Source: a virus
IMG/VR virus record: IMGVR_UViG_3300007539_000009
Location: 119,185 to 183,184 of that record
DNA length: 64,000 bases
Reading direction: 5' to 3' (one strand)
Shown: positions 1-64,000 of the stretch, in pieces
How positions within the stretch are numbered: the first letter of the stretch is position 1
How the letters are laid out: each line of letters starts with the position of its first letter
Translations under genes and position numbers: made by a program
Notes under the pieces: model-generated
What the model saw: only the letters and a program-made list of their open reading frames with translations
Told to the model about the DNA's origin: nothing
Database searches by the model: none

Positions 1-3000
1 ACCGTTGGTGGTCGACTTGAACACCTCGGACCCGCTCTCGAACGTGCCGCCGTTCGAGGTGGTACTGGCGATAGACAGCGTGATGCTGCCGGTCGCTTGA
101 GAGTCAAGCACCGCCTGCCCCTCGAAGTCCGAATCGATGAGTTGCGACGTGATGCGGAATCCCTGGTTGTTACCTACTTCCGGCAACACGACGAGAGCGG
201 TCAGATCAGACTCAAGCGTATCTGCGGCAAGCGGACTTGTTGCCGGGGACGGGGACGCCGATGATGGAGACACCGAGATGTACGCTACTCCACCGGACTG
301 ACCACCTCCCGGAGCAAAGTTGAGGATGCTGAACACATAAGTGCCAGCAGTGCTCAGCAATGCAGGGTCAGGGCTTGCGATAAATAGTGTCGGCGACTGG
401 TACGTGCCCGGAATGGGGGTCGTACCGTTAACGATGACACGCGCAGACTCGTCAAACCCGGAGCCGAAGAGTGAGATCGATGACGGAGGGCTTGCGGTAG
501 AACCAGTGCTAGGGGTGATGCTGAGCAGCGTCGGCACCGGGTTGTTCACTGTGATCGCCGCTGAGTCTTCAGTCAGCACTCCACTAGTGAACCTGACCTC
601 ATATGCTCCTCCCTCGTCGATGCGGAGATCATCGAAGATCGCAAGGCCACCGGTTGTTAGCTTTGAGGTTGTGCCGCTCAGTACGCCATCGAACGAGGTA
701 GGCGCAAGCTGGGCAACGATGGGGACGCCTGAGTCCTCATAGTCCGCATCGATGGTGCCTTCGTTTGTTTGCACCGATACCGCAACTGTGAACGTCTGGT
801 TCTCGTTCAGCGACGACTGCGGCTGTTGGTCTACAGACAACGAGATCGGCGGCGGATCAGGCGGATCGATAATCACTGACTCGCCTGTCACCAGCTGTGA
901 GAAGGCAACGGCTACTTCCGCAAACGAGCCGACGCAGATGAAGCGCTCTACTGTGTAGCCTGCCGTGCTGACGCCGTCGGCCAGCAGCTCCTGCATCAGC
1001 AGCAGCGCGTTGAATTGACCGTACTTCTGCCCTACCGGGTTGAGCTGCCCTAAAGGAGGAAGAATCAGCGTCGACCGGACCGACGAGCTGATCACCTTAT
1101 CGAGCGCGCAGATGCCTACAGCGCGCGTGCCTGTCTGGTTAGACAGGATCATGCCGCCGGGCAGGTCGCTCGGGAAGACCAGCTGATTCGCCGCAGAAAA
1201 TCCTACTTCTGTAGGTCCGTCATCCCCGACAACCGGGAAGTATGTGTAGGCGCGTACAAACTCATCAGTCAGCGCCATGCTCAGCTGCGAGCGTGCCGAG
1301 CCGTCGCGGTTGGTGAGCTCGGGTGTGATGGTGCCGCGAACTCGAATGATTGACGGGTTGCCGAGGTAGTCGACTTCGACGTGCTTGTCGACACGGGCTG
1401 CACTGATAGTCAGCGACGCACCCTGATACGAGAACGGCACGAGATACGGCATGTACACGTCCGTGCGAGCCGCCTTCTCGCCGAATTGAGAGAAGACTAG
1501 CGGTGTATCGCTGGGCTGCGTATACACCTGCAGCAGGTTGCCGCCCTCATTGACGAGGTAGCTGCCGGTGCGGTCAACGCCGCTAAACCCATACTGAGCC
1601 CCACGAGCTTTGGTCAGCGAGTTCAGTACGTTGACGCCATCCCAAGTGAGATCTGAGATAGCCCCACCAAACTCAGCCTCGAAAGTCAGCGTAGCCCGAG
1701 CGCCAACCAACGTCTGGTCACTGGCCAGCGTGCTGTGCGATACACCGTCAGGGTCAGGATCCGTCGGCTGGAGGAACCCGTCGTAGTGGTCTGAGTTGTC
1801 GAGATCGATCGACGCCTCTACTGCTTTCGCCCCACCGTTGAGCCGTTGCCAACCCTTCAGGCCGGAGTACGTCAGCCAGTAGTCAGGAGCAACGTAGGTG
1901 ACAGCACCGGCAATGAACTGGCCTGTGATCTCTGTCTCAGCACCGGGTCCTTCAATGTCGAAGTCCTCGTTGAAGACGACGGCATCGTTGATGTCACCAA
2001 TCGCTACTTTCGCGCCTTGCAGCAGCACGATGCCTTCGCGGTCCACCGTGTGCACGTCGTACTCGCGAGGCCACAAGTCCTGCACGATGCCGTCGACGCG
2101 CCAGTCTTCTGTGAGCCCTGATCCGACCTTGGTAGCGGAGAAGCCGTTGCCTGAGTAGTCGGGGATCGTAAGGCCCCAGCCACGCCAGAAGTGGTAGACA
2201 GCCGTAAGACCGTCGGTCACTAGCGGAGATCCAGTGGTAGCCTCGACCCCGATGTTATGAATCGGCCGGGGAATGCTGAAGCTAGTCTCCAACGCTTCCG
2301 GGTTGAAAGCGTTGGTGAGCGTGATACTTGGCTGCTGAATAGCGCCGCCGACGCTGAACACGGGGCTGCCGGAAGCTACGCCGCCTATCCACAGGTCTTC
2401 GCCTGTGACATCGTTCACCGTCAGGTCCGCTACAGGCGTATCAGGGCTAGGCGAACCGACGCCCCACAGCTCGCCATTGACGACGATCTCAGTGCGGTAC
2501 CGATTGCCCAGGTCCCGATACTGGGCTGTGATCTCAAACCACTCGTTGACCGGCAGGGTGTACGTAGTAGACGCCGGCGTGATGATGGCGGTGCCATCAC
2601 CGAACGGATCAGGCTCCTCGGGGGAATACTCCGGATCGTTAGGCGAGAAGAACGGGTTAGGGAAGACGTAGCTGCCGGGCGAGCCAGGATCCGGGCTAAC
2701 GAACAGCCCTGACGCACCTACCTCGAAGTACGGACGAACAACGCCTTCCTCGAGCACGTTTAGCCCGAGAGTAATCGGACCGTACGAGAAGATGACCGGC
2801 GTCTCTCCGCCAACGTAGCTGCCAGAGTTGATCTTCAGCCAAGTGCGGAACGCAAACTCCGACCCACTTGAGTAGTCAAGCGTGTTGGCGGCAGGCAATA
2901 GAGCATTAGTGACTCCTGTGTTCGCCACCTGCAGCCGGCGATCACCTGTGAGCTCAATAGCCTTACCCGTGCGGTACCCTTGGCCTGAGTCAGCGATCCA

Positions 3001-6000
3001 GTAGTTGCTGGGCGACTCGTACCTAACCGCAAGGTTGCCAAGCCCGCGCTTCTCCGAGTAGCGACGAGCAAAGACTGACGACTGGTTGAGGAACTGATCG
3101 TCCCCAACGAGGTAGTGCACGCCCGGAGCGAGCGTAGCCGGAGGTTCAGTGAGCTGCGACGCTACCTCAGGGCCAAACGAATACAGGTACGGCGTGTACA
3201 ACCAGCCATCACTGTCCGTCTGGTCGTTGAACTCGGCCTGAGCAATAAACGACTCACCTGCCAGCAGCGTGTTAGCCAGCGGGTTGTCGGATTGCAGCGA
3301 TAAGCTCGGGCTGCCTTCGACGAGCGTAGCTGTGGTCGTATCGGCCAGCGCGCTGTTATCAGCAACCTCGTCCTCAAACGCCTCAGTGAAGACAATAGGC
3401 TGCGTCTCCGCCGGACGGATTCGATCCAAGAACACAGCTACGTCTTCGAGCTGTGCCTGTTCCGTTGCCAGTCCCCATCGCAGCTTGACAGCGAAAACGT
3501 GATGCTTGAACACGTTCGCAAGCTGGGTGTTCAGCAGCTGGATGTTCTCGCCGACTGCTTGCGCCTGCGTCGGATCAAGCGCCTCATCTAAGTACAGGAA
3601 CTGGTCGAGTGTGCGCGTCTGACGAGCCCAAACGGTGTACTCCGTTACCGAAGGTGCGAGAATACCACCGCCGTACCCGTACTGCCCGTACTGCCCGTCG
3701 CCATAGCCAATTGGGAAGGCACCGATAGTCTCAGAGTCAAACGTGACGCGTAGCGTGTGCGCATCTACGACCTCTACTACTCGTCCGTACTGCGTCGCTG
3801 CGGCTGACGACGGCAGCGTGAGGTAAGACTGCGCAGCCACCTCCTGAACCTGGACTGCTCCCACAACAGGGGACAGATCAGGCGAACTAGGAGCAGCCTT
3901 ACCAGTAGGCCAGACGCAAGTGATGAGACTGCCCGAGCCAGTCGGGCTACTATTGTCGACAGCAAATGCCTCATCAAGCTCGTTCTGCCACGCAAGCGGC
4001 GCATTGACTAGCCCGAGTAGCGTGCTAAAGCCGCTCGGACTGTCGAGCAGGTTCTCGATAACAAACGGAGGCACGCTCGCAGTTGTGATGCTGAGCGAGC
4101 CGGCCGGGAACCCAGCTGTGACCGTAGAGTCGTACGACAGGTGCGTGACGTCGACGGCGCCTGTGTTAGTGGGCAGGAACGCACTCTGCTGCGCCTGCTC
4201 GAGCGTAGCAAAGCTGGTGATGCCCAGCTTGATGAGATCCCCAGCCCACACTTCTTGCTCAAAGAAGTTGACGCTGAAATCAGTCAACAGCCCAGTAGCG
4301 TTATTGAACGTAGCAACCGTGCTCGTGAAGTTGGACGGCGTGCGCACGTCCAATCGCTTAGCGAACTGGTAATCGTCAGAGAACTGCTCAGCAAAGAACG
4401 CGAGCAGTCCAACGTCAGCAAGCTCGTCCCGATCGTACACCGTCACCAGGTCATTGACGGCGTAGAACTTAGACATCTCCTGCGGTGCGCGCAGCACACG
4501 CAGCGGCTGCTCCGGAAGCAGCGGCACTACGAAAGTAGCAGTACCGTCAGACGGTTGAACAGTCAGCCCCTGCCCTGTTGTGGTATCGACAATACCAGCG
4601 GCCGTACCTGCTTGATCCAAGAAGGCGGATCCCAGCAGGATGCTTCCGTAGTTCTGGATCGCACTCTTAGTGGACGCACCACGGTACGCCGCGTACAGCG
4701 ACGCAGTGAGCCCACGGTACTCCGCGCTCGAGTCGCGAACCAGGTCAATAGGCTCGCCCCACACCTGGGCGATGGTCTGCTCATCAACGTCCGTCTCGAA
4801 GAACCAACCTTCCTCGAGCCGCACGTCTGCGTACAGGAGAGTCTCATCTTCCTGCACTACCAGGTCAAAGTCACCCGCAGGTCCGTTGAGCTCGGTGTCC
4901 CACTGCGTGACGCCATCACGGATGATGGCAACGTTGGTGATCTGTCCGCGGTAGCCGTAGTCGATGTCAACGCGCACCGGCAGGCTGTGCAGATACGCCT
5001 TTGAGTCGATGGCCGCGTTGATAGTGACCGTCAGGCCCGGAGTCAGCGCATTGTCAAACTGCACGAACTGGTCGGAGACGATCGTGAACTCTTCGGGGTC
5101 TGTGAAGACAAACCCGTCACGGAAGATCTGTACCGGATACTTGTCGCGGTCAAAGCTATCATCCAGCTTGACCGTGAACTGCTCCAGGATCGTCGGAGGG
5201 ATTGTGATCTCACCGAAGATGTGCCGGTGGTTGTCTTGGGTCTCTTGGTCGACGTAGTAGATGTCGACGATGGCGCCAACCGGCAGCACTTCCGCGAACT
5301 GGATAGTGCGGCTGTCAGTGAACGTGTAACTAGCCGGCTCAACCAGCGTGGAGTCGTAGTCGAACTCTGTGTCGTCTACGAACACCTGGATGGGGAACTG
5401 CTCTTTGGGCTCGTCTGCTGCGTCGAGGGCAAAGGGCCGAGTGATCGGAACAGCCACTGTGTCGGTGGCCTCGTCAAGCACCTCACGATAGCTAGCATGG
5501 CTATGCGCTTCGACAATCGGCGCGACCAGCTTGAACGTGACACCGTTGTTTGGGGCCCGATCGAACCCTAGAGTGGTGGCGGTCAGTGACGGGTTGAGGA
5601 TGTTAGTGCCGAGATACAGCACCTCTACCTGATCCGGGTCCACCGTCCGCTCGAGTTGAATCTTGCGGGTCGGCTTCGATACCTCAACTGTCTGAACGCC
5701 TCGTGCGTCCTTGATCCGTACTCGAGCGCCGCCGTGGAACGAATTCCCTCCGAGCAACGACAGCTCGGTAGCGGTGACGTTGACAAACTCAGCACCGAGG
5801 CGGAACCCTACGCGCACGTCTGCTGCGACCACGGTGACGCCTGAAGTGACCGACAGCGTCAGTGTCTGACCGGCAGCCGGCAGCTCTTTGAACAGCAGCG
5901 TGTCGTCAGACAGTCGTAGCTGCAGCAGGTTGCCGGCACCGATACCGCCGAGCGGCTTCTGGGTGATGATAGGTGCCGTCGGGTCGCTGTAGTCAATGTC

Positions 6001-6819
6001 TAGCAGCGACAGCGCGTTGAACGACTCCAGAAACAGCTGAGCATCGACCGGGTCGTAGGTGATCGCGGTGCCATCAACTTGCGGTGTGTAGCTGGTCGTA
6101 GTGCCGTTGCTCAGCCCCTGAACGATCTGCTGATCACGGAACGCGTAAACAGAGATGCGCTCAATCTCAGCCGCAGGCGTCCACTCCTGCGACGTGTTCT
6201 CGGTCGATTGCTGGGGCTGCTCGCCCGGTGCACCCGCTCCGAGGTTACCGCTGTTGTTGACGTTGGAGCTCGCACTGCCAACAAACTCCCCGGCCAGGAA
6301 CTTGGCGAACTTACCAACAGGGTTGCCGTTTGCGTCCACTGACGCATCGAACACCAACGTCGTGCCTTGAACTAGCTCTCCGCTATCCACCCACGGCTCG
6401 AGCGAGCACGTGTACACGTAAGTGGGCACCGCCCGTCCATCCAGCAGGACTTGTACCCGACCCTTGAGGGCGTGGTCAGGTATGCGAACGCGGTAGAGCT
6501 CGGTTACAGAGCTGTCCGCGTTGATGGTCTGATCAGCGACAGGCCAGTCCTGGAAAGTCTGCCAGTGAGCATGCGGTACCTGCAGAGACTGCCAGTTGCC
6601 AAGCTCCTGGAATACCAGAGGGTAAAACGTCTGGACAGGAACAGTCGACAGGTCACGCGCGGCATCAAGCTGAAACAGCTTCGCGTAGTCACTGTCTTGG
6701 GCGCGGATCCACGCCTCGTAAATCGCTGTGAGCTCGGGTCGATTCGCGTAGAAGTCGCGGTAGATCGACGGGAGGTAGTCGAACAGCGGGTTGGGATCGA
6801 AGGTCTTGTCGTCAGCCAC
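1..6819 (-). CDS. Giant tail/baseplate protein, C-terminus beyond window
   Basis: The reading frame is open from position 6819 to the left edge, giving at least 2273 codons with no stop, so the C-terminus is missing. I chose the GTG at 6819 because a TAA lies in frame just upstream (about 6846-6848) and an AGGTG precedes it. The N-terminus (DYLPSIYRDF) resembles the start of phage tail protein I-type baseplate proteins. Residues about 1316-1466 and 1530-1575 look like LamG/concanavalin-type carbohydrate-binding folds (for example AVYHFWRGWG). Residues about 2093-2170 look like an IPT/TIG immunoglobulin-like domain (SISLFGSGFD). The protein probably sits at the baseplate or tail tip and contacts the host surface. 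It is transcribed after the baseplate J-like gene. The fold assignments come from pattern recognition by eye. Confidence 0.82.
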   Translation of the reverse strand, partial: MADDKTFDPNPLFDYLPSIYRDFYANRPELTAIYEAWIRAQDSDYAKLFQLDAARDLSTVPVQTFYPLVFQELGNWQSLQVPHAHWQTFQDWPVADQTINADSSVTELYRVRIPDHALKGRVQVLLDGRAVPTYVYTCSLEPWVDSGELVQGTTLVFDASVDANGNPVGKFAKFLAGEFVGSASSNVNNSGNLGAGAPGEQPQQSTENTSQEWTPAAEIERISVYAFRDQQIVQGLSNGTTTSYTPQVDGTAITYDPVDAQLFLESFNALSLLDIDYSDPTAPIITQKPLGGIGAGNLLQLRLSDDTLLFKELPAAGQTLTLSVTSGVTVVAADVRVGFRLGAEFVNVTATELSLLGGNSFHGGARVRIKDARGVQTVEVSKPTRKIQLERTVDPDQVEVLYLGTNILNPSLTATTLGFDRAPNNGVTFKLVAPIVEAHSHASYREVLDEATDTVAVPITRPFALDAADEPKEQFPIQVFVDDTEFDYDSTLVEPASYTFTDSRTIQFAEVLPVGAIVDIYYVDQETQDNHRHIFGEITIPPTILEQFTVKLDDSFDRDKYPVQIFRDGFVFTDPEEFTIVSDQFVQFDNALTPGLTVTINAAIDSKAYLHSLPVRVDIDYGYRGQITNVAIIRDGVTQWDTELNGPAGDFDLVVQEDETLLYADVRLEEGWFFETDVDEQTIAQVWGEPIDLVRDSSAEYRGLTASLYAAYRGASTKSAIQNYGSILLGSAFLDQAGTAAGIVDTTTGQGLTVQPSDGTATFVVPLLPEQPLRVLRAPQEMSKFYAVNDLVTVYDRDELADVGLLAFFAEQFSDDYQFAKRLDVRTPSNFTSTVATFNNATGLLTDFSVNFFEQEVWAGDLIKLGITSFATLEQAQQSAFLPTNTGAVDVTHLSYDSTVTAGFPAGSLSITTASVPPFVIENLLDSPSGFSTLLGLVNAPLAWQNELDEAFAVDNSSPTGSGSLITCVWPTGKAAPSSPDLSPVVGAVQVQEVAAQSYLTLPSSAAATQYGRVVEVVDAHTLRVTFDSETIGAFPIGYGDGQYGQYGYGGGILAPSVTEYTVWARQTRTLDQFLYLDEALDPTQAQAVGENIQLLNTQLANVFKHHVFAVKLRWGLATEQAQLEDVAVFLDRIRPAETQPIVFTEAFEDEVADNSALADTTTATLVEGSPSLSLQSDNPLANTLLAGESFIAQAEFNDQTDSDGWLYTPYLYSFGPEVASQLTEPPATLAPGVHYLVGDDQFLNQSSVFARRYSEKRGLGNLAVRYESPSNYWIADSGQGYRTGKAIELTGDRRLQVANTGVTNALLPAANTLDYSSGSEFAFRTWLKINSGSYVGGETPVIFSYGPITLGLNVLEEGVVRPYFEVGASGLFVSPDPGSPGSYVFPNPFFSPNDPEYSPEEPDPFGDGTAIITPASTTYTLPVNEWFEITAQYRDLGNRYRTEIVVNGELWGVGSPSPDTPVADLTVNDVTGEDLWIGGVASGSPVFSVGGAIQQPSITLTNAFNPEALETSFSIPRPIHNIGVEATTGSPLVTDGLTAVYHFWRGWGLTIPDYSGNGFSATKVGSGLTEDWRVDGIVQDLWPREYDVHTVDREGIVLLQGAKVAIGDINDAVVFNEDFDIEGPGAETEITGQFIAGAVTYVAPDYWLTYSGLKGWQRLNGGAKAVEASIDLDNSDHYDGFLQPTDPDPDGVSHSTLASDQTLVGARATLTFEAEFGGAISDLTWDGVNVLNSLTKARGAQYGFSGVDRTGSYLVNEGGNLLQVYTQPSDTPLVFSQFGEKAARTDVYMPYLVPFSYQGASLTISAARVDKHVEVDYLGNPSIIRVRGTITPELTNRDGSARSQLSMALTDEFVRAYTYFPVVGDDGPTEVGFSAANQLVFPSDLPGGMILSNQTGTRAVGICALDKVISSSVRSTLILPPLGQLNPVGQKYGQFNALLLMQELLADGVSTAGYTVERFICVGSFAEVAVAFSQLVTGESVIIDPPDPPPISLSVDQQPQSSLNENQTFTVAVSVQTNEGTIDADYEDSGVPIVAQLAPTSFDGVLSGTTSKLTTGGLAIFDDLRIDEGGAYEVRFTSGVLTEDSAAITVNNPVPTLLSITPSTGSTASPPSSISLFGSGFDESARVIVNGTTPIPGTYQSPTLFIASPDPALLSTAGTYVFSILNFAPGGGQSGGVAYISVSPSSASPSPATSPLAADTLESDLTALVVLPEVGNNQGFRITSQLIDSDFEGQAVLDSQATGSITLSIASTTSNGGTFESGSEVFKSTTNG

Positions 6820-6941
6820 GGAGCACCTGGACGGCGGTAAACGTCTTTCCCATTGTTAGCTAAAGCTGTCTGTAGAAGCAGCGAGGCGGCCCATAACTTG
6901 AGCCGCCTGCACACTACTAGATGGTGGTGGGGATCACCAGC

Positions 6942-8942
6942 TCAGACCTTGGTGATACTGAGATCGGTATCGGCAGCCCAGACTTGGCCCGGATCGAGAG
7001 CCAAGCGGTCTTCTGATTCGGCGAAGACGAACGATCCAGCGCCTGTGTCGTATCGAGACCGCAAAGTCACAGGCATCGTTACGTCCTGCACATTGAACAG
7101 TGCAAGAACAGTGACCAGCTCGTTGACTGTCACTGCCTCTCCAAAGGGCTTGCCGTTGATGTACTCAGTGATGATGTCACGAACGCTCTGCAACGTGGCA
7201 TCACCGGAGAACGTCAGTTCAACATCAAGGATGACGGTAACTGGCGTCTTGACTTGGATGTCTTTGGTGATGTCCCGGTTATCGGCGTTGTCTAGGAACG
7301 CCTCAATCAGCGGGATGTCCGGGCTGGTGAGGTACGTGACCTTGATCCGGGTACCGATGAACATCGGGATCTCTGCAAGCACGTTGCCGAGGCCGTCTAG
7401 CACCGGCTCAGAGCCGTAAATCCTTAGAACATCAGAGGTTGCGGTTGTAAATCGACCACGAACCTCCTGCCGCACCAGGGCGTAGTGCGTGTCAGGCTCG
7501 AGCTCGCGGATGACGATGTCCTCGTCAACTGCGTCCACCTGCTCAACACGCACGATGGCCTGCACCGGCTCCTGGAACCCGGTGCCGTCCTCGAAGAGGT
7601 TGACGCCGGCTGAGTTGACGAACGTAGATGTCAACGGCACTTCGCTGACATCTACATCTGCGTCGGTGGAAGCGGGCGGCAAGCTGGAGATGACAACTTC
7701 AGCCGGAGTGACGGCGGACGACTCCACGTACACGTCGACCTTGCCGCCAATGTGGAACTGGTTGGTGTTGTAGAAACCGAACAGCTGGTAGGGGTTGTCT
7801 GCTAGGTTGGTGGCCACGTTGACCGTAGACGTGTCCTTGAACGGCCGATCGATGCGGGCCACCTTGACCGGATCTCCTCCCGGAGCAACCGGTACTTCCT
7901 CTACTCGAGCAATCTTGTAGTCGTTGTTGACGAAGTCAGGGTCGTCCTCGTTCAGCAAGCGCAACCGAAAGTTCTGTTGTACAGACACTTGCTCGAACGT
8001 GACGCCATCCTGTGTTACCTGCAGCGCGTTGTAATTGAGACCCAGCAGGTCATACACCGCACCCACAAACCCACCTACCGGCGCTGTAATCGGGTCTCCA
8101 TTGGTGTCTGTCCACTGCACGTTGCCATCAGCGTCTAGCGGCAGGTTGACCTTCTGGCAGAACGACTGGCTAAACAGCGGCTGGTCAGCCAGAGCTATCT
8201 GCGCAACGTCGCGAGTCATCAGCGGGTCGCCGAAGCCTTGGACCGACACACGCTTCACAGTCGGGAACTGGGCCAAGATCGCTGACTCAATAGCCACCGC
8301 TTTGACCAGGTCACGGTTGGTGACTGACGTCTTGATGCGAGCAAAGAGCTCAGCGTTACCTTCCGGGTTGGCCGCACCGAAGTAGGCCAGGGGATTGAAG
8401 GTGCGGAGCGCGCCAGGCACCCCTGTGACCCCAGTGACTGCGCCAGCCGCTGCCAGGTACTCATCACCGACGTCCTCGGCGATGGTGTTCACATCAACGA
8501 AAAACTCACCAGTACTGGCGATCGTGTTCGCAGCGACCGCAGCTGAGCTGAAGGTTTGACGAGAAATCGGCCGAAATCTGCGGCCGGCATCGTCTGTGAA
8601 CACTACGTTGGTCGTAACTTCCACAGCCTGTGTTGTGGCGAACACGATCCGTTGAGATCCCGTAGCTTTCTCGCCTTGGCGACGATCCACCAAGAAGTTG
8701 GCCGCGAGCCGGTCGAGCTCCTCAGGGAGCATGCCCGCGTAGTTGGCCAACGACTGGTTTCGTTGGATGACCCTCGTCTGGTCTCGGAACCGCTGGAACA
8801 ACAGCGAAGCCGGCGTGATGAGGATGTCATGAACGGCAGAACCAGCGCCGACATTGAGCTTAGGTGCCTGCTCCCGCAGGACTTGTCGGACGAGGGCCTC
8901 GACGGGCACACTGAACCGGTTCTTATCGTTGATCGTCGCCAT
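6942..8942 (-). CDS. Baseplate J-like protein
   Basis: This 666-residue protein begins MATINDKNRF and has an N-terminal region typical of baseplate J/gp6-type wedge proteins (SAVHDILITPASLLFQRFRD), followed by the characteristic VVFTDDAGRRFRPI and NPEGNAELFARI segments. Proteins of this family build the wedges of contractile-tail baseplates, which points to a myovirus. The gene begins at a divergent junction with the plus-strand gene at 9010 and is followed downstream by the giant tail protein, a common baseplate gene order. It is longer than P2 gpJ and has a beta-rich C-terminal half. Confidence 0.8.
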   Translation of the reverse strand: MATINDKNRFSVPVEALVRQVLREQAPKLNVGAGSAVHDILITPASLLFQRFRDQTRVIQRNQSLANYAGMLPEELDRLAANFLVDRRQGEKATGSQRIVFATTQAVEVTTNVVFTDDAGRRFRPISRQTFSSAAVAANTIASTGEFFVDVNTIAEDVGDEYLAAAGAVTGVTGVPGALRTFNPLAYFGAANPEGNAELFARIKTSVTNRDLVKAVAIESAILAQFPTVKRVSVQGFGDPLMTRDVAQIALADQPLFSQSFCQKVNLPLDADGNVQWTDTNGDPITAPVGGFVGAVYDLLGLNYNALQVTQDGVTFEQVSVQQNFRLRLLNEDDPDFVNNDYKIARVEEVPVAPGGDPVKVARIDRPFKDTSTVNVATNLADNPYQLFGFYNTNQFHIGGKVDVYVESSAVTPAEVVISSLPPASTDADVDVSEVPLTSTFVNSAGVNLFEDGTGFQEPVQAIVRVEQVDAVDEDIVIRELEPDTHYALVRQEVRGRFTTATSDVLRIYGSEPVLDGLGNVLAEIPMFIGTRIKVTYLTSPDIPLIEAFLDNADNRDITKDIQVKTPVTVILDVELTFSGDATLQSVRDIITEYINGKPFGEAVTVNELVTVLALFNVQDVTMPVTLRSRYDTGAGSFVFAESEDRLALDPGQVWAADTDLSITKV

Positions 8943-9009
8943 TCGCGTAAGTCTACTGGGCTCAATCGATTGTAGCTGAGCCGCAAAGACCCCTAGTTAG
9001 TCAGAGACT

Positions 9010-9882
9010 ATGAACAAGCTGATCCGAGCCTTGGCTGCCACAGACATCCCTAAGCCGATCGATGCGGTGCGTGATGACTTGGCAGACGCGGCAAAAGAGT
9101 ACTTCCCGGTGCTGTACCAACTGAACCGGTCCCTGGACTCAGAGAGCGAGCACAGCACTCGTGGCCTCACTCTCGGCCTCGCTAACGCGTACTACGCACT
9201 CACTGTAGAGTTCGAAGATGACCCGTTCGGGGCGTTCAATCTCGAACCCCCGGACATTGACTTCATCCAGGCGATCGAGAAGACCTTCTCAGGGCAGCAA
9301 GCTCAGATCGAGGGAATGGACGCTAGGGAGCTGGTGGCGCTGGTCACTGGGAGCTACCCCGCGCTCGAGGCGGCGCTGGACGGGGAGAAGACGGAAGCAG
9401 AGGAGGACTTCCAGTCGGGGGTGACTGTGGGCCTAACCGCTGTGGCCCTGCGCGCTGCGATGGCGGACGCGGACGAGCCGGAGGATGAAGAGGAGGACTT
9501 TGCAGACCTCGGCGAGCCCGGCATTGAGCTCGTAAATGCGGAGGAGGACTACCAGGATCCGGCTACCGACGGTGAGGGGCCGCAACCTCCGGACGAGGAT
9601 CTCGCTGCCATCGAATCGCTGAGTCAGTTGCTAGGCGAACTACAAGCGCTGAATCACGGCGCCATGCCGTCGCTTGCAGTCAGCGATGATGGGCTGCTTC
9701 GCCTGTCGCTCGCAGTGGTTTGCGACGATCACCACAACGTTGACTTGATGACTCTGCAGAGGGTTAGAGACCTGCTAATGCGGTGCTCACCCGACAGCGC
9801 TAGAGAGCAAGTCGTCATTCGCGCTATCGAATCATCGATCGTTGTGACGGCTACGTTGCCGGACTTTAGGCCTATCAAATAG
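9010..9882 (+). CDS. Acidic protein of unknown function
   Basis: I do not recognise this 290-residue protein. The N-terminal 150 residues look helical and globular. Residues about 155-200 are extremely acidic (DEPEDEEEDF and similar runs), and the last 90 residues look like a second small domain. It opens a short plus-strand cluster of three genes leading into the tRNA genes and is divergently arranged from the baseplate J-like gene, so the 67-base gap at 8943-9009 should carry both promoters. No strong ribosome binding site is visible before the ATG. Confidence 0.7.
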   Translation: MNKLIRALAATDIPKPIDAVRDDLADAAKEYFPVLYQLNRSLDSESEHSTRGLTLGLANAYYALTVEFEDDPFGAFNLEPPDIDFIQAIEKTFSGQQAQIEGMDARELVALVTGSYPALEAALDGEKTEAEEDFQSGVTVGLTAVALRAAMADADEPEDEEEDFADLGEPGIELVNAEEDYQDPATDGEGPQPPDEDLAAIESLSQLLGELQALNHGAMPSLAVSDDGLLRLSLAVVCDDHHNVDLMTLQRVRDLLMRCSPDSAREQVVIRAIESSIVVTATLPDFRPIK

Positions 9883-9952
9883 TGCCAAAACTGTCGCAGT
9901 ATGCGGCAAGAGTTAGATGACCGATCGTGTACTCCAGCAGAAAGGAATAACC

Positions 9953-10339
9953 ATGATCTGGTGTCTAATTCTGGCCGGCGTGTGTGCGCTGGCCCTGTTA
10001 CTGACAGGGCACATTTTCGTTGCCCTGATCGTGGCCGCCCTGTTCGTAGTACTCCCGGCACTCGTCGTGTCGGGATTTCAGCTGGGCGTCGACCTCGCCC
10101 AGTGGTCGCTTGACCACTGGGGCACCGTAGTGGTGCTCGCCCTGCTGTTCATAGGGTTCAAGCTCTTCGGAAGCCTCCGCCGTGCGTGGGAGATGTCCGA
10201 AGAAGGGCAGAGTCACTACACGCAGGAGCTCGCCCTGCGCGTCTCGTACGGCGAGCTCACACAAAAGCAGGCCCGGAAAGAGGTAAAGAAAAAGCCTCAC
10301 CGATACCCTCCTGTCATCCGCGAGAGGATGCTCAGATGA
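9953..10339 (+). CDS. Small membrane protein
   Basis: This protein of 128 residues begins MIWCLILAGV, with two hydrophobic stretches at about residues 2-45 and a third near 58-75, then a basic cytoplasmic-type tail (RKEVKKKPHR). I chose the ATG at 9953 because AAAGGAA lies at the right distance upstream; an earlier in-frame start at 9917 has no such signal. Its stop overlaps the start of the next gene by four bases (ATGA), so the two are translationally coupled. No family is recognised. Confidence 0.7.
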   Translation: MIWCLILAGVCALALLLTGHIFVALIVAALFVVLPALVVSGFQLGVDLAQWSLDHWGTVVVLALLFIGFKLFGSLRRAWEMSEEGQSHYTQELALRVSYGELTQKQARKEVKKKPHRYPPVIRERMLR

Positions 10340-10878
10340 GGCGGGCGGTCGTACTGCTGTTGCTGTGCGGCTGCGCCACCCCTAAGGTCGAAGACGGTGC
10401 ACGCGCCGTCTTTGATCTTACGGCAACGCCGTCGGATACGTCGACAGCTTGGGGCCTCGGCCTCTACGGCTACCGCACGAACCATCGTGTCGGTATGCAC
10501 TTCAACCTCCAAGCAACCATTGAGCATCGCGAGGAGTACGACTTCGTCGGAAACCCCTTCGGGGACCCGGTAGTCGGTGAAGAGCGTGACTTGTGGGCCT
10601 TCAACGTTGGCCCCACGTTACTGCTCATGGATACCGCAACCGTGGACTGGGGCCTGTTCGCAGGTCTAGGTTACGGCGGCGTGACCACGTACGACGTGCT
10701 AGATGATCCAACGGGTATCCTCAACGGGCCTGATGGTGTCTACCACGCCAAGCGTGACGAGGAAGCGGGTGTGAACTTCAACGTAGGCTCGCACTTGCTG
10801 ATCAACCGTGCGGCGCTTGGCGCGTCGTACAGCACTCAACTCGAAGCAGTGTCGTTCCATGTCGGCGTTGCTTTCTAA
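10336..10878 (+). CDS. Lipoprotein with outer-membrane-barrel-like body
   Basis: This 180-residue protein starts with a lipoprotein signal peptide (MRRAVVLLLLCGCATP, lipobox L-C-G-C with acceptor Cys13). The body consists of alternating beta-type segments rich in Gly, Tyr and aromatic residues (TAWGLGLYGYRTNHRVGMHF, GLFAGLGYGGVTTYDV) and ends in Phe (FHVGVAF), as outer-membrane barrels do. Start chosen at 10336 because of the ATGA overlap with the gene before. A phage-encoded outer-membrane-type lipoprotein could alter the infected host's surface, for example in superinfection exclusion; this is inference. It points to a Gram-negative host. Confidence 0.65.
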   Translation: MRRAVVLLLLCGCATPKVEDGARAVFDLTATPSDTSTAWGLGLYGYRTNHRVGMHFNLQATIEHREEYDFVGNPFGDPVVGEERDLWAFNVGPTLLLMDTATVDWGLFAGLGYGGVTTYDVLDDPTGILNGPDGVYHAKRDEEAGVNFNVGSHLLINRAALGASYSTQLEAVSFHVGVAF

Positions 10879-10889
10879 TGAGTAGAACA

Positions 10890-10930
10890 CTTCTCTGCTG
10901 GAGTGCACTCAGCAGCGTCGGGACTGAGTG
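10890..10930 (+). other. Hairpin before the tRNA cluster
   Basis: CTGCTGGAGTG followed by CACTCAGCAG forms a tight 10-bp inverted repeat just after the lipoprotein gene and ahead of the first tRNA. There is no following T-run, so a classical terminator is not supported. It may be a processing or stability element. Confidence 0.3.
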
Positions 10931-10996
10931 ATATCCTGGTACCGACACAGGAGGCGGCGCGCTCTTACCAGGGAGCTGAACCGTCGCCTCCTCCTC

Positions 10997-11069
10997 GCCG
11001 GCGTAGCTCAATTGGTAGAGCTCCTGACTTGTAATCAGGTGGTTGCAGGTTCAAATCCTGTCGCCGGCT
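10997..11069 (+). tRNA. tRNA-Thr (TGT)
   Basis: A cloverleaf can be drawn: acceptor GCCGGCG pairs with CGCCGGC, anticodon stem CCTGA/TCAGG with loop CTTGTAA, so the anticodon is TGT. The T-loop is TTCAAAT. Unlike the other tRNA genes here, CCA is not encoded. Confidence 0.92.
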
Positions 11070-11371
11070 CCGTGCACGTGTGCGGTCAGTCCAACTGCGC
11101 ACGCAGCTGTCCTTAGGGGGATGTTCCGGCTTATCCCTTGGGATGATGTTGTTAGCTGTCGGGTCGCCGGAAGACCCGTCCATACTCTTCTGCTCGTGAC
11201 GTATCGACTAGACGGCAGAACGGTCCGGGTGGCGCCGACTAAATTTGCTACCAGCGGGTGTCGATTCCCTGCTGGCGGGAGAATGCGCAGAACTTGTGCT
11301 TGGATCGGGCACAAGGGAGCACTCCCAAGTACGATCCAGGGAGTGGCGGCGCGTCCGTCACTCCTTTTACT
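11070..11371 (+). other. Spacer between tRNA-Thr and tRNA-Asn, no gene seen
   Basis: I see no convincing coding region here. The stretch has several short inverted repeats: CGGGTC with GACCCG, CACTCCC with GGGAGTG, and CCAGC..GCTGG around a T-arm-like core near 11258-11278. The last could be a tRNA remnant, but no acceptor or anticodon stem could be built around it. Confidence 0.4.
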
Positions 11372-11448
11372 TCCCCCGTAGCTCAGCTGGTTAGAGCGTC
11401 CGCCTGTTAAGCGGAATGTCGTAGGTTCAAGTCCTACCGGGGGAGCCA
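11372..11448 (+). tRNA. tRNA-Asn (GTT), first copy
   Basis: Acceptor TCCCCCG pairs with CGGGGGA. The anticodon stem TCCGC/GCGGA encloses CTGTTAA, anticodon GTT. CCA is encoded. The 3' half is identical to that of the second tRNA-Asn at 12032-12108. Confidence 0.95.
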
Positions 11449-11452
11449 CCAC

Positions 11453-11539
11453 GGAGGCGTGGCAGAGCGGCCGAATGCACCGGTTTTGAAAATCGGCGAC
11501 TGTAATGGTCCGGGGGTTCGAATCCCTCCGCCTCCGCCA
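11453..11539 (+). tRNA. tRNA-Ser (TGA)
   Basis: Acceptor GGAGGCG pairs with CGCCTCC. The anticodon stem CCGGT/ATCGG encloses TTTGAAA, anticodon TGA. A long variable arm is present, as expected for a class II tRNA. CCA is encoded. Confidence 0.95.
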
Positions 11540-11603
11540 TCTCTAGGAGTAAACATGGGTGCAAAGGTAGTGCATTTCTGGCTCCCTCGCACCTACCACA
11601 CCC

Positions 11604-11679
11604 GGGCGATTAACTCAGTTGGTAGAGTGCTTCCCTTACAAGGAAGAAGTCGGCGGTTCGAGTCCGCCATCGCCCACCA
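11604..11679 (+). tRNA. tRNA-Val (TAC)
   Basis: Acceptor GGGCGAT pairs with ATCGCCC. The anticodon stem CTTCC/GGAAG encloses CTTACAA, anticodon TAC. CCA is encoded. Confidence 0.95.
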
Positions 11680-11874
11680 TGCACCGACACGTTCAACTGG
11701 TAAGCCGCAAGAGCCGGAACGTGTTGCGCAGTAAGGCTCCAGGGTCCTTCGGTACCCGTCATGCCGCCCGGTGCAGGGGCGGTGGAGTCTCCCTCCTTTC
11801 TCTTGCTTCGGCAAGTCGAACGCCGTACAGCCGCTGACCTGTATGTATCTGCGGAAGTCAGCACCCTCATCTCC
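11680..11874 (+). other. Structured spacer between tRNA-Val and tRNA-Met
   Basis: This 195-base gap carries no credible gene but is dense in inverted repeats: ACACGTTC with GAACGTGT (about 11690-11726), GGGTCC-TTCG-GGTACCC-like, CCGCCC with GGGGCGG, and GCTGAC with GTCAGC near the end. It could be a small structured RNA transcribed with the tRNAs; no known RNA family is recognised. Confidence 0.35.
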
Positions 11875-11951
11875 GGGCCGGTAGCTCAGTCGGTTAGAGC
11901 AGGCGACTCATAATCGCTCGGTCCCCAGTTCAAGTCTGGGCCGGCCCACCA
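11875..11951 (+). tRNA. tRNA-Met (CAT)
   Basis: Acceptor GGGCCGG pairs with CCGGCCC. The anticodon loop CTCATAA gives CAT. The body resembles elongator tRNA-Met, but a lysidine-modified Ile tRNA cannot be excluded from sequence alone. CCA is encoded. Confidence 0.92.
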
Positions 11952-11953
11952 CC

Positions 11954-12030
11954 GGGTACATAGCTCAGTCGCATAGAGCGGCTGCCTTCTAAGCAGCATG
12001 TCGCAGGTTCGAGCCCTGCCGCACTCACCA
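11954..12030 (+). tRNA. tRNA-Arg (TCT), imperfect acceptor stem
   Basis: The anticodon stem GCTGC/GCAGC encloses CTTCTAA, anticodon TCT, and the T-arm (GCAGG..CCTGC) is perfect. The acceptor stem GGGTACA against CGCACTC has two A-C mismatches (5:68 and 7:66) and one G-T pair. CCA is encoded. It may be decaying, or it may need repair or editing to work. Confidence 0.8.
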
Positions 12031-12031
12031 C

Positions 12032-12108
12032 TCCCCGGCAGCTCAGTTGGTCAGAGCGTCGGATTGTTAATCCGAATGTCGTAGGTTCAAGTCCTACCGG
12101 GGGAGCCA
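12032..12108 (+). tRNA. tRNA-Asn (GTT), second copy
   Basis: Acceptor TCCCCGG against CGGGGGA has one G-G mismatch at the sixth pair. The anticodon loop TTGTTAA gives GTT. The 3' half, from the variable region through CCA, is identical to the first tRNA-Asn, while the 5' half differs. This suggests recombination or partial duplication. Confidence 0.9.
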
Positions 12109-12114
12109 CCCAAC

Positions 12115-12199
12115 GATCCTGTGGCGAAATAGGTAGACGCGGCGGACTTAAAATCCGCAGCCTTCGGGCGTGGGGGTTCGAGTCCCCCCAGGATCACCA
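12115..12199 (+). tRNA. tRNA-Leu (TAA)
   Basis: Acceptor GATCCTG pairs with CAGGATC. The anticodon stem GCGGA/TCCGC encloses CTTAAAA, anticodon TAA. A long variable arm is present and CCA is encoded. A TTCTTTTTT run directly after it may end the tRNA transcript. Confidence 0.95.
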
Positions 12200-12218
12200 C
12201 CAAGGCTTCTTTTTTAGC

Positions 12219-13445
12219 TCACCGAGCCTCACGCCAGGTAATCGACCCCTCGATGTCCTGGTTCGTCCCGAGCGGACGAGCGCACAGCACGATCTCGTCG
12301 GGCGTCCCGTCGATCGCCGAGCCCAACCGGATAGCGCTCTGGAGCACCGCGACAGCACCGGCCGACGCTGACCCACTAGCTCCCGCAATGAACCCTCCGT
12401 CGAGCACCGTGCCCCCCGTGACCGTGTTCGCCGTCGCACCCGTCGCCGTCTGCGCTGCGCTGTTCGCCACATCGCCGTAGGTGAAGGTTCCAGCCACGGT
12501 CGGATTCAGGATCAGGAGCCACTCGAAGTCGCCGCCCGTCTGGTCGATGATCGACGTGCGCGCAAGGTCCACCGTCGAGTCGAGCTGCCCGGACTTCAGC
12601 CGGATGCCGACGATCGCGTACACCGTGTTCGCCGCGTTGGCATCGACGTGCGTACCGCTCGTGCTCGCGTAGTGCAGCGTGCCCGTGTCCTGACGCCCGC
12701 CCTCGCTCACTACGGAGGAGCAGATGTGCTCCAGCGTCGAGGCCGCGCCCGTCCCGTCGTTCTCGATCTCGTAGCGCACCGGCAGGTTCGGCGTGCTCAT
12801 GTAGACCTGCGACAGGTTGTTCGCGTTGTTGACCTGATGAACGTAGTGGATCACGCCATCGATCATGAAGCCGAAGCGGACCGCACCGACGCCGAGCCAC
12901 TCGAAGTCGATGATCAGGATCTGCGCCTTCGTGAAGTCGATCACCATACCGGACGGGCCGGTACCATCCAGCGGGTCGATGTTCCACGACGCCTGCGCGA
13001 CCACCGTATCCACCGCCGAGCCCGACGAGAACGTCCGAACGCCGACGCCGTACGTGCCCTCGGCGTCCTCCAGGAACAGGCCGTTGTCGTCGTCGAAGTA
13101 CCCGACCCGGCGAGTGATGCCGGTCCCGCCGCCCGACTTGTCCAGCACGAACGTCGCGAAGATGAGCTGCGACTTACCAGGCTGGTAGTTGAAGCGAATG
13201 AACGTCTGACGCACGCGCACGCCTGCGGTCGTCGTTCCGACGCCGATGGTCGTGCTCGCCGTGTTCGCTCCGTGCGACGAAGATGTCCCCGACCCGCTCG
13301 TCTCCTGATCGTCCCAGAACAGCGCCTGCGAGTCGTGAATCTGCTTCGAGTCGAAGACCGTGTACGGCTCAGATACTCGAAGCCGGGCGAAAGCGTCTAG
13401 CTGGTCAGAGGTAATGGCAGCTTCAATCGACTTCAGGTATGTCAT
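12219..13445 (-). CDS. Beta-rich virion protein
   Basis: A protein of 408 residues beginning MTYLKSIEAA. The segment FARLRVSEPYTVFDSKQ, with the later FGFMIDGVIHYVH and TLEHICSSVVSEGG, resembles a widespread family of uncharacterised phage structural proteins with a jelly-roll-like body. The ATG at 13445 gives a four-base ATGA overlap with the gene upstream in transcription; a longer GTG start at 13454 is possible. Codon third positions are far richer in G/C than in the neighbouring fibre genes, which suggests a separate origin. It probably decorates the tail or capsid. Confidence 0.75.
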   Translation of the reverse strand: MTYLKSIEAAITSDQLDAFARLRVSEPYTVFDSKQIHDSQALFWDDQETSGSGTSSSHGANTASTTIGVGTTTAGVRVRQTFIRFNYQPGKSQLIFATFVLDKSGGGTGITRRVGYFDDDNGLFLEDAEGTYGVGVRTFSSGSAVDTVVAQASWNIDPLDGTGPSGMVIDFTKAQILIIDFEWLGVGAVRFGFMIDGVIHYVHQVNNANNLSQVYMSTPNLPVRYEIENDGTGAASTLEHICSSVVSEGGRQDTGTLHYASTSGTHVDANAANTVYAIVGIRLKSGQLDSTVDLARTSIIDQTGGDFEWLLILNPTVAGTFTYGDVANSAAQTATGATANTVTGGTVLDGGFIAGASGSASAGAVAVLQSAIRLGSAIDGTPDEIVLCARPLGTNQDIEGSITWREAR

Positions 13446-14656
13446 TTCACCCACCAGGTGGTCTTGGCCGCGTCGCAGCGGACGGTCAGGTTGTCTCCGC
13501 CTGTAGTCAGCTCAGTCGACGTTACGAAGTCGATCAACTCCGGGCTGGAGTCGACCTGAACTGTGATCGAGTTCCCGCTTTGATCGATCTTCTTGATGTC
13601 TACCACCCAGCCATCCGATGTGGCAGTAGGGGGCAGTGTCACAACCACCGGAGAAGGCGAGGCGTACACGGTGTACATACCAGGCTGGTCAACCGTGAAG
13701 CTGGATGTCCTGTCGTACAGACCACCTACCGCTGATGATGCGAGTAGGCCGAGCGTCACCCACCCGGTGTCTGCAGCGTTGCGCTGACGCAGCTGGCCGG
13801 AAGCAGTGTCTGCCCACAGCACGTACGGTCCCAGCGCGGGCGATGCCGCTGCGATCACGTACGTAGGACTAGTCGGACTTAGCGGTGCTGAGCCAGGCGG
13901 AAGGTCGGGCGACTGCAGGTATGTGGACAGCTGCGCATCAAGCGACGCCTGCGTCACGTACGTACCACCGGGACTAAACCCGATCGGACTCGTGAAGATC
14001 AGCGCAGCTTTCTCAATCGTCAGCAGCGTCTCAGTCCGCACCACGCCAGACAGATCTCTGGAGGTGATAGCCAGGCCCGGCTCGCGGTTCGCGTAATCAA
14101 AGTACGGAGACGGGCCTGGACGGCTGAACAGCTTTGCGTACCCAACCTCTGACGGAGGCCACAGCGCGGCGGTGTCGCTAATGTAGTTGGCCGGGCTTGT
14201 ACCGGGGCTCGCGGTAGTGCGGCCCATAGGCACTTGCAGGTAGTAGGCTTCAATGCCTGCAGGGCCAGTCAGAACTGCGCTGTTCGATACGGGGTCGAAG
14301 CCTTGCGAGCCTCGGCTCTGGCGCAGCGTGAAGTGGCCGTAGTCTTGGTTGAACGGGTTGTCAGGCACCCACCAGATCGAACCAGTGGGCGCCGACGGTC
14401 CGCCCCAGAAGCCTGCGCCGGCTGTGAGATCACCGACACCTTCAGCACCAAACAGAGCAAGTGCGGCGATCGAGGAGCTCGAATCAAAGCGGCCGGGCGT
14501 GCTCGGTGCTTCTGAGGTCCGATCTGTCTCCGTGCCTTCTGTGAACGTCTTCTGCCCAAGCACCACCTGGGCGATGGTCCCTCCCCCAGGTGCTGTTGTT
14601 TTACGCAGCAGAAGCTCGTTTGCTACGTCCGCAACTTGCTTGAGCGTTAACTGCAT
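13442..14656 (-). CDS. Tail fibre-like protein
   Basis: A 404-residue protein with an N-terminal helix (MQLTLKQVADVANELLLRK), a Gly/Ser/Pro-rich beta-type body and a C-terminal module containing DFVTSTELTTGG. A very similar segment (DFVTSTSFTTGG) occurs near the N-terminus of the 1200-residue fibre at 15243-18845, so the two share a module. It overlaps its neighbours by one to four bases on both sides, within the fibre operon 12219-18845. Confidence 0.7.
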   Translation of the reverse strand: MQLTLKQVADVANELLLRKTTAPGGGTIAQVVLGQKTFTEGTETDRTSEAPSTPGRFDSSSSIAALALFGAEGVGDLTAGAGFWGGPSAPTGSIWWVPDNPFNQDYGHFTLRQSRGSQGFDPVSNSAVLTGPAGIEAYYLQVPMGRTTASPGTSPANYISDTAALWPPSEVGYAKLFSRPGPSPYFDYANREPGLAITSRDLSGVVRTETLLTIEKAALIFTSPIGFSPGGTYVTQASLDAQLSTYLQSPDLPPGSAPLSPTSPTYVIAAASPALGPYVLWADTASGQLRQRNAADTGWVTLGLLASSAVGGLYDRTSSFTVDQPGMYTVYASPSPVVVTLPPTATSDGWVVDIKKIDQSGNSITVQVDSSPELIDFVTSTELTTGGDNLTVRCDAAKTTWWVK

Positions 14657-15243
14657 CAGGGCTTGGTCAGGCTAGACGGCGAAGCAGCAGTCGGGGCAGT
14701 TTGACCGCTGCCGTTAGGGTTGAGCCACGCAATGGACATCGCGTAGCTACCAGACCCTAGAGCCGACGTGTCGTAGTTCAGCGTGATGTTAGTGCCATCA
14801 TCGCTGAAAGAGTCAGCGTCTTGCGTAGCGACAGTGATGCCATCCTGCACCACTGCGTAGCGCCCGTCTTCTCTGCGAGTGCGGTTCGATTCACGAGGGA
14901 TTGTGAACGTGAACTGGTTCGAGGGAGAGTCGTTGGCAACGCCTACTGTACCCGAAGGTGCGGCCCAAGGAAGCGCAACCCCGGTAGCCAGCGTCTGGAA
15001 CCGGAGCTCCTCGAACTGGCGGCGCGGGTACTTGCTACCGATGTGCTCAACCTGCGAAGAGCGGCGGTTGACGACAACGAGCTGCGCCCGATAGGCGGTC
15101 AACAGCCGATCACGATCGGCCTTGCTGAACTCTCGCAACTCATTCTCGTTCCAGCCGCTAACCCCTCGGGGGCGGCTGTCGCCTGAGTTGTTGCTGGTCC
15201 ATGCGATGTAGTAGGAGTCCGGGATGCTGTACGGTTTGCTCAT
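14656..15243 (-). CDS. Virion-associated protein of unknown function
   Basis: A protein of 195 residues. The N-terminal half is charged and helical (ELREFSKADRDRLLTAYRAQ). The C-terminal half looks like a small immunoglobulin-like beta domain (VQDGITVATQDADSFSDDGT). It is linked by single-base overlaps to the fibre genes on both sides, so it is probably a fibre adaptor or tip component. No family is recognised. Confidence 0.6.
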   Translation of the reverse strand: MSKPYSIPDSYYIAWTSNNSGDSRPRGVSGWNENELREFSKADRDRLLTAYRAQLVVVNRRSSQVEHIGSKYPRRQFEELRFQTLATGVALPWAAPSGTVGVANDSPSNQFTFTIPRESNRTRREDGRYAVVQDGITVATQDADSFSDDGTNITLNYDTSALGSGSYAMSIAWLNPNGSGQTAPTAASPSSLTKP

Positions 15244-18200
15244 CAGATTAGGCGAGTTTGGTATCGGATCTGCACTGCGTCAGACGGTGAGGAGCCTGAC
15301 AGGGCGTAGGCCAGGTTCAGGTACGACGGACTAGTGGGCGACATGCTGCGGTGCACTTCGACCGTGCGCGTCGTGTCCGCGAGGTCATAGCTGAAGTAGC
15401 GATCATCGATCGTGAGACCGTTAATCGATACTTCGACTGAGTCGCCGACAAGCACATTGTCGGATCCTGACCCGACTGCAAATGAGTACGTTCCACTGCT
15501 GACTGCAGGAATACCTACTCCAGTGAACAGCTGCTTCTGAGGCGGGTTGAACCCGAGCCCTGACTCAGCAGTAGCAGTGAAGTACGCCGTGTCGTACTTG
15601 AGGCCCCAAGCAGAGTCCGGCGAGCTAGGCGATAGCGCACCGAGCGGGGCCGCGCTAACACCTACGGGCCCTGACTCATCAGTAGCACTGACCAGCCCGA
15701 ATGAGCCGACCGTGATGCCGTCTGCTTCGACGAAGCCAGCAGTGCTGATGGTGAGACCGCTACCCACCTTGACTGCAATGATCTCAGCAGAGAGCGCATC
15801 TGGGCTCCATCCTTTGGCGGTAACAGGTGAGCTCGATAGCTTCCCTGACTGCACCAACGACTTGTACGAGCCAAGGCCAGTAGGCAGGCGGTTAGAGTCA
15901 ACCGGCTCGAGGATCGTCGCGCCAAGTGCCAGATGACGGAGACCAATCGAGTTGATGGTCGGGACGATCCGATGGATGCGATCTTGATCTGCTGACAGCA
16001 GCGTGCCGCCGTTCTGCAGAACCGAGATACCCAGCGCCTCGATCGTGCCTTTGCCTTGGCCGTCCGGTCCGAGGTAGTCCTCGTGCTCGCGACCAAGAGT
16101 GGCAACGCGCCAACCAGGCTCTACTGCGTTCGGCGACAGCAGGTACGCCGACGGGCTGGCGGTGTAGTGCGCCGGAGTCGGACTGATGCCAGCAAACTGC
16201 TCGATGCCCACTGCCTTCAGCAGCGGAGAGCTCGAGCCGGATGCGCGGACGCGGGCAAGGTCGAGCTTGGCGAACCCAACCTGCTCGTCAGCAAGCGTGA
16301 GCTCGTTAGTGACCGCGATCTCGAACTCGGTGCCGACATCCAGGCTCAGCCCCTGAGCTGTTGATGTCAGGCCCGACGGGCTATCCAGCTGAACCTTAGA
16401 CCCGGTGACGGTACCGAGTACCAGCGTGTTGCCAGAGAACGCAAACTCAGGTGAGTTGACGTCCAGTGAGATCGGACTGCCCTTGATGCCAGAAGGCGAA
16501 GCCAGATTGAGGGAGGCAGCGTTCAGTCCACCTGCCGCCACCTGCGTTGATGTAATGCTGTTAGGCAGAATGGCCAGTTGATCAGCAACTACACCGATCG
16601 GCGATGCCACATCGATGATGATGTTGCCACTAGCATTAGCTACAAGCGGCGCTTCCTTGGGCACAGCCGAAGCAGGAACACCAAAGCCGCTGACAAACGC
16701 AGCGCTAGTCAGCGAACCGTCGCGGACGCGGATGCCACCCGTCGAGTCATCAACTTGGATGGTGCCGTCCGAGCTGGGGTTGTGGATGTTGATCGACAAC
16801 CCGCTCGATGTGCGGTTGAGGCCCGAGCCGCTGGCGAGCTTGATACGGATCAGATCTGTGTCGTCGTCCTCGAGCCCTGAATCAGCCGGCAGGCCGAGCT
16901 TGGAGAACGTGATGCTCTGATCGACCAAGGCGTCGGTGTTGATCGACTCCTGGGCAATAGAGATGCCGTCTTCCGTGTGGATCAACGGGCGCGTGGCGTC
17001 ACTGACTGGATTGCCTGTGATCCGGAAGTCGGCGATGTCTCCGGCGAGCTTGACCGTCAGCCCGTCGAACTGCGTATCTAGGAAGTCAACCGTACCGCCG
17101 ATGACCTGATCCGCCAGCAGCTTGACAGCTGTGATCGACCGGTTGCCGTACTTAGTGGTGGTGACCCCACCATCGACAATCTCTAGGTTGCCTCGCTGGT
17201 CGAAGTCGAGGCCCGGGGAGTTGTTAGGCGCTAGAGAGACTTTGAGCGTCTGACCTCCGCTGACTGAAGACGCGAGCGTCAGTCCAGTCATGTCGGCGAT
17301 GGTGTTCGCCCGTATCGTCACCTCACCACCGGTGACGGCCAGGCCCCCGGTTATCGGGAACGACGCAATGCCTGGTGTGTCAGCAGTCGCTTCGTCACCA
17401 AAGGTGTAGCGAATGGCGAACGAGGTGCGCGCTGGCGACGACGGCGACTGCACGTCAAGCAGCCACAGGTCTCCTGTCTCCGCAACAGTGAATAGCGTGT
17501 CGACCGTGGGCGTCTCGTACGACCAGCTCGTGCCGTCCCAGAACGCGAAGGCACAGCTGTTGCCGCTCCAAACACCAGGCGCCGCAGTAGCTGAGTCGAC
17601 TGACGTCAGGTAGTACGTGTTGGCTGTCAATGACGTCGGGAACACACCGTCCGGTACTAGCTGGACCGGCTCGTGCCACTGAATCGTCAGTCCGTACGAT
17701 GCTGCCGAGATCAGAGTGGTAATCTCGTTCTGCGTCAGCAGCGAATCAAGGCCAGCTGCCACGAACGGCGAGCCGCTCATGACGATACGGCTCGTGCCTA
17801 GGTCAATGGCAGGTGCCAGCGCGTCATCAAACGCAATCGTGCCACTGACGTTGGTGCTTGTGCCCCCGAGCGGAACGTAGGTGTCGTCAGTGACCTTGAG
17901 GCCGCTCGCTCCGAGGCTGAGCGAACCGCCGTCCAAGTCCACGGCCACCGCACCTTGCGAGATGCTGAGACCGGACGATGCGTTAGTGAACACCGCACCG
18001 AGCCCAGTACCGTTAGCACGCGGCAGATACGGACTGGTCAGCGGGTTCGGCAGGTTTAGTACACCGCCGGAGTACGCCAACGAGGACCCGACGATGATCG
18101 AGCCGGGTGAGCTCGCAGTGGCCAGAGGCACCTGACCAGGCGACAGCACCTTCGTGTACTCGTAAGCACTGGACAGGCGGAGTTGCGGGCTGCCAGTAGT

Positions 18201-18845
18201 GTCCAGCACCACAGCACCGGAGCCAGCCCCTGCAGCGACGCCCGGCAGCGACAGCACGCCCGAGACACTGACCAGGACCGTAGGGTCGGGGCTCGCTTGC
18301 AGGACGCCGCCCAGCACCGACGCAGACGCCGGGTTGATTTCCAGCGCGCCGCCACCACCTGTCGTGAACGACGTAGACGTGACGAAGTCAACAGCGCCAC
18401 CAATGAGCTGGACAGGCTGGTTTGCCGCAACCGAGACGAACAGCTGGTCGCCCAGGAGGTCAAGGCCGAGCCCGTCGATAGTGACACCACCAACTTGGGT
18501 GTCAGTTGCGACCGGGGGCGTGAAGTAGCCTGAGAACGCGGAGGCTACTAGCGGGTCAGAGCCGTTAGGGCTGTGCGTTGACGCGTGAGGTGCGGGCGAG
18601 AAGTCGCTGACGTTGAGGGTCAGCGCACCTCCAGAAACAGTCAGCCCGAACCCGTAGGACAGGCCGACTACACCTCCCGTGTTGGTGATGGGCGGGCTAA
18701 CTGGTATCGATGTTGAGGGCAGCGTTTCCGTGCCTTCAAACACACCGGACGGCGTGATCCCTAGGCTGGACGCCGCAATCTGCGACAGCCGTGTCTGGCC
18801 TGCACCCGTTACGGGCGTGCCTGTGCAGGGATCAAGCTCTGCCAT
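15243..18845 (-). CDS. Long tail fibre protein, 1200 residues
   Basis: The sequence is an extended series of beta-type repeats rich in Gly, Ser, Thr and Asn (recurrent GLTLASSVSGG-, LASPSGIKGSPIS- and LSLDVGTEF-like units), as in trimeric fibrous phage proteins. It has no membrane segment. The C-terminal 100 residues (GLTIDDRYFSYDLADTTRTV) look like a compact terminal domain, which would carry receptor contact. It is the first large gene of the fibre group 12219-18845, with genes abutting or overlapping. Confidence 0.75.
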   Translation of the reverse strand: MAELDPCTGTPVTGAGQTRLSQIAASSLGITPSGVFEGTETLPSTSIPVSPPITNTGGVVGLSYGFGLTVSGGALTLNVSDFSPAPHASTHSPNGSDPLVASAFSGYFTPPVATDTQVGGVTIDGLGLDLLGDQLFVSVAANQPVQLIGGAVDFVTSTSFTTGGGGALEINPASASVLGGVLQASPDPTVLVSVSGVLSLPGVAAGAGSGAVVLDTTGSPQLRLSSAYEYTKVLSPGQVPLATASSPGSIIVGSSLAYSGGVLNLPNPLTSPYLPRANGTGLGAVFTNASSGLSISQGAVAVDLDGGSLSLGASGLKVTDDTYVPLGGTSTNVSGTIAFDDALAPAIDLGTSRIVMSGSPFVAAGLDSLLTQNEITTLISAASYGLTIQWHEPVQLVPDGVFPTSLTANTYYLTSVDSATAAPGVWSGNSCAFAFWDGTSWSYETPTVDTLFTVAETGDLWLLDVQSPSSPARTSFAIRYTFGDEATADTPGIASFPITGGLAVTGGEVTIRANTIADMTGLTLASSVSGGQTLKVSLAPNNSPGLDFDQRGNLEIVDGGVTTTKYGNRSITAVKLLADQVIGGTVDFLDTQFDGLTVKLAGDIADFRITGNPVSDATRPLIHTEDGISIAQESINTDALVDQSITFSKLGLPADSGLEDDDTDLIRIKLASGSGLNRTSSGLSINIHNPSSDGTIQVDDSTGGIRVRDGSLTSAAFVSGFGVPASAVPKEAPLVANASGNIIIDVASPIGVVADQLAILPNSITSTQVAAGGLNAASLNLASPSGIKGSPISLDVNSPEFAFSGNTLVLGTVTGSKVQLDSPSGLTSTAQGLSLDVGTEFEIAVTNELTLADEQVGFAKLDLARVRASGSSSPLLKAVGIEQFAGISPTPAHYTASPSAYLLSPNAVEPGWRVATLGREHEDYLGPDGQGKGTIEALGISVLQNGGTLLSADQDRIHRIVPTINSIGLRHLALGATILEPVDSNRLPTGLGSYKSLVQSGKLSSSPVTAKGWSPDALSAEIIAVKVGSGLTISTAGFVEADGITVGSFGLVSATDESGPVGVSAAPLGALSPSSPDSAWGLKYDTAYFTATAESGLGFNPPQKQLFTGVGIPAVSSGTYSFAVGSGSDNVLVGDSVEVSINGLTIDDRYFSYDLADTTRTVEVHRSMSPTSPSYLNLAYALSGSSPSDAVQIRYQTRLI

Positions 18846-18848
18846 GGA

Positions 18849-19079
18849 TCAACTTTCCGGGGGCTTAGGGGTTCGAGCGCTCATAAGGCCCAAACCGACG
18901 CTGAGGCCGTAAGGCCACTTGTTGCGAACAAGATGTGCCTTAGTTTCTTTGAGAGGTGCAGCTCTGAACGCGGCCAAGCGTCTGCTGACCGCAGGGCCTA
19001 TATTCCTGGCCTGGCTTGTCAAACCTTGCTTGAACGCGCGGAACAGCCCGGCCGCCGCCTCTTTCCTGAAGTCGCTCAT
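18849..19079 (-). CDS. Small basic protein
   Basis: A protein of 76 residues, rich in Lys, Arg and Ala (FRKEAAAGLFRAFKQGL). Its start shares bases with the stop of the gene at 19079-19417. Together with the next genes upstream it looks like one of several small, probably virion-packaged, peptides. Function unknown. Confidence 0.55.
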   Translation of the reverse strand: MSDFRKEAAAGLFRAFKQGLTSQARNIGPAVSRRLAAFRAAPLKETKAHLVRNKWPYGLSVGLGLMSARTPKPPES

Positions 19080-19417
19080 CAGTACGCCCGGTAGTTGCCC
19101 TGCGGATTACCGCTGCCCAGCCCGCGACCAACGGCTGACCCTACGCTCATACCACCAGTGATAATAGCAGCATCTTTCACACTGTCCTTAAGCACCTGCG
19201 CAGTTTCTCTGCCTAAGGTCTTGGCGCCGGCTTTCGTGGTGAAGCGCCGCTTAGCGGCACCTCCAAAGGACTGCAGACCTCTCTTAAAGCCCTTGGTTTT
19301 CATTGCTCTAAGTGCAGCTCCACCTACGCGGAGCAGCCCGGTGAACGCGGGCCACGCAGCGGCTTGAAGCACGCCCAGTTTCTCGAGCTCATCTGCGTAT
19401 GCATCTACTAGTTTCAT
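19079..19417 (-). CDS. Small basic protein with glycine-rich tail
   Basis: A 112-residue protein with an N-terminal helix (VDAYADELEKLGVLQAAAWP), a strongly basic middle (KTKGFKRGLQSFGGAAKRRF) and a Gly-rich, weakly hydrophobic C-terminal stretch (AAIITGGMSVGSAVGRGLGS). Proteins with N-terminal DELEKLG-type motifs are common small virion proteins in large phages. Overlaps its neighbours by one and four bases. Function unknown. Confidence 0.55.
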   Translation of the reverse strand: MKLVDAYADELEKLGVLQAAAWPAFTGLLRVGGAALRAMKTKGFKRGLQSFGGAAKRRFTTKAGAKTLGRETAQVLKDSVKDAAIITGGMSVGSAVGRGLGSGNPQGNYRAY

Positions 19418-19662
19418 ATGGGCACAACTGCTTTCGTGACACCGCTAATCGGAGAGAGGCGCGCTCCCCGTGGTTGCGCAGCGAGCATTCGTCTGCGAGG
19501 ACCGAACGCCATCGTATCGGGACCTACCATCGTCCTCAGATCCCGCACCCTAAGCGGTACCCTCACGGAAAAGCTGGAAGGGAACTTGACCGAGCCCGTA
19601 GCTGCTTTGTCAACCAAACCAGAGGCGTACGCAGTTTTTGTTACGTCAGCTAGTTTGAGCAT
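19414..19662 (-). CDS. Small protein of unknown function
   Basis: A protein of 82 residues beginning MLKLADVTKTAYASGLV, basic and Pro/Arg-rich in its second half. Four-base overlap with the gene after it and one-base overlap with the gene before it place it in the same operon. No family is recognised. Confidence 0.5.
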   Translation of the reverse strand: MLKLADVTKTAYASGLVDKAATGSVKFPSSFSVRVPLRVRDLRTMVGPDTMAFGPRRRMLAAQPRGARLSPISGVTKAVVPI

Positions 19663-20066
19663 CAGGTGGGCACGCTAAATGTGGCGGACTCGCCCGCCTG
19701 GTTAGTTACCTCGACAGTCACGTCCCATCCAGTCTGCGTGCGCTGGGCCCGCACTAGGGTCAGCGACTGGAGGCGATCATTGGCTGTCAAGTTGTCCGCC
19801 AACTGCTGATTGGCAAACACGTGGGCCTGGCCTGCCCGGACAGCGCTGGCAATGTTGCTCGCCACTACTGCGTCCTCGGAAGGCACGGCCTCAAGCATGA
19901 TCGACGCTAGTCCTGCTCCCCGGCTGCGCTCAGGCATTGGATCGGACAGTAGCTCGATCAGTACCTCTTGGACTAACGAGCTGAGTCCGGAGACACGTTT
20001 GGGCGTGTCCCCGGACCCTAGCGTGATCTCGCCACTATCGGCGACGGTGAAGATGCCGTAGTCCAC
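19662..20066 (-). CDS. Possible gp25-like baseplate wedge protein
   Basis: A 134-residue protein. The pattern DSGEITLGSGDTPKRVSGLSSLVQEVLIEL, then QLADNLTANDRLQSLTLVRA and a C-terminal VTVEVTNQAGE strand, recalls the T4 gp25/P2 gpW family of small baseplate wedge proteins, but the match is only by eye. It lies near fibre genes, consistent with a tail role. Confidence 0.45.
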   Translation of the reverse strand: MDYGIFTVADSGEITLGSGDTPKRVSGLSSLVQEVLIELLSDPMPERSRGAGLASIMLEAVPSEDAVVASNIASAVRAGQAHVFANQQLADNLTANDRLQSLTLVRAQRTQTGWDVTVEVTNQAGESATFSVPT

Positions 20067-20092
20067 AGACTCGGCCGCTGAGCCTTAGCGGC

Positions 20093-20371
20093 TCAGTCGC
20101 AATCCTCGTCGTCGTCCTTCTTGCCCTTCATGCGAGCAAGCATGGCCGGGGGCATCTTCTTGTGCTTCTTGTCCTTCTTGCCCGACTTCATGTCGTAGCC
20201 CTTCTCTTCCATATCCATGGCGAGCTTGGCCAGAAGATCGCCGAAGGTCTCAGGCTCTTCCTCGTACTGCCCAGAGGCAGCAGCGAGTTTGGCCATTGCG
20301 GGCGAGGGGGCAGAGGTCGCGGCTTCGATGCCTTCGACCAGACCGGTGTGTAGTGCTTCGCTTACGTTCAT
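20093..20371 (-). CDS. Small Lys/Met/acid-rich protein
   Basis: A protein of 92 residues. The second half is a highly charged Lys/Asp/Met tail (KKDKKHKKMPPAMLARMKGK, then DDDEDCD). It stands slightly apart from its neighbours, with 26 and 68 bases on either side, between the fibre block and the glycosyltransferase operon. Function unknown. Confidence 0.5.
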   Translation of the reverse strand: MNVSEALHTGLVEGIEAATSAPSPAMAKLAAASGQYEEEPETFGDLLAKLAMDMEEKGYDMKSGKKDKKHKKMPPAMLARMKGKKDDDEDCD

Positions 20372-20439
20372 GGGTCCTGAATCAGGGGTTGGAGGGGCTA
20401 CAAGACGAGCCCCAGAGCTCTTCCCTAGTCTAGCGAGCG

Positions 20440-21084
20440 TCAGTCAATGACGCGGACCTTGTTGTGCTTGGCCAGGCAGCCCTGGTGGTGCTGGATTGTG
20501 CTGAACGAGTCCTCGCACTCGATGGGCCAAGGGTAGTACTCCTGGAGCTCCGGAAGGCGGCGACGGTTGATGTAGAGGTCTGCTGGCTCGGCGTTATGCA
20601 CATCAGCCAGCAACGCCTCAGCACCTGCCGGAGTGACGTAGTATCCGTGCGCACCACCCAGGTAGCCGCCGGGCTTTGACCGGAACGCGCCGAGCCCCGC
20701 CGCAGGGATATCGAAGTAGCCGAAGCTAGGCCGAGCCAGGTTGCAGACGTGAGTGACTTGGTCCAGCTCAGCAGGCAGCGGAGCCTTGAATACTGCGTCG
20801 TGCTCTAGCACCAGAACAGGGTATCCCTCCCTGGCAGCCTCGAGCCAAGCAAGGCGGTGCGACAAGAAGGTCGCCATGCACGGCACAGGCCGAGAATAGT
20901 TGTTGTACAAGAACGGACGCTTGTTGAGCTTTAGCAGGTCGAACTGAGTTTCTGGATTGTCCTCAGCAGTCACTGCCGGAAGCCGTGTCACGTCTACTCC
21001 ATGCTCTTCACCGCTCCTGATGCAGCGATCTGCGACTTCACACGACTTCGCGTGCTCCATCATCGTGATGACGTACGTCTTCAT
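20440..21084 (-). CDS. GT25-like glycosyltransferase, paralogue 1
   Basis: A protein of 214 residues beginning MKTYVITMMEHAKSC. The N-terminal strand plus the acidic motif VLVLEHDAVF (residues about 92-101), a loose form of VLEDD, match glycosyltransferase family 25, LPS-type enzymes. Two paralogues with the same opening (YVIT or YIIT) follow upstream in transcription, at 21081-21779 and 22366-23055. The enzyme would transfer a sugar to a host or virion glycan, or to modified DNA. It is the last gene of the operon 20440-26314. Confidence 0.75.
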   Translation of the reverse strand: MKTYVITMMEHAKSCEVADRCIRSGEEHGVDVTRLPAVTAEDNPETQFDLLKLNKRPFLYNNYSRPVPCMATFLSHRLAWLEAAREGYPVLVLEHDAVFKAPLPAELDQVTHVCNLARPSFGYFDIPAAGLGAFRSKPGGYLGGAHGYYVTPAGAEALLADVHNAEPADLYINRRRLPELQEYYPWPIECEDSFSTIQHHQGCLAKHNKVRVID

Positions 21085-21779
21085 GCGAGTGTGCTGGGGG
21101 TGTGCTGAACGGTTGTGTAGTAAGTGGTGCTTACGCCGATGTCAGGGAACAGTTGTCGGCACATGAGCGCATCATTCGGCCAGCAGCCAAGCTCTTTGGC
21201 TTTGTCGATGAGCTGCTGCGATAGCTTCGGGGAGACCATGTAGGCGCTATGACCGGCCAGCCCTTGCGGCACATGCGGCTCATCAACTTCAGGCACCGGG
21301 ATGGCGAGCTCTCCGGCCTCGGCTGCCTTGGTCACCAGAGCGTGGAATACGTTAGAGCGTCGTGTAGCGCCACGAGGGTCGTTGATTCCTACAGCGGACA
21401 GGCCGCAATAGGTCAGAGGCTCAGGATCCAGATGCTTGACGAAGCGAGCATCATCCTCCAGCACGATGATCCACTCACCTGACTCCGCACTATGCTGCCA
21501 CAGTCGGTAGTGCGACATGAAGCAAGCCATGCGCGCGTCTCGGTTGCGCGTAGCGTAGGGGTGTAGCCGCAGACCTTCGGGACCATCCTCCTCTGCGTCC
21601 CACGGGTAAGTCCAACGCAGACCCTCGGCCTCCATCTGATCACGTACGTTGAGCGGTGTGGTAGCCTCGAACTGCGCAACAGGGAACTGGTTCCTGTGGT
21701 CTTTGTGAGACTTGCACAACACTTCGTAGCTGGCGCAGCTGGTCCGCTGATCCAACAACGTGATTACGTAAGCGTTCAT
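21081..21779 (-). CDS. GT25-like glycosyltransferase, paralogue 2
   Basis: A protein of 232 residues beginning MNAYVITLLDQRTSC, with the family motif WIIVLEDDARF. I chose the ATG at 21779 because it gives the ATGA overlap with the methyltransferase-like gene before it; a longer frame to 21839 lies inside that gene. Of the three GT25 paralogues this has the most canonical LEDDA motif. Confidence 0.78.
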   Translation of the reverse strand: MNAYVITLLDQRTSCASYEVLCKSHKDHRNQFPVAQFEATTPLNVRDQMEAEGLRWTYPWDAEEDGPEGLRLHPYATRNRDARMACFMSHYRLWQHSAESGEWIIVLEDDARFVKHLDPEPLTYCGLSAVGINDPRGATRRSNVFHALVTKAAEAGELAIPVPEVDEPHVPQGLAGHSAYMVSPKLSQQLIDKAKELGCWPNDALMCRQLFPDIGVSTTYYTTVQHTPSTLA

Positions 21780-22369
21780 GCCTCTTTCGAAATCGCAGTG
21801 AAACCCACGTTGTCCGTGCAGTGGACAGAGACCGACCACCCATTAGACCTCCCCCAGGTAGTCAGCGCCCGATACAGCTGGTCGTTCTTGCGGCCGTTGA
21901 CGATGCTGGTATCGTGAGCGACGATGTGCTTAGTTGCGTGAACTCCGTGAGCAGCCAGCTCAGCGAGCATATGACTCGCTGTGTGCATGGAGTCGATGAC
22001 AAGCATGTCGCACGTGTCGTCTGCAGGCGCTGGCAGGGCTGAGTTCACCTCACGCACATCTAGGTCAATCCCCAGACGTAAGCAGTGCTCCTCTGCTAGC
22101 GGCGCCAAGAACTTGCGGTACTTGGCGAGATCGATGTCAATTAGGGTGATCCGCTTAGGCTGCGGCTGCAGCAGTAGTGCGTTAGATGCAGAACCACCTT
22201 GGTGTACCCCAAGTTCTTTGTAGGTGCGGCAGTCGCTACCGGACCACAAAGCTCGGATAGCTGCGTGCATAGCGCAGTACTGCTCGCCATGCGCAGCTTC
22301 CTGCTGCTTCACGATCGAATCGTGAAACTCGGCAACGGATGTCACCCCTGCTAGATCTGCGTTGATCAT
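21776..22369 (-). CDS. Class I methyltransferase-like protein (CmcI/hydroxylase-like)
   Basis: A protein of 197 residues beginning MINADLAGVTSV; start at 22369 chosen for the ATGA overlap with the preceding gene. A Rossmann-type SAM-binding pattern is visible: YKELGVHQGGSASNALLL (motif I), RITLIDIDLAKYRKFL (acidic end of beta 2) and CDMLVIDSMHTASHMLAEL, followed by HIVAHDTS. This order is typical of cephalosporin-hydroxylase/CmcI-like and class 24-like methyltransferases that act on sugars or small molecules. Within the operon it may methylate the glycan built by its neighbours. Confidence 0.65.
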   Translation of the reverse strand: MINADLAGVTSVAEFHDSIVKQQEAAHGEQYCAMHAAIRALWSGSDCRTYKELGVHQGGSASNALLLQPQPKRITLIDIDLAKYRKFLAPLAEEHCLRLGIDLDVREVNSALPAPADDTCDMLVIDSMHTASHMLAELAAHGVHATKHIVAHDTSIVNGRKNDQLYRALTTWGRSNGWSVSVHCTDNVGFTAISKEA

Positions 22370-23055
22370 CTCGAGTCCTCGGCATACACGCCGGATGTGG
22401 AAGTAGGAACGTAGTCTAGGTGGGTCTTGAGCGCGCCTCGATGAGTATCCCACTGAGTCTCATCACGCGCGTTACCTACAACGACCGCAGTTTTTGCAGA
22501 GTAGGGCGTAACCTTCAGCTCGCCCTGACTGTTGATGTACCGGTTCATGTTGTCATGGCCGGCGAACCCAAGGGTCTCGTAGATGTCGTTGTACCTGGCT
22601 GCAGCGTCCGGTCCGACGACGTAGCCGTGAGTGGCCTGCTCACGCCCGCACAAGTTGACTACACGGTTGCTGTACGGTTGGTTTGCGTCTAGCTGGCGAC
22701 GAACAATCGCGTCATGCTCCAGTACTATGGCCGGAGAAGAGTTGGCAATGATCGACTTACGTACCTGGTAGTGCGACATAGTCATGCACTGCTGAATCAC
22801 GATCATACGGTTCTCGATCTCCGGCGTAGGCTCCTTACCTGCTTTGCGTCGGTAGTTGTTCAGTAGCCGCTCACGATAGTCAGCTCGAACTGGCCAACCC
22901 GGGTAGAACTGCTCGAGCGTGGCCGGGACCACCGCGTCAAACAACGCAGGAGTGATGCCGTGCGCCAGACATGAATCAACGCAGCGTTGCGTCAGCGCCT
23001 GGACTTTAGGACTGTCGAAGGCATTGACGGTGGTGATGATGTAGGCGTTGAACAT
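22366..23055 (-). CDS. GT25-like glycosyltransferase, paralogue 3
   Basis: A protein of 229 residues beginning MFNAYIITTVNAFDS, with PAIVLEHDAIV as the acidic motif. I chose the ATG at 23055 because it shares one base with the stop of the preceding gene; an upstream ATG at 23070 would lie inside that gene. It is most similar in motif to paralogue 1. Confidence 0.72.
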   Translation of the reverse strand: MFNAYIITTVNAFDSPKVQALTQRCVDSCLAHGITPALFDAVVPATLEQFYPGWPVRADYRERLLNNYRRKAGKEPTPEIENRMIVIQQCMTMSHYQVRKSIIANSSPAIVLEHDAIVRRQLDANQPYSNRVVNLCGREQATHGYVVGPDAAARYNDIYETLGFAGHDNMNRYINSQGELKVTPYSAKTAVVVGNARDETQWDTHRGALKTHLDYVPTSTSGVYAEDSR

Positions 23056-23858
23056 CAGGGCAACGCCCACTCAGAGACAGGTTGGTTGACGACCGTGCGG
23101 TGCCAGGCAGCGTCGTGGTCATCAGCACCTCGCAACTGCACGTGCACAAACTTGGTGTCGGATGTGCGCGTATCGATTACTGCTCTGGGTGAGGTCTTGG
23201 ACTCACCGTCGTAGTGGACATAGCTGTTCCACCCACTAGGTAGCAGTGTGTAGGGCATCTTCGATACAGCAACCGCCGCGTGCATGTACGGCTGATCGAG
23301 CGAATAGAACTTGGGAAGGCCGGATTTCCGCATCACGTCGATGTAGCGCTGAAAGGCAGGCCAATGCTGTCGAGCAAACTCGCGGCCCTCCTTGGTGTAC
23401 ACCACCACACCACTGTTGAAGACATGCGGGTTACCTGCCGCATTTCTATGCACGTCTACGCCGTAGTGCGCTTTGACGGCAGAAGCATGGCGCTCGTCTG
23501 CTTTAGTGTTGATGGCACTAGAGGCCGTCAGATGCGACAGCTCCTTGTGAGGCTCGCTGCAGAACCCTATGTGCGAGATGTCTACGTCAAAGATGCTGTC
23601 TTCTAGCCCGTCGACTGCGAACACGTCCGTGTCAACGAACATGATCTTGTCGTACTCGCCAAAGTCATCGTCGTTGTATACCGGCTCAAACGCGTTGTAG
23701 TACTCAGGTGCGGAGCACAGCGTAGATGCCCAGGTAGGGTTGGTTGCGAACCGGTACTCCGCGCCTACACGGTCGGCGTAGGATCGCATGTTCTCCCGCC
23801 CCGCACTGACCCCGATGCCTGGAGAACCTAGCCAGTATTGGTAGATCAGGTTAGTCAC
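23055..23858 (-). CDS. GT-A fold glycosyltransferase (GT8-like)
   Basis: A protein of 267 residues. The metal-binding DxD sits in KIMFVDTDVFAVDG, with an upstream YADRVGAEYRF region and a later NPHVFNSGVVVY motif, the layout of nucleotide-sugar transferases of the GT8/glycogenin type. It probably transfers a hexose from a nucleotide sugar. Start and stop overlap its neighbours by four bases and one base. Confidence 0.75.
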   Translation of the reverse strand: MTNLIYQYWLGSPGIGVSAGRENMRSYADRVGAEYRFATNPTWASTLCSAPEYYNAFEPVYNDDDFGEYDKIMFVDTDVFAVDGLEDSIFDVDISHIGFCSEPHKELSHLTASSAINTKADERHASAVKAHYGVDVHRNAAGNPHVFNSGVVVYTKEGREFARQHWPAFQRYIDVMRKSGLPKFYSLDQPYMHAAVAVSKMPYTLLPSGWNSYVHYDGESKTSPRAVIDTRTSDTKFVHVQLRGADDHDAAWHRTVVNQPVSEWALP

Positions 23859-24472
23859 AGCTGAACACGCAGAGTGGGTCGTCCGTACGTGTATTTACCT
23901 GCACGGCCTCGGTGGTCCGTGAACCGAGGACTGAGCCACTCGTCCGTGACGCGCCACCCAAGCTCCTCGATTAACGCAAGCACGTCTTCTCGGTGGTATG
24001 ACAGCGGGTCCATGGGCGTCGGCTTCCACCCAGGACCTGCCGGGTGCATCTCAAAGATCAAGCTACCGCCGTCGGATACCTGCCCCAACCAGACCTCGAG
24101 CGTCTCTTTCGGGCAGATGCTGTGGTCAAACGAGTTGGAGTAGACAATGTCAAACGCCTTCTTCCACTCGTCCTTCGGCTTAGAAAAGTCCCACTGCACG
24201 GTGTCCGGGAAGCTGGTAGCTGTGGAGCTAATCTCTGTTCCTAGCACCTTGGCGTCGGGATACGCCTTCTTGAAGTACTGCTGCTCGTAGCCAGCGCGTG
24301 TACCGTGGCACAAAACACTGGCAGCTTCGGGGATGCGGTCTTTGATGGCCTGCATCACCTCCATGCCAACACCCGAATGACTACGGAGCTTCTTGCGATT
24401 GCCGTGCTCCTGCGCCTTGACGTATTCGTCGTACGATCCGTACTTGTAGAGTTCCATGGTGCTGCGCGTCAC
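23855..24472 (-). CDS. SAM-dependent methyltransferase-like protein
   Basis: A protein of 205 residues. SVLCHGTRAGYEQQYF corresponds to motif I, KVLGTEIS to the acidic end of beta 2 and FDIVYSNSFDH to motif IV, followed by GGSLIFEMHP. The glycine pattern of motif I (HGTRAG) is atypical. A second ATG at 24457 is possible; 24472 is kept because of the four-base overlap with the preceding gene. It may modify a sugar made by the surrounding glycosyltransferases. Confidence 0.65.
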   Translation of the reverse strand: MTRSTMELYKYGSYDEYVKAQEHGNRKKLRSHSGVGMEVMQAIKDRIPEAASVLCHGTRAGYEQQYFKKAYPDAKVLGTEISSTATSFPDTVQWDFSKPKDEWKKAFDIVYSNSFDHSICPKETLEVWLGQVSDGGSLIFEMHPAGPGWKPTPMDPLSYHREDVLALIEELGWRVTDEWLSPRFTDHRGRAGKYTYGRPTLRVQL

Positions 24473-25227
24473 ACGCGCGGTCGGCCTTTGATGGTGAGAA
24501 GCTCCTCAGGATCCTGGCTGCGCAGGTGGTCCTTGAGGAAGAAGTGAACGAAGTGAGCCTTGTCGATAGCTCCGTCCTCGAGAGCTCCATACAGCGCGTT
24601 CCAGTGCCAGTTCATCTCGAACACGTTAGCTCCGCAGCTACGGATCCAGGTATTCAGCAGTGTCTGATCGGTGCTCCACTTGTACGCGCCACGTCCGTCT
24701 ACGAACTTCTGGAACTCCGGACGCGCTAGGAACTCTGCTGGTGACTCGGGGCAGTACTGTCTGAGACTAGCGTTCATCACCATCAGTCCCATGTTCATGA
24801 ACGGGAACTGCGGATCGCCGTACTGAGCTTGCGAGTACCCGTCGAGCTTCCTGGCGTACTGGCGAGTGATGGGCAGGTGCCGCTCGACTACACCGCCGAA
24901 ATCCGCGTCGATAGGAAGATGCTCAAACACGTTGGGCGCGTTGTCGCGGATCCAGATATCGGAATCCACGATAGCCACCTGGTCGTACTCTTCGCCAAGC
25001 AGTGCTAGCGCGTTCTCCTTCTCGAAGATAGGGAGGTACCCTAGGCGTTCGACTGCGTTGCGGCTACGCCCGTTGGTCTCGGGGTTGGGCCTGATGCGCA
25101 GGATGGGCTCACGCTGAACTTTGTAGTCAATGCTGTGGCGCCGGCAATACTCAGCCACAGTAGCGGTGCACTTGTCGTAGAGCGGAACCTCTTTACCGAC
25201 ATACACCTGGTAGATGAGTCGCTTCAT
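24469..25227 (-). CDS. GT-A fold glycosyltransferase
   Basis: A protein of 252 residues. The DxD motif lies in QVAIVDSDIWIRD, with an N-terminal RLIYQVYVGK strand resembling the paralogue at 23055-23858 (NLIYQYWLGS). LPITRQYARKLDGYSQ and FPFMNMGLMVMNA follow, as in nucleotide-sugar transferases. It overlaps both neighbours by four bases. Confidence 0.72.
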   Translation of the reverse strand: MKRLIYQVYVGKEVPLYDKCTATVAEYCRRHSIDYKVQREPILRIRPNPETNGRSRNAVERLGYLPIFEKENALALLGEEYDQVAIVDSDIWIRDNAPNVFEHLPIDADFGGVVERHLPITRQYARKLDGYSQAQYGDPQFPFMNMGLMVMNASLRQYCPESPAEFLARPEFQKFVDGRGAYKWSTDQTLLNTWIRSCGANVFEMNWHWNALYGALEDGAIDKAHFVHFFLKDHLRSQDPEELLTIKGRPRV

Positions 25228-25829
25228 TTGATGGTGTTACGCAGACGACGGCTGGCCTGGTAGTGCTCGATCACCGCAGGCCCAGCGTTCCTCATGATGT
25301 CAAAGATCTTGGTGTAAGTAGCTGGCAGCTCTCTGACGCGAAGACCAGGCACGCCCTCGTCGATGACATGCTGCAGAGTGCGCTGATCCATCTCACCCGG
25401 CTTCTCCTTGTTCAGCGTCACCCACTTGTGCAGCAGGACCCGAGTAGCCTGTGTTGGGGTGAGGAACATGGTGCCGGACAGCAGCTCTCTGTTCTTGTTG
25501 AAACGCTTGTCTGGTCGGTAGTGAGCCGCAAAGTCACAGTTGTGTTCGCCTAGCGTGGCGAACAGCGAAGGCCGCGCTTTGATCCGCGCATCTGTGTCTA
25601 CATACACGATCGGCTCTTTATGCCTCCAGATCTGCTCCTGCAGGAACTCGGCCTTGAGCTGGGTGTTGGAGAACCAGTTTCCGGTGCACGGTAACTCGCA
25701 GATTCGATAGTTGAGATCGAACTGCTTAAGCGTCTCCTCTAAGCCTGCAGCCTCGTCCTTGTACGCAGAGCCTGCTGTGTAGAACGCAACGAACGTAGGT
25801 AACGGCCTATCGCCAACGCGCTCAATCAT
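25224..25829 (-). CDS. Nucleotide-diphospho-sugar transferase-like protein
   Basis: A protein of 201 residues. EPIVYVDTDARIKARP carries the DxD, and LLSGTMFLTP matches the usual acceptor-side strand of this fold. The N-terminus (FVAFYTAGSAYKDEA) resembles proteins of the nucleotide-diphospho-sugar transferase group. It is the second gene of the operon, overlapping the GroES-like gene by four bases. Confidence 0.7.
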   Translation of the reverse strand: MIERVGDRPLPTFVAFYTAGSAYKDEAAGLEETLKQFDLNYRICELPCTGNWFSNTQLKAEFLQEQIWRHKEPIVYVDTDARIKARPSLFATLGEHNCDFAAHYRPDKRFNKNRELLSGTMFLTPTQATRVLLHKWVTLNKEKPGEMDQRTLQHVIDEGVPGLRVRELPATYTKIFDIMRNAGPAVIEHYQASRRLRNTIK

Positions 25830-26314
25830 TGGTCATTGGCCATGAGGGTCAGCTGATCGACTACACCAGCCAGCGACACGTCCTTGGCCATCGCACACCG
25901 ACGCAGGACCTCGTACACCTGCTCGGCGGTCAGCGTGAAGTAGGTGCGCTCCTTGTCGATCACAGCAAGGATGTCCATGTCGAAGATCAGCGACAGGCCC
26001 TTGGCGTACTTCTCCTCGAGCGGACCCTCGAAGTGATAGCCGAGCGCGCGGCTCACCAGCACGGTATCCCCGACCGCTACTGTCAACGGGTGCAGCGTGC
26101 CGTCTTCCTGCTTGATGACCTTCTGGCCGTCTTCTGTCTGCTGGACGAGCTCACCAAAGCCGAGAACCTCAGCCATGTACGCGCCGTCCTTCTCACGGTC
26201 AGCCGGCAGGAACAGCCCGGCCTCGGTGGTTACTTCTTCCGGCAGCCGGCGAACGAGGATGCGGCGACCAGCGGGGCGTACTTGGTGAATAGTGGGAAGT
26301 GATGAAGTAGGCAT
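25826..26314 (-). CDS. GroES-like co-chaperonin
   Basis: A protein of 162 residues. VRPAGRRILVRRLPEEVTTE is the start of the GroES barrel, GLFLPADREKDGAYMAEVLG contains the mobile-loop region and following strand, and VAVGDTVLVSRALGYHFE corresponds to the later barrel strands. Cellular GroES is about 97 residues; the extra C-terminal part (TLTAEQVYEVLRRCAMAKDV) is a helical extension. Phage GroES homologues, such as T4 gp31, replace the host cap of GroEL to fold virion proteins. It is the first gene of the glycosyltransferase operon. Confidence 0.85.
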   Translation of the reverse strand: MPTSSLPTIHQVRPAGRRILVRRLPEEVTTEAGLFLPADREKDGAYMAEVLGFGELVQQTEDGQKVIKQEDGTLHPLTVAVGDTVLVSRALGYHFEGPLEEKYAKGLSLIFDMDILAVIDKERTYFTLTAEQVYEVLRRCAMAKDVSLAGVVDQLTLMANDQ

Positions 26315-26352
26315 GTCAGGAAAGTGTGCGCGGACGTTTCGTATCTATCAAC

Positions 26353-26391
26353 GAAAAACGGCTCTGCCCCTGGTGAGAGAGACAGAGCCGT
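26353..26391 (-). terminator. Intrinsic terminator
   Basis: Read on the minus strand, ACGGCTCTG pairs with CAGAGCCGT (9 bp) and is followed by TTTTT. It lies between the small basic gene at 26415-26747 and the GroES-like gene, so the glycosyltransferase operon must have its own promoter in 26315-26352 or depend on readthrough. Confidence 0.85.
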
Positions 26392-26414
26392 CGAGAGATG
26401 GAGAAGAGGCTACC

Positions 26415-26747
26415 TCAGGCTCGGCGGCGCGAGGCGCGCGCTTTGGTGCGCTTCGGAGCCTTGGCCCCGGTGACTGTGATCTTGGCCTTCTCGAGCGTGT
26501 CGCGGATCGATCCGACGAGCTCGGGGTGGACAGCCACAGACTTGAGGCCGAAGCCGGGCCAGCGGTGGCGAAGAGCCGGGTGGTTCGGCGGCGTGGAGTT
26601 CGCTCGGAACTCCATAGCCACGTAATCACGCCTCAGGTTCTCATCCAGCGCGATGCGTACCTTGTTGAACCCAAGCTCGCCCGCCTTACGGGCGTCGTTG
26701 AGGTCAGTGGTGAATCGAGACGCAGTGCGCTTCATTGTTGTAGTCAT
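26415..26747 (-). CDS. Small basic protein
   Basis: A protein of 110 residues with a folded-looking core (FNKVRIALDENLRRDYVAME) and a strongly basic C-terminus (KAPKRTKARASRRRA). It ends just before a clear minus-strand terminator. An internal ATG at 26735 is an alternative start. Nucleic-acid binding is plausible from charge alone; no family is recognised. Confidence 0.6.
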   Translation of the reverse strand: MTTTMKRTASRFTTDLNDARKAGELGFNKVRIALDENLRRDYVAMEFRANSTPPNHPALRHRWPGFGLKSVAVHPELVGSIRDTLEKAKITVTGAKAPKRTKARASRRRA

Positions 26748-26760
26748 CTAGTTGTGTGTA

Positions 26761-29091
26761 TCAAGCGGTTGTCTGTCGGAGCTGCAGCTCAGCGAGTAAC
26801 GGAGCGATGTTCTCGATGTTGGAGAGCTGCATCCCTTCCAGGGTTTCCATCGGGTCCTGACCCCAGCAGTACTGCGACACCATGTCACTTGCCGGATCTT
26901 CGATACCGAGCTGACGCCCGGCGAAAAGAGCTGTAGCGATCGAGATGGGGTACTGGAACGTACTCACCCCGGTCTTCGGTGCAGCCTGCACCTGCTCTTG
27001 TGTAGTGAAATACTCCTCGGGAGAGGTGGCGTCAAGAGGTCCAACCGCAAACTTGTAGTACGGACCATTTGCGCCAGGAACTCGGCCCAGATCATACAGT
27101 GCACGAGCGCTATCGTACGCAACGCGGAGATACGTTTCGTACTCAGACGACCCCTCTCCGTACACGGCGCGGGCTGCGGTCAGGATGCCCCACTCCAAGA
27201 TCGCCTCCTGATACGAGAGGCACGGAGCGTAGTCGTTGTTGAAGCCGTTGGTGGACAGCTCCTTGCTGTACTTGAAGACGCACAGGATTCCGCTGCGCAC
27301 CTGGCCGTTCTTACAGGTTTCGAGGTACGAAGTCAGCCAGTTGCGGAACGAATCCCGGACCTTCGCTGTACCAGAGGCGTAAGCCACACCAATGCACTCA
27401 GCGCCCCATCCATGCTCACGACCCATGTACGTACCCATCTCAGGGTTGTCTTGGCTATTCTTGAGAAGGTGACCCAGGGCGGCTGTATACGTCCCGGTTC
27501 CTACGTCGAAGATGTCTGCACGCACCTGAGTGGCCAAGTCCTGCAGCAGACGCTTGGCCATCGGGTCGTTCCAGAACTGAGTCAGAGCCTTGGCTTCTTG
27601 CTTGATGCGCGCCCAGTGCTGGATGTCGATAGCGCCGTACGCCTTGATGATGTGCGCGTACGGGCAGGTCTTGTCAGGGTTGACGTGCTGGAACTCAGCA
27701 CGCATACCAAACGGGTCTTGTGAGTAGCTGACCCAGTGGCGATACATGATCCCGTCGTACACCGGAGACGGGGTTACCGCAAAGTTGAACAGCCGGCCGT
27801 CAGTCTCCATGTAAGCATTGATGTCCCACGGCTTACCGGTCTCCCCAATGAGGAAGCCGGCGTGGCGGTCCATGATGCACTCCATGCGAGACCGGATGTA
27901 CTCGCCAGCGCCGGGTACCGCCGCAATCAGCTCAGCCGGGAACTCCTGGTGATCGATGTCCGTGCCGCCGGTGGCGCCGCCGTACCCTGCACCTTTCGGG
28001 TGCAAGTAGCCGAAAGCCCCGATGGATTGGCCGTTTATGCCCAAATGCCAATCCCAGGGCTGCCCGGTGACGCGCCGCTGGTTGTGATCGACTACGCGCT
28101 CAGCAACCTGGCTAGCCAGTGTCGGTACGTGATCCAGGGTCGGGAGCGCAAAGCCCTCGGTCGTGATGGGGGTCTCAGGGTTGTGAGCACTCCAGAAGCG
28201 GTCACCACCCTCGTTGGTGCCGTCAACGAAGACACCCTCTCCGTTCAGCACTGACAGCGCAGCTGCGAAAGACTCGAAGCCTTCCGGCACGATCACGAAC
28301 CGGAAGAGCTTGAGCTTGCTGTTGTAGATCCGGTGCACCTCATTCGGGCCCTGCAGCGCACGAATCAGGTTGAAGTACCGGTTGCCGTACTCGTCGGTCT
28401 CGATACCCCCTGCGTGGTGGGTCGGGCGCGTAGTGGCGGCACCAACTCCAATCGGCAGGTAGAGGCGGAGATCCTCGAAGTCGAGCGGGCTCGGGCACTT
28501 GGTGCTCTCCGGACCGAAGCCGGTGTGCCAGTACATGTCAACGACAATGCCCGGCTGGTTCGGCCAGGCGTGCACCATCGCAACGAATCCTCCAGCGTTT
28601 TCGAGCGACCGGCTAGGCTCCGGCTGATCAGGAGCCGGAACCAGCGTCCCGCTGGTCTCGAGAACGACCTCGGCACACCCCAGCTTCTCGAACTGGTTCT
28701 CCTCGCCGGTGTCGGCAAGGTCCATCATCAGGTCTGAGCGGTATCGATTACCGAAGGCATCAGTGAGCTGGACCCAAAAGTCCTGTTGGAGCATCCAGTT
28801 GATCGCAGGGTGCAGCGGCAAGACCGGGGCAACCCGCGGCGCGTCGGCTACAACAACATCGAGCTCAGCGGGCAGCCCTTTGCCGAAGGTGATGAGCTCA
28901 ACTGACTGCGGAGTCTCGTCCGCACGACGCAGCGTCACCTCTCGCTGCGTAGGAAGGAGGGTGCCGTCAGGACGCCGGAACGCGAGCCGGTCTACGTCCG
29001 TGAAGTCTTTGGGCAGCGGCAGCACGCCGCGAGCTATCTGACCGAAAGGTCCGGGGGCGGGCGAGAATGAGAACTTTGCTACATGTGACAT
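26761..29091 (-). CDS. Virion protein resembling exo-rhamnogalacturonan lyases
   Basis: A protein of 776 residues. The N-terminal beta region (GPFGQIARGVLPLPKDFTDV, then RRPDGTLLPTQREVTLRR) resembles the RIFT-barrel domains of exo-rhamnogalacturonan lyase-type proteins. The C-terminal half is rich in alpha-helical repeats with aromatic and Trp residues (SYQEAILEWGILTAARAVYG), as in an (alpha/alpha) toroid. It is probably a virion depolymerase or glycan-binding protein. It pairs with the 1098-residue protein next to it, which has the same overall style. Activity is unproven. Confidence 0.55.
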   Translation of the reverse strand: MSHVAKFSFSPAPGPFGQIARGVLPLPKDFTDVDRLAFRRPDGTLLPTQREVTLRRADETPQSVELITFGKGLPAELDVVVADAPRVAPVLPLHPAINWMLQQDFWVQLTDAFGNRYRSDLMMDLADTGEENQFEKLGCAEVVLETSGTLVPAPDQPEPSRSLENAGGFVAMVHAWPNQPGIVVDMYWHTGFGPESTKCPSPLDFEDLRLYLPIGVGAATTRPTHHAGGIETDEYGNRYFNLIRALQGPNEVHRIYNSKLKLFRFVIVPEGFESFAAALSVLNGEGVFVDGTNEGGDRFWSAHNPETPITTEGFALPTLDHVPTLASQVAERVVDHNQRRVTGQPWDWHLGINGQSIGAFGYLHPKGAGYGGATGGTDIDHQEFPAELIAAVPGAGEYIRSRMECIMDRHAGFLIGETGKPWDINAYMETDGRLFNFAVTPSPVYDGIMYRHWVSYSQDPFGMRAEFQHVNPDKTCPYAHIIKAYGAIDIQHWARIKQEAKALTQFWNDPMAKRLLQDLATQVRADIFDVGTGTYTAALGHLLKNSQDNPEMGTYMGREHGWGAECIGVAYASGTAKVRDSFRNWLTSYLETCKNGQVRSGILCVFKYSKELSTNGFNNDYAPCLSYQEAILEWGILTAARAVYGEGSSEYETYLRVAYDSARALYDLGRVPGANGPYYKFAVGPLDATSPEEYFTTQEQVQAAPKTGVSTFQYPISIATALFAGRQLGIEDPASDMVSQYCWGQDPMETLEGMQLSNIENIAPLLAELQLRQTTA

Positions 29092-29101
29092 GTGCGCTTG
29101 A

Positions 29102-32100
29102 TCAGAAAGTGGTCGGCGGCCAGGCCGGCTGGAGCGGATCGCCGTTGTTTTCGTTGAAAGCAGTAGGCTCTTCTTGGGCCCACGCGATCACCACGCTCGT
29201 GGGGTTCATCAGGAACTCGTTGTTGTTGGAGATCTCTGCTGCGATCACGTCTGACAACGGAGCCGAGAAGTTGTTCGCTTTGTTGCGGAAGTACGCGCGC
29301 ACAGCTCGGAGCATCTCTTGACGCTCTGAACCTGCGAAGAAGTTTGAGCGAGCTGTTTCCGACATGATGGCGATATAGTTCGAGGCAAAGGTGGGATACT
29401 TGTTACCAGAGAAACCTACACGCTTGTACCCCGCAGCCGCACCTACGATCGGAGGCTGATAGCCTGACGGCTTAGCTGAGGTCGGGTACGGGTCTACCCA
29501 CAAAGACATAGGCCAAGGCCACGCATCGGTGGTGTTGATAGAGCTAGCTGAAGGGGCACCACCGCCGTTGCTGATGTACCCGTTGTCCAACCAGTAGTCC
29601 GCGTTGGCCGGGTCTGCTGGGTTCCCAGGCACAGGCAGCGGGGCCAGAACGGTCGGATCGCTTGCCAACACACTATCGCCTGAGATCGGGTAGTACTCCT
29701 GCCACACGTCAACATCCGGAGGCGTGTTAGCAGCTGCGTACTTAGTACCGTCAGGCCGCTCGTCTAGGCCGTTGTTGGTGTAGTCAAGACCACTGATCTC
29801 GAAGTAGCGAGGAACTGAATCCGTGACACTCGAAGGCACGTTGCTGTCGAGGTAGTACGGAGATATCGGCATGTTGTCGTGCGGCTCACCAGTTGCGATG
29901 TAGTCAGCGTTCTCCAGCCCCTGCAAGTTAGGCCGCGTGTTACCTGACGGGTCGCGGAACTTCCAAAAGTAACGCCACAGCCCTAACGTAAGTCGTCGCA
30001 GCACGTTCGTTGCGCTAGTTCGGACATCCAGCGTATCGCCGAACAGGCCGGGGATTGTGTTAGTGGCTGAGCCGAAGTACGCACGCTGCGCTGCCCACAA
30101 GCCGTTGATCAGTAGACCGACCTCCAATGCCTGAGCAGCCCGAGTGCCGTACAGGCTTTGCGTGTAGTTGCCCACTTTGTTGCTGTAATTCGCCTGAAGC
30201 GAGCCGGAGCCGGGCAGCGGCACCTGAATGTACGTGAGCTTGGGGATAGTGTTATCTAGCCAGCGAGAGCATTGCTCACGCACCGGGTCTCCAGCTGGAG
30301 ACAGGGCGTTTCCAGTAGCTGCAGCGCAAGTGAGCCACCCCCAGATCCGGCCAATACCGTCTGCTCCTACATTGAGCAGGTTTGGGTTCGGCGGATCACC
30401 CAACTGGTTATCGATAGAGCTCAGAGCGCTCTGCGAACCGCTACCGCCTCGGTACATATACTGCAGCTCAGCCTGAAGCGCGATTCCGCGAGACTGCAGC
30501 TTTGCGAGCGGATCGTTATCTAACCACACCAACGGGTACAGGCCCCACATAGCGCGGCCTTGGTGCGACCAAAAGACCGACGTCGCGTACGTGAAGTTGT
30601 TGTACTTAGTTACTGATGAGCTGACCGGAGCCTGTGAATCGTTGACGACTTCGTGCGGCCAAAACCCACCGTGAAACCGCTGCTGATAGTAGAACGGGAG
30701 TCGCTCAACCCCGATGGGCTGACGGTTGTAGAAGTAGCCATAATCAAACCCTAAAGGCTGGTGAGCGCTGCTACTTACATCTGAGTCGTAGGACACTCGG
30801 GTGGTCAGCCCCGGTCCATTCTGATAGTTCAAGTTCCAGATCTGAGCGCTGTTCTCTGCAGGCCCACCCGCATTGGCCCAACCGGTGAAGATGTCATCAG
30901 TAGTGACTAGGTCGCCGTTCAGTTTGAAGATACCTGCAGCATGCCGCTCCTGTACGCTGCGATTGCGCATGTAGAAGAACTGAATCGACTTTGGTGATCT
31001 GTGCGCCAAGATCTCGAGGCCAGGAGCTTCGTAGACCTCGCCCCCACCAGTTGCGCCACCTTGGTTGTTGAGCGCTGAGTGGATGATGCCTGTACGAGGC
31101 CGAGCTGCGTCTAGCTGAACAGGGTTGTTGATGCTAGGTACATCTAGCGACGCGCCAGTCGTGAACGCAGCGGCTGTGGCATCATGTGCACCGATCAGTC
31201 GCGGACCCCAGTACGGCTGCATCGACTCGCGGGTGGGCGCTAGGTACTGTTGAGCCAAATAGTTGGCTGTCGCAGGGTTCTGCCAGCAGTACGGTCGAAG
31301 CCCGCCCGGAATGGTGCCATCAACGGCGGTGCCCCAACCCTCTTGCGCAGCGATGCTCTCCGCTTCAGCTGACGAGGAGGCATCAGAGTACACAACTAAG
31401 CGGTACTCGTGTTGGTGTTGCTGAGCCAACTCGAACAGCGGATCCGTAGAGCGCGCTTTGAACGTTAGCAGCTCTTGGCCGGCGGTCGGCGCTGTTCCAG
31501 ACGCAACAGTGAACGTGATCTGTGTTTGCGTCGGTGTAGCCAGGAACCCAAACGGCGAACCTGTAAAGCCCCATTGGAAGTTGCCATTGCTGTTCTTGGT
31601 GACAGACGCAGCTGTGATAGTGCCGATAAACGACCCAGATGCAGTAGACGCCTCAAACTGCAACCCAGGAACCACCGGTCCATAGAAGTTGGCCTCAGGC
31701 TCACCATTGCCGAGACTCTGGTCATAAGCAATGGCGATGCCGTTGAGCGTCAGCGTGTACGGCCCTGTTCCGGTCAAAGACTGACTCTGCAGTCTGGACT
31801 GAACGTACGGATCCGTAATGTCGATGAACACGCTCTCAGACTCTTGCTCAGCCAAACGCCAACGACCTCGGCCACTGTCGTTTGCCCATCCACCATCTAG
31901 CGGGTCAGGCCAGTTGCGGGCACCAGCCTGCCAAGTAGTGAACGAAGGAGTGAGGAGGTCTAGGTCGCGGAAGTAGCACGTTCCTGGTGTCGTGTTATTG
32001 CTCCACCGAACCTGCGCACCCGGAATGTCTACACCGGAGTAGTTCACCGGATCGTCCGAGAAGATCCCTGAGGGGTCGGACGTTAGCGTATGCATATTGA

Positions 32101-32398
32101 GAGTCAACTGCACCGCAGAGCTACCAGCGCGGAACGTCCAGAACGCGTGGACAGCGAACATGAACGGTACTTCTGTGCCGCCGGTTGTAGTGGGCTCGAG
32201 CCTGCCGTGCGTCCGTAGCGTTACCGCGACAGGACCGGCCTTCTCCTCGACATACGAAGTCGGATCCGTAAGGTCAGGACCGATGTCCAGCGTGTATACG
32301 TTGTTGTCGTAGTCCTCCGTACGCAGCGTCCAGTTGTTGGTGCCGCTAAACGCGGTGCCTACGTCCGTCTCGAACGTGAACTGAGTGATGTCGCCCAT
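29102..32398 (-). CDS. Large virion protein resembling rhamnogalacturonan lyase-type enzymes
   Basis: A protein of 1098 residues. EEKAGPVAVTLRTHGRLEP followed by AFWTFRAGSSAVQLTLNMHT is the pattern of the second beta domain of exo-rhamnogalacturonan lyase-like proteins. Later regions contain helical, Trp-rich segments (TLGLWRYFWKFRDPSGNTRP). No signal peptide is present, as expected for a virion component. It abuts the next structural gene (one-base overlap at 32398). It probably attacks or binds a host surface polysaccharide. Confidence 0.55.
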   Translation of the reverse strand: MGDITQFTFETDVGTAFSGTNNWTLRTEDYDNNVYTLDIGPDLTDPTSYVEEKAGPVAVTLRTHGRLEPTTTGGTEVPFMFAVHAFWTFRAGSSAVQLTLNMHTLTSDPSGIFSDDPVNYSGVDIPGAQVRWSNNTTPGTCYFRDLDLLTPSFTTWQAGARNWPDPLDGGWANDSGRGRWRLAEQESESVFIDITDPYVQSRLQSQSLTGTGPYTLTLNGIAIAYDQSLGNGEPEANFYGPVVPGLQFEASTASGSFIGTITAASVTKNSNGNFQWGFTGSPFGFLATPTQTQITFTVASGTAPTAGQELLTFKARSTDPLFELAQQHQHEYRLVVYSDASSSAEAESIAAQEGWGTAVDGTIPGGLRPYCWQNPATANYLAQQYLAPTRESMQPYWGPRLIGAHDATAAAFTTGASLDVPSINNPVQLDAARPRTGIIHSALNNQGGATGGGEVYEAPGLEILAHRSPKSIQFFYMRNRSVQERHAAGIFKLNGDLVTTDDIFTGWANAGGPAENSAQIWNLNYQNGPGLTTRVSYDSDVSSSAHQPLGFDYGYFYNRQPIGVERLPFYYQQRFHGGFWPHEVVNDSQAPVSSSVTKYNNFTYATSVFWSHQGRAMWGLYPLVWLDNDPLAKLQSRGIALQAELQYMYRGGSGSQSALSSIDNQLGDPPNPNLLNVGADGIGRIWGWLTCAAATGNALSPAGDPVREQCSRWLDNTIPKLTYIQVPLPGSGSLQANYSNKVGNYTQSLYGTRAAQALEVGLLINGLWAAQRAYFGSATNTIPGLFGDTLDVRTSATNVLRRLTLGLWRYFWKFRDPSGNTRPNLQGLENADYIATGEPHDNMPISPYYLDSNVPSSVTDSVPRYFEISGLDYTNNGLDERPDGTKYAAANTPPDVDVWQEYYPISGDSVLASDPTVLAPLPVPGNPADPANADYWLDNGYISNGGGAPSASSINTTDAWPWPMSLWVDPYPTSAKPSGYQPPIVGAAAGYKRVGFSGNKYPTFASNYIAIMSETARSNFFAGSERQEMLRAVRAYFRNKANNFSAPLSDVIAAEISNNNEFLMNPTSVVIAWAQEEPTAFNENNGDPLQPAWPPTTF

Positions 32399-34707
32399 TA
32401 GAACTGGATCCCTGAGGAAGCGAGGTTTGCAATGGTTGCCTGCTCGCTAGCGGTCAACTCTGTCCGACCTTGCAGCTGCGATAGCGCTTCGTTGGTCAAC
32501 AGGTTGGTGTAGAACTCGGTGTACGAGCGGCGAAGCTCGGGAATGGTCCCAGTGAAGATCTCGGAGTCTGACGGCTGCAGCGGGTACTTCAGCCCAGCTG
32601 ACCACCAAGGCGGAGTCGATACGCTGGCGTTGTACAGATCTCCAGTAGTGACAGTAGGCGGCGTGGTCAGGTTGAACCCGAACGGATTCGGGTCTTCCTC
32701 CACAACACCGTAGCTACCTGCGGAGTCAACTGGGATCAGATCGTCGTAGTTACTGGTATCGGAAGGCAGACCAGCTGCGGCTAGCGCGTCCTTCAACAGC
32801 GGGTTGCTCTTAGTCGGGCCAAACAGATCTTCGCCCTGGCTTGCGATCGAGTCGATGTTGATCGTCGAAGCTGAGACTTCACCACCAAGCACCTGATCTA
32901 TGTACTGCTCTTTCGAGTCAGGCCCATACTGCGCAGCTAGTGCGCCGCTACGTGCTTGCTGCCGGGTCTGCTCGTTGAACTGATCGAGCTGGTCTGCTAC
33001 TGCTTCGTTGTTCTCGCTACCTAAGAAACACTCTTTGAGCTGTTCCAAATCCAGACCGAGCTTGTCCTTGATCAGGCCGTTGACGGGGCTAGCCGAGTAG
33101 AACGTCTCCCAATCTCCGTGAATTGCAGCTGTAGCGAGCTCTGTGAGTCCTGTACCTGACAAGAACTCGATGTACTGCTTAGCTTGAGCGATCTTTGCCG
33201 TTGACTCCGAGTCCGCAAGACCCAGAGCCTCCAGCAGCGGGCCCTTCTGGGCCTCGAGTGCGCTGATGCGCTGGGTGATCAATGATTGCAGAGCAATACC
33301 AATACCAATGACTACTTCTTTGCGCAGCGCCGGGTCCGTGAGTCGCTGGCGTGCAAACTTGAGGTACCTATCTATCTGGACAGCGAGTGTCTGGGCCGGC
33401 ACCACCAGCGCAGGCCGCAGCTGGAAGTTATCAGTGAACTCCCTGAGGTCATCGTTGAGATCAGGAATGAAGTCACCGAACTTGAAGATCTCCTCTGACG
33501 ACCGGACGAGCTCGATCAGTACCTTGAGCTCAAGGCACCACTTCTTCTCCTTCGCGAAGTACACGAGGAAATCGCCCTGTCCGATGGTCGCCTGAATCTC
33601 CTGGAGAACCAGTCGGATGCGGCACCGGATGAGGTCTAGTACTGGCGCCAGAAAGTTGTCTGTGCGTAGAGTCTGGTTGAGCTTCGTACGCCACTCAGCC
33701 AAGAACCGGCCGTACTCCTCACGAGTACCTTGTGACGACATCCACGCGTCACGCTCTACCTGCAGCACCTCAATCTGCGCCAGCAGTACATACGGTGTGA
33801 CAGAGAACGTCAGCAGAGGGTCGGGAGCTTCATTACACAGCAGGTCCTCTGCCTGCTGCAGCAACGCCTTGGCTGCGTCGTAGTCGCCCTCGCTGAAACG
33901 TTGACCGCTAAGAATCCTTGACTGCACACCGGCAAAGCGCAAGTCAGCGCTACGCAACACGCGATCTACTTGACGGAGGAACTCGTCGTGGTTGATGTCG
34001 AAGACTATGTCTTCAAGATTCTCCACCGCCTCGTTCACGCGGTCAATCTGAGAACGCATGTTGCGGAGGATCTTCGCCTCGAGGCTGTACGCAGTGTCGA
34101 GCTCGCTCAGCGCGACAAAGAACAGGCCCTCGATGAATCCGCCGCCTGTTTGGTTGGCTAGACCAACAAACAGTGAGTGGGCAGCCGAAACCTTCTTCAG
34201 GCTCTCGGTCACTGCACCAGCCGCTACTTTGCTGACGGTACCAGCTGTTGCGTAGATGAGGTTTGTCTCGCAGTCACCACCGGCGTTACGGGGAGACTTG
34301 CGAAGCTGGGGAGTGATGCGTCGGTTGATCGCCGCAACTGAGGGGACTGGAGCACCTGTCCCTTCGGGGATACCAGCCAGCTGATCTAGTACTTCAGTAC
34401 CGGGCGCAGTCAGCGCAGCGCCAAGTGCATCTGGGTTGAAGAACCCGTCAATGGTGTCCCTAAATGTCGTCTGTCCGCTGCTGATCGCGCTGATGTCGAA
34501 CCCAAACGCTCCAGCAATCGCATCGTTTGCGGCTTGCAGTGGACCTTCTTTGGTCAGCTGCCACAGACCGTCACTGCGCAGGTTGATGATCTCCTGCAAC
34601 ACCGCTTCAGCGTCGTACCCGAGCTGCTCGAAGATCAGGTCAACCTGAGTCCGAGCTAGGGTCACGAACCTCCCCAGAGAGGTGTTGCAGGCTGCTGTGT
34701 CTACCAC
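32398..34707 (-). CDS. Large structural protein of unknown function
   Basis: A protein of 769 residues, largely alpha-helical and charged, with long helices (QIDRVNEAVENLEDIVFDIN, LLQQAEDLLCNEAPDPLL). The C-terminal 150 residues are Pro/Ser/Thr-rich and extended. It has no membrane segment. It starts at the divergent junction with the plus-strand gene at 34850 and is followed by the lyase-like proteins, so a tail or baseplate role is likely. Confidence 0.6.
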   Translation of the reverse strand: MVDTAACNTSLGRFVTLARTQVDLIFEQLGYDAEAVLQEIINLRSDGLWQLTKEGPLQAANDAIAGAFGFDISAISSGQTTFRDTIDGFFNPDALGAALTAPGTEVLDQLAGIPEGTGAPVPSVAAINRRITPQLRKSPRNAGGDCETNLIYATAGTVSKVAAGAVTESLKKVSAAHSLFVGLANQTGGGFIEGLFFVALSELDTAYSLEAKILRNMRSQIDRVNEAVENLEDIVFDINHDEFLRQVDRVLRSADLRFAGVQSRILSGQRFSEGDYDAAKALLQQAEDLLCNEAPDPLLTFSVTPYVLLAQIEVLQVERDAWMSSQGTREEYGRFLAEWRTKLNQTLRTDNFLAPVLDLIRCRIRLVLQEIQATIGQGDFLVYFAKEKKWCLELKVLIELVRSSEEIFKFGDFIPDLNDDLREFTDNFQLRPALVVPAQTLAVQIDRYLKFARQRLTDPALRKEVVIGIGIALQSLITQRISALEAQKGPLLEALGLADSESTAKIAQAKQYIEFLSGTGLTELATAAIHGDWETFYSASPVNGLIKDKLGLDLEQLKECFLGSENNEAVADQLDQFNEQTRQQARSGALAAQYGPDSKEQYIDQVLGGEVSASTINIDSIASQGEDLFGPTKSNPLLKDALAAAGLPSDTSNYDDLIPVDSAGSYGVVEEDPNPFGFNLTTPPTVTTGDLYNASVSTPPWWSAGLKYPLQPSDSEIFTGTIPELRRSYTEFYTNLLTNEALSQLQGRTELTASEQATIANLASSGIQF

Positions 34708-34849
34708 GATTCAGGGTACAAATATGCGGCTATATCTGACATGAGTCTATTGACCTCGCTGCTACTAGTTTGCGGGGTACGATCAGCGGCCAAGGGGGTC
34801 GTTGTGTTCCTCAGTAGGCACTGTGACAACGAGAACAGAGGAGAGTACC

Positions 34850-35209
34850 GTGCCCACTTCCACCGCCTCTCGAGTGGATTACCCCCTCCTCGCCTTCCCG
34901 GGCGAGGACACCGAGTTCACCTGCTTGACCCGGACCGGACAAGTCGTCAACTGCGACGAGTACAGCCACAACGGCCGAATGTACTCCGTCGAAGTTGCGG
35001 CCGGCCAACGCAGAGGTCAGGTGGTGGACATCTCTCCGCACGCCGTCAAAAGCCTCACGGCAAGCGACGGCAACATCCAGCTGCATCTGCGGCTGCTCGA
35101 CAGCACCCTCACCGTGCTCCTCGACCGTGAAGCCATTGCGCTGAACATTGAGGTCGACATGCGGGAAGAGGTGTTCGCCGAGAGGATCAGGCCGGTGAAG
35201 GCGCGATGA
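34850..35209 (+). CDS. Small beta-rich protein of unknown function
   Basis: A protein of 119 residues starting MPTSTASRVDYPLL. I chose the GTG at 34850 because GAGGAG lies about seven bases upstream; an earlier TTG at 34802 has no such signal. It ends 22 bases inside the convergent gene at 35187-35399. No family is recognised. Confidence 0.62.
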   Translation: MPTSTASRVDYPLLAFPGEDTEFTCLTRTGQVVNCDEYSHNGRMYSVEVAAGQRRGQVVDISPHAVKSLTASDGNIQLHLRLLDSTLTVLLDREAIALNIEVDMREEVFAERIRPVKAR

Positions 35210-35399
35210 TTCCGGTCCGACGCAGTCTCTGCGTTCGGCGGACCAGCCGCTCCTGAACAACCTGCTTGATCGCATCGTCCCATGACCGGTAGGCATCCTG
35301 CCCCCTGAGCTCGTGGAGACGAACTAGGTCTTTGGATGTGAAGAATCCAGGGACGTCAATCCCTCCGGGGATCTTCTCCAGCAGGTCCTTGCGACGCAT
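35187..35399 (-). CDS. Small basic protein
   Basis: A protein of 70 residues beginning MRRKDLLEKIPGG. The ATG at 35399 shares one base with the stop of the preceding gene. The 3' end overlaps the convergent plus-strand gene by 23 bases. Function unknown. Confidence 0.5.
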   Translation of the reverse strand: MRRKDLLEKIPGGIDVPGFFTSKDLVRLHELRGQDAYRSWDDAIKQVVQERLVRRTQRLRRTGIIAPSPA

Positions 35400-35944
35400 C
35401 ACTGTTTCAGTGCTCTCGCTCGGGCAACGTCCTGATCCGTCAGGATGCGGCCGTACGCGTAACCACGCTGTGCGGCATCTGTCACCTTGTGCTTGAGCTT
35501 CGGCTTAGGCATTTGGTTGTCCAGGTGAGCTGTGGTGGCTGCTGCCAGCTTCGTCACTAGGGACGCCCTCTTCGTAAGCACATTCCGCTCGTTCCTCCCA
35601 GGGGAACCAGGACTGAGATGTTGCTTGTCCTGTAATCCTGCAGGGTTGGGCCCACCCTTGGTGCGTCGTCTTCGCGTCAGCACCTTAGCTTGTTTGGTCA
35701 TGTCGTTGCCTTGCTCGTCTTCAAACCAGGCGGCAGACAACGGCACTCCTTGTCTGCGCCGCTCTCGGTAGCTCAGCCGCCTCTTGGCTGGACCTTTCGA
35801 GTGGGTAGCCGGCAGTCGGACGGTTCCCGTACCCCGTCCACCTCCTGCTTCATGGCTCCGAGCATCCCTCTTCGTCGTGAGCGCAGGCAAGTCTACAGCG
35901 TACGGATCCGTGCGGTCCCAGTGAGTAGTCCCGTAGGTGGACAT
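35399..35944 (-). CDS. Basic protein of unknown function
   Basis: A protein of 181 residues, very rich in Arg and Lys throughout (AKRRLSYRERRRQGVPL, KVLTRRRRTKGGPNP), with little predicted order. Start at ATG 35944; a TTG at 35947 precedes it directly. It may be a DNA-associated or packaged protein, but no family is recognised. Confidence 0.55.
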   Translation of the reverse strand: MSTYGTTHWDRTDPYAVDLPALTTKRDARSHEAGGGRGTGTVRLPATHSKGPAKRRLSYRERRRQGVPLSAAWFEDEQGNDMTKQAKVLTRRRRTKGGPNPAGLQDKQHLSPGSPGRNERNVLTKRASLVTKLAAATTAHLDNQMPKPKLKHKVTDAAQRGYAYGRILTDQDVARARALKQ

Positions 35945-35990
35945 CAATCACATGGTACCGCAACAGCAACACCACACCACAACAGGTATC

Positions 35991-36377
35991 ATGGAAACCA
36001 CCGACAACACCCAAGACCTTTTCTCGGCCGACATCTCGTCGGCCACCGACGACCTGTTCGGAAATCGTGACCTGCTCGTCACGGTCGATGCGAACGGGCA
36101 CATGCCCGGCGAGACCGAGCGCAAGGTACAGAGCGTGGCCAACATAGTTGGCCTCGTGCTCGGGATGGCTTCCGGAGTCCTCGGACTCTGGTGGCTCTGG
36201 AGCATGTTCCGGAGTTCCGGAAAGCTCATGGAGAGCGCCACCGACTACCTGGCCGTCTCAAGCGGCCAGCGAGAAACCGAGGCGGAGGAGAACGCCAAGG
36301 TCCTCGAGGAGATCGAGGCGGCGGCCGGCGGCGGCGGCATCGGAGCCAAGGACATCAAGAAGGCCCTCGGCGTCTGA
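35991..36377 (+). CDS. Single-pass membrane protein with acidic tail
   Basis: A protein of 128 residues beginning METTDNTQDLF. One strong membrane segment is visible (VGLVLGMASGVLGLWWLWSM, residues about 53-72), followed by a charged, Glu/Ala/Gly-rich tail. The ATG at 35991 has AGGT upstream; an earlier in-frame ATG at 35937 would overlap the divergent gene. A good terminator follows at 36424-36455, so it is a single-gene transcript. Confidence 0.65.
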   Translation: METTDNTQDLFSADISSATDDLFGNRDLLVTVDANGHMPGETERKVQSVANIVGLVLGMASGVLGLWWLWSMFRSSGKLMESATDYLAVSSGQRETEAEENAKVLEEIEAAAGGGGIGAKDIKKALGV

Positions 36378-36423
36378 GGAAGAGGAACTCTCCTCCCTTC
36401 GCGGCCCTGTCTCGTCCCTTCGG

Positions 36424-36455
36424 GGGCGGGGCGGGGCCGCCCTTCTCCTCTTTTA
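36424..36455 (+). terminator. Intrinsic terminator
   Basis: GGGCGG pairs with CCGCCC around a G-rich loop and is followed by the pyrimidine run TTCTCCTCTTTTA. It closes the plus-strand gene 35991-36377, immediately before the convergent minus-strand gene ends at 36457. Confidence 0.7.
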
Positions 36456-36456
36456 C

Positions 36457-36960
36457 TTAGAAGATCTTAGCGGACTTCTTCCGCGAAAGAACCGAAGTCG
36501 GGTCAGGCCAGGAAAGCATCATCACCGTGTGTGCCACTTGGCCCGGAAAGACAGGCAGGATTGTCGGGGGGTCGATCTCTGTGTCAAGGTCAATGTTGTT
36601 GGTGATGTAAGTGTCGTACCAGTCGTGGTAGACCTCGACGATCGGCTGCCGCATAACGAACAGCTGCGGAGTCAGCTGGTACTGAGCTTTGAGGGCTCCA
36701 GAGCTCAGCCAGGCCAGGTACCGATCAAGATCCTCCTCGGCCCCTACGTAGAAGACACGCAAGGCATCGAACACGCGCACCTTATTACGCCCACCAGTTG
36801 ACGCCGGCATGATGACATCTACCAAGTCAATGTCTCCGCTAGATTCCGCAACCACCGCCATCACGCGGTACACCTGCGACATGTCCAACGGACATCGGCG
36901 CGTTATGTGCGCGCCGGGTTTGAACGGCTTGTGCACATACGTCCGATCAGGCAGCCGCAT
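36457..36960 (-). CDS. Virion-type protein of unknown function
   Basis: A protein of 167 residues beginning MRLPDRTYVHKPF, with mixed alpha/beta character (YRVMAVVAESSGDIDLVDVI) and a central aromatic segment (EVYHDWYDTYITNN). Its start overlaps the preceding gene by 14 bases. It is the last gene of the minus-strand group 36457-41906. No family is recognised. Confidence 0.55.
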   Translation of the reverse strand: MRLPDRTYVHKPFKPGAHITRRCPLDMSQVYRVMAVVAESSGDIDLVDVIMPASTGGRNKVRVFDALRVFYVGAEEDLDRYLAWLSSGALKAQYQLTPQLFVMRQPIVEVYHDWYDTYITNNIDLDTEIDPPTILPVFPGQVAHTVMMLSWPDPTSVLSRKKSAKIF

Positions 36961-37294
36961 CTTCTCTGACTACTAAGCCTGCCCTAGCCTCGACCGATAC
37001 GTAGGTCTTAGCTAACCAGCTGGTGGCTACTGACTCTGGTACGTCATCCGAGAAGATCACTGTGATTGCTGTGTCTGCCAGCAGGTCGTCAACAGGCTCA
37101 AGGGCGATGGTCAACTGACCAGTCTCCAACTCAAACTCTACGTACGCGCGACCCTTGGTTGCCGGAACGTTGTACACCGGAGTGCCAAAAGCGTTGACCG
37201 CTTCCGCTACTGCCTCGTAAGCGTACGTCGTACCGTCTACCAACCAGCGCTCGCTGCGCGAGAACTGACCTCCGTCGATCAAAGCCAGACCCAC
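36947..37294 (-). CDS. Small protein of unknown function
   Basis: A protein of 115 residues with a beta-rich, acidic composition (GRAYVEFELETGQLTIALEP, ITVIFSDDVPE). Overlaps both neighbouring genes by about 15 bases. No family is recognised. Confidence 0.55.
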   Translation of the reverse strand: MGLALIDGGQFSRSERWLVDGTTYAYEAVAEAVNAFGTPVYNVPATKGRAYVEFELETGQLTIALEPVDDLLADTAITVIFSDDVPESVATSWLAKTYVSVEARAGLVVREDAAA

Positions 37295-37515
37295 AGGTGC
37301 GCCTCCCCTTTCGGATGCCCGTAGAGAACGCCGGGCTGCTCCGTCTCAAGCACCTCTTGTCGCTTAGGACGAAGCACACCAGGCTTGCTGGTGCGGATGC
37401 GCTGCAGACGTAGACGACGAACGCGATACCCAGCTGGCCGCGTGATGCGAGCACCAGCCTGGATGATACTACTCGGGAGTGTTCCCGGAAGCGGAGGTAA
37501 CGGTACGCTAGCCAT
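37279..37515 (-). CDS. Small basic protein
   Basis: A protein of 78 residues, Pro- and Arg-rich (GYRVRRLRLQRIRTSKPG). Its reading frame overlaps the genes on both sides by 16 and 8 bases. Function unknown. Confidence 0.45.
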   Translation of the reverse strand: MASVPLPPLPGTLPSSIIQAGARITRPAGYRVRRLRLQRIRTSKPGVLRPKRQEVLETEQPGVLYGHPKGEAHLWVWL

Positions 37516-38389
37516 TTGCCTGTTCGCGCAGTTGCGCTACAGACAGTTTGGCCCAGTTGGCTCGGTGAATCGGAGTATCCGTATACGGAGACAAGTTGTA
37601 CGCGCTGGCGCCAAAAGACCGCGCCCAGGCTGGGAACGGGGTGAAGAACTTGTCGTGTCTCGGATTCCAACCACCGCCGCCGGTAGATTGGAACTTGTGC
37701 ATTCGGTTGTGTGCGCCGCACTCACGACAGATGGCAGTACCACCGCGCCGGATGATCATCGACATATCCCCGACTGCCCGACACTCGAGGCAGGTCCACG
37801 ACTTGTTAGTATGCGCAGAGCCGTAGAAGTGGGTGTCCTTCTTGTTCTTCGCCTGATCAGCAGCACTCAGGTCGATACCCAGGATGCTCACTGACTTCGC
37901 CTTGGACAGCACTGCCAGTTGGAGCGCGTACGGAGGTGTTGTTCCTTGGCGAATGAGAGGGTCCTCGGCGGTCTTAGGCCATCGCCACTTGTCCGGAGCT
38001 CCGGTGTTTGCTGTCAGCAAGAAGTAGCGTAAGTCCTGCACACGCTCCTGCAGGATCCAGCTGTTAGGCGACTGCTGACCAAACCCGTGCCAAGTGAAGA
38101 ACTTGCCGTCGTACGCACGGTACAGCGGCTCCTCAACAGTCACGATAGGCGGGTCGGTGAACAGTACAGCTGTTGGCTGATACACCCGGCAGATCCTGTT
38201 GATCCCGATGGTGACAATGCTGGGATGGTCCAACAGCTCGAGATCAACTTCGTTGAGCGCCGGGCTATTACCTAGCACAACAACATGCTTGCCCTTCAGA
38301 TCCACGTGCGGGTCGCTGAAGAACTCCGCCATCCCATCACGCTTCTGGCGCAGCTCTTTCTTAGCCGCACTAACACTCTGAATTGTCAT
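37508..38389 (-). CDS. MAF/DUF115-like Rossmann protein with zinc ribbon
   Basis: A protein of 293 residues. KGKHVVVLGNSPALNEVDLE and IVTIGINRICRVYQPTAVLF match the Rossmann core of the MAF/DUF115 and 6-hydroxymethylpterin-kinase-like family, some of which transfer nonulosonic sugars. VSILGIDLSA is a later core strand. A four-cysteine insertion follows, WTCLECRAVG and TAICRECGAH, which would bind zinc. Given the glycosyltransferase operon elsewhere in the window, a role in modifying virion or host glycans is possible but unproven. Confidence 0.55.
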   Translation of the reverse strand: MTIQSVSAAKKELRQKRDGMAEFFSDPHVDLKGKHVVVLGNSPALNEVDLELLDHPSIVTIGINRICRVYQPTAVLFTDPPIVTVEEPLYRAYDGKFFTWHGFGQQSPNSWILQERVQDLRYFLLTANTGAPDKWRWPKTAEDPLIRQGTTPPYALQLAVLSKAKSVSILGIDLSAADQAKNKKDTHFYGSAHTNKSWTCLECRAVGDMSMIIRRGGTAICRECGAHNRMHKFQSTGGGGWNPRHDKFFTPFPAWARSFGASAYNLSPYTDTPIHRANWAKLSVAQLREQANG

Positions 38390-39360
38390 TTGTGCTTGTA
38401 AGCCTTAGCGGCTTGAGAACGGTTGCCTGTAACTAACGACTTCTGAGGAGCCTTCACAACCTGGCCCCGATACTTGAAGTACTCGCTGTTCAGCTGCCGC
38501 CTCTGCGACTTCTTGAACTTCTTGAGGATATCAGTCATCGGACGGCCAGAGCGTACGAGCTTAGCACCAGGCAGTAGCCGTTTGGTAGCGCGAGCTATCG
38601 TCTGTTCCAGCAGCGTGCTTTCAGACTTCTTGGCCTTCTTCTTGCTGCGCTTTGGCTTGTCCGCTCTAGGGGCATCCAACATGGCTTCCATCAAAAGAAG
38701 CAGCGCCTCCCGAGGCATCGACGAAGAGTTCTTCTCGATCCCTACAGAATCAGCGGTCGGATCGTCGCGATCATCCTCGTCAGGGCGGTTGTACGCGGCG
38801 TCCATCTTGTCGTACAGCCGCCGCATGTGCGGGCTACGAGTAGCCCTGTTCTTCTTGGCTCTAGCCTGATCCCGCTCTCTGCCTGCCGGATCCGGATTGC
38901 CAGGACCGGCGCCGCCAAAGACTGCATGCTTCTGCAGCCTGGATTCCATCTTCGCCAGAGCCTTGTAGTAATTGGGGCTCTCAGTCAGATGATCCTTGGC
39001 TACCTCTTTGGCAACTGCGCGGCTCCTGGTGTGCTCACGCTCGACCTTAGTGCCTCGACGTAGCTGCTCGTGGTTGAAGGCGGCGTCAGGCATATGGTCT
39101 GCCTTGCCGCCCTTCAGCCGCTCGGCCGTCTTCGTCCACTTGCCGTCCTCGTACTCGTAATCGAGCTTGCCTTTGTAAGGAGGGCCTTGCTTCTGCTTGC
39201 CAGGCTTGCCTTGCTTAGCTGCGATACGCGCTTTGACCTCAGCCGGCATATTGGGGTGGGCACGCTTGAGCGCCCGGTAGATCTCTCGGACCTTCTCCGG
39301 GCGCTCTTGGTCCAGGAACGGTGTTCCTGCCTGCTTGGTGACGTCCATCACAAACGTCAA
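38386..39360 (-). CDS. Basic protein with DUF5661-like motif
   Basis: A protein of 324 residues. HEQLRRGTKVEREHTRSRAV followed by AKDHLTESPNYYKALAKME is the recurrent motif of DUF5661-like segments (GxxVExEHT, DHLxExPxYYxxL) seen in many phage proteins. The rest is strongly basic (KPKRSKKKAKKSES) and probably flexible. The start at 39360 gives the four-base overlap with the gene before. Function unknown. Confidence 0.62.
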   Translation of the reverse strand: MTFVMDVTKQAGTPFLDQERPEKVREIYRALKRAHPNMPAEVKARIAAKQGKPGKQKQGPPYKGKLDYEYEDGKWTKTAERLKGGKADHMPDAAFNHEQLRRGTKVEREHTRSRAVAKEVAKDHLTESPNYYKALAKMESRLQKHAVFGGAGPGNPDPAGRERDQARAKKNRATRSPHMRRLYDKMDAAYNRPDEDDRDDPTADSVGIEKNSSSMPREALLLLMEAMLDAPRADKPKRSKKKAKKSESTLLEQTIARATKRLLPGAKLVRSGRPMTDILKKFKKSQRRQLNSEYFKYRGQVVKAPQKSLVTGNRSQAAKAYKHK

Positions 39361-39635
39361 TCGACGGTGTGGTTGATAGTGATCGTCTTCTCGTCGTGGG
39401 GCCGCGCTTCAGACTTCGCCAGACCACGGCTGACGTTGTAGGAGACAACGACAGCTGTCACGCAGAGAAGTAGTGCAATCAGCAGCGCCGCCTGCGGCCA
39501 TGTGACGTCGGACAAGAGCCCGTCCGGCCCTTGTAGCATCACGAGAATCGTAACGAAGATGCCGCCGCCTCCGGCTACACCTGCTGTCTTTGACAGAGCG
39601 AACTCACTACTGCATCCACCGGGTGTCGGTGCCAT
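39357..39635 (-). CDS. Small two-span membrane protein, holin-like
   Basis: A protein of 92 residues with two hydrophobic segments (about residues 20-36 and 48-67: AALLIALLLCVTAVVVSYNV) and a charged C-terminus. The size and topology fit a class II holin. It lies next to a lipoprotein and two further small proteins, one with a C-terminal membrane segment, which together could form a lysis-type cluster, but no endolysin is visible nearby. GGAG precedes the start. Confidence 0.45.
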   Translation of the reverse strand: MAPTPGGCSSEFALSKTAGVAGGGGIFVTILVMLQGPDGLLSDVTWPQAALLIALLLCVTAVVVSYNVSRGLAKSEARPHDEKTITINHTVD

Positions 39636-39672
39636 AGGTCAACTCCAAAAAGAGGGTCTGCCTCAGTATGCA

Positions 39673-39708
39673 AGGCGGCCCCGCTGTCTCACGACAGTGG
39701 AACCGCCT
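39673..39708 (-). other. Long hairpin between lipoprotein and holin-like genes
   Basis: On the minus strand AGGCGG..CTGTC-GTGA-GACAG..CCGCCT forms a stable stem-loop with internal bulges. No T-run follows directly, though CTCTTTTT lies some 35 bases on. It may attenuate transcription into the downstream gene. Confidence 0.4.
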
Positions 39709-39754
39709 ACATGACCCCTACACCTCCTTTCGAGGCGGCAGGATCCCTCAGGGT

Positions 39755-40195
39755 CTAGGGAGCCAGCGCCTGCTGCACTACGCGCCGTACGAGCGTGGTG
39801 GTGCGTAGCGTGTACTCGCGAGCGAAAGGCTCTTCCACAGAGCTCTCGGGATCCCACGGGTAGTTCTCGACGGTCCACGCCTCGACCCGATCCAGCACCG
39901 GGTAGCCCAGTTCCTTGAACTGCAGGGCGGGGACAAACTCGCCGTTAGTGTCCATCAAGGCCAGCCACGCAGCAGACTCCGCAAGGAAGTCAGTGCGCTC
40001 ATTCTCTGACAGGTCAGACCAGCTGCCGACGCCGTAGGCGCCAGACAAGTACGCGTCGTGGTCCTGCACAAGCACTACAACACCGGGACGAACGTCGTCA
40101 GCCGGCAGTTGAGCCGGAGGCACGGGCGAGGTACCGACGATGCCGCAGCCAGCTAGCAGGGCAGCGATGCCCAGAGTAAGCAGTCGTGTACGCAT
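39755..40195 (-). CDS. Lipoprotein
   Basis: A protein of 146 residues with a canonical lipoprotein signal peptide: MRTRLLTLGIAALLAGC, lipobox L14-A15-G16-C17. The mature part is acidic and carries a segment DHDAYLSGAYGVGSWSDLSE. In a lysis-type cluster a lipoprotein could serve as an outer spanin, but it is longer than most and has no Pro-rich linker. It further supports a Gram-negative host. Confidence 0.65.
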   Translation of the reverse strand: MRTRLLTLGIAALLAGCGIVGTSPVPPAQLPADDVRPGVVVLVQDHDAYLSGAYGVGSWSDLSENERTDFLAESAAWLALMDTNGEFVPALQFKELGYPVLDRVEAWTVENYPWDPESSVEEPFAREYTLRTTTLVRRVVQQALAP

Positions 40196-40198
40196 AGA

Positions 40199-40501
40199 TC
40201 AGATCTTCAGAAGGACTTTCGAGAGCAGCGCGACGCCCACATCAATGGTCGTCTCAAGAACACGCCAACCAGTCTTGGAAAGCTGGATGCGCTTCTCTGC
40301 TGCGAGCAGGCGCAGCTGCGCATGGATGTGCGCGAGAGCGTGCTTGTCATCCGTAAGCGCAGCCTTGGCCGCGTCTTTCGAGATGGTAGCGGCGAACTCC
40401 TGAAGGTCGCCCTCCAGGCCAGCGGCGAAGTCGCGCACTGAGTCGAGGATCTGCTCCTTGAGGAGCTCACCTACATCGATCTGAGAAGAGTTGTCAGCCA
40501 T
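40199..40501 (-). CDS. Small helical protein
   Basis: A protein of 100 residues, amphipathic-helical (KEQILDSVRDFAAGLEGDLQ), with a weakly hydrophobic C-terminus (TTIDVGVALLSKVLLKI). It is tightly spaced between the lipoprotein and the coiled-coil protein. Function unknown. Confidence 0.55.
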   Translation of the reverse strand: MADNSSQIDVGELLKEQILDSVRDFAAGLEGDLQEFAATISKDAAKAALTDDKHALAHIHAQLRLLAAEKRIQLSKTGWRVLETTIDVGVALLSKVLLKI

Positions 40502-40507
40502 GATGGT

Positions 40508-40930
40508 CTAGCCAGAGGAAAGCACCTTGCCCACTGCCCCGATGATAGCGGTCGCGATGGCCACCAGCCCGGTAATGAGCGCGATGCGTGTTTTAGTGTC
40601 GGATTCCTTACGTGCTCTGCGGTCGGACTCTACATCTTTCTTGATAGCTTCGAGTCCTGCAAACGCTTTCCTGAGCTCCTCTTCCACAAGGTACATGCGC
40701 GTAGACAGCGGTAGGTGGCCGTTCCCGTCCTGAACCACCCGCTTGAGTGTGCCTACTGTAGACGTCAGCACATCAAGCTGCTGCGTAATTAGGGCCACTT
40801 CAGTGCGCCTGTTGCCGTCCTCCACAGACAGCGCCTCATTTTGCCGACGAAGTCTGTCGAGCACCTCAGAGATCGCAACCAGTGCTTTGCTGTGCCCGTC
40901 TGTTCCTGATGCATCAGGTTGGTTAGTCAT
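40508..40930 (-). CDS. Coiled-coil protein with C-terminal membrane anchor
   Basis: A protein of 140 residues. A long helical region (LITQQLDVLTSTVGTLKRVV and LVEEELRKAFAGLEAIKKDV) is followed by a single membrane segment at the C-terminus (IALITGLVAIATAIIGAVGK). The topology resembles tail-anchored phage membrane proteins of lysis clusters. It overlaps the PAS protein gene by eight bases. Confidence 0.6.
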   Translation of the reverse strand: MTNQPDASGTDGHSKALVAISEVLDRLRRQNEALSVEDGNRRTEVALITQQLDVLTSTVGTLKRVVQDGNGHLPLSTRMYLVEEELRKAFAGLEAIKKDVESDRRARKESDTKTRIALITGLVAIATAIIGAVGKVLSSG

Positions 40931-41906
40931 CAGAAACGTCCTCGCGGCGTAGAGACTCTAATTGCTCAGCAAGCTGCTTAGCTTGCTCAGACAAGTCAGC
41001 GCGCAGCAAGCTCTGGTACGCCGACCGAAGGGCTGAGTTCTGGTCCTCTAGCTTTTTGTTTGCGACTTCCAGCTGAGAGTTGACCTCTGCCATCTTCAGT
41101 TGATGCAGCACCCGCTCGCTGATGTCCTCAATCTGAGAGATGTGAACTAGCGCTTGTCCAGCCTCGTCACGTACTAGTGACACAGAAAGACGCGCCCAAA
41201 AGTAGACGTGATCTTTGCGCTGGTACCGCTTCTCCATTGTGTACGACCTGATCTGGCCTGACTGCAGCTGATGCATCAGCTGCAGGTCACGGTCCAGGTC
41301 CTGCGGGTGCGTTATCGCATCGAGCGCCATGCGCATGAGCTCATCCGATGTGTAGCCCATCATTTGCTCAAGAGCGCGGTTGACGCGCACAAAGCGGCCA
41401 TCAAGATCTACAAGCGCCATTCCAATAGAAGACTGCTCAAACACTAGGTCAAACCGAAGCTCAGCCCCGCGCGCAGCAGCCTCCGCATCGACTAGGTCCT
41501 GCTCCGTGTGGGACGCGAGAACTCGTCTGATTACTAGCGGCACGTAAGCCGCAGCAACCACAACTAGAACAGCAAGCAGTGCGCGCTGCGCTGTGATCAG
41601 GTTGTAGTACGCGTTGTCACGCAAGGTGAGCGCGGCAAGTACGTGCCCAGCTCCACAGACAGCGATGAACGCCACGTACAGCAGATACAGCGCCTTCCCG
41701 ACAAACACGGACTCTACTTGGCGGTGCTTTCGGTTATACGCCCAAGCACCTGCGGTCATTGCGGCGGTGATAGCGAGAAATCCTAACCCTGAGCCTAGCT
41801 CAGACCAGAACATCCAACCTCTGAGCTCCGGGGTCCAGTCAGGACCATACATATCACGTCGGCTGAAGCCAGAGTTGTCGAACAGCCAGTGGGTAAGTTG
41901 TTCCAT
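40923..41906 (-). CDS. Membrane PAS-domain protein with ethylene-receptor-like membrane domain
   Basis: A protein of 327 residues. Three membrane helices lie at about residues 31-57, 71-93 and 104-126. The second contains FIAVCGAGHVL, matching the CGxxH motif (here Cys84 and His88) that binds copper in plant and cyanobacterial ethylene receptors. The aspartate usual in helix 1 appears to be Glu36. Residues about 150-265 form a PAS domain with PAC segment (LVDLDGRFVRVNRALEQMMG; HISQIEDISERV). Residues 268-322 are a coiled coil, and no kinase, cyclase or other output domain follows. It may dimerise with or modulate a host signalling protein. The ethylene-receptor relation is by eye. Confidence 0.72.
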   Translation of the reverse strand: MEQLTHWLFDNSGFSRRDMYGPDWTPELRGWMFWSELGSGLGFLAITAAMTAGAWAYNRKHRQVESVFVGKALYLLYVAFIAVCGAGHVLAALTLRDNAYYNLITAQRALLAVLVVVAAAYVPLVIRRVLASHTEQDLVDAEAAARGAELRFDLVFEQSSIGMALVDLDGRFVRVNRALEQMMGYTSDELMRMALDAITHPQDLDRDLQLMHQLQSGQIRSYTMEKRYQRKDHVYFWARLSVSLVRDEAGQALVHISQIEDISERVLHQLKMAEVNSQLEVANKKLEDQNSALRSAYQSLLRADLSEQAKQLAEQLESLRREDVSDD

Positions 41907-41922
41907 ATCAGTAACGAGTTAC

Positions 41923-41953
41923 GTCATAAGTAGTATGACCGTTTCACTTACCT
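41923..41953 (+). promoter_or_regulatory. Candidate phage promoter, copy A
   Basis: GTCATAAGT (41923-41931) is followed 15 bases later by CTTACCT (41947-41953). The same pair with 16-base spacing stands at 56065-56096 before the RT operon. It lies in the divergent gap before the plus-strand zinc-finger gene. Confidence 0.45.
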
Positions 41954-42031
41954 GCTCTAGCTAGGAGTTAGACATGGGCGTTCTGCCGCCTGGCCAAGTA
42001 CAAGTCTATTTTGGCACCTTTCCTCCCAACG

Positions 42032-42604
42032 ATGTCCTCGACAGCGCTGCGCAAGAAGAAGAAAACTCCCATGAAATCCGAGACCAGTGGCTCGCGCACT
42101 TGTCGACTGTGTCGCCGAGACCTTCCTCAAAAGGTCTTCCGCTCAGTCATCTTGAACGGCAAAGTGCAGGACCCCGCTTGTCGAGTCTGCGTGATGAGGC
42201 AACTGACGCCGACGATAGGGAGCGGCGAACAGCGCGAGCTCTCGCAGAGCTTGGTTACCGCTATGAGTACGAGCGCACGTTCAAGCCTAAGGCAGCTGCT
42301 ACTGAAGGGGGACCTGCTGATCGGCGACTGGGACTTCAGTCAGTACTACGCAGTGCTGCAGGGCCGGCCGTCGATAGCGGCAGCCCTAGCCGGATGGAAC
42401 GGACCGAGCTCAGACACCATCTCCTCGACGAACTGCCCGGCGAAATGGAGGAGCATCCCGTCGAGCGCGATCAAGCTCGAGCCCTGGCAGTTGGCGTACT
42501 ACGAAAGCGAGTTGAGCAGCAACGCACTGCGGGCCGCACTGCGCCTCAAGAATACGCGCAGGACGACCCGCAAGGTTGAGGACGAGCTGTTCGCTGACCT
42601 CTGA
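42032..42604 (+). CDS. Zinc-finger protein of unknown function
   Basis: A protein of 190 residues. A four-cysteine finger is visible near the N-terminus (TCRLCRRDLPQKVF and DPACRVCVMRQL). The C-terminal half is helical (WQLAYYESELSSNALRAALR). Codon third positions are strongly G/C in this frame, supporting it over an overlapping frame. The only ideal ribosome site, AGGAG, sits before an ATG at 41974 in the other frame, so the start used here (42032) is uncertain. The finger could bind nucleic acid. Confidence 0.6.
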   Translation: MSSTALRKKKKTPMKSETSGSRTCRLCRRDLPQKVFRSVILNGKVQDPACRVCVMRQLTPTIGSGEQRELSQSLVTAMSTSARSSLRQLLLKGDLLIGDWDFSQYYAVLQGRPSIAAALAGWNGPSSDTISSTNCPAKWRSIPSSAIKLEPWQLAYYESELSSNALRAALRLKNTRRTTRKVEDELFADL

Positions 42605-42940
42605 TCACTGCTCCGCTGTCTCTAAGGACAGCGGGGCTTTTCTTTTAGCAACCATCTCGACTTGTTCGCCGTGGATGGTGATGCCTTCGATGACGTTATT
42701 GGGCCAGCGAATCATCTCTGAACGGAACACTTGGTCCGGGGTCAGATTGATGAACGCCCCCCGACTAGTGAGGCGGAGAATCCCGCCAGCCGTACCCCAA
42801 GCGCCATCCAGAAGAAGGATGTCGCCGGGCTTCGTACCTGTTCCGAGCCAGTTCTTCGGCCAATCGGGTGCGCTAATGATGCGCACCTTCTCGAACTCCA
42901 AGAGGACGGGCTCGGTGCGTAGCTCGTCCTTGTCAGCCAT
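42605..42940 (-). CDS. Small beta-rich protein
   Basis: A protein of 111 residues, predicted mostly beta (GDILLLDGAWGTAGGILRLT, VIEGITIHGEQVEMV). It abuts the plus-strand gene stop to stop and its C-terminal codons contain the opposite-strand terminator. It follows the sigma factor by two bases. Function unknown. Confidence 0.62.
   Translation of the reverse strand: MADKDELRTEPVLLEFEKVRIISAPDWPKNWLGTGTKPGDILLLDGAWGTAGGILRLTSRGAFINLTPDQVFRSEMIRWPNNVIEGITIHGEQVEMVAKRKAPLSLETAEQ
42610..42646 (+). terminator. Intrinsic terminator
   Basis: CCGCTGTC pairs with GACAGCGG around a six-base loop, and GGCTTTTCTTTT follows. It ends the plus-strand gene 42032-42604 and is embedded in the 3' end of the convergent gene 42605-42940, whose last codons encode it. 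Confidence 0.88.
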
Positions 42941-42942
42941 TG

Positions 42943-43653
42943 TCAGTTCGCTGCGTCTAGTTCACTGGCCAGCTTCCGTTTGATGCGGTACACGGCATCG
43001 GTGCTAAGTCCTGTGCGCTTAGCGATTTCGGGCACGGAAGCGAGCTTAGGTTTGCCGTGTGCACCCACAGAGTAGTCATAAACCAACTGCTCTTGGGGCG
43101 TCCAACCCACATAAGAGAGATCTACGGTCTCAGCGAATCGTGCTTGGGCCGAATCTTGGGCCTCGACATTCTCCAGACCAGACGCAGCCAAGGACCGCTG
43201 GCCAAGGACTTTCTCCATCTGCTGGACCTCTGACGACGACCAGCCCAATGCTTCTGCCATCTCCTGATTAGAGGGCTCACGGTCCTGCCGAGCCTGCAAA
43301 AGGCTCTTCTGGGACTCGTAGCGGTGGACCTGGAGAAGCCGGTGCTCAGGCACGCGGTCAACCCGCTTGTTCTGCTGGACGTACCGGTACAGCCCTCGAA
43401 GGTGGTAATCGAGGAAGGTCCGGAAGCGTGTGTCGCTCTTGGGATCAAACTTCTTGGCCGTGACGGCTGTCAGCTGCATGGCCTGCCCAAGGATGGCCGC
43501 GAAGGGCACCGGCGCGCTGCGATAACGGCCAGCCCGCATCTGCAGCAGGTCCATGTTGTTCTTGATCAGCTGGTTAAGCGCGCCCTTGTCCCCTGACTTG
43601 TACGCCTCAACCAGCTTGGCGTCGGCTACTGCCTGCTCTGCACGATCCATCAT
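42943..43653 (-). CDS. Sigma-70 family RNA polymerase sigma factor
   Basis: A protein of 236 residues. Region 2-like segments are visible (LIKNNMDLLQMRAGRYRSAP, TRFRTFLDYHLRGLYRYVQQ), a middle region NQEMAEALGWSSSEVQQMEK resembles region 3, and a C-terminal helix-turn-helix PEIAKRTGLSTDAVYRIKRK is region 4. It is shorter than primary sigma factors and would redirect host polymerase to phage promoters, as late sigma factors of large phages do. It starts within the stop of the hub-like gene (TGATG), so expression is coupled to tail genes. ATG 43650 is an alternative start. Confidence 0.82.
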   Translation of the reverse strand: MMDRAEQAVADAKLVEAYKSGDKGALNQLIKNNMDLLQMRAGRYRSAPVPFAAILGQAMQLTAVTAKKFDPKSDTRFRTFLDYHLRGLYRYVQQNKRVDRVPEHRLLQVHRYESQKSLLQARQDREPSNQEMAEALGWSSSEVQQMEKVLGQRSLAASGLENVEAQDSAQARFAETVDLSYVGWTPQEQLVYDYSVGAHGKPKLASVPEIAKRTGLSTDAVYRIKRKLASELDAAN

Positions 43654-46600
43654 CAGCTCCCGTCAAAGCCTCTCGGTCCGAAGTGTCGGGCAGAGTAGTC
43701 CAACACCAGCTGCTGCCTGGCGGTAGTAGTCAGGAAGCGGTTGCTGGCGTTCTTGCGCGCAGCGCTGACAAGCTCGTCAGCGAACCCTTGATCCAACGTC
43801 TGTTGTACATCGTCGTTGAATGTGGGGACAGGAAGCCCGACACCGCCTACCAGCTGGGCTGCTACGCTGGCGGCTGACACCGCGCCCAACGTAGCTGCAA
43901 CACCCTGCACTGTAGGTTGAGCTTTGAGGGCGCGGCCGTCTACCAACTTGCTGAAGATCGAGTCGTCCCACTCAAAGCCACCAGTCTCGGCGGTCTTTCG
44001 GGTGCCTGCAACCATCTGCAGGAACTGCTGAGGTACCGGGAAGCCGGAGTTGACGCGGTTGAGCGTCAACTTGTGATCCTCCAGGAACTGGCCGAGCGTG
44101 CAGACCTGACGCTTGAAGAACGTGCGGTGAGCCCACTCGATCGCACCCACTGCCGTACCTGATTGCGACGTCACGTCCTCCCAGCTCTTGGCAGCGCTCG
44201 GTGCAGCTGTGCCTTGTGTTGTAGCGGACCGGCTGAAGGGGTAGATGGCGTTGAGCACACCGATCCCCTGCAAGTACGTCAGGTAGTAGTTGAGCCGCTC
44301 GAGGGCAGACAGACCCTCTGATCTACCTGTTGCTGCAACCAGGCGCTCGTTGAGCTCTGATACCTGTGTGATCAGGGCACCGATCTCTCCTTTGCCAGCC
44401 GCGTCTGCGTACTCACCCACAGAGTACAGGGCGCGAGTGCCTAGGATCCCTGCGTAGGTCTCATCGAGATCTGGAAGGTTGATCAGCTTTCGATTGAAGA
44501 AGACCGGAGGCGCAGGCCAGTTGAACTCGTTGTCGATGTCTTCAACGAGCTTTGTGAGTTCGTCGTCTACTTGACGTCGTACGGCGGTCTGCGCAGCACC
44601 AGTGTCTCCGGCGTTGCTAGCTACGATCGTTTCAGCTACCAGTTGAGCCGACCGGAGCACCGAGTGGGCCCAGCGCTCTAAGTACACGGCACCTTCGAAG
44701 GCGTTCTCTAGGGTGAGCGCTTGTAAGGGCGACACCAGGGCGCCGTTCGCTGACCCTTCGATAGCAACAGCCAGCGGCACTACCGGGACAATCCCGATAG
44801 TCAAGTTCAGTAGGCCGCTGTTCGTAGGGTCAGAAGTAGGTACACCAGCACCAGATAACTGAGCAAGGAAGCTGAGCCACTCCTCCAAGCCGGGGTTCAA
44901 CGCAGTGCCTCCTCCGGCTGCGATGAACGATTGGTATTGGGTCAGCAGCGTACGCGCGATATTGAGCATCGTCCGCGTTGCTGAGTTTGCCTGCGCGATC
45001 ACTGGCTGTATAGGATCACTGACGACCTTGAACGGTACCGAACCAGTGGTCAACACCTGCGTAGATAGGTAGCTGGTGCTGATCGGCTTGGACCCTGCGA
45101 TCGGCGGTGTGACGGAAATATCAGTCAACCCGAACTCGACAGATGACAGCCAGTCGCGCAGCGTTGCGATGCTCGTCAGTTGCTGCTCAAAAGACGGTAG
45201 CACAGACGCCGCGTCTGCAGCCAGCTGCTCAATAGGATCGGTACCTGATTGCGCTACAGACTCTACAGACTCCTCAGCCGCCTCAACGAGCTCAGTCACC
45301 CGCTGCACAGCCGCCCCTAGCGAACGTCGCAGCTCGTCGATGTCGTTCGTGGGGATGGGGCGCGTCTTGTCCAGCTGCAGGGTGGTGGACTCAGCGCCCT
45401 GAGCTGTGACGTTGAAGGTCAGTGACGTGGGTACTGCAAAGTACGAAACGTCGCTGTCGAAGATGACAGTAGAGAACCCCGGCACCAGCCAGCGATGACC
45501 AAGCAACGTCACAGAGCCTGAGCGCTGGTAGCGAAGCAGAGCTAACTGGTACTCTGCCAGTTGCGTCATGGTCTCGCGGTACAGCGAGTCCCCGATGTTC
45601 TGAACCGAACGAGCCTGAGAACCCCGACGGTCCGGAGCGTCAGCTTCACGACTGGTGTACGCCAGCGCAGCAAACGCCTGATACGGGCTCTCTGCTGTCG
45701 ACACGATCAGGCCCTTCTCGAGCTCTGCTTGGCTGATCATGCCGAGCAAGTTCACCGCAGACTCTGCGTCTACGGCACCGTTAGCTGGGTACGCGTAGGC
45801 AGAGTTGCCAGCAAGCTCAACGTCAGCACCTCGAAGGAACACAGAGCCTGTGCTAAACACAGACGCAGGTGTTGCACCTTCCCGATCGTCGTCGAGGTAG
45901 CTGCTTATGAGACCTGCAGGTGCGGCGAAGAAGCTGTAGGTGTTGAACTGCGACTCCAAGAACGGATCCTGAATCAGGTGCCTGGTGGGCTCCTCCAGGT
46001 ACATCCGGCCTATCTGCAACTGATCTATTTGGTCCGGGAAGATGATGTTGCACGGCGGAGGCAGCGCGTAGAACGTGTCCGGGTGCAACACCATGTCATT
46101 CCGGTAGTACATCCGAGGGATGCCGAACTTGACAAGGCGAGCTTCGTCTCTGTCTGAACCGATGAAGGGAGCGTACTCCCCTTGCGGAGGCGGCTGCTTG
46201 CTGGGTCGGTGCGGGTGCGGGATGGGCGTCAGGTGGTAGAACCCGTACGAGATAAGGTGCCGCACCAGATCCATTACCGAGTTCTCAGGCGTGACCCGGT
46301 TCTGTACGTTACCAAGCAACTCCTTGGCTATCGTCAGCGGCACCAAGTCGCCAATAACTGTGTTCGGTAAGGACACAATCTTGTTCAGCAACCCCTGCCT
46401 CAGCACGCGCTGACGCAAAAGTCCGTTGGTGTTAGACAAGTAGCCAATGAGTCGAATGACGCGATCAGAGAACTCCAGCTTCTCTGGATCCCGGAACGCG
46501 ATACCTGAGCCCTTGGCCTCTTCATCAACCAAGCCCTCGACCAACGCGGACAACAGCAGAGGACTAACGCCAAGTCCGTTTTGCTGCTCTAGCCCACCAG

Positions 46601-47021
46601 CAGTGATAGGCGGCAGTACGGATCCAGAGAAGAACGGGCTGTACGAGATAGGGCCTAAGCCCGACATGAACGCTCGTACTGTGTCGAGCGTCATCAAGAT
46701 GCCTACAGCGCTCAGTTGCACCATGCGCTGAGTCGGAGACTTCACATGCTGGATGCCAACGGTGTACCCCTCGAAGTACAGCGTGAACGCGTCCTCGTCT
46801 TTAACGTCTCCTAGCTCCTGCGGAAACCGGTCACGGCAGAAGATGTGCACCATCGTCTCCGGCCGGAACTGGTACAGCAGCGGATCCGGCTCAAGCACGA
46901 TCGATGCTTGCGGTGTCTGATCTACGCCGAAGGTAACAGTGAAGCCTTGATGCGGCACTTCGACCCCATCTAGGAACACCTTCCACTCTGTGTAGAGAAA
47001 TGCAGCCTGTGAGTCAGCCAT
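43653..47021 (-). CDS. Large tail protein, baseplate-hub-like N-terminus
   Basis: A protein of 1122 residues. The N-terminal region (TEWKVFLDGVEVPHQGFTVT then ASIVLEPDPLLYQFRPETMV and VHIFCRDRFP) resembles the first domain of baseplate hub and late-control-D-like proteins, which set a molecular axis frame for tail components. The remainder is long and mostly helical, with a short hydrophobic region at about residues 770-790. Single-base overlaps join it to the sigma gene and the esterase gene. Confidence 0.6.
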   Translation of the reverse strand: MADSQAAFLYTEWKVFLDGVEVPHQGFTVTFGVDQTPQASIVLEPDPLLYQFRPETMVHIFCRDRFPQELGDVKDEDAFTLYFEGYTVGIQHVKSPTQRMVQLSAVGILMTLDTVRAFMSGLGPISYSPFFSGSVLPPITAGGLEQQNGLGVSPLLLSALVEGLVDEEAKGSGIAFRDPEKLEFSDRVIRLIGYLSNTNGLLRQRVLRQGLLNKIVSLPNTVIGDLVPLTIAKELLGNVQNRVTPENSVMDLVRHLISYGFYHLTPIPHPHRPSKQPPPQGEYAPFIGSDRDEARLVKFGIPRMYYRNDMVLHPDTFYALPPPCNIIFPDQIDQLQIGRMYLEEPTRHLIQDPFLESQFNTYSFFAAPAGLISSYLDDDREGATPASVFSTGSVFLRGADVELAGNSAYAYPANGAVDAESAVNLLGMISQAELEKGLIVSTAESPYQAFAALAYTSREADAPDRRGSQARSVQNIGDSLYRETMTQLAEYQLALLRYQRSGSVTLLGHRWLVPGFSTVIFDSDVSYFAVPTSLTFNVTAQGAESTTLQLDKTRPIPTNDIDELRRSLGAAVQRVTELVEAAEESVESVAQSGTDPIEQLAADAASVLPSFEQQLTSIATLRDWLSSVEFGLTDISVTPPIAGSKPISTSYLSTQVLTTGSVPFKVVSDPIQPVIAQANSATRTMLNIARTLLTQYQSFIAAGGGTALNPGLEEWLSFLAQLSGAGVPTSDPTNSGLLNLTIGIVPVVPLAVAIEGSANGALVSPLQALTLENAFEGAVYLERWAHSVLRSAQLVAETIVASNAGDTGAAQTAVRRQVDDELTKLVEDIDNEFNWPAPPVFFNRKLINLPDLDETYAGILGTRALYSVGEYADAAGKGEIGALITQVSELNERLVAATGRSEGLSALERLNYYLTYLQGIGVLNAIYPFSRSATTQGTAAPSAAKSWEDVTSQSGTAVGAIEWAHRTFFKRQVCTLGQFLEDHKLTLNRVNSGFPVPQQFLQMVAGTRKTAETGGFEWDDSIFSKLVDGRALKAQPTVQGVAATLGAVSAASVAAQLVGGVGLPVPTFNDDVQQTLDQGFADELVSAARKNASNRFLTTTARQQLVLDYSARHFGPRGFDGS

Positions 47022-48604
47022 TACCGAAGCTCTACGGAGCCGCTGACCATCGTGGTTCGCATGTGCTCCAAGATCTGCTTATGCGTTAACGGAGCCGGCC
47101 AGTAGGACAGCTCATCAAAGGTACCAGGAAACGGGGTTCCGATCGGAGTGCCTGAGTATGCGATCCGCACCGTAGTAGCGGTAACCAACTCTTGGTTACG
47201 CTCGTCCTCGTACCGACCATTCACGTACAAAACGTAGGTGTGCTTAGCTGAGTCAGTGGCTGAGCCGTACAGAGACACCACAGCGAAGTGAAACCACCGA
47301 TCAACACTGATAAGTGTCTGGCTGATACACTCGTTAGCACCGTTAGACCCAGAAAGATTGTCCGCGATAGCGCCGATGCGGAACATGGGATCTCCTGCCG
47401 CGTCGTTACTCTCGTACCTAATGGAGAGCTGATGACCTGGAGCGACAGCAGTGCCGGTTTGAGCGCCTAGCATAGGGTGATCAACCGCACCGGGAATTGG
47501 GACGATACGTGCCCAACCAGCAATAGTGTACCCTCGAGCCTTGATCGGCTCATCTATGTCGAGAGCGCCAGCTATCGCCCCATACCCGAAGTTACGTACC
47601 TTCTCAGTGTTCAACGCACCGACGACAGGACTAGCGCCGGACGCGGACAGCGCCGGAGCTGTGTCTTTCGGAGATACAACTGTCAGGTCTGAGATATTGA
47701 ACGTTGCTGCAATAGATCGAATCACCCAAGAAGGGGTAGGCACCAGTACGGAGGCGCTTGTGGCATCTGTGTTAGCCAGGGCTTCGAAAAACGCATGAGC
47801 GTATCTTCGCCCAATCTCACGCTTGGCGGCCACGGTGTAGTGCACACCATCAGCTAAGAAGTCCAAGTCACGTAGATCAGCGCAGGCGGTGTACGGCACC
47901 TGATGAGGTACCGTCATGTTGTTGGCGTTGATTTCAACCAAGTGATCCGAGAACGTATCACTGGACTCCCCTACCGTGCCTAGCACGAACGGAACACGTT
48001 CTTGTGTTCCTAGGTAGTCGTCAACGATGTTAGCCCGAAGATTTGAGATCAGTGTCTTGAGTAGGCCAAAGTGCTGGTAAGCAGTGGTAGCATCAGCTGC
48101 GTCGTTCTCGCCCTGATGCCAGAAGATACCTAACAACGTAGATCCAGCTACGTTGTTCAGGACATCATTGATGCGTGACAGCGCGGCATCATACTCAGTA
48201 CCACCAGGCTGCCAGTCACCAGCTACCAAACCAGTAGAGCTAACAGCTGTGTTCACTACCAACAGCCGCTGGTTGCGCCCTAAATGCTTCTTCAGTTGTC
48301 TGGCTACGTGGAACAGCGGATCTACCACAAGCCCTTGATCAGCCTCACTGGTAGGGACTCTAGCAGGAACGATGTTGCCCTCGGACGTCTGCATGTAGAT
48401 GCCGTCGACTAGCGCCTCAGGCTCGCCTGCTCCGGTCTCTAACGCGTCCATAGTCGGACCGCCTAAGCTACCGGACATGTTCGACTGGCCGACACCCAGC
48501 AGCACCAGCGTCGAGTCTGGCTGAGCAAACTCAACAAATGAGGATGCAACGCTGCGCGATACCGATCCGATCCCCAGTAAGTTAGTCTTGTCGCTTGTAG
48601 CCAT
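47021..48604 (-). CDS. SGNH esterase (sialate O-acetylesterase-like) with LamG-type domain
   Basis: A protein of 527 residues. The catalytic blocks of SASA/CE6-type SGNH hydrolases are clear: VLLGVGQSNMSG (nucleophile Ser41), GIFWHQGENDA, and DFLADGVHYTVAAKREIG with the Asp-His pair. Residues about 290-527 form a LamG/concanavalin-like binding module (YTIAGWARIV, HTYVLYVNGRYEDE). It would remove acetyl groups from host surface glycans during attachment. It overlaps its neighbours by one base, within the tail group. Confidence 0.82.
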   Translation of the reverse strand: MATSDKTNLLGIGSVSRSVASSFVEFAQPDSTLVLLGVGQSNMSGSLGGPTMDALETGAGEPEALVDGIYMQTSEGNIVPARVPTSEADQGLVVDPLFHVARQLKKHLGRNQRLLVVNTAVSSTGLVAGDWQPGGTEYDAALSRINDVLNNVAGSTLLGIFWHQGENDAADATTAYQHFGLLKTLISNLRANIVDDYLGTQERVPFVLGTVGESSDTFSDHLVEINANNMTVPHQVPYTACADLRDLDFLADGVHYTVAAKREIGRRYAHAFFEALANTDATSASVLVPTPSWVIRSIAATFNISDLTVVSPKDTAPALSASGASPVVGALNTEKVRNFGYGAIAGALDIDEPIKARGYTIAGWARIVPIPGAVDHPMLGAQTGTAVAPGHQLSIRYESNDAAGDPMFRIGAIADNLSGSNGANECISQTLISVDRWFHFAVVSLYGSATDSAKHTYVLYVNGRYEDERNQELVTATTVRIAYSGTPIGTPFPGTFDELSYWPAPLTHKQILEHMRTTMVSGSVELR

Positions 48605-50634
48605 CAGAGCACGTACAGTTCGATGTAGTCGGCAGAGTTGACACCTGGATCTCCTGGAAGAATACCAGAGACAGACGCAAGAGTGGTGGCCCCCACCGAC
48701 GCTGATACACCTTGGATCGGATTGACAGAGAAGTCCGGGCTGAATCCGGGTTGACCGTCAAGCAGTAAACCTAGGTAGCCACTTCGGCATAGCCCCCCTA
48801 AGTTCGTAGTCACAAACCCGTTGACCACTTGGTCGAGTTCGTACCCTTCGACCACTTGGTAGGTATCAAGCGGGTTGGAGTCCTGGTAGAACCACCACTC
48901 TCGAGTCTGGCCGCCAGAGTTCACCACATAGCGGAAGTGGAACCTGCCGGTGCTACGGTCGCGGTAGTCCTCCATATCACCCAGGATCGAATACAGATCG
49001 GCTTCTTCTGGGGTGGCAGCAGCTGTATCCCGAGCTGCGGCCTCGTCGGCGAAGTAGTTGCCCAGCGTCTGACGGAACACCAGGCCAGTGGACTGAACTT
49101 TGTAGTTGCGGATCCACGCCTGGTAGAACGGCTCAGTTGCTTCGAGCACCTTGAACGTGATGACGCTCTTGACGCCTATGTTCTTCTCGTCGTACTGCCC
49201 GAAGATCTCCGTGCCTTCCGGCAAAGTGAGAAGCCACGGACGCGTGAAGAGCAGGGTTAGCTCTACACCGTTAAGCGCGTTGTCGACCTTGAGCTCGAGA
49301 GGCTCGGTCAGCGTCTTGATGTACGTCCGGTTCTTGTCCGCCTGCACGGTGTCAGCCGCCAAGAGTTCGTACGGGTGCTGCACGAACGTGGCGGGCAGTC
49401 CGCCTAATGCAGTCAGAGCGTCAAAGGCTGTGGTCTGTCCAGTCCCGCCTGACTCGATAGGCAGCGTTTCGTTAGGCTGAAACACCTGCAGCTTGGTGCC
49501 GGCAGCTCGAATAGGCTTGGCTGTTGTGATTAGATTCGGTGCTTGCAATCCTAGCGCACCCGGCAACCACTCCGCCACATCAACGAAGATGTCTGTGAGT
49601 GTGGGGAACGTAAGGACGCCAGGCACTAGCGCATCGCTAGGCGCAGTGTCCACAGGCCAACCAATGCGTGAGTTCTGCGGGTGGAAGCTCGGAGCTGTAT
49701 CGATCATCCGCCGCCAGTAGATGGCGTGCTGCCAGCCGTCATGGGACGCAGTGATGCTATCAGCTAACGTAGCGTTGCCGTTGGCATCTACGGTGAGGTC
49801 AGTGAACGACACTGTATTAGTAGCTACCTGGTACGTCGGCATCGTTCCAGAGAAGTCGAGTACGTTCGGGAACGCCGTCTCGTTGAATGCGAAGTACAGC
49901 GGCTCAGCTCGAAGCAGGATCTGGTCAAGGGCGTCTGCTTTCGTAGCCGCTGTCGTAGTCAGGGGAGCTGCGCGGTCAGGAAGAATCCTGAGCACCTGTG
50001 AGTCGACGAAAGCGTCGTACGACGCTGCGATCTGCATCGGGATGATGGCGTTAGGTCGCGAACTAATCCCGGACCGGAACTGGCCTGTGGCTCCTGTATA
50101 TGTAGCCCAGTCAAGCCCGTGGCCCACAAACAGTGGACCTAGTGATCCACCGGATCGACCGCCCATGACGACAGCATTGGGATCGAACTGGTAGGTAGCG
50201 GCGTTCTCCCGCGCCCACTGAACCAAGTGAACCGCGCTCTTGCAGGTGTTCGGAAACAGCGGATCGTCCCACTGGTCGTAGTCGTTGCCTACACCTGCAA
50301 GCTCCGGCGGTCTATACGTTCCGGCGCCGTTGGGACCGCCTTGCACCTCATCACGAGCCTGCGCAGTAGTGGCAGTGACGACAGCAAACCCGCTGTCTAT
50401 CAACGGATGTAACCAGCTGAGGGGAGGAATCTCCGTCGAAGGCTGCCCGCTGTTGAACCCTGAGTTGATAACCCAAATGACTACCGGCCAGCGACCGCTA
50501 GCCCACCCGTAGGCTGCCGCTCCGTTCTGCGTCGTCGGGTAGAAAACGCTGCAGATCTCGGTCGGCTCACCTGTGACGAAACTTGAGGTGTAGTCGATGT
50601 CGTTGAACGTCGATGTGTAGGTGATGTCCGACAT
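48604..50634 (-). CDS. Virion alpha/beta hydrolase with fibre-like C-terminus
   Basis: A protein of 676 residues. WPVVIWVINSGFNSG is the first core strand and loop of an alpha/beta hydrolase, and AVVMGGRSGGSLG contains the nucleophile elbow (Ser161 in GRSGG). A His near ITASHDGWQH could complete the triad. The C-terminal 300 residues are beta-rich, with receptor-binding character. It is probably a surface-active esterase or lipase, next to the SGNH esterase. Overlaps its neighbours by one base. Confidence 0.7.
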   Translation of the reverse strand: MSDITYTSTFNDIDYTSSFVTGEPTEICSVFYPTTQNGAAAYGWASGRWPVVIWVINSGFNSGQPSTEIPPLSWLHPLIDSGFAVVTATTAQARDEVQGGPNGAGTYRPPELAGVGNDYDQWDDPLFPNTCKSAVHLVQWARENAATYQFDPNAVVMGGRSGGSLGPLFVGHGLDWATYTGATGQFRSGISSRPNAIIPMQIAASYDAFVDSQVLRILPDRAAPLTTTAATKADALDQILLRAEPLYFAFNETAFPNVLDFSGTMPTYQVATNTVSFTDLTVDANGNATLADSITASHDGWQHAIYWRRMIDTAPSFHPQNSRIGWPVDTAPSDALVPGVLTFPTLTDIFVDVAEWLPGALGLQAPNLITTAKPIRAAGTKLQVFQPNETLPIESGGTGQTTAFDALTALGGLPATFVQHPYELLAADTVQADKNRTYIKTLTEPLELKVDNALNGVELTLLFTRPWLLTLPEGTEIFGQYDEKNIGVKSVITFKVLEATEPFYQAWIRNYKVQSTGLVFRQTLGNYFADEAAARDTAAATPEEADLYSILGDMEDYRDRSTGRFHFRYVVNSGGQTREWWFYQDSNPLDTYQVVEGYELDQVVNGFVTTNLGGLCRSGYLGLLLDGQPGFSPDFSVNPIQGVSASVGATTLASVSGILPGDPGVNSADYIELYVL

Positions 50635-51143
50635 TAGTCAGCGAGGCTAAAGGTGATGATGATCTGGGAGCCGTCGGCGTCAGTCACCAAGAACACACCG
50701 TCCGGGGGAGGAGCTGTCGGCTCAATCGTTAGTGGTGTGCCGTTAGGGTCAAGTACTGTCAGGTTACCTGTGCCGTCAGCGACCGGAAGCTGGATTTCGT
50801 TACCATCTTCATCCAGCAAGAGCAGTACGTAGGTATCGCCCGGGACCTCTGGGGAATCAGGGGGCTCAGGGTCTGTTGGCTCTGGGGGTGTGCCGACAAC
50901 CACGGTCGGCACGACACCGAGGATGTCCGTGATCACCAACACTTCCGGGTTCACCCGAAAGGCTGACCGGATGTTGCGCGGCGCTGTGAACGGGGCATCA
51001 GCGCTCAAGTTGCCGAACAAATTGGAGGTCGACTCCTGCGATGTGATTGTTCGGCCGGCAAACACACGAATAAACGACTCTCTACTGAGGGAGCCAACTG
51101 CTGTTGTGTTGCCGAGACGCTGAGGTCTATTCGAGGTAGTCAA
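50634..51143 (-). CDS. Tail-associated protein with Pro-rich linker
   Basis: A protein of 169 residues. I chose the TTG at 51143 because GGAGG stands five bases upstream; an earlier start at 51185 would extend further into the preceding gene. The N-terminal half is helical/mixed, a Pro/Glu linker (TPPEPTDPEPPDSPEVPG) follows, and the C-terminal half is beta-type. The last residues include IIITFSLAD. No family is recognised. Confidence 0.58.
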   Translation of the reverse strand: MTTSNRPQRLGNTTAVGSLSRESFIRVFAGRTITSQESTSNLFGNLSADAPFTAPRNIRSAFRVNPEVLVITDILGVVPTVVVGTPPEPTDPEPPDSPEVPGDTYVLLLLDEDGNEIQLPVADGTGNLTVLDPNGTPLTIEPTAPPPDGVFLVTDADGSQIIITFSLAD

Positions 51144-51693
51144 CCGTGCCTCCAAAACTGACGTAGAAGTTGAACAGCAGCTCAACCTCGTTCGGTTTCA
51201 TGCTCAGGCTCGAGAGCTGCATGTCCACGATCGCTCCGTACAGGACCCTGCGTGCGTACGAGAACTGGATCATGTACCGGCTCTGAGCACAGACATGTAG
51301 CGAGGCGTACTTCTTGTAGAACTCACGCCACTCGGCCGCAGATCGACCAGTCCACTTCTTGTTGCCGATCTCGATTGTGTCTGTGAGGTCCGTGTCTAGC
51401 AGCACAGCTGAGGCCCCGTAAATCCGATGGTCTCGGCCAAACGCATACAGCTTCGGGTTGTCCGACAGGATCGTTTGGACGCGCTCAAAATCTCGTTCAT
51501 CTACGCGAGCAAGAATCAAATCGCTAAAGCTAGCGATGGCGCCCACAACCACCAGCTCTCCATCGGCGTCGCGCTGAAGCACGTTAAGGTTGGCCCGCTC
51601 TCCGTCCTCGAAGAGCGTGGTCATGGTCTGCCCGTGCCGACGCTGGTTGGTCGGCAGGTTCAGCGGAGCCGGCGGGCCGAAAACGTCAACCAT
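51127..51693 (-). CDS. Tail protein of unknown function
   Basis: A protein of 188 residues beginning MVDVFGPPAPLNLPTN, with mixed alpha/beta character and a conserved-looking C-terminal segment (MKPNEVELLFNFYVSFGGTV). It sits between the tape-measure candidate and the hydrolases, where tail tip and baseplate genes are expected. One-base overlap with the gene before. Confidence 0.6.
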   Translation of the reverse strand: MVDVFGPPAPLNLPTNQRRHGQTMTTLFEDGERANLNVLQRDADGELVVVGAIASFSDLILARVDERDFERVQTILSDNPKLYAFGRDHRIYGASAVLLDTDLTDTIEIGNKKWTGRSAAEWREFYKKYASLHVCAQSRYMIQFSYARRVLYGAIVDMQLSSLSMKPNEVELLFNFYVSFGGTVDYLE

Positions 51694-52313
51694 TACTTCT
51701 TGTCGATCGACTCGATAACGAACATCGAGAGTGCCAGCTCTCCTTGAGCAGGCACGGCAGCATTGACGGCCTGGTTCATCGCAATCAAGTAGCCGCGACG
51801 AATCATGTCTCGGTACTCAAACTGCACTAACCACGGATCAGCACGACGCTTTGATCCAATCAGCTGCGCACCAGCACGCAAGTACTGCTGCCACGCCTCG
51901 TAGAGCGCGTTGTGCCCGTCGCCGTCTTCTCTGTTGATCAGCGTGTGCCCTGATATCTGCAGCATTGTTGTGTCCGAGCCAGCGGTATACACGCTCGGCG
52001 CACCAAACGAGAAGGTAGGCACAAATCGTGACTTGGGAGCCTCCACCGTGCTTGTGACCAAGAACTTGTCTGTGGCGTAAACGACGCCAGAGTTAATGGT
52101 GAGTCCACCGCTTGGACTCGGCCCTTGCTGCTGCTGCTCAACAACAAGCGTAGCCACCGCGTCGTCGTACACGTCGTACGCCGCTCCGATAGCAGGGTTG
52201 TTTCTGACAGCAAACGCTACGAGGTTCGGGTTAGCTTGCAGCTTCGCAGCAGACTGAATCAGGTTGGTGGTGCCGAAGTTCACTCCTGCCTGAATATCAC
52301 CAAGTGCGCTCAT
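51693..52313 (-). CDS. Tail protein of unknown function
   Basis: A protein of 206 residues with an Ala-rich N-terminal half, a Gln/Pro/Ser-rich stretch (EQQQQGPSPSGG) and a structured C-terminal half (WLVQFEYRDMIRRGYLIAMN). It shares one base with each neighbour. It directly follows the tape-measure candidate. No family is recognised. Confidence 0.6.
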   Translation of the reverse strand: MSALGDIQAGVNFGTTNLIQSAAKLQANPNLVAFAVRNNPAIGAAYDVYDDAVATLVVEQQQQGPSPSGGLTINSGVVYATDKFLVTSTVEAPKSRFVPTFSFGAPSVYTAGSDTTMLQISGHTLINREDGDGHNALYEAWQQYLRAGAQLIGSKRRADPWLVQFEYRDMIRRGYLIAMNQAVNAAVPAQGELALSMFVIESIDKK

Positions 52314-54475
52314 CAGTCTCCCCAGGATTTAATGCGGACGAACAGAGGATCACTTTCGGAGCCAGTAGGTGCCGGAGCGTTGCCCAGGTTGAGGGGGGCA
52401 ACCATCTGCATAACCATCGCCCGCTGCAACCGCTCCATCTCTGAGCCTGTGTTAAACCCGGTAAGCATCTTAGTGCTTCCCTGGTTCAACAGAGACCGAA
52501 GCTCGCGAATGCTGTACGACGACCCGCCCATAGCGCTGATGTTAGCTAAATCACGCAGCATTTCATCTGACGGAGCTGAGCCAAACACATCCTGAAGGGT
52601 TTTGGCACTCACTGAGCCTGAGCCTGAGTAAGGACCGTTCAGCAGCAAGTCAGCAATATCACCTGGTGAAGAGTTTTTGCGGTCTAGCGCGTACGTAGCC
52701 CTCGACTCGTTGAATCTCGTGCCGAAGCTGTCAGACTCGTTGAAGATGCCAGAAACTTGCGCAATAGTCAGCAGCTCCGCCATCTCTATGTCCCCGCTCT
52801 TGATGCGAGAAGTAAGTCCGGCTCTGAGCGCTCCGGTTACTTCTTCGTAGGCAGCTCTGAGTTCCAGAGGACTAGCGTTCTCTCCTACCTTCCCAAAGAT
52901 CTGGCGCACCTGGTCCGGATCAGCGTCAAGTCCCAGGGACCGCAAGTACCCCTCAAGCCGGAGCAGGTCTGTGTTGCCACCGTACTGATCTAGACGTGCA
53001 GAAAGCCGATCAAACTCCTCACGCGCAATGACAGAATCAGGCTCGCCTACGGCGTTGCCGAACAATTGGGCCCCTAAGGCGTCCCCGCCGAATCCTAAAG
53101 CGTTTACCGTTTCGCTGGCACGTATAAAGGCATCAGAGAAAGCGGTGGCGGACGACCGGGTAAGTCCGGTACGGCTCTGCGCAGCCTCTAGCCCAGCAAA
53201 CGGATTGCTCAGGTAAGCCGCACCAACGCGGCTACCAAAAGCCACAGGAGACCCTGAGATCGGGGCACCTAATGCGTTGAGCACACCCATCGAGCCTGCC
53301 GTACGACGCGCGTATGCTTGGGATTGGCCGAGCTGGTACTGAGCTACCCGAAGTGCTGCCTCGTCAGGGGTGTCGCCGCCAAAACGGAACAAGGCATCCT
53401 GGCGATACGTGCCTGACCGAACATCCTCCACCAAGCCGGACGCCAGACCGTAAGCCGCGCCTACTGTCCCCTGGAACGTGAACCCTGCGGCGCGGCTTTG
53501 CTGACCTACATTGGCGAAGTATCGAGCTTGGTCGGCGTACGAGATGCCGATGTTGTTGCCGGGGCCCCCGATCATGCTGCCGATGCGCGCCAGATCCCTA
53601 GCGCCTACTCCGCTACGCTGCAGCTCCCCGGTCATCTCTTTGAGCTGATCAGTATTCATCTGCAGATGACGGGCCAATGCTGACATAGCATTGTTGAGCG
53701 TCATATCTTGGCCGGGCATACCTGACAGCTGTGAAATACGCGCCGCGTCTCGAGTCACGATCTGCGCAAGATTGAGCGAGTCTTCTTCGCTGATGCCGTA
53801 TCTGCTGTACTTGTTCAACCTTTCCATGCTGGCGCGCAAACTAGTCTGCTGCTGCCTGATGAAAGCAGAGTCGATACGGACACCCATCAGGTCAGCGCGC
53901 GCACCTCCCGTGGCCAACGCGTCAGCGCCACGCAAGTACTCGAACGACGCCTGTAGCCCACGCTCAGTGTCCCGCATGAACTCGCCGCCAGCAAACGCCA
54001 TCCCGATGCGTCGGCGGATCATGTACGGAACAATCGCCGCACCTATCGACGAGCCGGCATACGAGAATCTACGGCTCAGCTCGCCACGAAGCTCTTGCTC
54101 CATTCGAGCTCGGCCAAATGCCGGACTGTAGTTGATGTCAGGGAACAACGCCCCGCCACTGAGCTGGTTGACCATAGGGCCGATAAACCCTTGAGAAACC
54201 AGCCCGCCAAACGACATGCCTTGCACACCGGCAGCGACAGCCGCAGCAGAACTCCCGTAACCTGGAATACCACCGCCAACAGCCATCTGCGCTTGGCTAC
54301 TAGCAACCTGCGCAGCCAGCTGCTGCTGCATTTGAGTCATGCGAGCCATCGAAGCCTGCATGCGCATCATCTGCTGCTGCTGTAACTGCTGAAGCTGCTG
54401 CTCGCGGATCTGCTGCTGGATCAGGTCCAGCTGACGCCGCTGGTTAGTGGCGTCGTTGTTGAACTCGCTGGCCAT
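52313..54475 (-). CDS. Tape-measure candidate
   Basis: A protein of 720 residues with a Gln-rich N-terminal coiled coil (LQQLQQQQMMRMQASMARMT), a Gly/Ala/Met-rich stretch (AAAVAAGVQGMSFGGLVSQG) and a long helical body. The position after the frameshifting tail assembly chaperone genes is where the tape-measure gene normally lies, but it is short for one and lacks obvious repeats, so another tail-internal protein is possible. Confidence 0.5.
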   Translation of the reverse strand: MASEFNNDATNQRRQLDLIQQQIREQQLQQLQQQQMMRMQASMARMTQMQQQLAAQVASSQAQMAVGGGIPGYGSSAAAVAAGVQGMSFGGLVSQGFIGPMVNQLSGGALFPDINYSPAFGRARMEQELRGELSRRFSYAGSSIGAAIVPYMIRRRIGMAFAGGEFMRDTERGLQASFEYLRGADALATGGARADLMGVRIDSAFIRQQQTSLRASMERLNKYSRYGISEEDSLNLAQIVTRDAARISQLSGMPGQDMTLNNAMSALARHLQMNTDQLKEMTGELQRSGVGARDLARIGSMIGGPGNNIGISYADQARYFANVGQQSRAAGFTFQGTVGAAYGLASGLVEDVRSGTYRQDALFRFGGDTPDEAALRVAQYQLGQSQAYARRTAGSMGVLNALGAPISGSPVAFGSRVGAAYLSNPFAGLEAAQSRTGLTRSSATAFSDAFIRASETVNALGFGGDALGAQLFGNAVGEPDSVIAREEFDRLSARLDQYGGNTDLLRLEGYLRSLGLDADPDQVRQIFGKVGENASPLELRAAYEEVTGALRAGLTSRIKSGDIEMAELLTIAQVSGIFNESDSFGTRFNESRATYALDRKNSSPGDIADLLLNGPYSGSGSVSAKTLQDVFGSAPSDEMLRDLANISAMGGSSYSIRELRSLLNQGSTKMLTGFNTGSEMERLQRAMVMQMVAPLNLGNAPAPTGSESDPLFVRIKSWGD

Positions 54476-55047
54476 TAGCTAGTGCGCAGGTACTGTCGGA
54501 TGTAGCCTTGCATCTGACGTTGAGCCTGCAGAACGCGCGAGTCCTCGTCCGGCACTGCTACCGGAGCGTCCTCAACAACATGCAGCGTGTCCTCTACGGA
54601 AGGAAGTTGCTGCCGTAGTGCTGCAATGTCATTGAGCCTGGCGCGCACCTCGTTGATGGTGACATCCGCACCGGCCGCAACCTTGTCAGCTACGAACTGA
54701 GTGCGGTAACCCAGTCGGGGGATCGGTTCGGTGCCGTCCAAGGTCACCAGGTCCTCTTTGAACTCAACCTCGAGTCCAGCGTTCGTGGCCATCCGCCGGA
54801 ACGTCTGGGCGCTCTTGGGAGTAGCGATCTGAGCCGCAGCCTCCGTGGAGGACAGTTGGTCGATCCCTGTGACGGCCCGGAATGACGTCACCCGAGACGT
54901 TCGCTCTACCAGCTCCTCAGCCGGGATCTGATCAGCAGGGCCATAAAAGCCTGCCAGCGTTGTACCGCGCAGGTCCCTGAGGCCGTTCTGTGCAATGACA
55001 ATCGCGTCCTCGAGGGCCTGCGCTGAGAAGAATTTAGTCGTCGCCAT
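54475..55047 (-). CDS. Tail protein of unknown function
   Basis: A protein of 190 residues beginning MATTKFFSAQALEDAI; the ATG at 55047 slightly overlaps the end of the preceding gene, whereas a longer start at 55092 would extend further into it. Helical and acidic. It lies between the chaperone pair and the tape-measure candidate. No family is recognised. Confidence 0.6.
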   Translation of the reverse strand: MATTKFFSAQALEDAIVIAQNGLRDLRGTTLAGFYGPADQIPAEELVERTSRVTSFRAVTGIDQLSSTEAAAQIATPKSAQTFRRMATNAGLEVEFKEDLVTLDGTEPIPRLGYRTQFVADKVAAGADVTINEVRARLNDIAALRQQLPSVEDTLHVVEDAPVAVPDEDSRVLQAQRQMQGYIRQYLRTS

Positions 55048-55411
55048 CTGGAGTCTCGTCGGGTTTGACGATCTCCAGGCTGGCTCGCCCACCGACCGTC
55101 GTCACATTGTACGACGCCTTGAGTGAGGCCATCAGCTCGGCAGTCATGCGAGCTTCGCGATCCTTGGTATTCCCTTCGTACTCCACGAAGAACTCCTGCT
55201 CGAGCATGTCGAGCATCTTCTTCGCGCGCTCCTGGTTAGTGGCCGTTGCCAGCACAGTTGTCGCCTGCTCAATCAGGCGCAGCCGGTGCTCTCGCTGCTC
55301 AGCTACCAGGAATGCCTGCTGCTCCCACGGGTCGTACTCCTCGAGATCCACCCCTCCCCGGAGCAGCAGGCGCACCCGGTAGAAGGCAAGAGAGGTGCTC
55401 AGAGGTTTTTT
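55034..55411 (-). CDS. Frameshift extension of tail assembly chaperone (T part)
   Basis: This frame is reached by a -1 shift from the chaperone gene 55399-56028 at the slippery site 55405-55411. It reads KKPLSTSLAFYRVRLLLRGG and continues to a stop at 55034, adding about 125 residues. The segment after GTG 55375 (VDLEEYDPWEQQAFLVAEQR) is helical and charged, as in lambda gpT-type extensions. A separate start at GTG 55375 is possible but has no good ribosome site. Confidence 0.75.
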   Translation of the reverse strand, partial: KKPLSTSLAFYRVRLLLRGGVDLEEYDPWEQQAFLVAEQREHRLRLIEQATTVLATATNQERAKKMLDMLEQEFFVEYEGNTKDREARMTAELMASLKASYNVTTVGGRASLEIVKPDETPDGDD

Positions 55412-56028
55412 AGGTCCTCCCGCAGGGCCAGCATCTTGGCCGTCTGCATGTCGAGGTGGACCCCCATCAAGAGCTCAACCAGGGTCTCGTCGGCCTCGTC
55501 CAACCAGTCAATGACCTTCTTGACGTGCGCCGACTTGATCCAGTCGTCGTACCCCCCGATCTGGAGCTTCACTGCCGGGAACTTCTGCCCAGCGATGGAC
55601 TCGATCCCTGCTGCCAGTACCGCCCGGGTGTACTCCGGGTTGACGATGTTGGCATCGGTCTGGAGAGCCGCCAGTTCGTTGCGCTCCCGGCTTTTCAGCG
55701 AACGGAGCACGTACTCAAAGGATCCGAGCTGCAGGCGGTAAGTGACTCGACCTGACAGCAGGTACTCCTTGCTGGAGACCTGCTCGTAGACAGAAGCGTA
55801 GCGCTTCTTGAATGCGTCGTAGCTGACAGTGCCAACCACGCAGACCACCTGTTTGGGCAGCATGGCCTGGACCTTCTCTTTCAGGTCTTGCTCAGCCTCC
55901 GCCTGGGCAGCGTCTTTGGCTTCCTCGGCCAGCCCCTCGAGTTGTGTCTGGGCAGCTTGCTGCTGCCGTGCTTCCGAAGCGGCCTGCTGTACAGCCTCCG
56001 CCGGAACCATTGATCGTCGTGTAGTCAT
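55399..56028 (-). CDS. Tail assembly chaperone (G-like)
   Basis: A protein of 209 residues beginning MTTRRSMVPAEAVQQ. The N-terminus is Gln/Ala/Glu-rich and coiled. The core (RLQLGSFEYVLRSLKSRERN; VIDWLDEADETLVELLMGVH) resembles tail assembly chaperones of myoviruses and siphoviruses, which bind the tape measure during tail assembly. It ends just after a perfect A-AAA-AAC slippery heptamer, the classical site for making the longer chaperone by -1 frameshift. ATG 56028 is preferred; 56049 is an alternative. Confidence 0.72.
   Translation of the reverse strand: MTTRRSMVPAEAVQQAASEARQQQAAQTQLEGLAEEAKDAAQAEAEQDLKEKVQAMLPKQVVCVVGTVSYDAFKKRYASVYEQVSSKEYLLSGRVTYRLQLGSFEYVLRSLKSRERNELAALQTDANIVNPEYTRAVLAAGIESIAGQKFPAVKLQIGGYDDWIKSAHVKKVIDWLDEADETLVELLMGVHLDMQTAKMLALREDLKNL
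55405..55411 (-). promoter_or_regulatory. -1 ribosomal frameshift site A-AAA-AAC
   Basis: Minus-strand codons CTA AAA AAC CTC TGA place the heptamer A-AAA-AAC two codons before the stop. Slipping back one base gives CTA AAA AAA CCT CTG and enters the long downstream frame. Phase was checked: the upstream frame starts codons at positions divisible by three, the downstream frame at one more. Confidence 0.85.
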
Positions 56029-56064
56029 CGTGTGTACCGACCGCCACAAATAGGTGGCAGTTGT

Positions 56065-56096
56065 GTCATAAGTCTAATGTCGCGGTGCTCTTACCT
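56065..56096 (+). promoter_or_regulatory. Candidate phage promoter, copy B (RT operon)
   Basis: GTCATAAGT (56065-56073), 16 bases, then CTTACCT (56090-56096), 14 bases before the ATG at 56111. It matches copy A at 41923-41953 and lies in the divergent gap between the tail genes and the RT operon. Confidence 0.5.
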
Positions 56097-56110
56097 CACA
56101 CCGTGACCCC

Positions 56111-56479
56111 ATGCCTATGAGCAAAGCGACTGCATTGCTGAACCAGTATCCGTGGATCCCAGCCGTAGGGCTGGCTGTTGCCTTCCTGGTAAAGGAGTTT
56201 CTGAAAACCGAGGACCTCAGTGAAAGCATCTCACGCACCGGGCTGAAAGTCCAGTGGTGTGATTGCTTGATGCAAGTACAGGACGCAACCGAGAGCCAGC
56301 TAGACGCTGTGCTCGGGATCATCGACCGGAGTGGCCGGGCTCTTCCTGAGGGGAGCCTCGAGGCCAAGCGTCGGCGAGCCGAGTCACGTCTGATCGGGCT
56401 ACTCAAGCGACTGTACGAACCCACCCTGGACCGAACGGCCATCAACAACCTGGCCTCCATGCTTCTGAAGTTGCAATGA
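56111..56479 (+). CDS. Small membrane-anchored protein, first gene of the RT operon
   Basis: A protein of 122 residues with one N-terminal membrane-type segment (YPWIPAVGLAVAFLVKEFL, residues about 13-31) and a helical, charged body (ESQLDAVLGIIDRSGRALPE; RRRAESRLIGLLKRLYEPTL). ATG 56117 is an alternative start. It is 39 bases from the reverse transcriptase gene and downstream of the candidate promoter, so it is probably co-transcribed. No family is recognised. Confidence 0.65.
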   Translation: MPMSKATALLNQYPWIPAVGLAVAFLVKEFLKTEDLSESISRTGLKVQWCDCLMQVQDATESQLDAVLGIIDRSGRALPEGSLEAKRRRAESRLIGLLKRLYEPTLDRTAINNLASMLLKLQ

Positions 56480-56518
56480 TCTTTCTCGATTTCTTAGCAA
56501 GCCTGATCAACTGACATC

Positions 56519-57610
56519 ATGACCACCGCACGCACACGGGCGAGTCAGGCGGTGACAGTACCCACGGAGGAAGGGCGAGCCTCCCGGGTACTGGAACTCC
56601 TGAACCAAGGGCAAGCGGACGAGGGCATGTACCGGACGCACACGATCCCCAAGGTCGATAGCGCGGGTCGCGTTGTAGGTAAGCGCAAGCTGATCATACC
56701 TAACGACGACCTGAAAGCTGCGCAGAACGTGATCCTCGATGAGCTCTATGGCTCGTCGATCGGCGCCAGTCCGTACTCCCACGCGTTCCACCGAAACCGG
56801 TCAATCATGACGATGGCCAAACCACACGTAGGCAACAACTACGCGCTGACCATCGACATCAAAGACTACTTCCCTTCTGTGACACCAGAAACGGTGATCG
56901 CTGAGCTGGAGGAGGCGGAGGTGAATGCGGCACTAATCAGCCGTGTTCGCAGACTCTGCTTTTACCGAGGCGGTCTACCGCAAGGCGCCCCTACATCTCC
57001 ATTCCTGTCAAATGTTGCCGGCAACAAGATCGACTACGCGGTCGCATCGTTTGTGCAGAAGTGGCGCGTGGGTCTAATCCGGGAAGACCACAGAGGCAAC
57101 AGGACCTCTCAGGTACAGCAGCGACCTTACGGTCTCATCTACACCCGGTACGCCGACGATCTTGCGTTCTCTGCGCCGTACAAAAAGGTGTGGCAACTTA
57201 AGTTCGCAATCACTCGCATCCTCGAAGGACTGGGATACAAGGTGAATCCTCGCAAGATCACCGAGCACAAGAAGGGATCTCAGATCAAAGTCTGCGGGCT
57301 CGTTGTAAATGAGGTACTCAACGCGCCACGTAAACGCCGACGAGGACTGCGCGGTCTGATGCACCGTGCTATCTGCGATCGAGCCAAAGGACGCACGGAG
57401 CCTGGGTTCGTCACTACTCGGGACGGACACATTAGGGCTATCGACTTCATGCAGTTACGAGGCGAGATCTCGTTCTGCCTAAGCGCTAACGACCGGCACC
57501 GGGACGAACTCCTGGGCCTTTTTCATGTCATGCATGACGTTCACACTCTTCCGCAAGAGCTGTGGTCACCTGCAACAAATCAATACGTGAGTCAACATGC
57601 CCAACACTGA
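56519..57610 (+). CDS. Retron-like reverse transcriptase
   Basis: A protein of 363 residues. The RT motifs are in order: RKLIIPNDDLKAAQ (57-69), motif A LTIDIKDYFPS with Asp113, motif B GGLPQGAPTSP (151-161), the catalytic YADD at 211-214, and a thumb-side motif KVCGLVVNE (257-265). Two retron hallmarks are present in altered form: the NAxxH motif appears as MAKPH (99-103), and the VTG motif appears as VCG (258-260). No maturase, endonuclease or DGR-type motif is seen. The 3' end overlaps the E2-like gene by 14 bases. No structured RNA fits into the 39 bases upstream; four hairpin units lie 4 kb downstream. Confidence 0.88.
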   Translation: MTTARTRASQAVTVPTEEGRASRVLELLNQGQADEGMYRTHTIPKVDSAGRVVGKRKLIIPNDDLKAAQNVILDELYGSSIGASPYSHAFHRNRSIMTMAKPHVGNNYALTIDIKDYFPSVTPETVIAELEEAEVNAALISRVRRLCFYRGGLPQGAPTSPFLSNVAGNKIDYAVASFVQKWRVGLIREDHRGNRTSQVQQRPYGLIYTRYADDLAFSAPYKKVWQLKFAITRILEGLGYKVNPRKITEHKKGSQIKVCGLVVNEVLNAPRKRRRGLRGLMHRAICDRAKGRTEPGFVTTRDGHIRAIDFMQLRGEISFCLSANDRHRDELLGLFHVMHDVHTLPQELWSPATNQYVSQHAQH

Positions 57611-58481
57611 CCTGATTACTGGACTCTCTGAAGGCGAGCAGATCGTCATCAACACAGACGGCACTGCTTCGCTCATCAAAGTGTCCGTCGTCAAGACAAG
57701 CGACCTGGGCGCTGTTACCGGTGCGCTGCATACCGGTGATGTCGCTACTGGGGTGCTGCCTTACGGTTGCATCTACCGCACATCCTACCAGGGATCAACT
57801 GTGTACTTCATGGCGATCCCTCCGACAATCGACCACGTCACACACGAGAAGGCTACATACACCACTGAGCGGGGGGACCCGTTCCACCGCATTCAGTTCC
57901 GCATCGCAATGCCGTGGCGCGTAATGGCTATCGGCGTCAACGCTCGCGGCAACATAGTGGACGCGCATACGTGGATCACGAAGGAGAAACCGCAACCGTC
58001 GTCAACGCTGTACCACCCGACCGTGCCTAACCGGTACAACAACGGCAACGGCTGCCTGGGTAGCCAACTGCTGTCACTGATCAATCAAGATGCCAGTCTC
58101 GATCAGCTGGCTCGTGTGGAACGAGTGGTCGACGACATGCAGCGTGTCGATTACACCGACCACATGGATTACTGGCGCAATCACTTCCCGCAGGAACTTC
58201 AGGATGTGGAGGTGCCGACAGAAGCAGCGCTGCTCCCTGACGGTCTGCCACGTCTGAGGAGCCGCAACGTTCAGCCGCCGATCCCTGAACAAGAGTATGA
58301 CGAGATGAACCGCGACGTTCGGCGGCTGGTGAAGTGGCACCTGTGGACGCACGCGCGACCGACCAGCTGGATGAGCGAGATTCAGCAACTGTCGTGGCAG
58401 CAAATGACACCGCAAACAACGAAACCTCTGCGAACTCTACAGGACGCACTTAACGGGAACCGAGATGGTCGAGGCTGGTAA
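57597..58481 (+). CDS. E2-like conjugating enzyme (PRTRC protein B-like)
   Basis: A protein of 294 residues. The segment FRIAMPWRVMAIGVNARGNI followed by STLYHPTVPNRYNNGNGCLG fits the prokaryotic E2 family found in PRTRC and Bil-type cassettes: a proline-rich flap, then T-x-LY-x-x-P-N-x-x-x-x-G-x-x-C-L-G. Cys153 is the predicted thioester cysteine and His140 lies before it. The C-terminal 140 residues are helical and unassigned. Its start overlaps the RT stop by 14 bases and its stop shares a base with the next ATG (TAATG), so the genes are translationally coupled. Confidence 0.75.
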   Translation: MPNTDLITGLSEGEQIVINTDGTASLIKVSVVKTSDLGAVTGALHTGDVATGVLPYGCIYRTSYQGSTVYFMAIPPTIDHVTHEKATYTTERGDPFHRIQFRIAMPWRVMAIGVNARGNIVDAHTWITKEKPQPSSTLYHPTVPNRYNNGNGCLGSQLLSLINQDASLDQLARVERVVDDMQRVDYTDHMDYWRNHFPQELQDVEVPTEAALLPDGLPRLRSRNVQPPIPEQEYDEMNRDVRRLVKWHLWTHARPTSWMSEIQQLSWQQMTPQTTKPLRTLQDALNGNRDGRGW

Positions 58482-58972
58482 TGACAGATCCTAGCTTCTC
58501 TGTGTGGCAAACCGCACTGAACGCAGCGCCGGCGGTCCGCAGCCGCTCAGCCTTGGAAAGGCATCAATCGCACGTATTCGACACGATCTTGGATAACTCT
58601 GTTACTCCGGATCAAATCGACGCAGCAGCAGTGCGCGGCATCAGGAGCGAGGTCCTCCACTACGGACTGGCGAACCGCATGGTCGAGCGCCGAAACTCGT
58701 ACGCCAGAACGCTACAAGCAGTGCAGTCGGCTCCTGATGCTGACCACGAGAAACGAACTCTTCTACAACAACTGATCGAACTGACCCCTGATACCAATGA
58801 CATCGAACAACGAGCAACAGCCCTCCGAGATGAACTTGCGGCTCGACTCGCAAGGCAAGCTACTGAAGAAGGTGGAGCTGGGGACGATGGCGAAGGCGTG
58901 GATGCCGGTGATCGACCGGAAGTCGGTGCCGGAGCTGGAGCTGACGGAGCCGCAGTTCCAACTGACGGATGA
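58481..58972 (+). CDS. Unknown protein between E2-like and JAB-like genes
   Basis: A protein of 163 residues. The first 130 are helical and charged (ALERHQSHVFDTILDNSVTP; RNSYARTLQAVQSAPDADHE), and the last 35 are Gly/Asp/Ala-rich low complexity. Its last 176 bases overlap the start of the JAB-like gene, an unusually long overlap, and in that stretch the JAB frame shows the stronger G/C third-position signal. It could be a partner of the E2-like protein; no family is recognised. Confidence 0.55.
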   Translation: MTDPSFSVWQTALNAAPAVRSRSALERHQSHVFDTILDNSVTPDQIDAAAVRGIRSEVLHYGLANRMVERRNSYARTLQAVQSAPDADHEKRTLLQQLIELTPDTNDIEQRATALRDELAARLARQATEEGGAGDDGEGVDAGDRPEVGAGAGADGAAVPTDG

Positions 58973-59986
58973 CTTCCCCCGCCTGAGCAGGTACGACCTC
59001 GACCTCACGATCCAGTACTACGCCCGAGTCTACGACCTGTACAAGACCGAGGCAGCGCTGCTCTACCACTACGAGGACAGCGAAGAGAAGTACTACACAC
59101 TCTCTCCTCCGTGGTACGCAGCCAACGGCGGACATGTCGAGTACGCCGGCATGTTTCACTGCTTCTGCCCCAGCTGCCAGATCCTGCAGACACAGCAAGT
59201 GGATACGTGCCCTGTGTGTGGAGGAACTGACATGCGAAAGTTCCAGTACATGGGGCAGTCGCACTCGCACGGCTCTGGGGGTGCCTTCACATCGGGCGAC
59301 GATGACGCCAACGAGGAAGTGATCAGCGGCTTCAAGTTCACTGTCGGCAAGGTCGACAAGCTGGCCGCCGAGATCTACCCCTCGTTCGTGATCGCAGTCG
59401 ACGGGTTCGTCAACAAGGAGCGCAGAGGTAAGCGCTTCCTGACTCGTCTCGACGAACTGGTGGACATGGGTTTTCCCGAGGGGCTGCAGCTCCAAGTTCG
59501 GCACTGGCTGCTGAACGTTGCAGCCCCGGAGAAGGCACGAGTGATGCGTCACATGACAGTGGTGGATCACCCGACGTTCGGGGGCGGGATGGACGCGATC
59601 CAGTTCATGTCCCCAGAGCCGGAGAAAGCGGCCCGATACTGCGAGCTGACCAAGGTGGATCCGAAGCTGATCATGTCGTCTACCCAGTGGGTAGATGCAC
59701 TTACGAAGCGGAAAGCGGAGGCCGCGAAGCAGTCGAACCACAGGTGGACTTCTGGATCGAACAAGTTGGTCGCCTCGACTTCGGTACCTTCAAAGCCTGG
59801 ACCCAACTCAAAGGCAAGCGTCCCCTCTACCCCGCCAAAGAAGCCGACGACATCAAGCGAGTTCGTCTGGGATCAACCCAACGAAGCATACAACCCGTTC
59901 ACAGGAAAAAGCAACAAGACTGGGGCGCTCAAGCGTTCAAATCAATCCGGGAGGCCATCGATGCCTTCCGACGACGTCAATCGTAA
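58797..59986 (+). CDS. JAB/JAMM isopeptidase-like protein with zinc ribbon (PRTRC protein A-like)
   Basis: The frame from ATG 58797 holds a perfect JAMM signature, H156-x-H158-x7-S166-x2-D169 (SHSHGSGGAFTSGDDD), with TEAALLYHYED upstream as a possible catalytic Glu region. Just before it is a zinc ribbon, Cys124-x2-Cys127 and Cys138-x2-Cys141. Such peptidases remove or mature ubiquitin-like proteins. This frame stays open to 60614, but after about 59735 it becomes Ser/Pro/Thr-rich while the -1 frame (59687-59986) reads like a true protein end (WGAQAFKSIREAIDAFRRRQ, stop 59986). I therefore place the end at 59986, with an inferred frame change; the alternative is one 605-residue fusion. Confidence 0.75.
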
Positions 59987-60614
59987 CAGGATCCTTGTTG
60001 GCGTAATCGAATCGTGGCCTGTCTACGCGGACACGTCACACGGGTTCAACGCTGATACGTCACTGCTGGATCTAGTGCTTCAAGACGACCGCGATACGAA
60101 CTACCACACAGCACAAGAACTGGTAGAAGTACTGCTTAACGTCGCCGCTTTCTGTACGTGGTCCATCGTCGAGATGACTGATGAAGACGGAGACGGCAAC
60201 GACATGGCAGACGCAATGATGGATTGTGACTCGATCATCGATCCTATCGCACAAGCGTATGGCGTGAACACGTACGAGATCGCAGATGGTGTCGAAGAGC
60301 TGGTGTTCGCCACGCTCGACTGCATGGAGGCTGATTACGCTGAAGGTCGGCTTCTGGGTCTGCTAATTCTACTCTCCGAAGCGTTGGCACACCTGTGCGA
60401 GCCGATCGACAACGGAGAAGGGCCCAAGCCTGGGTCTGCGGACTATGCAACTGCTGTAGAAAAAAGCGTCATAAGTAACACGCTGCCTCTGCTTAACACA
60501 CTCGCCAGCAACGTGCTTTTCGATATTGCATACATCGTTGAGCGCATGTACTCAGAAGGGATTCAATGCAGAACTTCGCAATCGTCGGTTGCGGGGGCAC
60601 CGGCTACTACCTGA
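59961..60614 (+). CDS. Acidic helical protein of unknown function
   Basis: A protein of 217 residues beginning MPSDDVNRNRILVGV. A GGGAGG ribosome site stands just before the ATG at 59961, which supports a separate gene rather than the tail of the JAB frame with which it is in phase. The protein is acidic and helical (TAQELVEVLLNVAAFCTWSI; GVEELVFATLDCMEADYAEG). The last 49 bases overlap the E1-like gene. No family is recognised; PRTRC cassettes contain extra unknown proteins in similar positions. Confidence 0.6.
   Translation: MPSDDVNRNRILVGVIESWPVYADTSHGFNADTSLLDLVLQDDRDTNYHTAQELVEVLLNVAAFCTWSIVEMTDEDGDGNDMADAMMDCDSIIDPIAQAYGVNTYEIADGVEELVFATLDCMEADYAEGRLLGLLILLSEALAHLCEPIDNGEGPKPGSADYATAVEKSVISNTLPLLNTLASNVLFDIAYIVERMYSEGIQCRTSQSSVAGAPATT
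60468..60495 (+). promoter_or_regulatory. Candidate phage promoter, copy C (inside gene, before E1)
   Basis: GTCATAAGT (60468-60476), 15 bases, then CTTAACA. The first nine bases are identical to copies A and B and the second block shares CTTA. It would allow E1 and the ubiquitin-like gene to be transcribed separately. Confidence 0.35.
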
Positions 60615-61303
60615 TCGAGCCCCTCGCAAAGTACTTGGCCATCCGGCACCCTGGATGCAACCTGTACTTGATCGACGGTGACGACGTGGAGAAGTCCAAC
60701 GTCGAACGTGCTTTCACCGAAGAGCACGTGAACCAGAAGAAAGCAGATGTTCTGCAACACAGGTTCGCGCAGACAGGCATGAACGTGCTATCTGTGCCGC
60801 ACTTCGTGAAGCCGGGCAAGCTGTGGCGAACCCACCACCAAGACTCGTGGTACCAAGACGGTCTGACGCTGTTCGCGGCGGTGGATAACCGAAAGACTCG
60901 CAAGTTCCTTCAGGACAAGGCAAGCGAGCTCAACAACGTGACGTACGTGGACGGCGGCAACGGCGCCCCGTACGATGCAAACGTCCTGATGTACGTACGG
61001 AGAAACGGTGTAGACCTGACACCACCGATCCATCACATCTACCCGTACATCGCCCACGAGGACGAAGAAGACTTCTTCCCCGGCGAAGAGAACTGTGGAG
61101 CACGGAGAGAGCGCATCCCGCAGGTCGGGTTGGTCAACGACCACCTGGCTTCGATGATGACGTGGCTCTGGCTGTCGCAGATCGATGAGCCGGAAAAGAA
61201 CGGTGGTTTGGATGGCCGGGACATCCTGAATCACTTGGAAATGGAGACGCTGGCTTGCACAGTCGCAGCGACTCCGAACCCCGGACTGGTACGTACCAAC
61301 TAA
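60566..61303 (+). CDS. E1/ThiF-like adenylating enzyme (PRTRC ThiF-like)
   Basis: A protein of 245 residues. The ATP-binding signature is FAIVGCGGTGYYL (G8-x-G10-G11-x-G13), followed by LYLIDGDDVEKSNVERAF (Asp37, Asn45, Arg48), Lys58/Lys59 and AAVDNRKTRKF (Asp107). YVDGGNGAPYDANVLMYV and NCGARRERIPQ, with Cys177 as a possible thioester cysteine, match the PRTRC-type ThiF layout. It would adenylate the C-terminus of the ubiquitin-like protein encoded next and pass it to the E2. AGAAGGG precedes the ATG. Confidence 0.85.
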   Translation: MQNFAIVGCGGTGYYLIEPLAKYLAIRHPGCNLYLIDGDDVEKSNVERAFTEEHVNQKKADVLQHRFAQTGMNVLSVPHFVKPGKLWRTHHQDSWYQDGLTLFAAVDNRKTRKFLQDKASELNNVTYVDGGNGAPYDANVLMYVRRNGVDLTPPIHHIYPYIAHEDEEDFFPGEENCGARRERIPQVGLVNDHLASMMTWLWLSQIDEPEKNGGLDGRDILNHLEMETLACTVAATPNPGLVRTN

Positions 61304-61328
61304 CCAACAACACGACTGAGGAATAGAT

Positions 61329-61772
61329 ATGCCCCAAGGCAACAACCCCGCTTTCACCAACGACGGCCGCCGCATCGACTGGACCCCGAACAACACGGGA
61401 CAGCCGGCGGCTGGCTACGACGTGCACTTCACGCAGCTGACCGGGAACGACCTTCCCGCGCCGGTTGCGGCGGCTCCGGCTCCGTTTCCGGCGGCAGCGC
61501 CCGCTGCTGCTGCGGTTCCGGCTGCTCCGGCCGGTGACACGGCATCCGTGACCAAGGCGGGCACCGCTCGCTGGGACCAGCACCCCACCATCCAGGTGGC
61601 CGCCGGTACCACGGTGAACGATGCCATCCGTCAGTACCGCGAGACCGGTACGCAGCTGGAGAAGACGGTTCACGGCGCGCTGGACACCGGCGTGTACGTC
61701 GACCCGAACTACGCCCTGCAGGCCGGTGACGTGCTGCTGATCCAGCCCGTGCACAAGTCGCAGTCCAACTGA
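61329..61772 (+). CDS. Ubiquitin-like (beta-grasp) protein
   Basis: A protein of 147 residues with a good ribosome site (GAGGAA). Residues 1-42 are a Gly/Asn/Pro-rich N-terminus, 43-70 an Ala/Pro linker, and about 76-141 a ThiS/MoaD-like domain: TIQVAAGTTVNDAIRQY, then TVHGALDTGVYVDP and YALQAGDVLLIQPV, the last being the L-x-x-GD-x-x-x-x-x-P strand of these folds. It ends HKSQSN and lacks a terminal Gly-Gly, so either a tail is trimmed or another terminus is used. Position directly after the E1-like gene supports the call. Confidence 0.62.
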   Translation: MPQGNNPAFTNDGRRIDWTPNNTGQPAAGYDVHFTQLTGNDLPAPVAAAPAPFPAAAPAAAAVPAAPAGDTASVTKAGTARWDQHPTIQVAAGTTVNDAIRQYRETGTQLEKTVHGALDTGVYVDPNYALQAGDVLLIQPVHKSQSN

Positions 61773-61862
61773 GGAAACTCAGTACACCGTAGTCGCATAG
61801 CGACTCGACATGTCCGTTGATTAGCTTGTGGTTTAGGTCAGCTTGGACACCTGACTCAAGAT

Positions 61863-62042
61863 CGGCGGTAGCGCCGTTCGAGGTGTGCGTACCAGCCCCA
61901 CCACCCCAAGTCTAGGGCTTCCTCGTGCACAGTTTCAGTACCGGTGAATTAATCCGGTCGTTCCTCACGGGCGCCTCTGCAGAGGCTGCTCGGAACTTCG
62001 GCTTAATACACCAGTACTGAAAACTGTGCACGAGAAGCTCCT
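61863..62042 (+). ncRNA. Hairpin unit 1 (retron msr-msd-like layout)
   Basis: CGGCG-GTAG-CGCCG, a linker with GGT..ACC, then a 129-nt hairpin. Its base pairs CTCGTGCACAGTTT with AAACTGTGCACGAG, then GGTG..CACC, TTAA..TTAA and GTTCC..GGAAC, with the palindrome GCCTCTGCAGAGGC at the tip (61973-61986). The strand is assumed from the genes upstream. Confidence 0.6.
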
Positions 62043-62135
62043 CTCCAGCACAAGCAGCAACTCTCCAAGCACTTCAATCTCATACTCGCCCGTGGTCGAC
62101 TGGAAGACCGAAGGCCAAGGCCCGAAAGTCGCAGG

Positions 62136-62309
62136 TGTCGGTAGCGACATCGCTGGCGTAACGCTAGTCCATGACTTCCCCTCCCACGTCATGCAGGTCT
62201 TCGCAATTAGGCAAGGGTTCGTCTGGCGGCAAGTAGAAACTGGCCCAGTTTCTACTTCCCACCCGAGACGACTCACCCCCGCCATAATTACCAAGACCGT
62301 GCAGACATG
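62136..62309 (+). ncRNA. Hairpin unit 2
   Basis: TGTCG-GTAG-CGACA, a linker with GCG-TAA-CGC, then a 120-nt hairpin from CATG to CATG whose apical part is a perfect 13-bp repeat, AAGTAGAAACTGG with CCAGTTTCTACTT (62231-62257). Bases in the first stem differ from units 1, 3 and 4 on both sides, so pairing is kept while sequence changes. Confidence 0.6.
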
Positions 62310-62426
62310 AGAGCAGCACGAGCAGTACACCTACCAAACCAAACGCAAGTAGTTCTTATCAGTCCCTGTTGGTGAATGTTGGACCGTATATGCGGTCTTA
62401 TGCTGTGATCCAAAAACACTGAGCAG

Positions 62427-62878
62427 CGGCGGTAGCGCCGTTGTTGAGACCAACACCAGCTGGCCCACACCAGCTCCACCCAGTGCGAGATGCCTACTGC
62501 ACCTAAGGCAACGCCGGATGATGACGACGCTGCGAACTATTGGATGCTCACAGCGCGCCTGCGTCATCCGGCGGGCACTCCCTCCGTCGGAGGCGTTGAC
62601 AAGGCTGTAGCGCGACGCGCGCGAAGTGAGCTCGAGACAATATCCAAAGTCGTGGCTAATGCCTCGAAACAGAACACGGAGATCGGCATAGCCGCAACTC
62701 GGATATCAACTCGAGCTCACCATCGCACACGACGCACACAACCTCGTCAATAACCCCCTCCGCCGGACTTCGTCACCCGACGGATGACGCAGAGCGCGCT
62801 GTGACACATCCAATAGTTCACGCTTACGTCATCATCTGTCGGCGTGTCCTTAGGTGCATCCGGCATGCTCGCACTGGG
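62427..62878 (+). ncRNA. Hairpin unit 3 (giant, 400-nt stem-loop)
   Basis: CGGCG-GTAG-CGCCG, a linker with GTTG-AGAC-CAAC, then arms of about 185 bases. The base is a perfect 11 bp, CCCAGTGCGAG (62479-62489) with CTCGCACTGGG (62868-62878). Further matches include TGCACCTAAGG with CCTTAGGTGCA, GAACTATTGGATG with CATCCAATAGTTC, and TGAGCTCGA with TCGAGCTCA. Pairing continues nearly to the apical loop at about 62664-62684. Confidence 0.65.
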
Positions 62879-62943
62879 ATTCGACTCCTCGTACCTGCGT
62901 TTGCCCCCTTCACAGAGCTAGTTAACAACTCCCTTGGAGTTGG

Positions 62944-63372
62944 CGGCGGTAGCGCCGTCGATAGGCATTGCCAGCGGCAGGGACACCAGATCCCCTACGC
63001 CGGACACGGTTGACCGTGGGTTTGACAAAACCGGATGCCGACTTCCGTACCGAAGACCAGGTGCCACCACGAGGTAAACTCTCCATCCGGACATCACTTC
63101 CGCATTCGTGCACGTGCACAGAAGTCGCCGACGGGGTCACTTGGCGACCACAGGTATTGGTTACGCAACACCCTAAAGACCATCACGATCAGGTACGGGT
63201 GTACGATACTCAACTACCTCAGGTAGCCAAAGACCTCGATCGGCGACAGCTGTACCCGCTGCCAAACGCGTTAGCAACGCCCGAAGGAGAACTCACCTCG
63301 AGGTAACACCCGGCCTCCGGCCTCCAGCCGACATCTGCCGGTTTGACAAACCCACGTCAACCTGTCCTGCGT
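62944..63372 (+). ncRNA. Hairpin unit 4 (giant, 376-nt stem-loop)
   Basis: CGGCG-GTAG-CGCCG, a linker with GGC-ATT-GCC, then arms of about 175 bases between ACGC at 62997 and GCGT at 63372. Matches include GGTTGAC..GTGGGTTTG near 63008 with its complement near 63341-63365, CGAGGT with ACCTCG, and GTCGCCGA with TCGGCGAC near the middle. The tip is at about 63172-63195. Confidence 0.65.
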
Positions 63373-63414
63373 CGGTTCTAGTAGCTCTGCCCAACCAAGG
63401 AGGCGTCCAGTAAC

Positions 63415-63450
63415 ATGGGCGCCTCCTACTACCTACAGCTATCACTTTAG
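63415..63450 (+). CDS. Eleven-residue leader peptide
   Basis: ATG at 63415 reads MGASYYLQLSL and stops with TAG directly before the ATG of the next gene (TAGATG). A strong ribosome site, AAGGAGG, stands at 63397-63403, while the next gene has none of its own, so its translation probably depends on the leader. The GGAGG lies in a hairpin (GGAGGCG 63399-63405 with CGCCTCC 63420-63426), which could control access. Confidence 0.6.
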   Translation: MGASYYLQLSL

Positions 63451-64000
63451 ATGCCCAAAAGAAGACTTCGCGACCCGATCGACTACGTCAACTGGAACCT
63501 GCTGACGCGGGACCTGCACATCGATGAGGGAACTGACCACGAGAGAGCGCTGCGTGTCGTGCTACGCAACCAGTTCACGGACGCAGTAGAGAAGGTGCTC
63601 GGTATCAGCGTGTTCGACACCTTCAACCCCGAGCCCCCGAAAGACGACGACGACCTGTTCGATGACTTGACAGACGAGGTCGACGAAGAGGAGGAGCCGG
63701 AGAAGCTCCCGCCGGTAGCACCTGCGATCAAAGAGCAGGCAGACAAGAAGCAGCCAGTGCGCATCCTGCAGGTGCCGCCGCCTGCGAAGCGCAAAGGGAC
63801 GCAGGGGATGACCCCGATCCACCGCGCGTTCTATTTGCGTCCAGACGACGGCCCGATGGAGGTGTTGGACTTTGACGAGGAACTAACTGCTGCACTGACA
63901 GAGACCGAAGAGTTCCCCATCAACTGCGGCTGCTACCACCCGAAAGCTCAGACTTGGGTGTGCTACTCCTCAGCCCACATCGAGACGTTCAAGTTCCACA
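63451..64000 (+). CDS. Unknown protein with acidic linker, cut by the window edge
   Basis: At least 183 residues, open to the right edge. The N-terminal 60 residues look folded (ALRVVLRNQFTDAVEKVLGI), then comes a very acidic linker (DDDDLFDDLTDEVDEEEEPE), a basic Pro-rich stretch, and a second region that contains CGCYHPKAQTWVCYSSAHIE. The spaced Cys and His residues there may bind metal. It starts immediately after the leader peptide. No family is recognised from the visible part. Confidence 0.7.
   Translation, partial: MPKRRLRDPIDYVNWNLLTRDLHIDEGTDHERALRVVLRNQFTDAVEKVLGISVFDTFNPEPPKDDDDLFDDLTDEVDEEEEPEKLPPVAPAIKEQADKKQPVRILQVPPPAKRKGTQGMTPIHRAFYLRPDDGPMEVLDFDEELTAALTETEEFPINCGCYHPKAQTWVCYSSAHIETFKFH

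What the first reader, a model, noticed from the sequence alone, without database searches (positions are those of the whole stretch)
56065..63450. Phage operon joining a retron-like RT, a ubiquitin-like conjugation cassette and four hairpin RNA units
Seen: an overlapping run of genes with intact motifs for RT (YADD), E2-like (Cys153), JAMM peptidase, E1/ThiF and a beta-grasp protein, followed by four units of shared RNA-like architecture. Known: PRTRC and Bil-type cassettes hold E1, E2, JAB and Ubl; retrons hold an RT plus an msr-msd RNA. I know of no retron type that carries a ubiquitin-like conjugation system or four RNAs. Inference: this is one system, perhaps making several DNA products and attaching a Ubl to a phage or host target, for defence, anti-defence or virion modification.
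Basis: partly seen in the sequence, partly recalled or inferred. Interest (0 to 1): 0.95.

Follow-up and report, generated by a model that had tools for sequence, protein, structure and literature searches.

The report
Phage retron with ubiquitin-like conjugation genes
A large bacterial virus carries, in one gene cluster, a DNA-making enzyme of the retron kind, genes that resemble the machinery for attaching ubiquitin-like tags to proteins, and four structured RNA units that look like the enzyme's templates; the same partnership recurs in unrelated viruses and two bacterial genomes, and I found no earlier description of it.

Summary
Confirmed and extended. The window (last 64 kb of a 183-kb phage contig) holds a co-directional cluster: small membrane protein, retron-type RT, E2-like, gap protein, JAMM, E1/ThiF, beta-grasp Ubl-like protein, then four noncoding units (folding z -4.8 to -16.3; controls about -1). 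Each unit holds one copy of a short recognition-like hairpin and a 129-416 nt msd-like hairpin. A related phage (L017) has the same gene order and an array of at least three units with unrelated long hairpins but the same short stem. Wobble-type mismatches in the long stems are 61 A.C to 14 G.T on the RNA strand, as expected if the reverse-transcribed DNA is what must fold. The RT-cassette pairing is recurrent: 12 of 39 E1-selected loci in IMG/VR carry a retron RT within 10 kb, always co-directional, in at least three gene orders; several have textbook single retron RNAs. Two bacterial MAGs carry it, one beside a CRISPR array. Limits: most phage cassettes lack an RT (18 of 20 JAMM-selected loci); this phage's Ubl lacks the C-terminal glycine of its relatives; it is not PRTRC proper; msDNA, conjugation and function are untested. 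Best reading: a new retron type partnered with Ubl conjugation, with a multi-template array in one phage lineage.

The parts
56111..56479 (+). small protein (122 aa) with one hydrophobic segment, directly upstream of the RT; proteins of like layout, not alignable in sequence, precede the RT in L017, L018 and L136
56519..57610 (+). retron-type reverse transcriptase (YADD, QGAPTSP, MAKPH, VCG in place of VTG)
   Evidence: tree
57597..58481 (+). E2-like protein (prokaryotic E2 family D type), Cys153 and Asn145 invariant; start overlaps the RT by 14 nt
58481..58972 (+). gap protein of unknown function, homologous only to the L017 protein in the same place
58797..60614 (+). JAMM/JAB peptidase with zinc-ribbon-like insert and long C-terminal extension; start may be 58830
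60566..61303 (+). E1-like (ThiF) enzyme, GxGGxG and invariant Cys177
61329..61772 (+). beta-grasp Ubl-like protein (C-terminal domain); no C-terminal glycine here, relatives end KERG and KDRG
61816..62061 (+). ncRNA unit 1: a1 61816-61830 / a2 62049-62061, recognition-like hairpin 61863-61876, msd-like stem 61914-62042 (129 nt)
62065..62325 (+). ncRNA unit 2: recognition-like hairpin at about 62136-62149 with covarying stem TGTCG/CGACA, msd-like stem 62181-62313; a1/a2 unclear
62340..62903 (+). ncRNA unit 3: a1 62340-62351 / a2 62892-62903, hairpin 62427-62440, msd-like stem 62479-62878 (400 nt)
62913..63391 (+). ncRNA unit 4: a1 62913-62921 / a2 63378-63389, hairpin 62944-62957, msd-like stem 62976-63391 (416 nt; its base competes with a2)
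63398..63427 (+). 12-bp G+C-rich hairpin closing the array (terminator-like, no T run)

Best explanation
The locus is a phage-borne retron of a new type whose partner module is a ubiquitin-like conjugation cassette. Most likely (a) the cluster is transcribed together; (b) the RT binds the short hairpin in each RNA unit, primes near the a1/a2 junction and copies the msd part into a branched single-stranded DNA that folds into a long duplex hairpin, so one RT makes four different DNAs; (c) the RT-RNA-DNA particles hold or steer the E1-E2-JAMM-Ubl cascade, as msDNA particles hold effectors in known retrons, and a change in the DNA on infection by a rival phage, or on attack by a host enzyme, alters tagging of a target protein. 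Shown: gene content and order, catalytic residues, structured units, recurrence. Supported indirectly: (b). Inferred: (a), (c) and any role in phage competition or counter-defence.
For: RT matches retron families. Four units here and three in L017 share one short stem while their long hairpins show no DNA similarity. A.C versus G.T excess 61:14, p 4e-8, and a more stable cDNA strand with DNA parameters. Single retron-like RNAs of classical layout near L109 (z -8.8), L038 (z -8.5, UUU-loop hairpin after TTTTAGCC) and L076 (z -17.6). Five contigs were retrieved by both the RT-led scan (273 confirmed loci, best 80 kept) and the E1-led scan (39), where independence among 2.9 million contigs predicts about 0.004. 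RT and cassette co-directional in every case, with overlapping reading frames at the junction in window, L017, L109, L073 and L127. In window and L017 the cassette lies between the RT and its RNA array. The two best bacterial hits to the RT also carry the cassette (L136, L137), one beside a CRISPR array.
Against: Phage cassettes without RT are common, so the cassette can work alone. L018, the third closest relative, has no array and no convincing RNA found. The window's Ubl lacks a C-terminal glycine. No promoter was found by consensus. No direct evidence of msDNA or conjugates.
Confidence: 0.6

Rival explanations
1. Two independent modules share an accessory region: an ordinary phage retron with extra RNAs, and a PRTRC-like cassette serving virion or host-protein modification, without functional coupling.
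For: Cassettes without RT are common (18 of 20 JAMM-led loci), as in Bacillus phage KLEB27-3 and Vibrio phage D69; retron RTs without cassette are the majority. In Salmonella phage Arash an E1 homologue and neighbouring genes are annotated 'structural protein'.
Against: Recurrent adjacency in at least three gene orders with overlapping frames, across contigs of 34-58% G+C and two bacterial MAGs; cassette enclosed by RT and array in window and L017.
Confidence: 0.25
2. The units are not RT templates but minus-strand structured RNAs or DNA-level sites (packaging, replication, protein binding).
For: All long stems fold better on the minus strand, as minus-strand RNA would with G.U pairs.
Against: Canonical order (a1, small hairpins, long hairpin, a2) is on the plus strand, co-directional with the RT; the same slight asymmetry holds in the classical-looking units of L109, L038 and L076; the shared stem is restricted to units and found with the RT system in both phages.
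Confidence: 0.12
3. The long hairpin DNAs are decoys for host restriction enzymes.
For: Hairpin DNAs of about 200 bp would be nuclease and DNA-binding-protein targets (inference).
Against: Palindromic sites in the stems are not those avoided by the phage genome; AGGCCT, AAGCTT and CCGCGG are avoided and absent from the stems.
Confidence: 0.03

Closest known systems
Retrons (types as modelled in PADLOC; NCBIfam St85-family RT)
   Same: RT family with retron motifs; RNA units with a1/a2-like ends, small hairpins and a long msd-like hairpin; partner genes in the same cluster
   Different: Partner is an E1-E2-JAMM-Ubl cassette, three to four RNA units in one array, msd-like stems up to 416 nt, downstream of the cassette and 4 kb from the RT; RT scores below the St85 cut-off and matches several types about equally
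PRTRC cassette (ParB-related, ThiF-related) of plasmids and phages
   Same: E1 closest to TIGR03736; E2-JAMM-E1 order; related phage cassettes carry poly-Ubl ending in glycine
   Different: No PRTRC ParB in the contig, E1 below the family cut-off, Ubl at the 3' end, RT and RNA array added
Bil and other bacterial Ubl-conjugation anti-phage systems (from general knowledge)
   Same: E1, E2, JAMM and Ubl in one cluster; a bacterial example here lies next to CRISPR
   Different: Carry no RT or template RNA as far as I know; PADLOC E1-E2 models match only the ThiF domain, weakly

Membership tests
Retron | RT of the retron clade with its motifs | tested here: met
   below the curated cut-off of the St85 model, so a divergent type
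Retron | structured ncRNA with a1/a2 inverted repeats, msr hairpins and msd | tested here: met
   units 1, 3, 4 by folding and repeat search; unit 2 lacks clear a1/a2; classical units in L109, L038, L076
Retron | branched RNA-DNA (msDNA) made by the RT | not testable with these tools
   only the indirect wobble asymmetry
Retron | effector controlled by the RT-msDNA complex | not testable with these tools
   cassette and small membrane protein are candidates by position only
PRTRC system | PRTRC ThiF over the family cut-off | tested here: not met
   46.8 bits against a cut-off of 144.75
PRTRC system | PRTRC ParB-family gene | tested here: not met
   no match in the 183-kb record, which may be incomplete
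Ubiquitin-like conjugation cassette | E1, E2 and JAMM active-site residues | tested here: met
Ubiquitin-like conjugation cassette | Ubl of beta-grasp fold | tested here: met
   AF2 model and Foldseek, (moderate confidence)
Ubiquitin-like conjugation cassette | Ubl with C-terminal glycine, mature or after JAMM cleavage | tested here: not met
   window ends VHKSQSN; met in L017, L018, L117, L121 and others
Group II intron or DGR reverse transcriptase | best match to intron or DGR models | tested here: not met
   group II model E 4e-13 against retron 1.7e-47

The most novel reading that the evidence does not exclude
A system in which one reverse transcriptase makes a set of different long hairpin DNAs that act as sensors or scaffolds directing ubiquitin-like tagging of proteins, so that DNA synthesis controls protein conjugation; used by phages against rivals or host defence and by some bacteria as defence.
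Probability: 0.35. Interest if true: 0.97.

Novelty: new variant of a known kind. Interest (0 to 1): 0.88.

Why it matters
Retron effectors known to me are toxins or enzymes acting on nucleic acids, NAD or membranes; a retron paired with Ubl conjugation would link RT-made DNA to protein tagging. An RT serving an array of four templates, with hairpins up to about 400 nt, would also extend what retrons can make and is a lead for DNA production tools. The recurrent phage loci make a role for phage-encoded Ubl cassettes directly testable.

Tried and rejected
Single-protein scans of IMG/VR with RT or E1 found nothing because the patterns were too specific. Rfam has no match over the array. The long hairpins match nothing else in the contig, so a donor or editing role is unsupported. 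General MFE windows do not single out the array because dense coding regions score as well; long inverted repeats and shuffles do. The restriction-decoy idea is not supported. Foldseek of the E2 model gave no PDB match. A sigma-70 promoter scan gave none. L018 was searched for an array and has none. L120 and L125 have an RT and an E1 match but no JAMM and were not counted.

Full report
Setting. The window is bases 119185-183184 of a 183,184-nt IMG/VR virus record, with DnaB helicase, DNA polymerase and terminase of tailed-phage type. The nearest cultured terminases are below 30% identical, so the phage lineage is new and its host unknown. The array ends about 550 nt before the contig end.

Observation. 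The RT is retron-type: NF038233 E 1.7e-47, many PADLOC retron RT models to 2e-50, against 4e-13 for group II intron RT. The catalytic residues of E2, JAMM and E1 are invariant across relatives. The Ubl-like protein models as a beta-grasp with best matches to SUMO, MoaD, SAMP1 and TtuB. The E2 assignment rests on the family (the L038 homologue hits Pfam E2_D at 2e-5) and on the invariant Asn and Cys, not on a fold match.

The array. Between the Ubl-like gene and the next gene lie 1.68 kb with frequent stops in all three plus-strand frames and four folded units (z -6.9, -4.8, -16.3, -9.3; coding controls -0.6 to -1.5). Each has one CGGTAGCG hairpin; three have the stem CGGCG/CGCCG, and unit 2 has TGTCG/CGACA, two compensatory changes. 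Units 1, 3 and 4 have closing a1/a2-like repeats. The long stems are 129, 133, 400 and 416 nt and unrelated to each other and to the rest of the contig.

Relatives. An RT-alignment scan gave 80 loci. L017 has the same order RT, E2, gap, JAMM, E1, Ubl and an array of three units (a possible fourth, 13404-13570, lacks the shared stem) with the stem CGGCG-CAT-CGCCG at 13616, 13869, 14215; its array has no DNA similarity to the window's. L018 has the genes but no array. L038, L045, L049 and L073 also carry cassette and RT. A second scan led by E1, blind to RT, gave 39 loci, of which 12 carry RT with E1, JAMM and E2 (L111 and L119 are near-copies). Orders: RT-E2-JAMM-E1-Ubl (window, L017, L018, L049, L109); RT-NAD ligase-E2-JAMM-E1-Ubl (L111, L114, L117); E2-JAMM-E1-RT (L045, L073, L121, L127); L038 with RT 3.4 kb after E1. 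A third scan led by JAMM gave 20 loci, only two with RT, both already known. So the pairing is recurrent but optional. Five contigs were found by both RT-led and E1-led scans; independence predicts about 0.004, and the figure would still be below one if only the largest one in a hundred contigs counted.

Tree. RTs next to the cassette cluster (5 label changes, shuffled mean 12.3). Window, L017 and L018 form a starred group; L049, L109, L111, L114 and L117 another; L045, L073, L121 and L127 lie elsewhere with weak support. One origin is not excluded.

Template RNAs elsewhere. L109 12110-12345 (16-bp a1/a2-like stem), L038 9515-9700 (UUU-loop hairpin) and L076 9620-9870 (46-bp perfect msd-like stem; this locus has a divergent Ubl, JAMM and E1 set) look like classical retron RNAs, z -8.8, -8.5, -17.6. 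L127 has a cluster of hairpins at 17664-18700. These show that RTs of this association keep retron-like RNAs; the multi-unit array is so far clear only in window and L017.

Which strand folds. Long stems in window and L017 contain 61 A.C and 14 G.T mismatches on the plus strand (p 4e-8, counting positions as independent). Both arise equally by transition from normal pairs, so the excess suggests that the strand kept foldable is the minus strand, that is the cDNA of a plus-strand RNA, or else an RNA made from the minus strand. Unit order and gene direction favour the first. With DNA parameters the minus strand folds better in all five long stems tested.

Bacterial occurrences. The two best of 80 bacterial hits carry RT-E2-JAMM-E1: Planctomycetaceae MAG L136 (with Ubl) and Lentisphaerae MAG L137. 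L137 lies among chromosomal genes about 1.4 kb from a 31-repeat CRISPR array. This hints at defence; contig mis-binning cannot be excluded.

Mechanism. I commit to a retron whose partner is the Ubl cascade (0.6). The lack of the C-terminal glycine in this phage's Ubl is the main internal difficulty: either a rapidly evolving tail, a Ubl used without conjugation, or a defect. L017 and L018 would be better experimental models.

Known or not. Searches of the held papers for retron with ubiquitin, PRTRC with phage, and jumbo phage retrons found no description of this combination; the 2006 survey of prokaryotic E1/E2/JAB neighbourhoods does not mention reverse transcriptase (PMC1779556), and the 2025 retron study PMC12548924 has no mention of ubiquitin, tandem or multiple ncRNAs. 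Subscription papers and most preprints are not held, so prior description is not excluded.

Noticed in passing
whole contig: AGGCCT (1 found, 34 expected), AAGCTT (2, 34) and CCGCGG (4, 42) are strongly avoided, a hint at the host's restriction enzymes.
   Followed up: no
L111, L114, L117 (about 5300-7500): An NAD-dependent DNA ligase gene sits between the RT and the E2 gene in this phage group.
   Followed up: partly
L216 3499-4539 (Salmonella phage Arash): The E1 homologue and a neighbour are annotated 'structural protein', suggesting that Ubl enzymes may be in virions.
   Followed up: partly
L038 412-1044, L009 733-1440, L010 2394-3185: Phage proteins made of tandem Ubl-like repeats with a glycine motif at the repeat ends, like polyubiquitin.
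   Followed up: no
L127 17664-18700: AT-rich cluster of hairpins 6 kb downstream of an RT-cassette locus, perhaps another multi-unit array.
   Followed up: partly
L073 8776-9156, L121 11914-12255, L045 9075-9443: A small similar-looking protein of no Pfam family directly follows the RT in the E2-JAMM-E1-RT group.
   Followed up: no
window 10997-12199: Cluster of eight tRNA genes.
   Followed up: no
L003 6315-7823 and 10011-11537: Two phage proteins with lysine-rich, histone-tail-like N-termini.
   Followed up: no
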